Assembly: GCA_937872315.1 (NCBI GenBank)
Contig: CALMST010000213.1
Location: forward strand, 1-36,221
Reading direction: 5' to 3'
From: an uncultured Ignavibacteria bacterium
GTDB taxonomy: Bacteria; Bacteroidota; Ignavibacteria; Tepidaquicellales; Tepidaquicellaceae
Length of the DNA: 36,221 bases
Below the pieces are notes generated by a model. That model was not told the origin of the DNA and searched no databases. It saw only the letters and a list, made by a program, of their open reading frames with translations. The translations under genes were made by a program, and so were the position numbers. Of the stretch, positions 1 through 36,221 are shown in pieces (the stretch's first letter is position 1; each line of letters starts with the position of its first letter).

Positions 1-654
1 TTTTCCGATGAAAAAAGCGGAAGTTATAAAATAAATATAGATTATCCTCAGGTTGATTTCGGACCGGATGCGCTGATGGGAGCAAGAGGCAATGCACAGG
101 ATATTAATAATTCACTCGATTCCATTGTAAACAGCATTAAAGATGAGTTTGTAAAACAGGTGTCAGAACTTCCGGAAATGAAAGATCTCGATGCGGAAAG
201 CGAAATGGCTATAAACGGAGTAGGATGGATAAACAATAATCATCTCATTTGCACACAGCTCATAAATTATACTTACATAAAAGGAACAGCCCATCCGATG
301 ACAACCAATACGACATTCAATTACACAATTGACGGAGAGGGTCCGCTTGGATTTTCTTCGCTTTTCAGAAATGATAAAGAGTATCTGAATTATATTTCTA
401 CAATTTGCATAAGAGATCTGGAAACAAAGCTGAATGATGAAGATGATAATCTGAGTGATATGATAACAGACGGAGCGTCGGCAGATATGAAGAATTTTTC
501 AAACTGGTCGGTGGAAAATGATAAGCTTATAATTATTTTTAATCCTTATCAGGTTGCTCCGTATGTTTACGGAATGCAGTCAGTTGGAATTCCGCTCAAT
601 GAACTAATGGAATATATTGATCCGAAAGGTCCGCTGGAATATATGTTCAGATAA
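1..654 (+). CDS. DUF3298 (RsiV-type C-terminal domain) protein, 5'-partial
   Basis: The reading frame is open from base 1, so the gene starts outside the window; the ATG at 76 is internal. The visible 217 residues end at a TAA (652-654). The C-terminal part carries the typical DUF3298 pattern: a 'KGTAHPMTTNTTFNY' segment, a 'LGFSSLF' turn, and near the end 'IIIFNPYQVAPYVYG' followed by 'IPLNELMEYI'. In the family (RsiV, PdaC and relatives) this domain lies C-terminal to DUF4163 in exported or membrane-anchored envelope proteins; in Gram-positives it binds lysozyme or sits on a deacetylase. The missing N-terminus should hold a signal peptide and DUF4163, which is inferred from the family. Its role in this organism is not known. 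It is convergent with the next gene across a gap of about 100 bp. Confidence 0.8.
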   Translation, partial: FSDEKSGSYKINIDYPQVDFGPDALMGARGNAQDINNSLDSIVNSIKDEFVKQVSELPEMKDLDAESEMAINGVGWINNNHLICTQLINYTYIKGTAHPMTTNTTFNYTIDGEGPLGFSSLFRNDKEYLNYISTICIRDLETKLNDEDDNLSDMITDGASADMKNFSNWSVENDKLIIIFNPYQVAPYVYGMQSVGIPLNELMEYIDPKGPLEYMFR

Positions 655-754
655 GAAAATTTATCCTGACCAATAAAAATTTCAGATTAATCAAACAGGA
701 ACAAATAAAAAATTTGCTTATTTTAACAAATCAGATAATCAGCCAGTTAACCGA

Positions 755-1660
755 TCAAAAGTGCAAGTGATGTTTTGTTTCGGGATTGTTCTGGTGATGG
801 ATCTTAATAGAAATTACACCTCCGATAATGACAAGTATTATTCCGATAAAAGAGGAAATTCCGGGAATGTGATCATAAATTAAGTAATCCAGAATTCCGG
901 CAAAAATAACCACTGAAAAATTCAGCGGTGACAATTTTACAACCGGAACATATCTGTAAGCAAATTGCAGAAGATACAGATAACTGATAAAAAGAGCTCC
1001 TGTAAGAATTGCATATAACCAGATCAAAAGCGGAGGATTCGACCAGTTTGCAATGGCAAAGGGAAGAGTTAGCACAAATGCTATAAGCGAATAATAAAAT
1101 AAAATTGTAATAAATGATTCTGTCTTTGTCAGAATACCAAGGGTAACAAATGTCACTGCCAGTGATATCCCTGCGCACAAACCATACATATCACCTTTTT
1201 CAAAAAAATTTCCGTCCGTCGGATCGAGAATAAAAATTATTCCCGTAAAACCTATCAGAATTCCCCACCAGATTTTATTATCAATTCTATTTTTTAACCA
1301 GATCATTGTGAGAATAGGTATAAACAGAGGTGCGGTATTATTAAGCAGATTTGCATTTACGAGCGGAATTTCGGAAACAGCCGTTACAAAAAATGTAAAT
1401 GCCAGTATTCCCGAGATACCGCGGATAAAATGATACTTTAATTTAGTTGTTTTTAGATCACGGAATTTATTTTTTGAAGCTAAAAAAGTTATAATGACAA
1501 GACAGGTTAAATACTGTATAAAAATAACCCATTCAGTTGAAGCGCCGGCTGCTATTTCCAGTTTAACCAAAAGACTAACGGAAGCAAGAAAGAAAAATCC
1601 CGTAAGAGTAGCAAAGACTGCTTTAAAAGTATTTGAATTTTCATTATTTATTTCAGTCAT
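755..1660 (-). CDS. EamA/DMT-superfamily permease
   Basis: A 301-residue very hydrophobic protein with about ten predicted membrane segments arranged as two repeats of five, the usual size and layout for EamA (RhaT/YdcZ-like drug/metabolite transporters). The first repeat ends around 'GILIGFTGIIFIL' and the second with 'SSFIGIILVIIGGVISI', the Gly-rich last helix typical of EamA repeats. The 'ISGILAFTFFVTAVSEIPLVNANLLNNTAPLFIPIL' type region (about residues 85-120) matches the family's conserved part. Substrate cannot be read from the sequence; relatives export amino acids, nucleobases or other metabolites. It is the last gene of a minus-strand run, 46 bp after the GNAT gene upstream, and may share its transcript. 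Confidence 0.85.
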   Translation of the reverse strand: MTEINNENSNTFKAVFATLTGFFFLASVSLLVKLEIAAGASTEWVIFIQYLTCLVIITFLASKNKFRDLKTTKLKYHFIRGISGILAFTFFVTAVSEIPLVNANLLNNTAPLFIPILTMIWLKNRIDNKIWWGILIGFTGIIFILDPTDGNFFEKGDMYGLCAGISLAVTFVTLGILTKTESFITILFYYSLIAFVLTLPFAIANWSNPPLLIWLYAILTGALFISYLYLLQFAYRYVPVVKLSPLNFSVVIFAGILDYLIYDHIPGISSFIGIILVIIGGVISIKIHHQNNPETKHHLHF

Positions 1661-1706
1661 TCAGAATTTATTTTGAAAATTGAAAATCCGGATGTTTTTT
1701 CGTTCA

Positions 1707-2258
1707 TCAGATAAACCTGTACATAAGTACGCTGTCAATATAAGAATCATCTTCGAGTTTCATATCCTTCGGACATCTGCCTTCTTCAATAAATCCCAGC
1801 TTTCGGTAAAGATTTTGCGCATTTTCATTTGTGGAGAATACAGCCAGAGTGATCTTCTCAATTAAATTACCGCTTTGCGCCCATTCAATCAAAGTGTTTA
1901 TAAGGATTTCTCCAATACCAAGGCGTCTGTATTCCTTGATAATGTAAACAGAAAATGAACCGGAGTGTTTTGTTCGTTTAAATCCGCCGTTCTCAAAATC
2001 AAGATAGCCCACAACCTTTCCTTCAGTTTCAGCAACGAGATAAAGTGAACCATCTGATATTTCGTATTGTGCTATCTTTTCTTTTTCAGCTTTCGGTGTA
2101 TAAAAAGTCTCTCCCGGCGTTCTTAGCATATAGAGCTTTTCATTTACGATCGTCAAATTTACGTCTATGATCTGAACAGCGTCTTTTGGGTGAGCATTTC
2201 TAATAATAACATTAAGTCCGTTTTTTAACTGATAAGTTTTTTGTTCAATTAAACTCAT
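1707..2258 (-). CDS. GNAT-family N-acetyltransferase
   Basis: A 183-residue single-domain GCN5-related acetyltransferase. Motif A, which binds the acetyl-CoA pyrophosphate, is seen as 'EYRRLGIGEILINTLIEWA' (R-R-x-G-x-G at about residues 111-116), followed by the beta5/alpha4 part 'ITLAVFSTNENAQNLYRKLGFIEEG' with the usual N-x-x-A-x-x-L-Y-x-K-x-G-F signature. This end resembles RimI-like and antibiotic/amine acetyltransferases; the acceptor cannot be told. The gene starts 45 bp after the HAD gene upstream on the same strand, so co-transcription is likely. Confidence 0.9.
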   Translation of the reverse strand: MSLIEQKTYQLKNGLNVIIRNAHPKDAVQIIDVNLTIVNEKLYMLRTPGETFYTPKAEKEKIAQYEISDGSLYLVAETEGKVVGYLDFENGGFKRTKHSGSFSVYIIKEYRRLGIGEILINTLIEWAQSGNLIEKITLAVFSTNENAQNLYRKLGFIEEGRCPKDMKLEDDSYIDSVLMYRFI

Positions 2259-2303
2259 TTTCAGAAATAAATTATTATGTAAGAATTATAAAATTAACAG
2301 ATA

Positions 2304-2972
2304 TTAATTGCTCAGAATGAATTTCAGTATTTTTTCTCTGCCGTTTTCATCAAAATCATTTATAATTAAATCTGCTCCGGAAAGATCCTGCATATTTGTA
2401 CTGCTATTTGTAAATCCGATACTTTTCATGCCGGCTGAATTAGCTGCATTGATGCCATTTGCTGAATCTTCAATCACATAAAAACTCCCGGGGTTCTGAT
2501 CAAAATGATCAGCAACTTTTAAAAAAATATCCGGAGAAGGTTTGCCTTTTTCAACTTCCTCACCGCTGATTATAAAATCAAAATTATTTTTGATCTTCAG
2601 TTTTTCAAGTACAAAATTAACATTATCCTTTGCTGATGAAGATGCAACGCTTAATCTGACATTGTTCTTTTTAAGGATCTCTATCAGTTCATTGATTCCT
2701 TCTACCGGTTTTGTAATGATATCCGAGTCCAGTATCTCAAGCATTCTTCTTTTTTCAAGGTGTATGAAGTCGCTTATTTCATTTTCGAGTTCATATTTTT
2801 CCTTTAGGAATTTCCACATAGGAACTGATGGCATGCCTACAAGGGCTTTATATGTTTCATCATCCATATTTATTCCAAACTGATCAAACATCCTGAGATT
2901 CATCTCAAGATAAGCCGGTTCTGAATCGATCAGTACTCCGTCCATGTCAAATATAACAACTTTATCTGTCAT
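2304..2972 (-). CDS. HAD-family phosphatase / beta-phosphoglucomutase-like
   Basis: A 222-residue haloacid dehalogenase-like hydrolase of subfamily IA. Motif I is 'VVIFDMDGVLIDSEP' (nucleophile D9, acid/base D11), motif II is 'LSVASSSAKDNV', motif III lysine is in 'KGKPSPDIFLKVA', and motif IV is 'YVIEDSANGINAANSAGM' with the metal-binding Glu-Asp pair. A helical cap domain sits between motifs I and II. The 'GVLIDSEP' and 'EDSANGI' forms are those of beta-phosphoglucomutase and sugar-phosphate phosphatases such as YniC. Whether it is a mutase or a phosphatase cannot be decided. Its start overlaps the stop of the upstream GNAT gene by 4 bp (ATGA), which points to translational coupling. Confidence 0.88.
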   Translation of the reverse strand: MTDKVVIFDMDGVLIDSEPAYLEMNLRMFDQFGINMDDETYKALVGMPSVPMWKFLKEKYELENEISDFIHLEKRRMLEILDSDIITKPVEGINELIEILKKNNVRLSVASSSAKDNVNFVLEKLKIKNNFDFIISGEEVEKGKPSPDIFLKVADHFDQNPGSFYVIEDSANGINAANSAGMKSIGFTNSSTNMQDLSGADLIINDFDENGREKILKFILSN

Positions 2973-3526
2973 TGATCATAATTCTGATTAATTAATGCAA
3001 ATCGTATATGATCCTGCCATTTACCGTTTATCTTTAAGTAATTTTCTGAATATCCTTCTTTGGTAAAATTCAATTTTTCAAGTACCCTTACAGATGCGGT
3101 ATTAGAAGGTATTACATTCGCTTCGATTCTGTGAAGTCTGATATCCCGGAAGGAAAAATCTATGATCTCTTTTACTGCTTCAGTTGCAAATCCTTTTCCG
3201 TTCTCATTTTCATCCACGCTGTATCCGAGAAAAGCGCTTTGCAGAATACCCCTTATGATATTTGATACGGCAATATTTCCTATAACCCTTTCAGGATCAT
3301 CTTTTTTAAATATATTATAACGGTATTCACTGCCGCATTCTCTGAGATTTTTTTCGTATTCGAGTTTCCGTAACTGATATTCATATGTATAATAATCTTT
3401 ATCATATTCAGGAATCCAGGGTTTTAGAAATTTACTGTTCCTGTGATAAAACTCAAGCAATCCGGGAATATCAGTTGCGCTCAGTGTTTTTAATATTAAC
3501 CGGGGTGTCGTAATTCTTTCTGCCAT
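2969..3526 (-). CDS. RimJ/RimL-type GNAT N-acetyltransferase
   Basis: A 185-residue acetyltransferase of the RimJ/RimL branch (Acetyltransf_3). It opens with 'ITTPRLILKTLSATDI', the classical 'T-x-R-L-x-L-R' entry strand, has 'GNIAVSNI' in the core, and carries motif A around 'NGKGFATEAVKEIIDFSF'. The end 'IRLHRIEANVIPSNTASVRVLEKLNFTKEGY' is the family's R-I-x-A-x-V-x-x-x-N-x-x-S signature. Members acetylate N-termini of ribosomal proteins or small amines; the target here is unknown. It lies 30 bp behind the DEAD-box helicase and overlaps the HAD gene by 4 bp, so all are probably on one message. Confidence 0.9.
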   Translation of the reverse strand: MAERITTPRLILKTLSATDIPGLLEFYHRNSKFLKPWIPEYDKDYYTYEYQLRKLEYEKNLRECGSEYRYNIFKKDDPERVIGNIAVSNIIRGILQSAFLGYSVDENENGKGFATEAVKEIIDFSFRDIRLHRIEANVIPSNTASVRVLEKLNFTKEGYSENYLKINGKWQDHIRFALINQNYDQ

Positions 3527-3556
3527 TAAAAATAAGCACTTAAAAAATTATAGAGT

Positions 3557-5287
3557 TTAATATTTTCTCTCACTTGCAATTTCCATTGCTATCTGTTTTC
3601 CCTTTATGGTATTGTTATCCATTACTTTTATAACTTTATCCGAGTACTGCTTCGGGATCTCCACAAAGCTGTATTTATCAAATATTGCAATCTCTCCGAT
3701 CGCTTTTCCCGGAATACCGGATTCACCAGCTATTGCTCCCACGATATCATTTGGTTTCACTCTCTGATTTTTTCCAACGTTAATGAATAATCTTACCATA
3801 TTTTCATCACCTCCTCTTTTAAAGCTTCCTCTCGAATCACCACCGTCATGTTTTCCGCCTTTATCAAATTTACCTTTCTTTTTAAATCTGCCGCCTCTGT
3901 CACCTCTGTCGCCTCTGTCTTTGCGGTCACCTCTGTCGTCACGGCTGAAATTTTCTCTTTCATATGTATATTCTGCAGCGGGAGCTTCTTCTTTTTCTTT
4001 ACCCATTACCATTTTTAAAAGAGCTGCAGCTATTTCAACTGAAGTGTAATCTTCATTAACAAGTCTGTCTATTACAGAACTGTATTTCGTCATGTCATCA
4101 TCACTGTCCATTAGTGCTTTTATTTCATTAATGAGAGTGTTGGTTCTGATCTCCTGTACATCTTTCATTGATGGGATCGGAAGAGAAATAATCTTTGTTT
4201 TTGTGTATCTTTCTATTTCCTTGATAGTCCTGAATTCTTTTCCGACTACGAAGGTAAATGCCTGACCGGCTCTTCCAGCACGGGCTGTTCTTCCTATTCT
4301 GTGAACATAATACTCATCATCCTGCGGCATATCGTAATTGAATACAGCATCAATGTCATCTACATCAATTCCTCTTGCTGCTACATCAGTTGCAACTAGT
4401 ATTTCGAGTTTTCCTGATCTGAATTTTGACATTACTCTGTCTCTCATTGTCTGTTTCAGATCACCGTGAAGTCCTTCTGCAGAATAGCCTCTTGCCTGAA
4501 GATGCGAAACGAGATCATCAACACTTCGTTTTCTGTTGCTGAATACGAGAGATAATTTTGGATTATGAATATCTATCAATCGTGTCAGAACCTCAAGTTT
4601 CATACTGGGTTTTAATTCAATATAATACTGATTCACATTAGGCACAGTGACTTCTTTATGAACGACCTTTATGTGATCGGGAGTGGTCAGATATTTTTTT
4701 GAAAGATCCAGTATCTGTTTTGGCATGGTAGCCGAGAACAATATAGTTTGTCTTTCTTCCGGCACCTGTTTAAGTATCATTTCAATATCATCCCGGAATC
4801 CCATATCAAGCATTTCATCAGCTTCATCAAGAACGACCATTTTGATTTCCTTAAGTTTTAAAGTAGCCCTGTTGATATGATCTATCACTCTTCCCGGTGT
4901 ACCAATCACTATCTGTACGCCTGAGTTTATTGATCTGATCTGTCTGTCAATAGGCTGTCCACCGTAGATCGGAACAATCTTGGCATTCTTTTTATATTTT
5001 AATAATTCACTCAGCTCTTCAGAAACCTGAATAGCAAGTTCTCTTGTCGGGCATAAAACTATCGCCTGAACCTTTTTTGATGAAAAATCAATAGTTTCAA
5101 TAATCGGTATTCCAAATGATGCAGTTTTTCCCGTACCCGTCTGTGCCTGACCAATGACATCTTTACCGCTTAATATAACCGGTATTGCCTGTGACTGAAT
5201 CGGTGTGGCTTCTTCGAATCCCATATCAGTAATTGCGTTAAGTATATCTTTTGACAGACCTAACTCTTCGAACTTTAATGTATACAT
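3557..5287 (-). CDS. deaD: DEAD-box ATP-dependent RNA helicase with DbpA-type RNA-binding domain
   Basis: A 576-residue RNA helicase. In order: Q motif (F6 ... Q31), Walker A 'AQTGTGKT' (48-55), 'PTRELA' (80-85), 'TPGRVID' (130-136), DEAD at 154-157, SAT at 185-187, then the second RecA domain with 'VATDVAARGID' and 'YVHRIGRTARAGR'. After it comes a low-complexity Arg/Gly/Asp tract of repeated 'GDRGDRGG'-like units (about 436-490), and from about 495 a C-terminal DbpA/CsdA RNA-binding fold ('MVRLFINVGKNQRVKPNDIV' to 'KGKQIAMEIA'). This architecture is that of DeaD/CsdA, which remodels structured RNA, ribosome precursors and cold-stalled mRNAs in the cytoplasm. The symbol is by architecture. 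Downstream genes follow closely on the same strand. Confidence 0.93.
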   Translation of the reverse strand: MYTLKFEELGLSKDILNAITDMGFEEATPIQSQAIPVILSGKDVIGQAQTGTGKTASFGIPIIETIDFSSKKVQAIVLCPTRELAIQVSEELSELLKYKKNAKIVPIYGGQPIDRQIRSINSGVQIVIGTPGRVIDHINRATLKLKEIKMVVLDEADEMLDMGFRDDIEMILKQVPEERQTILFSATMPKQILDLSKKYLTTPDHIKVVHKEVTVPNVNQYYIELKPSMKLEVLTRLIDIHNPKLSLVFSNRKRSVDDLVSHLQARGYSAEGLHGDLKQTMRDRVMSKFRSGKLEILVATDVAARGIDVDDIDAVFNYDMPQDDEYYVHRIGRTARAGRAGQAFTFVVGKEFRTIKEIERYTKTKIISLPIPSMKDVQEIRTNTLINEIKALMDSDDDMTKYSSVIDRLVNEDYTSVEIAAALLKMVMGKEKEEAPAAEYTYERENFSRDDRGDRKDRGDRGDRGGRFKKKGKFDKGGKHDGGDSRGSFKRGGDENMVRLFINVGKNQRVKPNDIVGAIAGESGIPGKAIGEIAIFDKYSFVEIPKQYSDKVIKVMDNNTIKGKQIAMEIASERKY

Positions 5288-5415
5288 TATATTTTTTTAA
5301 TTAAATTATTTGACACTGTTTATTTGTTGCTTTGTAAAAACAACAGCCCTGAATATATCACGGCGGATATTTACTGTTTTTATTTATAAAATGAATTTCG
5401 TTTTTTAAATTTTAT

Positions 5416-6753
5416 TTATAAAAGATTACTGGCAAGTTCAGCAAGCTCAGATCTCTCGCCTTTGAGAAGATTTATATGAGCATAGACCTTTTGCCCTTTG
5501 AAATGTTCGATCAGATATGAAAGACCATTTGAAAGAGAATCAAGATAAGGATGATCGATCTGATAGATATCTCCCGTAAATACAATTTTTGCGCCTTCAC
5601 CAGCCCGTGTGATAATGGTTTTGATCTCATGCGGAGTAAGATTCTGAGCTTCATCCACAATGAAAAAAATTCTCTGCAGGCTTCTTCCTCTGATATAGCT
5701 CAGAGGTTCGATCACAAGTTTATCATCTTTTATAAGTTGCGTGATCTGCTGATATTGTTTATCAGTCTCACCATACTGATCCTGAATCACCTTTATGTTA
5801 TCCCAGAGAGGCTGCATATATGGTGCTAATTTATCTTCAATGTCACCGGGAAGATAACCTATATCTTTATTACTCAGGGGAACTACAGGTCTTGCAATGT
5901 ATATCTGTCTGTAATGCTTTTTTGACTGAAGTGCGGAAGCAATTGCAAGTAGCGTTTTACCGGTTCCGGCTTTACCGGTCATTGAGATCAGCGGAATATC
6001 ATTATTTGTTAATGCATCTAAAGCAAAGGTCTGTTCGGCATTTCGTGACTTAATTCCATATACATCTATTTTATCGACTCTTCTTAGTATCTCTCTGAAC
6101 GGATCAAAGTGCGCAAGTACGGAGCGGTTATTATTTCTCAGAATATAAAATTTATTGGGCAGTATCTCGCCTTTAAGTTCTTTTTTTACTTCATCCAGGG
6201 GTACTTCAAAAGGCGGCAGGTATAATTTCTGCAGTATCTCATCATCAAAATTCTCAATAATCTCTTTGCCGCTATATAACTCTTCCACGTTATTGATCCT
6301 GTCAGTTGTATAATCTTCAGCAGGCAAACCCATTGCTTTTGCCTTCATCCGGAGATTCACATCTTTTGTAACGAGGATCACCGAACGTTTTTCATCAGCT
6401 TTCTGAACATCAATTGCGCAGCTTAATATTCTGTGATCAGGAGTATCGTCAGTAAAGATCTCCCTTATCTCTTTACTCATTCCGCGTGATATGGCAATCC
6501 TGACTTTTCCGAGTCCTTTACCGAGCGAGACTCCGCCGTTGAACAATGCTGATCCTGTCATGGTATCAAGTGTCCGGGCAAAATCACGGGCATTGAGATT
6601 TATTACCTGGCTTCCTCTTTTGAAATGATCAAGTTCTTCGATCACGGTCAGAGGTATCACTATATCATTTTCCTTAAATTGAAAAATGCATGAAGAATCG
6701 TGAAGTATGACATTAGTATCAAGTACAAATACTTTAGTAGATTTTTTTGCCAT
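5416..6753 (-). CDS. PhoH2-type protein: PIN domain fused to PhoH ATPase
   Basis: A 445-residue two-domain protein. Residues 7 to about 150 form a PIN ribonuclease domain with the acidic residues D12 ('VLDTNVILHD'), E39/E40 ('VIEELDHFK'), D106 ('DHRIL') and D131 ('VTKDVNLR'). Residues about 240-445 are a PhoH P-loop ATPase: Walker A 'GKAGTGKT' (260-267), 'ARPVVP' (288-293) and Walker B 'FFIVDEAQN' (363-371). PhoH2 proteins (YlaK, mycobacterial PhoH2) have RNA helicase and RNase activity in vitro; some mycobacterial ones pair with an antitoxin-like partner, but none is seen here. The next gene downstream is an RNA helicase, 128 bp away, so a shared role in RNA turnover is possible but is inference. 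Confidence 0.93.
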   Translation of the reverse strand: MAKKSTKVFVLDTNVILHDSSCIFQFKENDIVIPLTVIEELDHFKRGSQVINLNARDFARTLDTMTGSALFNGGVSLGKGLGKVRIAISRGMSKEIREIFTDDTPDHRILSCAIDVQKADEKRSVILVTKDVNLRMKAKAMGLPAEDYTTDRINNVEELYSGKEIIENFDDEILQKLYLPPFEVPLDEVKKELKGEILPNKFYILRNNNRSVLAHFDPFREILRRVDKIDVYGIKSRNAEQTFALDALTNNDIPLISMTGKAGTGKTLLAIASALQSKKHYRQIYIARPVVPLSNKDIGYLPGDIEDKLAPYMQPLWDNIKVIQDQYGETDKQYQQITQLIKDDKLVIEPLSYIRGRSLQRIFFIVDEAQNLTPHEIKTIITRAGEGAKIVFTGDIYQIDHPYLDSLSNGLSYLIEHFKGQKVYAHINLLKGERSELAELASNLL

Positions 6754-6787
6754 TAATTTATTCGTTTGAAATGAACGACTAATATAA

Positions 6788-6801
6788 CCTATCTGAATAG
6801 G
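6788..6801. promoter_or_regulatory. Small perfect inverted repeat upstream of the PIN-PhoH gene
   Basis: CCTAT-ctga-ATAGG, a perfect 5-bp-arm palindrome with a 4-nt spacer, lies 35 bp before the start codon of the PIN-PhoH gene. It could be an operator or a 5'-leader hairpin. Short and AT-rich, so chance is possible. Confidence 0.3.
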
Positions 6802-6905
6802 ATAAGAAATGCAGGAATTAAAATCAGTGGGATTTCATAATATTGACTGAAACAGGTAAAACAACTTTTTGGAAAAAGATCATTCAGAAAAGTGAGTTTG
6901 CAAAA

Positions 6906-8999
6906 TTAAAATCCCGCCTCCAGTCCAAATGAAAACCTGTTATTTATATTACCTTCTATCCTGTCATTGCCGCTACCGATGTTCTTGACACCTTCAAAAT
7001 ATGTCTCCGCATATTTTGCCGAGAGGTTTATAAAAGGAAACGGTCTGTACTTTATGACAACATACCAGCGCCTGCCTTCTCCATATAAAGGTACATTTGA
7101 CATGACTCCCTGTATGTCGTTTTCAAATTCATATATCCGGCTGTCATAACTGTCAGTATTGAAGAATATATATCTTGTGTCGATCGTCATTTTTTTCACA
7201 GGTAAGAATCTGATATCGGAGTAAAACAGGTATCCTTTGTTGTTTCCGGTAAAATTACGGTATTCTATGCAGACATATTCAAACCTGCTCCTGAATCTCA
7301 AACTATTCTTTATGTTAAAAATAAAACCAGTTCTGATATTCATTTGATTTCTGTTAGCGATCAACTTTGATTCACGCCCTTCAGGATTATAATACTTTTG
7401 AGTCTCTTCTTTATTTTCATTTTTATATTTAATATCAAGCAATAGCTCTTTGGATATTTTCCATTCCGCATTTGTCAGAAAATCATTTCCATTTACAGGG
7501 ACAGGATTAAAATAAGTTCTGTAAGGAAATTTATACTGGTCAAAGTAACTATTGATAATAAGACCTTTCAAAGGTTTGAATAAGATACCCGCATAAAGTC
7601 CCCGTTCGTTGTAGGTATCTCCCCGTTCACTGAATCCGAAGGAATGTACAGGAGTAAAATCAGCAGGATAATTTCTGTAAGAAATTATCACATTAGCAAA
7701 ATTTAAAAAAGTGAACATTATACCGTTTACTGATGCAAGTGAATTTGTCTGAGATAAAGCGAATTCCCCAAATAAATTCATATTCTTTAAGATAATATCA
7801 TAATCGGCTCCTGCCATAGAAGCTTTATTTCCGGAAATTTTAAACAGGTTCAGAGAGGAATCCCGAATAATGTTCTTAGAAAATTTACTTTGCCAGTAAG
7901 TAATTCCGAATCTGTAACTTCCTCTTTCATATGAAACTCTCCCACCGGTTAATTTTTCCCTGGCAGAATTTTTTCTTTGAATTTCTGTGGATGTCCTGTG
8001 ATAACCATCACTATAAAAACTCTGAATATCACCTGTGATAATGTTTGAAGATGCATCAAAATAATTATCCGAATAGAACATATTGAAGTTAAGATATCTG
8101 AGTTCGTTCAAATTTATGTTTACAGCGCCTCCCCGGAAAAACTGCACTTCATTAACCGAACCATAACCTTTTAAACCTTTCCCTTTTTTCTTCACCGGAT
8201 TAATTGCATCAGCTCCCTTTGAAAAAGCCTGCAAAGTCCACATAGACAAACCCTGGCCGAAATTCAGCACATAATCACCGGCTATAACTTCCTTAATAAA
8301 TCCTGAACTTTTCATACCGGCAAAACCCGAAATAAAGTCGGTAATATATTTTTCACCCGGATCTTTTTCAGTTGTTAGATTTGCTTCAAGATCATATTTC
8401 AAAGTATTATATTTAAAATTTAACTGGTTATAAAGTTTTATTCTTTTTCCTTCATATTTCCCGGAAAGAAAACCTGCCTTCGGCTGCAGATCCTGAAGGA
8501 ACCTGGAGCGAATCCGGCTTTTTAGTACTGAATTCCCGGTCCTGGAATGGTTCATGATATTATTATTTTTACCGCTGTGATGAGTTTTTAAATTTTTCTT
8601 GCTTACAATCAGATAAATTTTTATTTTTTCATAAAGATCCTCCGAAATTCCTTCTACTTTAAGCAATTCTCTTTTTGATCTGAAATAACCGGCTTCATTC
8701 CGGTAAGCAAGGATCTTTTTTGAAATAATGGAATTGAGGTAGGGTATGTTTTCGAGCTGAGACAGAGTAGTTGTATTCAGATCATAAGGATGTTTCTTCA
8801 GATAATCCAGCTCATCAAGCAACTCCGAATCATCTTCCCCCGAATCAATTTCTTCAAGAAGTACTTCTTCCTGCCTGTCAAATTCCTGTTCAAAAGAACC
8901 GGTGGAATCCGTAAATTCTTTTGAAATGATATCCTGTGAATGAGTAGAATTCGAAAGATTTAATAACACAATAATCATCAAAGCAATATAGTTTTTCAT
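6906..8999 (-). CDS. Exported helix-hairpin-helix domain protein with C-terminal beta-barrel-like region
   Basis: A 697-residue protein. Residues 1-22 are a signal peptide (ending 'NSTHSQ'), residues about 30-70 are very acidic, and residues about 73-130 hold two helix-hairpin-helix motifs of the ComEA type: 'LNTTTLSQLENIPYLNS' and 'YFRSKRELLKVEGISEDLY', with the typical L-x-x-I/V-x-G-I pattern. The remaining 550 residues are rich in alternating aromatic and polar residues ('YRNYPADFTPVHSFGFSERG') and the chain ends in Phe ('FGLEAGF'), as outer-membrane barrels do. Such HHH-barrel fusions are common but uncharacterised in the Bacteroidota/Ignavibacteriota. HHH motifs bind DNA without sequence preference, so a role in handling DNA at the envelope is conceivable but not shown. 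Confidence 0.8.
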   Translation of the reverse strand: MKNYIALMIIVLLNLSNSTHSQDIISKEFTDSTGSFEQEFDRQEEVLLEEIDSGEDDSELLDELDYLKKHPYDLNTTTLSQLENIPYLNSIISKKILAYRNEAGYFRSKRELLKVEGISEDLYEKIKIYLIVSKKNLKTHHSGKNNNIMNHSRTGNSVLKSRIRSRFLQDLQPKAGFLSGKYEGKRIKLYNQLNFKYNTLKYDLEANLTTEKDPGEKYITDFISGFAGMKSSGFIKEVIAGDYVLNFGQGLSMWTLQAFSKGADAINPVKKKGKGLKGYGSVNEVQFFRGGAVNINLNELRYLNFNMFYSDNYFDASSNIITGDIQSFYSDGYHRTSTEIQRKNSAREKLTGGRVSYERGSYRFGITYWQSKFSKNIIRDSSLNLFKISGNKASMAGADYDIILKNMNLFGEFALSQTNSLASVNGIMFTFLNFANVIISYRNYPADFTPVHSFGFSERGDTYNERGLYAGILFKPLKGLIINSYFDQYKFPYRTYFNPVPVNGNDFLTNAEWKISKELLLDIKYKNENKEETQKYYNPEGRESKLIANRNQMNIRTGFIFNIKNSLRFRSRFEYVCIEYRNFTGNNKGYLFYSDIRFLPVKKMTIDTRYIFFNTDSYDSRIYEFENDIQGVMSNVPLYGEGRRWYVVIKYRPFPFINLSAKYAETYFEGVKNIGSGNDRIEGNINNRFSFGLEAGF

Positions 9000-9200
9000 A
9001 AGTCACACGGGAAATGATTAAATGAAAAAATATACTTTTTACAAATTATATATCAAAAGATAAATATTTGAGTTTGTGAAAATGGAAAAGAAAAAAATTT
9101 AGAGAAGATAGCTAATGAGTGTTGGGGGAAAAAGTCTTGTGTTTAAATGGAGAAGAAGAGAATTTGTTAATATTAAAGTGACTTTGCGGAGCGCGGGGCT

Positions 9201-9264
9201 AAGTGTGGCACACTTTGTCATCATTTTCAGTTAATGAAAATTTTCAAAAAAGTGTGCCACACTT
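9201..9264. repeat. Compound inverted repeat (two inverted copies of a near-palindrome) at the 3' end of the Omp28-like gene
   Basis: AAGTGTGGCACACTTT (9201-9216) and its exact reverse complement (9249-9264) form a perfect 16-bp-arm inverted repeat. Each arm is itself almost a palindrome (AAGTGTG-g-CACACTT). The 32-nt spacer holds a further small inverted repeat, ATTTTCA-gttaa-TGAAAAT. 'TGCGG'-like bases flank both sides. On the minus strand it begins 8 nt after the TAG of the Omp28-like gene, and the first arm is followed by a run of T, so it may act as a terminator. The structure also resembles REP-type interspersed repeats. Confidence 0.75.
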
Positions 9265-9271
9265 CCGCAGA

Positions 9272-10363
9272 CTATTTCAAACTGACTAACTCAGCGGCCA
9301 TCACTTCCCTTGTATTATTATTATTCCTCTGGATAAATACAACTATATCAGTATTATTCTGATCGAGATCAGGGCTAATACTATAACTCTGATTATAACT
9401 GTTTGTCTGTCCCGGACTTATGGTAAATGCCTGTCCTGTTGGAGGTGTGACAAGATCCCTTAAGGTATTGTCAAAATGAGTCTCTCCGTTTGGAGCATTA
9501 TACTGAATATTATTTTCTGCTACAGCAACATGATATACAAGATCATTATATACCTCACCCGAAATCTGCTTTATCTGAATATTTATATTTCCGTTTCTTG
9601 TGACATTATCATATGTGTTTGTCAGTTTAATCGCGTATGTTCTTGTATCTGCGAGAAATTCATTGATCTTATTTGTCCATGAAGCCTGACTGAAAGCACC
9701 CATATATGCTCCCAGTAAAAAAGTTCTTGGATTTACTATCGCAGCATTGGGATAAAAATTCATTCGCGCATTATTGTCGGTTGTATTATACAGATAAAAC
9801 GGATCTCCTGCAAAAAGAGTAGTATGATATCTTAAAATTACGACATTAGCATCATTGGATGTGACTCCCTGTAAATTAAAAATTTCATCAAGATACGTAT
9901 TAGCCTCTACACAGGGAATACAGCTGGTGTTTGTAAAAATTTCAACCAGAATTTTATTCGTCGGATTGATCGATTCAAGTGAAGTGGAAAATGAAAACTG
10001 ACTTGACCAGTCAGTTGTATCGGTTGATACTGCGGCTTTTACTCTCCAGTAATAAGAACTGCTGTCATTAATAATACCATCCGGTACTGTATATGAAGAT
10101 GCCGTTAATCCTGATGTATCAAGAACAAAAGAACTAAATGCAGGATTCAATGAAATTTGCAAAGTATAACTGACAGCATTTGGAAAATCAACCCAGTCAA
10201 ATACCGGATTAAGTTCAGATATAGTTGAATTATTTCCGGGAGAAAGAAGCTGCGGAGTAGTCACTGCTGTAGAATTGTTCATGACCGTATCGTCATTGCT
10301 TTCACAAGAATAAAATGTAATGACAATCAATAAAACCGGTAATATTAAAAATGCTTTTTTCAT
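9272..10363 (-). CDS. Omp28-like lipoprotein with thioredoxin-type CxxC
   Basis: A 363-residue probable lipoprotein: the first 20 residues are a hydrophobic signal ending 'FYSC' with C20 as the likely lipidated residue. Residues about 35-128 look like a fibronectin-III-like or 'SusE-type' beta-sandwich ('LLSPGNNSTISELNPVFDWVDF ... YYWRVKA'). From about 136 comes an Omp28-type thioredoxin-like domain with 'VEIFTNTSCIPCVEAN', giving C148-x-x-C151, then beta-rich sequence to the end. Omp28 of Porphyromonas is an outer-membrane protein of unsettled function; the CxxC suggests redox or disulfide chemistry. It lies about 100 bp downstream of the DUF6029-like gene and near a TlpA gene, a grouping that fits a periplasmic thiol system. 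Confidence 0.8.
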   Translation of the reverse strand: MKKAFLILPVLLIVITFYSCESNDDTVMNNSTAVTTPQLLSPGNNSTISELNPVFDWVDFPNAVSYTLQISLNPAFSSFVLDTSGLTASSYTVPDGIINDSSSYYWRVKAAVSTDTTDWSSQFSFSTSLESINPTNKILVEIFTNTSCIPCVEANTYLDEIFNLQGVTSNDANVVILRYHTTLFAGDPFYLYNTTDNNARMNFYPNAAIVNPRTFLLGAYMGAFSQASWTNKINEFLADTRTYAIKLTNTYDNVTRNGNINIQIKQISGEVYNDLVYHVAVAENNIQYNAPNGETHFDNTLRDLVTPPTGQAFTISPGQTNSYNQSYSISPDLDQNNTDIVVFIQRNNNNTREVMAAELVSLK

Positions 10364-10462
10364 TTCTATTTTAAAATTTTATTAAACTTATTAATAAATT
10401 TAAATTTTTCAATGCCGGAAAATCATATTCATAGTTGTCAGATTGTTCATACAAAATCATGG

Positions 10463-12112
10463 TTAATATTGTGTAGCTATCAAAACTCTGAAACCTTCAA
10501 ACGGCTGTACAAATCTGCATATTCCATTAGTGCATTTAAGTCCGCCTCTTTCTGATCCGTAAGACACACCGAAAGTATTGGATTGATTCAATTTATAAGA
10601 GATCTCACCTGTAAACCAGCTGCTTTTTCCTGTTGGTTCATCTTCATTATTGGTGAATTCCGATGTTACAGTCAATACTAATGAAGGTGAACTGGAGAAA
10701 GTAAGTGAGTTATACTGATTCATAAAATTCTTATCACCTATATTAATTGAATTATTTGCCCATTGTGTTTCATTGATAAATGTAAGTGAATAAACATCCG
10801 TAAATGAATATCTGAATTCAAGCGGTATAGTTGTTGTCTTTATAATTTCAGAATTGGATGGATTGATCTGATTATATAAAACATTGTTCTGTAATGCAAT
10901 CGCAAGTTTTCCGTAAATTTTGTCTGTTGCATAATCTTCAGCCTCTAAATATAATTCCCAGAATGGTGAAAATGAATTGTCAAGATCAGGCAGCCAGCTG
11001 TCTCCTCTGTCAACTCTCTCATAAGAAATAACGGATGATGTATCAATGTCAGTATACTGATAATGTTTTGAAGCGATACTTCCGCTCAGATTAAAACTTA
11101 ATTTATCATTTGGCACATAAACAAAATCAAACTGTCCGCCTACCTCATCATTAAAATCAACTACATGCGGGTTTCTTGATGTGAGCACTGAATTGTTCTC
11201 TTTCTGTGCTGTAGGAGGATTCTGATAAGGAAGCATTCTTGAAGGTCGTGTATTGCTTCTGTTATCAGGTAAGGTTATATCAAATCTGTAATTCTTATAT
11301 TCAAGCGTCATACCCAGATTCCCGAAAGTATAGGCAAAGGATGAATAAAGTCCGTCCCCGTTTGCCGTACTGGCGTTATAAATTTCATTTGGTGATATGA
11401 CAGATGACTTGTAAGCGTAGGAAGTATAAAACTGCATACTCTTATAGTCAACATTGATAAAACCTTCAGATACATCAGAGTTTACATATGTTAAAAATCC
11501 TTCTTCAGGCAGAATACCGTTTGAATGAACATAATTCAGGCCAATGTTCAACGGCTTCAAAGGAGAAACTCTTAAAAAAGCATTTCTGAGTTTATAATTT
11601 TCAACTCTGTAAGGATCAAGATAATCCCGGTAATTTATATTTCCGCCAATGATCTGAGCTTTGATCTCAAGCGGGTTTTTGAATTTAAAAGTATTCTTGT
11701 AACCGATCCTTACCCCGTCAATTCCGGTGTCATATGCCAGAGCCCTGTCTTCAAAAGTATTCAATGACATTCCAAGTGAAATAGCTTCCCAGAAATCTCC
11801 CGCTCTAAGTGAAATACCTGATTCATGATCGTATTCAACAAATCGTTTTGCTATCCCCACAAAATTAACTCCATATTCTATTGAATCACTTATCTCATTT
11901 CTGAAACCAAAAGTAACTCCGTTAATTTTTAACCGGGCATCTGTCAGGTTTTCAAAATATTCTTTGGGATTTTTGATCGTTCCTGTGTATTGATATCCAT
12001 TGCCATATCTGAGAAGATTGCTTACAGCTGCTTCAACATTCAGATTTATCTGAGCTTTAACGGCAGTTGAAGTAATTAAAAGAAAAAATAAAACTGATAG
12101 TTTTTTAATCAT
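10463..12112 (-). CDS. DUF6029-like outer-membrane beta-barrel protein
   Basis: A 549-residue protein with a signal peptide of about 20 residues (cleavage after 'AVKAQ'). Most of the chain is amphipathic beta-strand sequence ending in Tyr ('FRVLIATQY'), consistent with an outer-membrane barrel. The N-terminal part ('NLLRYGNGYQY', 'ARLKINGVTFGFRNEISDS', 'LRAGDFWEAISLGMSLNTFED') resembles the DUF6029 family of Bacteroidota, which I recognise by pattern and genomic setting rather than by any catalytic residue. Neighbours are a TlpA-like thioredoxin upstream (12201-12722) and an Omp28-like lipoprotein downstream. These three are probably one functional group at the envelope; the substrate is unknown. 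Confidence 0.7.
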   Translation of the reverse strand: MIKKLSVLFFLLITSTAVKAQINLNVEAAVSNLLRYGNGYQYTGTIKNPKEYFENLTDARLKINGVTFGFRNEISDSIEYGVNFVGIAKRFVEYDHESGISLRAGDFWEAISLGMSLNTFEDRALAYDTGIDGVRIGYKNTFKFKNPLEIKAQIIGGNINYRDYLDPYRVENYKLRNAFLRVSPLKPLNIGLNYVHSNGILPEEGFLTYVNSDVSEGFINVDYKSMQFYTSYAYKSSVISPNEIYNASTANGDGLYSSFAYTFGNLGMTLEYKNYRFDITLPDNRSNTRPSRMLPYQNPPTAQKENNSVLTSRNPHVVDFNDEVGGQFDFVYVPNDKLSFNLSGSIASKHYQYTDIDTSSVISYERVDRGDSWLPDLDNSFSPFWELYLEAEDYATDKIYGKLAIALQNNVLYNQINPSNSEIIKTTTIPLEFRYSFTDVYSLTFINETQWANNSINIGDKNFMNQYNSLTFSSSPSLVLTVTSEFTNNEDEPTGKSSWFTGEISYKLNQSNTFGVSYGSERGGLKCTNGICRFVQPFEGFRVLIATQY

Positions 12113-12200
12113 TTAACGATTTCATCACTATGTTATTTAAACCCCTATAGTTATAAAAATTTATAATTTTGCAGGACTATTTTAATATATTATTTATATG

Positions 12201-12722
12201 TTACTTGGATTCATCTTTTATGTCCTGAGCATCATTTCCGCTGAGAGCATCTTCTATTTCTTTTTCAATTTTAACTTCATCACCGGTTATGTATCCCAGA
12301 TGTTTTGCAACAATGTTTTTGTTTTTATCAATTATCAGTGAATATGGAATTCCTACACCGCTGTAATTTTCAAATATTTTTTTGTCAAGATCAAAAATGA
12401 CAGGGAAAGTATATTTATTGGCATTTATGAAGGATTTTACCTTGGAAACGGATTTCTGATTATCCTGACTGATAGCAAGATATGTAAATCCCTGATCTTT
12501 ATATTTTTCATAAATAGGCTGCATTTTTTTCATCTCTTCTTTACAGGGTGAACACCAGGTTGCCCAAAATGATATCATTACCGGACCTTTTTCCAGTAAT
12601 TTACTTAGCACGATCTCATTACCATTCAGATCATCTTTTTCAATTTCATTAAAATACTGACCGAATGAAATTACAGGAGTTAATATTATGAATAATATTA
12701 TTGTTAAAAATGTCTTTTTCAA
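12201..12722 (-). CDS. TlpA-family periplasmic thioredoxin
   Basis: A 173-residue TlpA/ResA-like protein. An N-terminal signal peptide or anchor (residues 1-20, 'LTIILFIILTPVISFG') sends it to the periplasm. The active site is 'SFWATWCSPCKEEM' with C57 and C60, and the cis-Pro loop is 'GIPYSLIIDKNKNIV'. The insert between them ('YLAISQDNQKSVSKVKSFI') is typical of TlpA rather than thioredoxin. The start codon appears to be TTG (12720-12722), which gives the basic 'MKK' signal peptide start; no better ATG lies upstream. Such proteins reduce disulfides during cytochrome c maturation or in envelope proteins. Gene order with DUF6029-like and Omp28-like genes recurs in relatives as far as I know. 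Confidence 0.88.
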   Translation of the reverse strand: MKKTFLTIILFIILTPVISFGQYFNEIEKDDLNGNEIVLSKLLEKGPVMISFWATWCSPCKEEMKKMQPIYEKYKDQGFTYLAISQDNQKSVSKVKSFINANKYTFPVIFDLDKKIFENYSGVGIPYSLIIDKNKNIVAKHLGYITGDEVKIEKEIEDALSGNDAQDIKDESK

Positions 12723-12779
12723 TTTTGTTTTTGTTAAGATTAAAAAAAATAAAAATAAAACGGGAATATCCGGATTACT

Positions 12780-13814
12780 TTAAGAATTCATCAGAAGAAT
12801 TACAATTGCGGTAATAACTAAATTAGCTATACCAAGAGGAAGCATTACCTTCCATCCAAGATTCATCAGCTGGTCATATCTGAATCTCGGTATGGTCCAT
12901 CTGACCCAGATGAAGAACAGGACCATCAGAACAACTTTTGAAGCAAATGTCAGAACCTGTATGATACTTACCGCCATTGCCGGTAAGCCCATATCCTGCA
13001 GATAAGGAAATTGCCATCCGCCAAGATATAATGTAACTATCATTGATGATGAAACAATAACATTAGCATATTCTGCTAAAAAGAATAAAGCGAATTTCAT
13101 ACTGGAATATTCAGTATGGTATCCGCCGACAAGTTCCTGTTCGGCTTCAGGCAGATCAAACGGTGTTCTGTTTGTTTCAGCAAATGCAGATACAAGGAAT
13201 ATTATGAACCCAACTGGCTGAAGAAATATGTTCCATTTCCAACCGGCCTGGCTGCCTACAATTTTATCAAGCTCCAGTGTACCGTTCATTAATATAATTG
13301 CAATTACAGCTAAACCCATTGATAACTCATAGCTTATCATCTGTGCTGAAGCCCTTAAACCTCCAAGCAGTGAATACTTGTTGTTTGATGACCAGCCGCT
13401 TAATGTGACACCGTAAACCCCGAGTGATGTCATTGCAAGAAAATATAGTATGCCTATATTTACATTTGCTATCTGAAGATGAATTACCCTGTCACCTATT
13501 GTGATGGTATCACCAAATGGAATAACCGCAAATGTTGATAATGAAACTATGATTGAAATTGCCGGAGCTAAAGAGTGAATGAATTTATTGGCTTTTTCAG
13601 GAACTATATCTTCCTTCATTAAAAGCTTTACAGCATCAACAAGGGGTTGTAAAAGTCCCTGCGGACCTACTCTGTTTGGACCTAGTCTGTTCTGTATAAA
13701 TGCTGATACTCTTCTTTCAGCATAAACTGAGTATGCAACTGCCGTAAGTAAAACTGCAAGTACAAATCCAATTTTTGAGAGTGTTATTATTAATTCTGTA
13801 ACTGTTTCAGACAT
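12780..13814 (-). CDS. nuoH: NADH-quinone oxidoreductase subunit H (NuoH)
   Basis: A 344-residue polytopic subunit of complex I with about eight membrane helices. The signature loop 'ERRVSAFIQNRLGPNRVGPQ' (about residues 28-47) and the following 'LLQPLVDAVKLLMKEDIVP' line the quinone channel; 'AFAETNRTPFDLPEAEQELV' with its conserved acidic residues and 'GYHTEYSSMKF' are also intact. Length matches the family (325-350). NuoH couples quinone reduction to proton pumping and joins the peripheral and membrane arms. It stands alone: its neighbours are a TlpA gene and a VOC gene and no other nuo gene is in the window, so the rest of complex I is encoded elsewhere. Confidence 0.96.
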   Translation of the reverse strand: MSETVTELIITLSKIGFVLAVLLTAVAYSVYAERRVSAFIQNRLGPNRVGPQGLLQPLVDAVKLLMKEDIVPEKANKFIHSLAPAISIIVSLSTFAVIPFGDTITIGDRVIHLQIANVNIGILYFLAMTSLGVYGVTLSGWSSNNKYSLLGGLRASAQMISYELSMGLAVIAIILMNGTLELDKIVGSQAGWKWNIFLQPVGFIIFLVSAFAETNRTPFDLPEAEQELVGGYHTEYSSMKFALFFLAEYANVIVSSSMIVTLYLGGWQFPYLQDMGLPAMAVSIIQVLTFASKVVLMVLFFIWVRWTIPRFRYDQLMNLGWKVMLPLGIANLVITAIVILLMNS

Positions 13815-13987
13815 TAAAATTCAAATTGTGAGTAGGTAAAATCCGAAAAATAATCGTAAATTTAAATGCAAATTTTAAATTTTTTTAGTAACCTCTGAAC
13901 TTTTCTGAAACAGAATGAACGGCTTTTTAAAATTCAAAGTGGTATTTATCAGACTTTAACATACTTAAAAACCTTTAACTTACAGAC

Positions 13988-14347
13988 TTAATTTTTCATT
14001 CTTCTGTTTGATATCTGAAACTTATTCCCTTCAGGATCGCTTCCGTCACAAAAGTTTAATTCTCCGAAAGTCACGATCTTTCCCATTTTATGACCTCTGC
14101 TTTCTATCAATGCCTTGGCTTTTGCTACATCTTTTACTCCGAATGCAATTTTTACTCCGGTTTCCTTTTTTATATTGCCGGTTTTACCGATTTTATGTAA
14201 TCCTATATTGCAGCTTCCGCAGTCCAATTCCGTCCATTCAGGATCTATTTTATCTGTAATTTTAAATCCGAGAATATCCCGGTAAAATTCGGCAACTCCC
14301 GGAACGTCATTTACAAATAAGATAATGGTTGTGATCTTTCCAATCAT
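13988..14347 (-). CDS. VOC-family (glyoxalase/bleomycin resistance-like) protein
   Basis: A 119-residue single vicinal-oxygen-chelate module pair. It starts 'GKITTIILFVNDVPGVAEFYRDILGF', the standard beta-alpha-beta entry, contains 'CGSCNIGLHKIG' with a possible metal-binding His, and ends with 'GSDPEGNKFQISNRR', where the Glu of 'PEGN' is the usual second ligand. VOC proteins include glyoxalase I, dioxygenases, fosfomycin/bleomycin resistance proteins and many of unknown substrate; none can be chosen here. It lies 174 bp upstream of nuoH on the same strand and 77 bp downstream of msrB; gaps are long enough for separate promoters. Confidence 0.85.
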   Translation of the reverse strand: MIGKITTIILFVNDVPGVAEFYRDILGFKITDKIDPEWTELDCGSCNIGLHKIGKTGNIKKETGVKIAFGVKDVAKAKALIESRGHKMGKIVTFGELNFCDGSDPEGNKFQISNRRMKN

Positions 14348-14424
14348 ATATTATAAATTATTTTAATAAATCTTAAACTAATCTGAAAAATCACATATAT
14401 AAATAACTAACATAACTCACAATA

Positions 14425-14970
14425 TTACTTCTCTTCAAACTTCATCGCTGCCGAATTCATACAATACCTCTGACCTGTCGGAGGCGGTCCGTCATCAAAC
14501 ACATGTCCGAGATGAGCGCCGCATCTTCTGCATAATACTTCATCCCTGCTCATTCCGTGAGAATTATCAGCGCCAATGATAATGTTTGCTTCATTTACAG
14601 GAGCATAAAAACTCGGCCATCCGGTTCCTGATTCGAATTTGGTTTCAGAACTGTACAGCTCAAGACCGCATCCTATGCAATAATAAATACCTGATTTATG
14701 ATTGTCATTATATTGATTACTAAATGGACGCTCAGTTCCTTTTTCTCTGGTTACATAATACTGAATCTCTGTAAGCTGACTCTTCCATTCTTCATCTGTT
14801 TTTACAACTTCAAATTTTGGAGTATCATTTTTTTCTTTAGTTTCAAGTGTGTCTTTTGCTTTGCTGTTGAACTCTGATGAATTGTCGGTTAAGGTTTGTT
14901 TTGTACATGACAGAAATGCGGATAACATTAAAATTATTGCAAGTATATTCATTTTTGATAAAAATTTCAT
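14425..14970 (-). CDS. msrB: Peptide-methionine (R)-S-oxide reductase MsrB, lipoprotein form
   Basis: A 181-residue MsrB. Residues 1-21 form a lipoprotein signal ending 'AFLSC', C22 being the likely lipidated Cys, so the enzyme is expected at the periplasmic face of a membrane. After a charged linker the SelR domain (about 58-178) shows the zinc pairs C98/C101 ('YYCIGCG') and C147/C150 ('VLCRRCG'), the substrate loop '[11 protein letters not shown]', '[10 protein letters not shown]', and the catalytic C170 in '[10 protein letters not shown]'. It reduces methionine-R-sulfoxide in oxidised proteins. The gene is divergent from the peroxiredoxin at 15535 across a 564-bp spacer, both serving oxidant defence. 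Confidence 0.95.
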
Positions 14971-15534
14971 ATTTAATTTAATTTCTAAATGGGTTTTGAA
15001 ATATTAACGAATTATGTCATTCGATGGTTCATATAATGTTTGCCTGTGAACTTGTGTCTATATAAAAACAAACAATGTTTATAAAAAAAATTTATAATAA
15101 ACTTCAATAATTTTCCGGTTTAATTTATGCTTTATTTCTATTCTGTTATTTATTATTTATTTCTTTTATTCTTAAAATTAAAAGCAATTTCCTGTCTTTT
15201 CCAAAACCAGTTTTCTAAAATAATCTTTTTCGGATTATAGAAATACCAGTCCGGCATTCTTTTTATAGATCAAAAGTAAATCCGGCAAAGAAAGATCTGC
15301 TTCCTGTCATATATTATAAATTTGTTTATTTCTTTCTGCAATTTATTACAGGCGGTTTATATTGATAATCAATTTAAAAATATTGATTTAAAGTTATAAT
15401 AATATTTTTATACAACTTTTTTAATTTAATTTATACACTACTTAACAATTTCAAATAAGTATTCTAATAATTACAGTGTAAAAATCACATAAAAGAATTA
15501 TTTTACAAAATTAACAAATTAATATAAATATATC
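14971..15534. other. 564-bp AT-rich divergent intergenic region (msrB / peroxiredoxin)
   Basis: No convincing gene is seen. The stretch should carry both divergent promoters. TAAATTTG at 15317-15324 fits the Bacteroidota -7 consensus TAnnTTTG on the plus strand but has no clear TTG box about 20 bp upstream. ATTGAT-a-ATCAAT (15361-15373) is a perfect 6-bp-arm palindrome, followed by a third ATTGAT at 15382-15387. TTATAATAAT at 15394-15403 matches the left half of a PerR-type box only. Confidence 0.5.
15361..15373. promoter_or_regulatory. Palindrome upstream of the peroxiredoxin gene
   Basis: ATTGAT-a-ATCAAT is a perfect 6-bp-arm inverted repeat 160 bp before the peroxiredoxin start, with another ATTGAT half-site 8 bp further on (15382-15387). 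It could bind a regulator of the oxidant genes; AT-richness makes chance quite possible. Confidence 0.3.
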
Positions 15535-16173
15535 ATGGCTGCTTTAAGATTAGGAGACACTGCTCCGAATTTCAGTGCAAAAACTACAGAAGGTGACATC
15601 ATGTTTCATGAATGGCTTGGAGATAGCTGGGGAGTTTTATTCTCCCATCCCGCGGACTTTACACCTGTATGTACTACCGAGCTTGGAATGGTTGCTAAAT
15701 TAAAAGATGAATTTGACAAACGTAATGTAAAGGTCATAGGTCTTAGTGTTGATCCGCTTACGGATCACACAGAATGGATCAAAGACATTAATGAAACCCA
15801 GAATGTAAATATGAATTTTCCGATGATAGCCGATGATGATAAATATGTATCATCTCTTTATGATATGATTCATCCGAATGCGGATGATAAACTTACTGTT
15901 CGTTCGGTATTCATAATAGGACCGGATAAAAAGGTAAAACTAACTCTTACATATCCAGCTTCCACGGGAAGAAATTTTCATGAGATCCTTAGAGCTATTG
16001 ATTCACTTCAGCTTACAGCAAATCACAGTGTGGCTACACCAGTCAACTGGAATGACGGTGATGACTGTATCATAGTAAATTCTATCAATGACGAAGATGC
16101 AGCTAAAAAATTCCCGAAAGGATTTAAGAAAATAAAACCTTATCTAAGAATTACTCCTCAGCCAAATAAATAG
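15535..16173 (+). CDS. 1-Cys peroxiredoxin (Prx6 subfamily)
   Basis: A 212-residue AhpC/TSA-family peroxidase of the Prx6 type. The peroxidatic Cys is C46 in 'SHPADFTPVCTTE', the 'P-x-x-x-T-x-x-C' motif; the conserved 'RSVFIIGPDKKVKLTLTYP' and the Prx6-type C-terminal extension ('DGDDCIIVNSI ... KGFKKIKPYLRITPQP') are present. The second Cys in 'DDCIIV' may act in resolution, as in some archaeal relatives. It reduces hydrogen peroxide and alkyl hydroperoxides in the cytoplasm. Monocistronic: a strong hairpin terminator follows (16194-16238). It faces msrB across a long regulatory spacer. Confidence 0.95.
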   Translation: MAALRLGDTAPNFSAKTTEGDIMFHEWLGDSWGVLFSHPADFTPVCTTELGMVAKLKDEFDKRNVKVIGLSVDPLTDHTEWIKDINETQNVNMNFPMIADDDKYVSSLYDMIHPNADDKLTVRSVFIIGPDKKVKLTLTYPASTGRNFHEILRAIDSLQLTANHSVATPVNWNDGDDCIIVNSINDEDAAKKFPKGFKKIKPYLRITPQPNK

Positions 16174-16193
16174 TGATTATCGGATTCTTCATT

Positions 16194-16238
16194 TAAAGCA
16201 CATTTAAAAAACAATATTTAGATGTGCTTTACTTTTTC
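16194..16238 (+). terminator. Intrinsic terminator of the peroxiredoxin gene
   Basis: AAAGCACAT (16195-16203) pairs perfectly with ATGTGCTTT (16222-16230); the stem extends inward through a U-G and four A-U pairs to an 8-nt loop, and outward by one T-A pair. It is followed by ACTTTTT. It starts about 20 bp after the stop codon. Confidence 0.85.
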
Positions 16239-16261
16239 CCGTTATATTTTAAAATAAAAAT

Positions 16262-16287
16262 TAATTGAAACCTTTTAATTTCAATTA
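16262..16287. promoter_or_regulatory. Inverted repeat upstream of the DUF5916 gene
   Basis: TAATTGAAA-ccttttaa-TTTCAATTA, perfect 9-bp arms with an 8-nt spacer, about 97 bp before the start of the DUF5916 gene and after the peroxiredoxin terminator. It is a candidate operator; low GC content weakens the case. Confidence 0.35.
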
Positions 16288-16383
16288 CGTCTTGTTACTA
16301 CTATTTACAATTATTTACGATCTCTGTATCTGATAAAATTCAATTATAAAAATTTAATTTATTTAACCTTCTATACTAAAACC

Positions 16384-18447
16384 ATGAAACATATTTACAG
16401 TATCCTAATTGTAATATTTTCATTTTATTGTTCACCGTTATTTTCTCAGACACAGGGAGTGAAAATAGCCAGCCCATCAGTTGACGGTTCATTGAATGGT
16501 ACAGAGTGGAGCGGCGCAAAAGTATTTACGAACTTTCACAAGTTCATACCTAAATCCGACGACAATTCATTCGACAGTACCATAGTCTATATTAAACAAA
16601 CCAGGGACGCCCTTTATTTCGGATTCGATTATTTTCCAAAAGGAAAAATAATCTCCAAATCACTTGTAAGAGACAGAAGCACAGAAGATGAAAACGAATT
16701 TTTTATTGTGCTCGATCTCGAAAACAAAAAACAGAACGGCTATATGTTTGCATTCAGTTTTCTTAATAATCAGAGAGATGCAATTATTTATAATCAGAGG
16801 AATCAGTCTTCAGAATGGGACTGGGTCTGGGATGTTAAATCCACTATCATTTCCGAACCAACCGCTACCAAACCCGGACATATTCAGACTGAAGTAAAGA
16901 TCCCCGTTGACAGACTTCAGAATAAAAATCAGAAAACCATCGGCGTGGATGTTCAGATGTTTTCTTACAGTCCGGACGGAACATACTACTATTATTCTCT
17001 GATTCCAGACTCTGAACTTCTTTCTCTTAAAAATACCTATCAGCTTGATCTTACAACGCCTTTTGATGAAAAGCTGAATCTTGATGTGGATGTGATCCCT
17101 TTTGCAGTTGGTCAGACTTTCAATAATGACAGAGATACTTTTCAGGTAGGAGGAGATCTTTATTTAAGTATGGATAAACACACTCTTAAAGCTACTTACA
17201 ATCCGGATGATTTTACTCTCGAAGCTGATCCTTTCAGATTTTCACTTTACTCAAGACCAATATACCTGCAGGAAAAAAGACCTTTCTTCAGTAAAGACCT
17301 TGACCTGTTCAGAACTCCTATAAATTTATTTTATACAAGGGCTATCGAAGATATTAAATACGGATTTAATTATTCGTACAGAAGTGATATTCTCAAAGCA
17401 GGAGCGGTACTTGTAAATGATATAAATGAGTTCGGAGAAAAAAGAAACTTTTTCATAGCAAGACCTAAAATGAGTTTTCAGGATATTAATATCGGAACAA
17501 TGCTTATATTCTCCAATGTCGGAGAATCTGACTACAAAGAGACTGTAATGAGTCTGGACGGTTCATACCGGTTTCCTGACAATCCGGTCAGAGTGCAGGC
17601 GCAATATGCAAACAGTATTTCCAGTTTAGGAAACAAATCGCGTGAAGGTAATGCTTATAATCTTTATGCTTATTATCAGTATGACAATAACGGAGGACCT
17701 TATGCAGATGTAAGCTATAACAGGGTAAATCCCGGATTCTTTGCTTCCACGTATTTTAATTCTCAGACTCAGTTTCCGAACAATTATGATCAGGTGAATA
17801 TATCAGGCGGTTATAATTTTGTTTATGACAGAAAATATTTCAGTGATATGAACTTTAATGCCGGTTATTTTAAGTTGAGTACTCTCGAACAGGAAGGACC
17901 TTTCCCTTCAGGATTCAATTTTCAGAAATATTTATACTTCAGCTCTAATTTTAAAGTATCTGAATTCCTCAGGTTCAATCAGTATTTCGAATATAATAAG
18001 CCTAATTCGATTGATGCAAACGGTGAACTTCTTACTTATACCAATACTGCGCAGGATTATAATGCAAGTATTTTCCTGGGTACTAATTATTTGAATATTG
18101 GTTATTATTTCGGACCATACTTCGGTTCCTTTATCCAGAATCCTTATGTAAGCGGAAATGTATTCTTGTTTGACAGACTTGCGCTCAATGGAAGTCTGAC
18201 ATTTGTGAATCTTGATGATTCAAAAAGAACAATTCTTAATACAGGACTTAACTGGAAGATCATGAATAAATTGTTCCTGAGATCCTACTACCAGCGGGAC
18301 AATCTTTCCAAACAAGCGCTGTGGAATTCAATTCTTCAGTATGAATTCTTTGCCGGAAGTAATGCATATCTTGTGGTGAATATGAACGGAGATCATTTAC
18401 AATATATAGCTAAGTATTTTAAAATCGGATATGACTTCACATTTTAA
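16384..18447 (+). CDS. DUF5916 outer-membrane protein with CBM9-like N-terminal domain
   Basis: A 687-residue exported protein: signal peptide 1-22 ('YCSPLFSQ'). Residues about 25-215 look like a carbohydrate-binding family 9-like beta-sandwich ('KIASPSVDGSLNGTEWSGA', 'DALYFGFDYFP', 'NGYMFAFSFLNNQRD', 'EVKIPVDRLQ'). The rest (about 225-687) is a long series of amphipathic strands ('YLQEKRPFFSKDLDLF', the 'R-P-F-F-x-E/K' element known from DUF5916) and ends 'KIGYDFTF' with a terminal Phe, as in outer-membrane barrels. Family members are widespread in Bacteroidota and unstudied; a sugar-related or surface role is only suggested by the N-terminal domain. It has its own upstream region after the peroxiredoxin terminator. 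Confidence 0.82.
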   Translation: MKHIYSILIVIFSFYCSPLFSQTQGVKIASPSVDGSLNGTEWSGAKVFTNFHKFIPKSDDNSFDSTIVYIKQTRDALYFGFDYFPKGKIISKSLVRDRSTEDENEFFIVLDLENKKQNGYMFAFSFLNNQRDAIIYNQRNQSSEWDWVWDVKSTIISEPTATKPGHIQTEVKIPVDRLQNKNQKTIGVDVQMFSYSPDGTYYYYSLIPDSELLSLKNTYQLDLTTPFDEKLNLDVDVIPFAVGQTFNNDRDTFQVGGDLYLSMDKHTLKATYNPDDFTLEADPFRFSLYSRPIYLQEKRPFFSKDLDLFRTPINLFYTRAIEDIKYGFNYSYRSDILKAGAVLVNDINEFGEKRNFFIARPKMSFQDINIGTMLIFSNVGESDYKETVMSLDGSYRFPDNPVRVQAQYANSISSLGNKSREGNAYNLYAYYQYDNNGGPYADVSYNRVNPGFFASTYFNSQTQFPNNYDQVNISGGYNFVYDRKYFSDMNFNAGYFKLSTLEQEGPFPSGFNFQKYLYFSSNFKVSEFLRFNQYFEYNKPNSIDANGELLTYTNTAQDYNASIFLGTNYLNIGYYFGPYFGSFIQNPYVSGNVFLFDRLALNGSLTFVNLDDSKRTILNTGLNWKIMNKLFLRSYYQRDNLSKQALWNSILQYEFFAGSNAYLVVNMNGDHLQYIAKYFKIGYDFTF

Positions 18448-18467
18448 AACGGGATCCTGAATGTAAT

Positions 18468-18507
18468 TTATGCTTTATTATGCTTTGTTATGATCTGTTA
18501 TGATTAA
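18468..18507. repeat. 10-bp tandem repeat, four units
   Basis: TTATGCTTTA, TTATGCTTTG, TTATGATCTG, TTATGATTAA follow each other without gaps, 21 bp after the stop of the DUF5916 gene and 132 bp before the DUF4159 gene. Each unit keeps TTATG. Period equals about one helical turn. Confidence 0.7.
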
Positions 18508-18638
18508 ATAACCTGTATATAAATTTATACTTTTAAAATCATTGCGTAAGCATTTTCAATCAACCGGTTAACCAACCAATCAACTAAATAACTTTCAACT
18601 TTTAACTCTTCCAGCTATTTTATTCTAAAATTATTTAG

Positions 18639-19319
18639 ATGAAATCCCTTTTAGCAATATTTATAATATTATTTATATCGTCAAACGTATTTCCACAGTC
18701 TGACGGGACTAACAAAAATTCCTCACAGTTTAAGATCGCCCGTTTAAAATATTCAGGCGGCGGTGACTGGTATAATGATCCTTCGGCGGAAATTAACATG
18801 ATGGAATATCTGAAAAAGAATACGACAATTGATGTCGATGAACCTGTTTTTTATTCGGTAAGTGTTTCTTCTGATGATATTTTTAATTATCCGTTCATTC
18901 TCATTACAGGACACGGAAATATAGAATTCTCTTCGGATGAAGTAGCAAGGCTCAGGAAGTACTGTGAATCCGGAGGTTTCTTATATGCTGATGATGATTA
19001 CGGAATGAATGACTCTTTCAGGCGGGAGATCAGGAAAGTATTTCCGGATGAGGAACTAAAAGAACTCCCGTTCACACACAAAATATATAATTCACAATAC
19101 AGTTTTCCAAACGGACTTCCGAAAATCCACGAACATGATCAGAAACCCGCGCAGGGGTTTGGTATTTATTCGGGAGGTCGCCTGTGTGTATTCTATACTT
19201 ACGAAACTAATATTTCCGACGGCTGGGCTGATACAAAAGAGCATCAGGATCCTCCCGGGAAAAGAGAGGAAGCTTTTAAAATGGGGACAAATATAATTGT
19301 TTATTCTCTTATGAATTAA
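18639..19319 (+). CDS. Exported DUF4159 domain protein
   Basis: A 226-residue protein with a signal peptide (1-20, 'FISSNVFPQ') and one DUF4159 domain: 'FKIARLKYSGGGDWYNDPSA' at the front, 'FILITGHGNIEFSSDEVARL', 'YCESGGFLYADDDYGMND', and 'HKIYNSQYSFPNGLPKIHEHD' then 'RLCVFYTYETNISDGW'. This fold is like the glutamine-amidotransferase/ThuA-type class I GATase-like domain; the family is found alone or at the end of von Willebrand/BatA-type membrane proteins and has no assigned activity. It heads a tight plus-strand unit: the lipoprotein gene begins 10 bp after its stop. Confidence 0.85.
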   Translation: MKSLLAIFIILFISSNVFPQSDGTNKNSSQFKIARLKYSGGGDWYNDPSAEINMMEYLKKNTTIDVDEPVFYSVSVSSDDIFNYPFILITGHGNIEFSSDEVARLRKYCESGGFLYADDDYGMNDSFRREIRKVFPDEELKELPFTHKIYNSQYSFPNGLPKIHEHDQKPAQGFGIYSGGRLCVFYTYETNISDGWADTKEHQDPPGKREEAFKMGTNIIVYSLMN

Positions 19320-19329
19320 ATAATTTGTT

Positions 19330-19992
19330 ATGAATAAAGTTAAGATGCTTTCTTTCTTTGTTCTGTTAATGTTTCTTTCTTCATGCGGAAAATCGGAACA
19401 GAAACAAATTCGGAATACTTACGATAAGAACTTTTCCAATTCAGGTAAAACAAAAGATACCTGTGACTCGCCTGATGCCAATATAGACTGCAGCTTCCGT
19501 GACATGCCTTCGGATCTGACTAACATTATGACCATTTCTGAAGCCGGAGAACCCGGAGAAAAAGTAATTATTTATGGAAATGTATTTCATTCTGATAGTA
19601 CAACTAAATATAGCGGTGTGATAATTTATGCTTACCATACTGATTCAATGGGCTTTTATTCAAAAAAAGGAGATGAAACAGGTGTACAGAAATGGCAGGG
19701 ACATCTTTTCGGCTGGTGCATCACAGACAGCAACGGGTATTATGAAATTCATACCGTAAGACCCGGCAGATATCCATCCAATGAATATCCGGCTCATATC
19801 CATCCTGTGTTAAAAATACCGGGTGAAGAAAAACCTTTTTATATAAATGATTTTGTTTTTAAAGATGATTCGCTTGTTGATGAAAAATATTTATCCTCAC
19901 TTCAGTATCCGGGCGGTAAAGGTGTGGTCGAATTAAAAAGATCCGCTGACGGGATATTGACGGGACAAAGAAACATTGTACTTCCCGGTTAA
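19330..19992 (+). CDS. Intradiol ring-cleavage dioxygenase-like lipoprotein
   Basis: A 220-residue probable lipoprotein: signal 1-18 ending 'MFLSSC', C19 lipidated. Residues about 75-175 resemble the catalytic domain of intradiol dioxygenases: 'KVIIYGNVFHSD', 'GVIIYAYHTDSMGFYSKKGD', 'GWCITDSNGYYEIHTVRPGRYPSNEYPAHIHPVLK'. The four expected Fe(III) ligands can be placed at Y110, Y148, H156 and H158. The known enzymes (catechol 1,2- and protocatechuate 3,4-dioxygenase) are cytoplasmic; exported relatives exist in Bacteroidota and fungi without clear substrates. No aromatic pathway genes are nearby, so a degradative role is uncertain. Its stop codon shares its last A with the ATG of the next gene (TTAATG). 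Confidence 0.8.
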   Translation: MNKVKMLSFFVLLMFLSSCGKSEQKQIRNTYDKNFSNSGKTKDTCDSPDANIDCSFRDMPSDLTNIMTISEAGEPGEKVIIYGNVFHSDSTTKYSGVIIYAYHTDSMGFYSKKGDETGVQKWQGHLFGWCITDSNGYYEIHTVRPGRYPSNEYPAHIHPVLKIPGEEKPFYINDFVFKDDSLVDEKYLSSLQYPGGKGVVELKRSADGILTGQRNIVLPG

Positions 19993-20351
19993 TGTACAAT
20001 AATGTTAAAGTGAAAATAAAAATTGTTAAATATTACAAAACTATTTATTCGGATCCTCTGATTTTAAACCCCGGGGATGAAGTCATACCGGGCGAAGAAG
20101 AAAAGGAAGAAAAATGGTCTGGCTGGATCTTATGTGAATTCAATGGAAAAAAAGGCTGGGTCCCGAAACAAATAATTAAATCCAAGGAGGACAATAGCGG
20201 AATAATCACTGAGTATTATTCAGCAAAAGAACTTGATGTTTCAGAGGGTGAAATTTTAAATTACATTAATGAATTAAACGGTTGGCTCTTACTTGAAAAC
20301 AGTAAAGGCGAAACAGGATGGGTGCCGAAGGAAAACACTGAACCGGCATGA
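19992..20351 (+). CDS. Small protein with two SH3-like repeats
   Basis: A 119-residue protein made of two bacterial SH3-like modules, each ending in the same signature: 'SGWILCEFNGKKGWVPKQII' (about residues 40-60) and 'NGWLLLENSKGETGWVPKEN' (about 97-116). 'W-x-x-x-x-x-G-x-x-G-W-V-P' is the variant-SH3 hallmark, used for binding peptides or cell-wall material. No signal peptide is seen at the chosen ATG, so it is probably cytoplasmic; it would be odd for an SH3b protein otherwise linked to an exported enzyme. The ATG overlaps the preceding stop by one base, a sign of coupled translation. Confidence 0.8.
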   Translation: MYNNVKVKIKIVKYYKTIYSDPLILNPGDEVIPGEEEKEEKWSGWILCEFNGKKGWVPKQIIKSKEDNSGIITEYYSAKELDVSEGEILNYINELNGWLLLENSKGETGWVPKENTEPA

Positions 20352-20371
20352 TCATAATTATCTTTTAAAAA

Positions 20372-20397
20372 TAATTCCGGAACTCTTCAGCGGAATT
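20372..20397 (-). terminator. Inverted repeat between convergent genes, possible terminator
   Basis: AATTCCG (20373-20379) and CGGAATT (20391-20397) are perfect 7-bp arms with an 11-nt loop. Read on the minus strand the hairpin is followed by ATTTTT and lies about 42 nt after the stop of the integrin-like repeat gene, which suits a terminator. The same arms and spacing recur at 31131-31157. Confidence 0.5.
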
Positions 20398-20438
20398 GTA
20401 CGGTCAAAAATTCATGCCCGTCATTTCAAAACAATATT

Positions 20439-21224
20439 TTATCTGAGCTTAAAATCATTTTGAAGTATTTGTTTGTATTTCTCCCTGTCAGGACATTTAT
20501 ATGTTGAATCAACAAGTTCGTATCCCTTCTGTACCTCTCCGAGAGAATAATAATCAGCAACTATAGCAGCAAGTACCGTTTTAACTGATCCAGCTCCCGT
20601 ATTAAAAGTATCTTCACCGTCCTCTTCACATTTGAATCCCTGATCAGTCATTTCTTTAAGTTCGCTTAAAAATATATCCAGCTCTTTTCTTATCAAACTC
20701 TTATAGTCAGATGTTGATTCTATCAGTTTTCCGTTTTCATATTTATATACCATAGTCGGAAATCTTGTTTCCGCATAATTGGTAAATGCATAAGCAAACA
20801 TATCATTCGAACATTCAAGCTCCAGCTTTCCGTTATTGTCAAGATCCTTTGCTTCATAAAAGCCATTACCAAGAAAAAGCGAATCAGTAAGAATAAATTT
20901 TTCTTTTAAAAACTTTCCTGTATATAATGTAAAACAGCAATGGGCGCCGCCGCTGTATGCTTCAATAAAAATTTCTTTCTTACCGTCATTATTGAGGTCG
21001 TATTCTTTTACGCCTGTTACATATTGTTCGTAATTTGCTTTGAATATACGGTCTCCATCATAAAAAACTTTTAAATCAGTCGAATAAGTATTTGTATCAT
21101 ATTTAGTTGTGATCCTGTAATCACCAGATCTGAAATCTATATTATCAAACTGAGCTTTTACAGGCATTACCTTAATGCAAAAGAGAATACAAATTATAAA
21201 AAACATTTTTCTTTGAAAAATCAT
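20439..21224 (-). CDS. Exported protein with integrin-like (VCBS/FG-GAP-type) calcium-binding repeats
   Basis: A 261-residue protein with a signal peptide (1-24, ending 'VMPVKAQ'). Two short D-x-(D/N)-x-(D/N)-G-x-x-E elements are present: 'YDLNNDGKKEIFIEAYSGG' and 'KDLDNNGKLELECSND', the calcium-loop pattern of VCBS/FG-GAP blades, the first followed by a Cys pair in 'AHCCFTLY'. The C-terminal 100 residues look helical. No enzyme motif is seen. The gene is convergent with the SH3 gene and 55 bp downstream of the protease-TPR gene on the same strand, so it may be co-expressed with that gene. Function unknown. Confidence 0.7.
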   Translation of the reverse strand: MIFQRKMFFIICILFCIKVMPVKAQFDNIDFRSGDYRITTKYDTNTYSTDLKVFYDGDRIFKANYEQYVTGVKEYDLNNDGKKEIFIEAYSGGAHCCFTLYTGKFLKEKFILTDSLFLGNGFYEAKDLDNNGKLELECSNDMFAYAFTNYAETRFPTMVYKYENGKLIESTSDYKSLIRKELDIFLSELKEMTDQGFKCEEDGEDTFNTGAGSVKTVLAAIVADYYSLGEVQKGYELVDSTYKCPDREKYKQILQNDFKLR

Positions 21225-21279
21225 ATATCTGTTATTAATTTATTGAACATTGAGCAGCGGCGGATTATGCTCTCAAAGA

Positions 21280-22884
21280 TTATTCATCCATTTCCTGTAT
21301 TGCCTTATAAAGTTCAACTTTCCTCTCATTTCCGTTAGGTGAATAATCATATGTATTTTTCAATTCCAGATAAGCTAATATGGCATTGAATTTTTCTCCT
21401 TCTTTTACGGCTATCATTCCCATTAAATAATGAATGTCAGAATTATAAGGAGCATAACCGGTAAGGGCAAGTGAATTTTCATAAGCTGTCTGCAGATATT
21501 TTTTTGCAGCAGCCGGCTTATTATATTTCTCAAAATATATTTTACCAAGCTGTATGTATGCATCGGTATAAGCAGAATCTTTTTTTATCAAATATTTATA
21601 TTCTCTGACAGCTTTTTTGTAATCATTCATTTCAGCATAAATACCGGCAAGCTGATAATAGATAAAATACTGTGTACTGTCTTCGGAAAGCATTTTGTCA
21701 TAAAATTGTATCGCCTTGCTGTAATCTTTTGAAGTTGAATAGGCAGAAGCGAGATTCGAAGAAAGCAGATTGAGCAGGCTGTCCGAATCAAATCTTATCC
21801 GGATGTCTTTATAAAGATCCTCAGCTTTCTGAAAATTATCCGTTATAACATAGAGATCAAGCAATTCCTGATATACAATAAAAGTATCGGGCTTTAGCTC
21901 AAGACATTTCTGATAATAATTTTCTGCTTTAGTGAAATTTACCTTATTAAGTGAATCCATTGTAATAGTATAAGCATCAACAATTTTCATGGAATCCTTT
22001 TGCTTGGTATAATACCAGTTATACTGAAGTTCCGATTTTATTCCGTATGCAAGATTGTAAGTAGAATTAAAAAGACTTTCTTCTTTTTTCATCTTAAACT
22101 CCTGATTGTCCGCAAAATCACTTGATTCTACTATGTCACTCACTTTCTTAAATCCGTTTATTGCTACAGCAAAATTAAGATTGCCGTAACCGATAAAAGT
22201 ATAAGTAGTTATTCCGATCACTTCCCCCTTCTTGTTGAACAGCGCGCCGCCGCTGTTTCCGGGAGAGATAGCGGCCGTGATCTGAAGAACTTTCTCAAAA
22301 GTCTTTTCTTTGGATGAATATGTGAGAGGATCCTGAAGAGTTACTTTTTCATTTTCCCTGACAGCTGCTATTATACCTGATGAAATGGTGTATTCATATC
22401 CGAGCGGACTGCCTATTGCATAAACTTCCTGTCCGGCTCTCACTTCATCCGAATTACCAAGGGTTACGACAGGAAATTTTTTTTCTTTTCCATCCAGTAT
22501 CTTGATCACTGCAAAATCAGACGATTCATCCGCATAGATAAGATCAGCATGATAAAAATTTCCGTCACTGGTTTTTACAAGAAGACTGTCAATATTTTCG
22601 ACCACATGATAATTGGTGCCGATAAGTCCGTCTTCCTGAAATATAAACCCGCTGCCGTTTAAAACTGTAGTATCAATATATGAATCGGATGCATACGAAT
22701 AATAATCTTTTTCATTAAGCCAAATTGAAATTAATGCAGGTTTAAACAGATCAATGATCTGCTCGGCATTTAGATCATCAATTCCGATATCAGATTCAAA
22801 ATCAGATTTAAATGTTCGATTCTGCGCATAAGCACTGACACTGAAAAAAACTGTCAGTATGAAACATAATATGAATTTTTTCAA
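21280..22884 (-). CDS. Exported trypsin-like (S1C/HtrA-type) serine protease with C-terminal TPRs
   Basis: A 534-residue protein: signal peptide 1-20 ('FSVSAYA'). Residues about 45-250 are a chymotrypsin-fold protease of the DegP/HtrA type with the full triad H93 ('GTNYHVVENI'), D123 ('ESSDFAVIKI') and S211 ('ISPGNSGGALFN'). No PDZ domain is visible; instead residues about 310-534 hold tetratricopeptide repeats ('AENYYQKCLELKPDT', 'AIQFYDKMLSEDS', 'AVREYKYLIKKDSAYTDAYIQLG', 'AAKKYLQTAYENS'). It should cut or refold proteins in the periplasm, with the TPRs choosing the partner, the latter being inference. A heptanucleotide tandem repeat lies 90-146 bp before its start codon. Confidence 0.9.
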   Translation of the reverse strand: MKKFILCFILTVFFSVSAYAQNRTFKSDFESDIGIDDLNAEQIIDLFKPALISIWLNEKDYYSYASDSYIDTTVLNGSGFIFQEDGLIGTNYHVVENIDSLLVKTSDGNFYHADLIYADESSDFAVIKILDGKEKKFPVVTLGNSDEVRAGQEVYAIGSPLGYEYTISSGIIAAVRENEKVTLQDPLTYSSKEKTFEKVLQITAAISPGNSGGALFNKKGEVIGITTYTFIGYGNLNFAVAINGFKKVSDIVESSDFADNQEFKMKKEESLFNSTYNLAYGIKSELQYNWYYTKQKDSMKIVDAYTITMDSLNKVNFTKAENYYQKCLELKPDTFIVYQELLDLYVITDNFQKAEDLYKDIRIRFDSDSLLNLLSSNLASAYSTSKDYSKAIQFYDKMLSEDSTQYFIYYQLAGIYAEMNDYKKAVREYKYLIKKDSAYTDAYIQLGKIYFEKYNKPAAAKKYLQTAYENSLALTGYAPYNSDIHYLMGMIAVKEGEKFNAILAYLELKNTYDYSPNGNERKVELYKAIQEMDE

Positions 22885-22974
22885 AGACCAGTTAAATTTA
22901 TTTAATTATTATATTGTCCCGTTATTCGTAACTTCTGTTTTTCTAATTTCAAACTTCTAACTACATCTACTCAC

Positions 22975-23030
22975 TACTTAATACTTAATACCTAATACTT
23001 AATACTTAATACCTAATACTAAATACCTAT
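22975..23030. repeat. 7-bp tandem repeat, eight units (TACTTAA / TACCTAA)
   Basis: Units in order: TACTTAA, TACTTAA, TACCTAA, TACTTAA, TACTTAA, TACCTAA, TACTAAA, TACCTAT, with no gaps. The last unit contains the TAG stop codon of the enoyl-CoA hydratase gene (on the minus strand), and the array lies within the 142-bp spacer before the protease gene. The pattern of every third unit carrying CC suggests a 21-bp higher-order period. Confidence 0.9.
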
Positions 23031-23839
23031 TTCCCTTTCCACTCCGCTTTCCTCTTCTCCACAAACGCTTTCATACCTTCAAACTTATCTTCGGATGCAA
23101 AAAGCAAATAAAAATTCTTTCTCTCAAATTCCAATCCGCTTTCAATTGTTGAATCAAATGATTTCAAAACACATTCTTTTGCCAGCTGAACGGCTATCGT
23201 TGGTTTTGATGCAATTTCCCTTGCCAGCTCTAAAGCCTCGTCAAGATAAATATCACTGTCCACAACCTTGGTCACAAGTCCTGCTTCAAACATTTCCTTT
23301 GCGCCGAACATTTTCCCGGTAAGTATCATTTCCATTGCTCTTGCTTTGCCAATGGCTTTTGTCAGTCTTTGTGTGCCGCCGGCTCCCGGAATGACGCCGA
23401 GATTGATCTCAGGCTGACCGAATTTAGCGCTTTCAGCAGCTATAATAATATCGCAGGTCATAGCAAGTTCGCATCCGCCTCCAAGCGCAAATCCGCTTAC
23501 AGCAGCTATAATTGGTTTCTTTATCTTTCTTATCCTGTCCCATCGCGCAAACTGATCTCTGACAAGCATCTCAATAGCAGTTGCTTCAGCCATTTCTTTT
23601 ATGTCAGCCCCTGCCGCAAAAGCCTTTGCACTGCCGGTCAGAACCATACAGCCTATCTCATTATCTTTGTCAAATGACTCAAGTGCTTCGACTACTTCGA
23701 TCATCAGTTCGATGTTCAATGCATTCAAAACATCAGGTCGGTTAAGCTGAATTAAGCCAACTTTTAATGCGCCGGGATTTTCTGTTTCTGAAATTAAAAT
23801 ATTCTTATAAGTTTTTGAAAGGTGGGTTTTTTCACTCAT
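23027..23839 (-). CDS. Enoyl-CoA hydratase/isomerase (crotonase family)
   Basis: A 270-residue crotonase. The oxyanion-hole and CoA-binding part is 'TGSAKAFAAGADIKEM'; the second block 'VSGFALGGGCELAMTCDIIIAAESAKFGQPEINLGVIPGAGGTQRL' carries both glutamates used by hydratases (in 'GGCELAM' and 'QPEINLG'), and the end 'AFVEKRKAEWKGK' is the family's usual C-terminus. The presence of both Glu residues favours true enoyl-CoA hydratase (short-chain, fatty-acid or amino-acid beta-oxidation) over isomerase or synthase. No other beta-oxidation genes are beside it. Its stop codon lies in a 7-bp tandem repeat. Confidence 0.93.
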   Translation of the reverse strand: MSEKTHLSKTYKNILISETENPGALKVGLIQLNRPDVLNALNIELMIEVVEALESFDKDNEIGCMVLTGSAKAFAAGADIKEMAEATAIEMLVRDQFARWDRIRKIKKPIIAAVSGFALGGGCELAMTCDIIIAAESAKFGQPEINLGVIPGAGGTQRLTKAIGKARAMEMILTGKMFGAKEMFEAGLVTKVVDSDIYLDEALELAREIASKPTIAVQLAKECVLKSFDSTIESGLEFERKNFYLLFASEDKFEGMKAFVEKRKAEWKGK

Positions 23840-24156
23840 TTATCTTTGGCGTTATTGAATTTTTATAAATTACAAATTACTCAGACAGGTTTGAAATTAC
23901 AATGAAGAAGATCTTTGGTTTTGGATCATGGATCAGGCTCTGTCCAAAACAAATAAAAAATTTATAAAAAAACATTGCAGATAAGTATCAATGGAATAGA
24001 TTTATTATCAAACAAATCCGCATTTGATAAATTACCGAAAGAAATTCAGAGTTTCGGATTTAAACAGGATACTGTTTTTAAAAAAATGTTTTGGATATTA
24101 TTGTCAAAGATCCCTGATTTCAATGAGAATTCAGTAAAGTGAATAAATCCGGGATC
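23840..24156. other. 317-bp region between crotonase and SRPBCC genes
   Basis: No full gene is seen. On the plus strand an ORF without ATG runs 23975-24142 from a possible TTG (55 codons; reads 'SINGIDLLSNKSAFDKLPKE' and on to 'IPDFNENSV', then TGA). It looks protein-like but has no recognisable family, so it may be a gene remnant or a small gene. A long inverted repeat (24108-24157) sits at its end. Confidence 0.35.
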
Positions 24157-24157
24157 T
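24108..24157 (-). terminator. Imperfect inverted repeat after the SRPBCC gene, possible terminator
   Basis: AGATCCCTGATTT (24108-24120) and AAATCCGGGATCT (24145-24157) pair at 12 of 13 positions across a 24-nt loop. On the minus strand it begins right at the SRPBCC stop codon. The T-run afterwards is short (TTTGACAAT), so termination is plausible, not certain. Confidence 0.45.
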
Positions 24158-24657
24158 CAATAGTTCACCATCATCTCATCTGTTATTTCTTTCTCTCTCA
24201 GATCAATGCCGTGCTCTATGACAGATTTCAGATTGGTCATAAAAAATACCCAGCAGGTGCAGCAGTTTATGTATGCAAAATCATTCTTGGATGCTGAATC
24301 CTGATATTCCTGTTTAAGTGTAAGTCTTGTATAATTGTCATCAGTTCTGCCAAGTTCAATTGAAACAAGAAACAACGGACTGAAAGTAAAAGAGAATATG
24401 TTATTTTCAGTTGATTCAGTAACAACTCCCTTCAGCTCCAGATCCTTATTAAGCCAGTTCCATAAAAACGAATCGCCTTTCCGGGCTTTCTCATTTCCCA
24501 GTCGGATGTGTGAATCTTTATAATAATATTTTGCCTTTCCGATGAACCATTTTACAATTCCCGAAGAAGATGCTATATATTCATAAACCTCTTCTACCGG
24601 GGATTTGAGTATAATTGCATGTGTAAAGCTGTTCATGTCAAATGTTTTCTCAGTCAT
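24157..24657 (-). CDS. SRPBCC/START-like domain protein
   Basis: A 166-residue protein of the polyketide-cyclase/AHSA1-like SRPBCC fold: 'FTHAIILKSPVEEVYEYIASSSGIVKWFIGKAKY' is the usual opening (beta strand, then helix, then 'W-F'), followed by 'GDSFLWNWLN', 'LKGVVTES', 'FSFTFSPLFLVSIEL' and 'YTRLTLKQEYQDS', ending in the long C-terminal helix. The cavity binds hydrophobic ligands; no catalytic residue identifies a substrate. Its ATG shares one base with the stop codon of the restored reading frame of the upstream gene (TAATG at 24655-24659), so the two were made to be translated together. Last gene of a four-gene minus-strand group. Confidence 0.78.
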   Translation of the reverse strand: MTEKTFDMNSFTHAIILKSPVEEVYEYIASSSGIVKWFIGKAKYYYKDSHIRLGNEKARKGDSFLWNWLNKDLELKGVVTESTENNIFSFTFSPLFLVSIELGRTDDNYTRLTLKQEYQDSASKNDFAYINCCTCWVFFMTNLKSVIEHGIDLREKEITDEMMVNY

Positions 24658-24979
24658 TATTTTATTTTTGGTATATCTTCAATATTGTAATAAACAGGCA
24701 GATCTTTGGATATTATCGGTTCGGTTTCTTTTCTGACTCCGGGATTGTCTCCTGGTATAAGGCACTGCTATTAATAACAGCCTGTGAAATTTCCTTTACA
24801 GTTTTATATTTATCAGCAATGTCTGATTTTTCAATGACCGGTAATACCGTATTCATTCCAATTAAAGGAATGTGTCCGATTTCAAGAAGTCTTGCGGCAG
24901 CTATGTTCATAGCATCAAGATTCGCTTTTTTCTTTAACACGGTATCTGCTGTATGAGGCCGGGCTAATCCAATTATCAT
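24657..24979 (-). pseudogene. DUF4406 / nucleoside deoxyribosyltransferase-like gene with a frameshift
   Basis: Read from the ATG at 24979 the frame gives 'MIIGLARPHTADTVLKKKAN', 'LDAMNIAAARLLEIGHIPLIG' and 'KYKTVKEISQAVINSSALYQ', then runs into an unlike tail and stops at 24713. Changing frame near 24752-24763 restores 'GDNPGVRKETEPIISKDLPV' and 'YYNIEDIPKIK', ending in TAA at 24657-24659. 'SPG-x-R-K-E' followed by 'LPVYY-x-I-x-D-I-P' is what such proteins show at their ends. One missing base explains the break. The whole would be about 107 residues. Either an assembly error or a recent pseudogene. Family assignment is by recall of the pattern. Confidence 0.65.
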
Positions 24980-25016
24980 ATTAACTTATAATTTAAAATA
25001 ATAAGATTTAAAAGAT

Positions 25017-25337
25017 TTAACCATTTGAAAGTTTCAAACCTATTATGCCCATAATTATCAGCATTACAGAAATTATCCTGAAAGCAGTTGCCGGATCTTT
25101 GAATAAAATAATGCCGACTGTAAAAGCGCCGACTGCACCTATACCCGTCCAGATGGCATATGCAGTGCCCATTGGTATCTCCCGCTGCGCGAGAAAAAGG
25201 AAGAATCCGCTTGCGATCATGCAAACGGACGAGAATGTTATCCATGCAACTTTGTTCTCTGTCGTACCGGCAAGCTTCAGACCCAATGGCCAGCCAATCT
25301 CAAGAAGTCCCGCAATGAAGAGATAAATCCATGCCAT
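25017..25337 (-). CDS. SMR-family exporter, SugE/Gdx type
   Basis: A 106-residue, four-helix small multidrug resistance protein. It opens 'MAWIYLFIAGLLEIGWPLGLK' with G10, the membrane-embedded E13 and W16 in the positions used by the SugE/Gdx subgroup, and has 'REIPMGTAYAIWTGIGAVGA' and 'LIIMGIIGLKLS' as in SugE. Characterised members of this subgroup (Gdx-Clo, E. coli SugE) export guanidinium in exchange for protons; others move quaternary ammonium compounds. Some SMR proteins need a second paralogue, and none is present here, so a homodimer is likely. No guanidine riboswitch was recognised upstream. It lies 79 bp downstream of a VOC gene and 37 bp upstream of the frameshifted gene. Confidence 0.93.
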   Translation of the reverse strand: MAWIYLFIAGLLEIGWPLGLKLAGTTENKVAWITFSSVCMIASGFFLFLAQREIPMGTAYAIWTGIGAVGAFTVGIILFKDPATAFRIISVMLIIMGIIGLKLSNG

Positions 25338-25416
25338 GATTGAAATGGTAAATTTTAACAGTAAATAAAATTGAATCTGTGATATTTACAGCTTTAAATA
25401 ATTAAGTAAGATATAT

Positions 25417-25812
25417 TCAATTATTTATCAGCTGAACCAGGGTAATAACATTGCCGTAAAGATCCAGAAAATTCAAAAGCATATACTCTTCCGTAATTTC
25501 CGGTTCCCTTACTATTTTGACTTCGTTATTTATTAATGTTTCAAGATGGTCATCAAATGAATCAGTATAAAGAACAAATACAGGCTGTCCCGAGGTCTGA
25601 TTTCCGACTCTTTCCTTTTCTTCATCGGTTATGGCTTTAAGAAACCATATACCGGCGGAACTCTCTGAGTTAAACCCGACATGTAAATATCTTAATCCTC
25701 TGTCGTCTGTTAGATCAAAAAATTTTTTGCATCCGAGATTTTTTTCATAAAACTCAAATGCTTCATCATAATCTTTTACTAAAATAACTACTCTGCCGAG
25801 TTTTGTATTCAT
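25417..25812 (-). CDS. VOC-family (glyoxalase-like) protein
   Basis: A 131-residue VOC protein: 'GRVVILVKDYDEAFEFYEKNLGCKKFFDLTD' is the family's first beta-alpha-beta unit, then 'RYLHVGFNSESSAGIWFLKA' with a His in the first ligand position, 'FVLYTDSFDDHLETL' and 'MLLNFLDLYGNVITLVQ', where the usual C-terminal 'D-P-x-G-N' is 'DLYGN'. The canonical Glu after 'GN' is missing (V-I-T-L), so a metal site may be incomplete. Substrate unknown. First gene of the group facing the WYL regulator. Confidence 0.85.
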   Translation of the reverse strand: MNTKLGRVVILVKDYDEAFEFYEKNLGCKKFFDLTDDRGLRYLHVGFNSESSAGIWFLKAITDEEKERVGNQTSGQPVFVLYTDSFDDHLETLINNEVKIVREPEITEEYMLLNFLDLYGNVITLVQLINN

Positions 25813-26140
25813 TCTGATTTTAAAATTTAATTATAAGTAAAAGGACTTTGCCCCTTCTTAAATTTACTGTCATTGATTATTAGTTTACGAATTTAATTAT
25901 AATCGTTTTTTATTGCAATCATTTAAAATTAGTTATCCGGCCAGGTGAAGAGTTAATTTTGTAAATTCGTCAAATGAGTTTATAAGACCTCTAAACCTGT
26001 TTACTTCTACGGCTCAGGAATTGGATTTTCGGACAGAGTACCTGATCCGATCATTAGTTTTAAACACATTAAGTTGAAGAATTCAGAAATCAAATTCTCA
26101 ATTAGCTTATAATTTATTTCGTAAATAATTAATTTATCAG
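25813..26140. other. 328-bp divergent intergenic region (VOC group / WYL regulator)
   Basis: No gene of convincing size is seen. It must hold the divergent promoters. TAATTTTG (25954-25961, plus strand) fits the TAnnTTTG element, with no good partner upstream. A CGGA...GTAC...TCCG imperfect palindrome occurs at 26028-26047. No obvious copy of the AGGACA-N5-TGTCCT repeat found behind the WYL gene is present here. Confidence 0.45.
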
Positions 26141-27130
26141 ATGGAAAATATCAGAGGTAAAACACAGCTGAATTTTGTTCAGCTTTCAAGAATTGCTTTT
26201 ATTGACAATGAACTCTCATCCGGCAATTATCCTTCCGCAAAAATGCTGGCTGATCAGTATCAGGTAAGCGCAAAATCAATTCAGCGGACAATTGATTTTA
26301 TGAAAACCTATTTCAATGCTCCCATAGTTTATGATAAAAAGATCAAGGGATATTATTATTCGGTTAAGAATTTCCGGCTCAATCTTCTAAGCTTAAATGA
26401 ATCGGATCTTTATGTTCTTGCTTTGATGCAAAAAGCCCTGAAACAATACACCGTTCCTTTTAAAAAAGACATTACAGGACTTTATAACAAACTCTACTAT
26501 CTTTATAATGACAGGATAAATATTCATCTGAGAGACATAGATGATGTTATCAGCTTTAAGATAGGGAGTTCAAGAAAGATCGATATTGAAATTTTTGAAA
26601 ACCTGAAAAAAGCTGTTAAGGATTATATCTCTGTGGATGCAGTATATACGGCAGGGCACAGCGGGAAGATATCACACAGACTTTTGGACCCTTATCAGAT
26701 TATAAATGAAAAAGGAGAATGGTATCTAGTTGCTTACTGCCATTCCGAAAAAGACATTAAGACCTTTTCAATAAGCAGATTCAAAAATGCGGTTCTTTCC
26801 CGGGATAAATTTGAAATTAAAAAAGACTTTGATGTTAACATATATTTTGAGAACAGCTTTGGTATTTTTGAATCCGATAAGATTTATAATGTAAAATTAT
26901 TTTTTGATGAGCAGGCTGCAAGATATATCAGAGAGAAGATCTGGCACAGGTCACAGAAGATAAAGGAGAATCCTGACGGAAGTCTTATGATCAGTCTGAA
27001 GGTAAACAGTCTAGAAGAGGTAAAATTCTGGATTTTGACATGGGGTAAAAGCTGCACTGTCATCTCGCCGAAAAAGCTTAAGGATGATCTTAAAAACGAA
27101 CTTGTTTATGCCCTGAAAAATTATAAATAA
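26141..27130 (+). CDS. WYL-domain transcriptional regulator with N-terminal HTH
   Basis: A 329-residue regulator of the YafY/DeoR-like type. Residues about 8-65 form a winged helix-turn-helix ('KMLADQYQVSAKSIQRTIDFM' is the recognition part). Residues about 165-240 are the WYL domain: 'SHRLLDPYQIINEKGEWYLVAYCHSEKDIKTFSISRFKNAVLS', with the 'W-Y-L-V' core and the 'F-x-I-S-R-F/I' strand; the rest is a WCX-type C-terminal domain. WYL domains sense nucleic acid fragments or small ligands; several such proteins control DNA-damage or defence genes, others metabolic genes. It is divergent from the VOC-SMR-SRPBCC group, a natural target; a strong inverted repeat follows 25 bp after its stop. Confidence 0.92.
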   Translation: MENIRGKTQLNFVQLSRIAFIDNELSSGNYPSAKMLADQYQVSAKSIQRTIDFMKTYFNAPIVYDKKIKGYYYSVKNFRLNLLSLNESDLYVLALMQKALKQYTVPFKKDITGLYNKLYYLYNDRINIHLRDIDDVISFKIGSSRKIDIEIFENLKKAVKDYISVDAVYTAGHSGKISHRLLDPYQIINEKGEWYLVAYCHSEKDIKTFSISRFKNAVLSRDKFEIKKDFDVNIYFENSFGIFESDKIYNVKLFFDEQAARYIREKIWHRSQKIKENPDGSLMISLKVNSLEEVKFWILTWGKSCTVISPKKLKDDLKNELVYALKNYK

Positions 27131-27154
27131 TTTTTACCGGCAATTATTATCTTT

Positions 27155-27196
27155 TCACAGCAGGACATTATTTGTCCTCCTGTGATTGTATATTTG
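27155..27196 (+). promoter_or_regulatory. Long inverted repeat overlapping a promoter-like TATATTTG box
   Basis: TCACAGCAGGACA (27155-27167), spacer TTATT, TGTCCTCCTGTGA (27173-27185): 13-bp arms with one mismatch, centred on AGGACA-N5-TGTCCT. Three bases later TATATTTG (27189-27196) matches the Bacteroidota -7 consensus TAnnTTTG exactly, which would put the repeat over the -35 region. It may be an operator, perhaps of the WYL regulator just upstream, or a hairpin ending its message. Confidence 0.55.
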
Positions 27197-27269
27197 TATT
27201 AATAAAAGGAAGACAAATATGATCTTAAAAAAAGCAACATAATAAACCCGAAACAAATCTTACTGATTT

Positions 27270-27309
27270 ACAAAAGCCGGTCAAATAAATTGCCCGGCTT
27301 TTGTTTATT
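27270..27309 (+). terminator. Hairpin terminator, plus strand
   Basis: ACAAAAGCCGG (27270-27280) and CCGGCTTTTGT (27294-27304) form a perfect 11-bp stem with a 13-nt loop, followed by TTATT. It could end the WYL message or a small transcript from the TATATTTG box. Confidence 0.65.
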
Positions 27310-27355
27310 GTCACAGAGAAACACATGCTGCACAGAAGTGATATTTTAAATTATC

Positions 27356-27395
27356 AAAAAAAACAGCCAACCCGAATAAATGGATTGGCTGTTTT
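27356..27395 (-). terminator. Intrinsic terminator of the ribonucleotide reductase gene
   Basis: AAAACAGCCAA (27360-27370) pairs perfectly with TTGGCTGTTTT (27385-27395). Read on the minus strand the stem is followed by an unbroken run of eight T. It starts about 55 nt after the nrdJ stop codon, in the right orientation to end it. Confidence 0.88.
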
Positions 27396-27450
27396 AAAAA
27401 AAACTGAACTTAATTTTAATTTCTTGTTAACTTATAACCTTTATCTGCTC

Positions 27451-30400
27451 TCAGGAGCAACCGCTGGTCTCGCCGCAGGTTATACACTTTAGACATGTAC
27501 CGTTTCTTACCATTGTCGGACTGCCGCAGTTAGTGCAAATATCACCTGTGTAACCTTTCAGCTTGGCTTCCTTTATTTTTTCCATAGTAAAAGTTGTCGT
27601 CTCGGTGGTTTTTATATTTGACAATTTTATTCTTGATTCACCTTCGGTAACAGATGATTTTCCTGTACCCGGTTTTTTAACCGGCGTTTCTTCAATTATC
27701 CTTTCACTGAAAATTTCCTCTTCATCAAAGTCAGTATCGTTATCAAGTTTGGAAAGTGCATCTATCGGAGAGCGCTGTATCTCTTCATTGTTCTCAATAT
27801 GAGACAGATCGTTTCTTCCAAGATATGTTACTGCAAGTTCCCTGAAAATATAATCAATTATGGAAGTGCTCATTTTAATATTCGGATTACCAATCACTAT
27901 ACCGTTTGGTTCAAATCGTGTATAAACAAACGCATCGACGAATTCTTCAAGCGGAACTCCGTGCTGTAAACCAAGAGATATAGCTATCGCAAAACAGTTC
28001 ATCAGACTTCTGAATGCTGCTCCTTCTCTGTGCATGTCAATAAAGATCTCACCAAGCTGACCGTTCTCGTATTCGCCTGTTCTGAGATAAACCGAGTGTG
28101 TTCCGATCTTGGCTTTCTGTGTATATCCTTTTCTTCTGAAAGGAAGTTTTCTTCTCTTTGCAATGTATCTGTGAATGATCCTTTCAGCTACTTTTACAAT
28201 GTCGTTGGTTCTTGCCGTCGCCGCAGTGATGTCATCGTTTGCATTGTAATCTATGTCTTCATCATCGGTAACACTGTTGAGAGGCTGCGATAATTTCGAT
28301 CCGTCTCTGTAAAGAGCATTGGCTTTTACGCCGAGACGCCATGAGGTCATGTAAGCGCTTTTCATATCTTCAATGGTGGCGTGATTCGGTAGATTTATCG
28401 TTTTGGAGATAGCGCCGGATATGAAAGGCTGAGCAGCCGCCATTATATTTATATGGGCATCAGCATGAATGTAACGTGTTCCTTTTTTACCGCATTTGTT
28501 AGCGCAGTCAAAAATGGCATAATGTTCTTTCTTAAGATAAGGAGCTCCTTCAATTGTCATTGTACCGCAGACATAGTCATTGGCTTCTTCGATCTGTTCT
28601 TTTGTAAATCCGAGTTCTTTGAGTACATTGAAATTCGGATCGTCGAGCTGCTCTTCGGAAAAGCCCAGGGCATTCTTGCAAAAAGCTGAACCGAGGGTCC
28701 ATTTGTTAAATGCAAAATTTATGTCAAATACAGATGGGAGGGATTTTTCAATTTTTGAAAGAACATCTTTTGTAAATTCCTTTTCTGAAAGTGTATTTGC
28801 ATTTATGTGCGGACAGCCGATCAGCGATCCATGCCCAACTGTGTATTTAATTATTTCATCAATTTCCTTTTTTGAATGACCGAGGTTTTTTAAAGCAGGT
28901 GGTACGGAAGCATTTATAATTTTAAAGTATCCGCCGCCGGCAAGTTTCTTAAATTTCACCAGCGCAAAATCAGGCTCGACACCGGTAGTATCACAATCCA
29001 TAAGCAGTCCGATTGTACCCGTAGGGGCAATTACGGTCACCTGTGCATTTCTGAATCCGTACTTTTCTCCCATTTCAAGAGCAGTGTCAGAATCTTTTTT
29101 AGCAGCTTCAAGAAGATCATCCTTACAGTATTTACCGTTGATTCCCATCGGAGTAATTCTAAGTCCTTCATATTCATTTGCTGTTGCATTATAGGCAGCG
29201 CGTTTGTGATTTCTTATTACACGGAGCATATTATCTCTGTTCTCTTTGAATCTCTGGAATGGTCCGAGTTCCTTCGACATCTCCGCAGAAGCGGAATAAG
29301 AAGTCATGTGAAGTATAGAAGTAAGAGCTCCTGTAATAGAAAGCGCTTCGGGAGAATCATAAGGAATTCCCTGCACCATCAGAAGAGCTCCGAGATTTGC
29401 ATAACCAAGTCCGAGAGTTCTGTATTCATAAGAGAGCTTTGCAATGTTCCTGCTCGGAAACTGCGCCATCAGCACGCTGATCTCCAGCACCATTGTCCAC
29501 AGACGTGATGCATGTCTGTATTTTGCTATCTCAAATTTATTTTTTTCAAAATTAAAAAACTTTATAAGATTTAGTGAAGCGAGGTTACATGCAGTATCAT
29601 CGAGGAACATATATTCCGAACACGGATTTGAAGCTTTGATCTCGCCTCCCTGCGGACAGGTGTGCCAGTCATTTATCGTATCATGAAACTGTATTCCCGG
29701 ATCAGCCGAAGACCATGCCGAATAAGCAATCTGCTCCCAGAGATCACGGGCTTTTAATGTTTTACATGGCTTTGGAGATCTCTTTTCCGCGGCAGATCTT
29801 TTTAATTCAGTTCTCCAGTAGAGATTCCAGTCACCGTCATCCAAAACGGATTCCATAAATTCATTTGTTGCGCGGACACTGTTGTTTGAATTCTGCCCGG
29901 ATACAGTAACATATGCTTCCGAATTCCAGTCAGTATTGTATTCCGGAAATTCAATTTCCTTGAATCCGAGTTTGGCAAGCTGAATTACTCTTTCAATATA
30001 ATTTTCGGGTGTGTTAACCTTTCTTGCTTCGTGAATTGCCTGTGCAAGCTGTTTATTGGTCTTTCTGTCAAAACCGTCATTCTCCGGATGAGAATTGTAA
30101 CAGGCTTTGATAATTTTATTGAGATGGTAATTCAATATTTTTGAACCCGCAACCAGTGCTGCTACTTTCTGCTCTTCGACCACTTTCCAGTTTACATATT
30201 CTTCAATATCAGGATGATCAAGATCAAGTGTAACCATCTTTGCAGCGCGTCTTGTAGTACCGCCTGATTTAATGGCTCCTGCACTTCTGTCACCTATCTT
30301 AAGGAATGACATCAGACCTGACGATCTTCCGCCGCCGCTTAAGGATTCATTAGCTCCGCGGACGTTTGAAAAATTTGATCCTGTACCGGAACCGTATTTG

Positions 30401-31074
30401 AACAGTCTCGCCTCACGAACCCATAGGTCCATTATTCCGCCTTCATTTACAAGATCATCGGAAAGTGACTGGATGAAACACGCATGTGGCTGCGGATGTG
30501 TGTATGCATCTTTTGAAGTTGAAAGTTTTTCTGTATCAGGATCAATATAATAGTGCCCCTGCGACGGACCTGTAATGCCGTAAGCCCAGTTGAGTCCGGT
30601 ATTGAACCATTGCGGAGAATTAGGAGCGGCAAACTGCATTGCCAGCATGTAACAAAGCTCTTCGTAAAAGTTTTTTGCATCTTCCTCTTTTTCAAAATAG
30701 TTATGTTTCCAGCCCCAGTATGTCCAGCATCCTGCAAGGCGCGTAAATACCTGAGTGGAATCTTTCTCTGAAGTATATCTTTCTTCCTCTACTAATTTGG
30801 AAAGTCGTTCTTCATCTGGTTCGTTTCGCTGCAGCCAGTCCGGTACACCTTCTTCCTGTGCTTTCTTTAGATAAACCGGAATACCCGCTTTTCGAAAATA
30901 CTTCTGCGCCAGAATGTCGGTCGCTACCTGCGACCAGTGACCCGGAACCTTTATGTCATTCATCTCAAATACTATGGAACCATCAGGGTTTCTAATTACA
31001 GATGACCGTGTATCAAACTCGATCTGTTCAAAGGCTGTCCTGCCTTTACTTACAAAGACTCTGTTAATTTTCAT
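27451..31074 (-). CDS. nrdJ: Adenosylcobalamin-dependent (class II) ribonucleoside-diphosphate reductase
   Basis: A 1207-residue class II ribonucleotide reductase of the long form. Redox Cys C199 ('HACFIQSL'), radical Cys C485 and E487 in 'NPCSEY', and the partner C496 in '[11 protein letters not shown]' can all be placed; the 11-residue spacing of the last two is that of NrdJ. '[20 protein letters not shown]' and 'IAPTGTIG' are typical. After about residue 1100 comes a linker and a C-terminal Cys cluster ('[20 protein letters not shown]' then 'CGETSGCS'), which serves as zinc ribbon and thiol shuttle. It makes deoxyribonucleotides with B12 instead of a metal-oxygen radical, so it works with or without oxygen. 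No NrdAB or NrdD is in the window. Own terminator downstream. Confidence 0.96.
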
Positions 31075-31130
31075 TTACATAAAATGTTTTTTCTTTTAAT
31101 GAAATATAATTTAGAATAAAATTTTGAAAC

Positions 31131-31157
31131 TAATTCCGATAAAATAATACGGAATTA
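31131..31157. promoter_or_regulatory. Inverted repeat TAATTCCG-N11-CGGAATTA before nrdJ
   Basis: Perfect 8-bp arms with an 11-nt A/T spacer, 57 nt before the nrdJ start codon on its leader side. It could be a regulator site or leader hairpin. The same core and spacing occur at 20373-20397. Confidence 0.4.
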
Positions 31158-31387
31158 ATATATAATTAATAAAGAGTTAATATAGATTTAATTTTTAATT
31201 TTTTTTTATTTGTTCTGAAAGTAAGGTATATCAATTTTGCTTATTATTTTTAATAAAAAATAATTTTTATCAGTGGGTGGAAGTAAAAATTTTTATGTGT
31301 AAAATTATGAGAAATGATTTTTAAATGCAAACGTTTTTAAAAAATTTCACTATTGACTATAAAGTATTTTTAGCAGTAAAAATGTAA

Positions 31388-31436
31388 AAATTTTTTTTAC
31401 TCAAATTTTCAAAGAAATTTTTTTTACTCAAATTTT
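31388..31436. repeat. 22-bp perfect direct repeat, 27-bp period
   Basis: AAATTTTTTTTACTCAAATT plus TT occurs at 31388-31409 and again at 31415-31436, separated by CAAAG. It lies between the cytochrome stop and nrdJ, about 315-365 nt before the nrdJ start. Low complexity but exact over 22 bases. Confidence 0.8.
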
Positions 31437-31484
31437 TGATGCGGATTTCCGCAGGATCTTTTAACTGAATGGACCGAAAATAAT

Positions 31485-33584
31485 TTACTTTTGCTGTTTC
31501 AGATTTTCGAGCATCTGAATTGCTCTCGGATCTCCGGGGTTTATTTTCAAGACTCTTTCAAGCATTTTCTTTGCCTTTTCCTTATCATTCCTTCCTTCAT
31601 ATATGACCGCCAGATTGCCCATTGCAAGCAGGTTTGCGGGGTCTTTACGGAGAATAACATTAAAGATATCTTCAGCTTTTTCCGGGTCGTTTGTGATGAA
31701 ATAATAGTTGCCGAGATTGTTAAGCGCGGGTAAAAATTCAGGATCAAGCCCGACTGCTTTCACAAGCAGGTCTCTTGCCGCATTCGTGTTTTTAAGCTTG
31801 TATAAATTGATGTCACCGAGGTTGTTGAGTACATTTACATTACCGGAATTCAGGTTAAGTGCAAGCGTATAAGCAGCAAGAGCATCGCCGATCTTTCCGT
31901 TATTATAGAACAGATTTCCAAGGCTGTTTAGAACTTTTATATTGTCCGGAAAAATGGTCAGTGATGCCTGGTATGATTCCATTGCCTTCGGAAAAATTTT
32001 TGCTTTTTCGTATGTCGTGCCGAGCATATAATATGCCTGAGCATTTCCCGGATCGATTGCGACAAGTTTCTGAAAAATACTCAATGCTTCGTCCGTCCTG
32101 CCTGTCCTGAAATAAGCAAGTCCGAGATTATATAACCCGTTTTTGTGATCCGGAAATTTTTTCAGATCTTCTTCCAGCAGAGGTATAGCATTTCTGAGAT
32201 ATTCAGGATCCTGATCCTTGGTCTCAAAATAAGTCACATAAGCAATGCCGAGATTCATCTTTGCAAATTCATCGCTTTCATTTACTAAGTCTTTAAGTTT
32301 TATCCTCTTGTTCTCAGACTTATTGTCCGCAGATTCATTCATTCCGGATTCAATCCTGATCCAGTGGTCGGTAAAGTTAACATGCATGACATCTTTTGTG
32401 CCGCCCTGCTTCATGTGACAGCTGACACAATTTCCGGTTTTGGAATGTTCTTCTTTAAGTCTGCTTAATTTTAGATTTTCGGTTTCGTGACAACTCATGC
32501 ATTTTCCGTTAAAGTATTCCTTTGAAACACTTTCGACAGGTACATGCGGATCGTGACAGGTTATGCATGTCATCCCGCCGTCGCTTTTTATAAAACAGTC
32601 GCTGAGTATCATTCTTGCCGCGTGACTTGCTACTTTGAAATCGCCTTTTTTAATCTCATCCTGTACGAATACAGTCTTCACGTCTTCAAGCTTCATTCCC
32701 GGTCTGAAATCAGACTGCTTTCTGCCGTCGGTAAAAACTCTGACATCACCCTGAAGATGACACTGAAAGCATACTGATAAATTTTCTTCCAAAGGAAGAT
32801 TTACCTGATTTACAATCGTTCTGTCGATCGTGTCCTGATCTATGCTTTGAAACATATCAGATTCATCGGTCTGCCTCAGAACGTGAAGTTCGCCCGGTCC
32901 GTGACATCTCTCGCAACCTATCCCTTCCTGAAGATGCGGATCATACCTGTTCTCGGAAAATTCCTGAAAGCCGGTATAGCTGTTGTGACAGTTCATGCAC
33001 TCCTCAATGATCGGTCTGGAAAACCGCAGATTAAAATTCTCATATCCCGGACTCATATCCCACTTTGCCTTTTCGGAATACCATGAAACCGGCATTTCAT
33101 AGAAGAATCCGTTTTCATTGTAAAGATAACTTCTTGTTTTGTTTCCGGAACCTATCACATATTCTATCTTTTTTTCGAGTTCGTGAGTGATGTTTCCGTC
33201 TTTGTCTTTTCTGAATTCTACCTGATAATAATCTCCGCCTTTTTTAATGACCTTGTAATAATAATCTGACTTTTTGTCATAAACCACATTATCTTTCTCA
33301 AAATCCTCAATCTCATTGGAAGCGGATGGTTTGTATAAAGATCTTCCCATGCCCGTAGTATGAAATTTTTCATGTATCTCCGAATGGCAGGATTTGCAGT
33401 TATCATCTCCGACATATTTTACATCTTTGTCTAAATTAAGATAATAGTATTTTTCCTGAAGCTTGCTGATGTCACGGGCAGGAGCAGTTTCGGTATAAAA
33501 TTTTTTGTAAACTATAACACCAATCAGCGTCAGAACTATCAGAGAAAAAAATATTGCGTATGTTGTCTTAACTTTTTTTGACAT
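31485..33584 (-). CDS. Seven-haem c-type cytochrome with C-terminal TPR domain
   Basis: A 699-residue protein. Residues 8-28 are an uncleaved signal/anchor helix ('AIFFSLIVLTLIGVIVY'). Seven CxxCH haem-binding motifs follow at about residues 63 (CKSCH), 196 (CMNCH), 224 (CERCH), 272 (CFQCH), 340 (CITCH, in 'CITCHDPH'), 362 (CMSCH) and 386 (CVSCH). From about 435 to the end there are at least six tetratricopeptide repeats ('GLYNLGLAYFRTGRTDEALS', 'AQAYYMLGTTYEKAKIFPKA', 'LNSLGNLFYNNGKIGDALAA'). It is thus a membrane-tethered periplasmic electron carrier or multihaem oxidoreductase with a protein-binding tail. Similar cytochrome-TPR proteins occur in Ignavibacteria and Planctomycetes without assigned substrates. 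RBS-like AAGGG lies 6 nt before the ATG. Confidence 0.92.
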   Translation of the reverse strand: MSKKVKTTYAIFFSLIVLTLIGVIVYKKFYTETAPARDISKLQEKYYYLNLDKDVKYVGDDNCKSCHSEIHEKFHTTGMGRSLYKPSASNEIEDFEKDNVVYDKKSDYYYKVIKKGGDYYQVEFRKDKDGNITHELEKKIEYVIGSGNKTRSYLYNENGFFYEMPVSWYSEKAKWDMSPGYENFNLRFSRPIIEECMNCHNSYTGFQEFSENRYDPHLQEGIGCERCHGPGELHVLRQTDESDMFQSIDQDTIDRTIVNQVNLPLEENLSVCFQCHLQGDVRVFTDGRKQSDFRPGMKLEDVKTVFVQDEIKKGDFKVASHAARMILSDCFIKSDGGMTCITCHDPHVPVESVSKEYFNGKCMSCHETENLKLSRLKEEHSKTGNCVSCHMKQGGTKDVMHVNFTDHWIRIESGMNESADNKSENKRIKLKDLVNESDEFAKMNLGIAYVTYFETKDQDPEYLRNAIPLLEEDLKKFPDHKNGLYNLGLAYFRTGRTDEALSIFQKLVAIDPGNAQAYYMLGTTYEKAKIFPKAMESYQASLTIFPDNIKVLNSLGNLFYNNGKIGDALAAYTLALNLNSGNVNVLNNLGDINLYKLKNTNAARDLLVKAVGLDPEFLPALNNLGNYYFITNDPEKAEDIFNVILRKDPANLLAMGNLAVIYEGRNDKEKAKKMLERVLKINPGDPRAIQMLENLKQQK

Positions 33585-33601
33585 ATAAAGCCCTTACTAT
33601 A

Positions 33602-33635
33602 TAAAAATAAAAACGCATATCAACTCTGATATGCG
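33602..33635 (-). terminator. Strong hairpin plus T-tract between the TerB-like gene and the cytochrome gene
   Basis: CGCATATCA (33614-33622) and TGATATGCG (33627-33635) form a perfect 9-bp stem with a 4-nt loop. On the minus strand it is followed by TTTTTATTTTTAT. It would end the TerB-like message, 32 nt after its stop, but the T-tract ends only about 17 nt before the cytochrome ATG. Confidence 0.88.
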
Positions 33636-33666
33636 CATTTAACTAATTTCATATAAAACATTAATA

Positions 33667-34125
33667 CTATTCCGGAGAGTTGATAGCATCAAGATCAAGA
33701 AATTTCTTCTCTTCGGGACTTATTGAACCGTAACCGAAAACTCCGCCGGAAGCCTGTGCTACCTGAGTCGAAAGACTTAGCAAGCTTTTGTAAAATTCAA
33801 CCGCAAATTTTTTATCCAGTTTTGGAAGAATGTCGTTCAGCTTGCTTAATTCTGAATTGATCTTTTCGGCTCTCTCGTCAGTATTTTCAGGCATTGCTAT
33901 TATAAGTTCATTAAGAATGTCGGTAAAATTCTGATCCACTTCCTGAAAATAATCCTGCAGTATAGTATGATTACCTGCGCGCATGTGAGTGATCTTTGTA
34001 GCCCAGTCTGTTTCTTTCTGATCAACTTTTCCTTCGGCTCCCGCAATTAGCAGTGTTACAAGCGCCGGAGCCATCAGCATCTGGCTTGATTCTTCTTCGG
34101 TTAAATTTTTGAATTCGGATATCAT
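33667..34125 (-). CDS. TerB-like helical domain protein
   Basis: A 152-residue, all-helical protein without signal peptide. 'MAPALVTLLIAGAEGKVDQKETDWATKI' resembles the first helix pair of TerB/TerB-like domains, where an acidic D-G-x-V/I-x-x-x-E element follows a hydrophobic helix; the end 'FYKSLLSLSTQVAQASGGVFGYGSISPEEKKFLD' has the second such acidic element. In TerB the acidic residues bind metal ions; TerB-like domains occur in tellurite-resistance and stress gene groups, and alone. No ter genes are nearby, so the tellurite link should not be assumed. A terminator directly follows it, so it is probably monocistronic. Confidence 0.6.
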   Translation of the reverse strand: MISEFKNLTEEESSQMLMAPALVTLLIAGAEGKVDQKETDWATKITHMRAGNHTILQDYFQEVDQNFTDILNELIIAMPENTDERAEKINSELSKLNDILPKLDKKFAVEFYKSLLSLSTQVAQASGGVFGYGSISPEEKKFLDLDAINSPE

Positions 34126-34578
34126 TATAATGTGTTTTTTTAATTTGATTTTTGATTACTGCAAAAAACAAAAAATACAGATAAGTATAAAGGAAGAATT
34201 TTACGCAAATGAAATTTTTTTATATAGTGAATATTCGATTCTCTGTAATTTATTTTGATTTGAATTGATGCGGTAAACAACGGAAGCATTGTTGCTATAG
34301 CCGGACATGAAAAAAAATCTTATTATCATATTCAGATCCCTCTCCATGATCAGTAAGAATATGATGGAATTTTCTTTCATCAGAGGCGCCGGAATTAATC
34401 CGGGAGTATATTACATCCTGTCGGCGCAAATGCTTTTTCAAATATCATTTTACATTCAGAGTTTGTCAAAGAGTTTATTCCATGGAAAATAAAGTACAGG
34501 ATCCCTTATCAAAAATTTCCTTCAATTCTGTATTTAAATATAAAATCATAATAACAATATTACCTGAAAATTTTATAA
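34126..34578. other. 453-bp intergenic region without a supported gene
   Basis: Divergent spacer between the TerB-like gene and the small membrane protein. A 61-codon frame at 34307-34492 is present but shows no family or coding features (see rejected list). TTCCATGGAA (34478-34487) is a perfect 10-bp palindrome. Nothing else is recognised. Confidence 0.5.
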
Positions 34579-34965
34579 TTGAAAAATAAAGAAAGTAATA
34601 ATAAAAAAGATACAGCCGGCAGAACCAATTACGGAAAATATCTTTTCTTCGGAGTTCTTCTGGCTATAGTGGTTTTGTTTGTGACTAATTATTATAAAGA
34701 AGACGTACCGGTCAAAACCGAAAAGGAAAAACCATACTTATGGTCAGCAGAGACAGATTCGCAATTCGTAAAAAACTGTTACGAAAAATACAAACCGCAG
34801 GTGAAAGATGATCTTGACAAGCAGGTGGCATCGAAAGCATTCTGTCATTGTATGCTTGATAAGATCAAATCAAAATACAGTGAATATGAAATGCATCTAG
34901 TAAAGGATGCCGAGATCAGGAAATGGGATGAAGAATGCAGGGAAGCAAATTTGTGGAAAAATTAA
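34579..34965 (+). CDS. Small single-span membrane protein with four cysteines
   Basis: A 128-residue protein. The start used is TTG (34579-34581), which is needed to keep the basic N-terminus before the membrane segment (about residues 21-38, 'YLFFGVLLAIVVLFVTNY'). The rest lies on one side of the membrane, probably the periplasm, and has C67, C89, C91 and C120 in 'FVKNCYEKY', 'AFCHCMLDKI' and 'WDEECREA'. The spacing C-x21-C-x-C-x28-C looks like a small helical hairpin held by two disulfides, often seen in uncharacterised Bacteroidota proteins. It is not a CxxCH haem site. Function unknown. It is co-oriented with lplA, 240 bp away. Confidence 0.65.
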   Translation: MKNKESNNKKDTAGRTNYGKYLFFGVLLAIVVLFVTNYYKEDVPVKTEKEKPYLWSAETDSQFVKNCYEKYKPQVKDDLDKQVASKAFCHCMLDKIKSKYSEYEMHLVKDAEIRKWDEECREANLWKN

Positions 34966-35205
34966 TTTTCACATCTAAACCTCTATACCGGTTACTTCAA
35001 AGTCTCAAGGTCTGCAAGTCTCAAAGAGCAACTGCTTGATTTACAGAAAAATATTTATTCATACTGTTTTTTTCATCTCCCGCTTTTCTGAAAAGACCCG
35101 GCAGGAAAATGATGAGTGTTGCATTTCAGACAGTTTTTAAAGATCAATAAAAAAATATTTGAGTTTAAAAGTAATTCAGGTAAAGAATCTAAAAAATTTT
35201 TAAGC

Positions 35206-36198
35206 ATGTTTTTAATAGACAACAAAAATATAACCGATCCGGCCATCAATCTCGCCCTTGAGGAATACTGCGTGAGAAATCTTGATATGAAAAATGACTA
35301 TCTTCTGTTTTATATAAATGCACCTTCTATAATAATCGGTAAACATCAGAATACCATTGAAGAGATAAATCAGGAGTATATTAAAGAAAAAGGAATTCAT
35401 GTGGTCAGAAGGATCTCAGGCGGCGGCGCGGTTTATCATGATGAAGGTAATCTGAATTTCAGCTTCATGACAAAGCATTCTCACGAGAGTATTCATAATT
35501 TCAGATTGTTCACTGAGCCGGTGATAAAGGTACTTGCAGAACTCGGAATAAACGCCGAACTAAACGGAAGAAATGATATCACGGTCAGCGGCAGAAAGAT
35601 CTCAGGGAATGCGCAGTTCACGGATACAAAATCAATGTTCAGTCACGGTACGCTTCTCTTCGACACAAAGCTTGAAGATGTGGTAAATGCCCTTAACGTC
35701 AGACAGGAAAAGATAGAAAGCAAAGGGATAAAGTCTGTAAGAAGCCGCGTTGCAAACATCTCAGAATTCTTAAGCCGGAAAATCACAATAGATGAATTTA
35801 AAAAAAACATTATAGAATCAGTTTTTACAGACAAAAAGGATGATTTTGTATATCAGCTTTCTGATTCACAATGGGACGATGTAATGAAATTATCCGAATC
35901 GAAATACAGATCATGGGACTGGAATTACGGCAGGTCACCGGAGTTTGATTTAAGAAAAACAAAGAGATTCAGTTTCGGTCAGATCGATTTCAGAATTAAT
36001 GTTAAAGACGGGATCATCACGGGTGTCAGGATCTTTGGAGACTTTCTCGGTCACGGTGAACTCTCTGACATTGAAGATATTCTTACCGGTCTTAAATTTC
36101 AGGAGGATGAGATAAGAAAGGTATTGTCAGAATCCGATCTTAAGAATTATTTTGGTGATATCACGGCTGAAGAAATGGCGGAGTTCGTTGTAAGTTAG
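35206..36198 (+). CDS. lplA: Lipoate-protein ligase A
   Basis: I chose the ATG at 35206 (330 residues), because 'MFLIDNKNITDPAINLALEEY' is the usual start of LplA and the length fits the family (about 330-340); a GTG at 35116 would add an unlike, basic 30-residue stretch. The catalytic domain has 'VRRISGGGAVYHDEGNLNFSF' and the lysine of 'SGRKISGNAQ' that binds lipoyl-AMP, followed by 'HGTLLFDTKLEDVVNALN'. The C-terminal accessory domain (about 245-330, 'WNYGRSPEFDLRKTKRFSFG' on to 'ITGVRIFGDFLG') is complete. It attaches free lipoate to lipoyl domains of pyruvate/2-oxoglutarate dehydrogenase or the glycine cleavage H protein. Confidence 0.95.
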   Translation: MFLIDNKNITDPAINLALEEYCVRNLDMKNDYLLFYINAPSIIIGKHQNTIEEINQEYIKEKGIHVVRRISGGGAVYHDEGNLNFSFMTKHSHESIHNFRLFTEPVIKVLAELGINAELNGRNDITVSGRKISGNAQFTDTKSMFSHGTLLFDTKLEDVVNALNVRQEKIESKGIKSVRSRVANISEFLSRKITIDEFKKNIIESVFTDKKDDFVYQLSDSQWDDVMKLSESKYRSWDWNYGRSPEFDLRKTKRFSFGQIDFRINVKDGIITGVRIFGDFLGHGELSDIEDILTGLKFQEDEIRKVLSESDLKNYFGDITAEEMAEFVVS

Positions 36199-36221
36199 TA
36201 AAGCGTCTGGCTTCACCGAAG

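Follow-up and report, generated by a model that had tools for sequence, protein, structure and literature searches.

An intradiol-fold lipoprotein with a predicted iron site and a replaced Arg/Gln pair is encoded behind DUF4159 in one genus of Ignavibacteria

A three-gene array in the window

The window, by which we mean the whole 36,221-nucleotide stretch analysed, is a single contig from a genome of 4.56 Mb in 386 contigs, which is 96% complete. Three genes follow one another on its forward strand. The first (18639..19319) encodes P0001, a DUF4159 protein of 226 aa that begins with a signal-peptide-like stretch, and the second (19330..19992) encodes P0002, a 220-aa lipoprotein with the intradiol dioxygenase fold, which was identified by Pfam, a fold model and alignment and carries the lipobox LSSC19. 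The third (19992..20351) encodes P0003, a double-SH3 protein of 119 aa whose start is likely the GTG at 20010. Signal peptides and the lipobox were judged by eye in all three proteins. The initial annotation had described these open reading frames in the same terms, and Pfam matches to DUF4159, Dioxygenase_C and SH3_9 confirm its three descriptions.

P0001 is a full-length DUF4159 protein (PF13709), its residues 32-224 aligning with positions 1-202 of the 202-position profile at 2e-63. It also matches a distant solved relative, 4i66 (Hoch_4089), at 5.3e-8, a structure that was deposited as uncharacterized. A GATase-like (class I glutamine amidotransferase-like) fold had been suggested for it; the DUF4159 model, built from three near-identical rows, reached a pLDDT of 48.8 and was too poor for a fold search, and no paper naming the family was found in the literature searched. 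P0003 matches SH3_9 at 8.6e-11 (42 bits against a cut-off of 30) in two stretches, which correspond to two SH3 repeats. No signal peptide was seen when P0003 was inspected by eye, and the SH3 protein is therefore probably located in a different compartment.

The three genes had been described as tightly spaced, with a 10-bp gap and a 1-bp overlap. The 10-bp gap between the DUF4159 and lipoprotein genes stands, but the overlap between the lipoprotein and SH3 genes depends on the choice of start codon and is doubtful, because the SH3 orthologues of both congeners start with MKIKII, which corresponds to the window's GTG at 20010 and leaves a 17-bp gap. Across the three congeneric genomes the first gap measures 10 (window), 10 and 23 bp, and the second spacing -1 or 17 (window), 19 and 18 bp. 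We rejected the overlap as proof of translational coupling, since it is absent from the congeners.

Within the genus, dN/dS is 0.02-0.03 for DUF4159, 0.07-0.11 for the lipoprotein and 0.13-0.14 for the SH3 gene, values that are rough because dS (0.8-1.9) is near saturation. The ratio for the DUF4159 protein lies two to six times below that of the lipoprotein. Low ratios in all three indicate genuine genes, and their combination with high dS indicates that the order of the trio has been maintained for some time inside the genus. A defence-gene reading was rejected, as none of the three proteins had a PADLOC match, and so was a phage origin, as a tblastn search of a phage collection with P0002 gave no match.

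Distribution of the array

We examined the occurrence of the three genes in 29 genomes of the window's family: 28 contain DUF4159, 10 the lipoprotein and seven the SH3 protein. All three are adjacent in the window's genus only, in each of its three genomes, so the array is not the peculiarity of one genome. Outside the genus the lipoprotein gene lies beside DUF4159 in none of the seven other family genomes that carry it. The trio proteins are encoded on three separate contigs in G012, G024 and G025, and in G012 the SH3 match falls inside a frame of more than 500 aa. Eighteen family genomes have DUF4159 without the lipoprotein. The lipoprotein rows used here were checked individually, as the single-linkage cluster had also taken in unrelated long proteins.

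A scan of public records, with a query alignment built from nine of the ten family homologues (all but the 416-aa frame of L051), returned 33 lipoprotein loci. Most come from records named Bacteroidota, Bacteroidetes or Ignavibacteria; others include one from Chthoniobacterales (Verrucomicrobiota) and one from a further bacterium. Genes for DUF4159 and the SH3 protein adjoin the lipoprotein gene in two of the 33 loci, both from the window's genus. Neither gene was found within at most 6 kb on either side in any of the 31 loci outside the genus, five of which are contigs of the family genomes and one of which (L098) includes no more than 73 bases of upstream sequence. These counts do not support the view of the trio as a general functional unit, and a reading as a conserved module was rejected, since the three genes never occur together outside the genus in the loci examined. 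As far as seen, the trio is a genus-level array and not a widely conserved machine.

Genomic neighborhood of DUF4159

Upstream of the trio the window encodes an outer-membrane-type protein (P0004, 687 aa; 16384..18447, forward strand), for which export and a barrel were read from the sequence and which has no Pfam match, a peroxiredoxin named from its sequence (15535..16173, forward strand), and a SelR/MsrB methionine sulfoxide reductase (14425..14970, reverse strand). Neighborhoods of this kind recur among 23 DUF4159 loci: an outer-membrane-type protein is encoded upstream in eight and a peroxiredoxin upstream in seven, MsrB is nearby in seven, and the lipoprotein adjoins DUF4159 in three. 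In one further genus, two genomes (L060, L063) have an MsrB relative as the next gene after DUF4159. Overall, DUF4159 is more commonly set among redox-repair genes. Single representatives had HisA with PorZ, an AraC regulator, a PAS histidine kinase or MsrB beside or downstream of DUF4159; with neighbors this varied, no constant partner was seen among the representatives scanned.

In the window, the redox-repair cluster as a whole spans 12201-16173 and consists of an AhpC/TSA-type protein, MsrB and the peroxiredoxin (the last by its sequence). On the other side of the trio, on the reverse strand (20439-22884), a protein with a sub-threshold FG-GAP match adjoins an HtrA-type protease that ends in TPR repeats; in G011 the two are again found close to DUF4159, separated from each other by one gene.

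Fold, candidate iron ligands and probable export of the lipoprotein

P0002 matches Dioxygenase_C (PF00775) at 1.1e-12, with 48.2 bits against a curated cut-off of 27.3. Its closest solved relative by sequence profile is the protocatechuate 3,4-dioxygenase beta chain (5.3e-16). A model built from 28 of 34 sequences has a mean pLDDT of 87.0, with values above 90 for the domain from residue 51 onward, and Foldseek gives an E-value of 1.8e-12. The closest structure to the model is SACTE_2871 (4ilt; Z 16.1, rmsd 2.7, 143 aligned residues), followed as the next structural family by protocatechuate dioxygenase (Z 14.6); catechol dioxygenases also match. Among the 50 structure matches listed, intradiol entries score Z 11.7 to 16.1, against 7.0 for the best other fold.

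The candidate ligands Y110, Y148, H156 and H158 had been proposed from the sequence; their numbering is correct, as is that of the lipobox Cys19. In a 49-row alignment, from which the secreted paralogues L147, L148 and P0013 were set aside to leave 46 rows, the four ligands are invariant (46/46, window's row included) and the lipobox Cys is aligned in 38 of the 46. Since the intradiol fold is combined with four invariant Tyr/Tyr/His/His residues, we consider it very probable that the lipoprotein holds Fe(III) by standard ligands in the cell envelope. The lipobox suggests that it is probably exported and lipid-anchored, in keeping with the earlier placement of a dioxygenase-like lipoprotein outside the cytoplasm. 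On the tree P0002 groups with public Ignavibacteria records.

Two solved systems resemble it most. SACTE_2871 (4ilt/4ilv), a secreted Streptomyces dioxygenase, shares with P0002 the short intradiol fold and the extracytoplasmic place at 18-21% identity, but it carries a carbohydrate-binding fusion where P0002 has a lipid anchor. The protocatechuate 3,4-dioxygenase beta chain (2pcd, 1eo2) has the Tyr/Tyr/His/His ligands in common with P0002. Protocatechuate 3,4-dioxygenase is a cytoplasmic catabolic enzyme.

Replacement of the second-shell residues

Canonical intradiol dioxygenases have two second-shell residues, Arg457 and Gln477, that act on and activate the substrate; Arg457 stands just before the P-A-H-I-H motif and Gln477 on the following strand. 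We fixed the position of Arg457 by comparing solved R457S and wild-type chains, which differ directly before PAHIH. Where protocatechuate 3,4-dioxygenase has Arg457 and Gln477, the window's lipoprotein has Tyr153 and Asp174 in the family alignment; a single-sequence alignment sets a gap instead of Y153 opposite Arg457, with no Arg either way. Position 153 is never Arg in the 46 rows (N in 20, F in 15, others in the rest), and position 174 is never Gln (D in 27, E in 16, A in two, G in one). An arginine at position 214, present in 39 of the 46 rows, is a candidate to occupy the site of Arg457. The collection from the public scan is biased at position 153, where one of the two patterns used admitted only F, Y or N ahead of P(A/Q)HIH; position 174 is free of that bias. 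Whole-genome searches alone supplied 12 of the 46 rows, and these also lack Arg at 153, although the query for some of them was itself built from public-scan loci.

All three secreted paralogues among the 49 aligned rows keep both Arg and Gln. One of them, P0013, is encoded by the window's own genome, is exported and has the same Pfam domain (Dioxygenase_C) as P0002, from which it differs in its intact Arg and Gln (RATHIH, SQF) and its type IX (Por) secretion tail. This second intradiol dioxygenase lies on contig C27 (L058:7674-8648, reverse strand), and proteins with P0013-like motifs occur as L147 in G011 and L148 in G024. No paper on Arg457 or R457S in intradiol or protocatechuate dioxygenases was found in the literature searched.

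The initial annotation had called the lipoprotein probably an active enzyme. Its ligand argument is borne out in all 46 rows, but the equivalents of Arg457 and Gln477 are absent from all 46. These results correct a tempting annotation as an intradiol dioxygenase of aromatic degradation, as the ligands are strictly kept while both substrate-activating residues are missing from all sequences examined. A position away from aromatic catabolic genes had also been noted, and the genome (96% complete) has no match to muconate cycloisomerase (TIGR02534); PcaB (TIGR02426) gave two matches there, both below the cut-off. The results for these two families argue against the lipoprotein feeding a catabolic route in this genome.

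Regulatory genes near lipoprotein relatives

In a sister family of the same order, eight of ten lipoprotein loci have the same order on the same strand, namely an ECF sigma factor gene followed by a zf-HC2/FecR anti-sigma gene and the lipoprotein gene. These eight loci (L137-L144) represent all eight close sister-family homologues; the Pfam names for the sigma/anti-sigma row rest on L138, whose anti-sigma protein has a long charged C-terminal tail. The divergent copies L145 and L146 are without such neighbors. The anti-sigma gene occurs in 14 of 15 sister-family genomes; the lipoprotein gene adjoins it in eight and is absent beside it in six, one of these six on a contig that ends after about 500 bp. 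The usual third gene of FecI/FecR systems encodes a TonB receptor. In the sister family the third gene of the ECF sigma/FecR-type operon encodes instead the intradiol-fold lipoprotein, and the window is without any sigma/anti-sigma pair.

A different kind of regulator is found in the public-scan loci, 14 of 32 scored having a LytTR regulator or a LytS-type kinase gene within four genes upstream. By offset, LytTR/histidine-kinase genes occupy 12/46 positions at -1, 8/45 at -2 and 2/44 at -3, with one each at -4, -5, -6, +5 and +6 (47 scored loci), and none of the downstream positions from +1 to +4 (0/45, 0/43, 0/40 and 0/38). L100, with regulator genes at -5 and -6, is outside the 14; L092, where the ORF finder missed the lipoprotein, is outside the offset counts and has LytTR and kinase genes upstream. 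Several of the LytTR loci are close kin of one another. In the Mucilaginibacter loci L105, L106 and L111 a membrane-type LytTR gene is divergent from the lipoprotein gene, and a DoxX gene (by Pfam on one locus) lies downstream.

On a tree that left out L112 and L145-L148, the sigma-linked rows form one clade, and the sister-family arrangement possibly arose in a single event; LytTR-kinase rows need three changes and membrane-LytTR rows two. None of the 11 rows of the window's subclade (the genus, other Ignavibacteria and Flavobacterium) has a regulator beside the gene, so that a signalling link for P0002 is imported from more distant relatives. The regulator link recurs in the lipoprotein family, though outside the window's subclade. 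In the literature searched we found no paper linking LytTR with intradiol proteins, nor one linking an anti-sigma factor with intradiol proteins of Bacteroidetes. The linked membrane regulators offer a genetic lead to what the lipoproteins respond to.

Possible function

The reading we prefer, at about even odds (roughly 0.5), is that the lipoprotein is a ferric protein of the envelope with altered or lost ring-cleavage chemistry, connected with envelope signalling in its relatives and placed next to DUF4159 in this genus. The DUF4159 gene would be an old resident of the family's chromosomes, directly behind which, in the genus ancestor, the lipoprotein gene and the small SH3 gene would have come to lie; given gaps of 10-23 bp, the trio is probably one transcript. 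The lipoprotein belongs to a mainly Bacteroidota and Ignavibacteria family that has the intradiol fold, very probably holds Fe(III) in the envelope, and has the second-shell pair replaced throughout, mostly by Asn or Phe and an acidic residue. Replacement of the Arg457/Gln477 pair suggests a different substrate or poor cleavage: the protein may cleave some other catecholic envelope compound, probably uncharged or cationic, with the metal doing the chemistry, or may cleave poorly. Judged by these residues, anionic catechols such as protocatechuate are unlikely as the preferred substrate; more probable alternatives are a catechol that is bulky, neutral or cationic, or a complete lack of turnover. 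A role in an envelope or redox stress response, rather than in growth on aromatics, is suggested by homologues that adjoin ECF sigma/FecR-type anti-sigma or LytTR genes, and a stress or sensing role is further favored by the peroxide and methionine-sulfoxide repair genes present here. The SH3 and DUF4159 proteins would be co-expressed neighbors of the lipoprotein and not its subunits; a three-part complex seems improbable because inspection by eye found no export signal in the SH3 protein and because dN/dS is lower for DUF4159 than for the lipoprotein.

That both second-shell residues are gone while the ligands are strictly kept could also point to a protein that has given up catalysis and serves in the envelope to bind Fe(III), a ferric catecholate or a quinone, reporting to, or induced by, a neighboring membrane signalling system. 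The sigma/anti-sigma and LytTR/histidine-kinase genes of relatives fit this, but four strictly retained ligands are just as expected of an enzyme and the window's subclade has no adjacent regulator, and we regard the idea as tentative, well short of an even chance. An ordinary, active catechol dioxygenase of the secreted type that merely sits downstream of a core gene, with no special chemistry, would agree with the Pfam and fold matches and with the known secreted enzymes of Streptomyces (4ilt) and spider mites, the latter with measured iron and activity (PMC9167512). Arg and Gln are present in the genome's own secreted paralogue, yet both are absent from all 46 rows, which makes this account quite unlikely. 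That an active exported dioxygenase works together with the DUF4159 and SH3 proteins as one unit is very unlikely: persistence of the array in all three genus genomes with gaps below 25 bp, despite a dS of 0.8-1.9, speaks for it, but the trio never occurs together outside the genus in the loci examined, 18 family genomes hold DUF4159 without the lipoprotein, three have the genes on separate contigs, the SH3 protein is without an export signal by eye, and dN/dS is unequal among the three genes.

A bolder form of our preferred reading, that of a ferric envelope protein, would make these Bacteroidota and Ignavibacteria lipoproteins ferric-catechol or quinone sensors, or stress enzymes, that work through their iron centre with ECF sigma/anti-sigma and LytTR, transmembrane regulators of two unrelated kinds; the window's genus would have rewired its copy to a DUF4159 locus near peroxide-repair genes. 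We hold this full scheme to be unlikely. Should the iron centre indeed sense or clear envelope catechols or quinones, the intradiol fold would be put to an unusual use. The trio itself is of modest interest; the family-wide loss of the pair and the signalling neighborhoods are the noteworthy part.

Other genes in the window

Further genes were observed on both sides of the array. A DUF6029 protein of 549 aa is encoded at 10463-12112 on the reverse strand, and NADH dehydrogenase subunit H was read by eye at 12780-13814. A class II ribonucleotide reductase of 1207 aa (27451-31074, reverse strand) has at residues 296-367 a weak match to a YebC/TACO1 N-terminal-like domain (1.9e-5, below its cut-off). 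Finally, one protein encoded at 31485-33584 on the reverse strand joins a cytochrome c-type region to TPR repeats.
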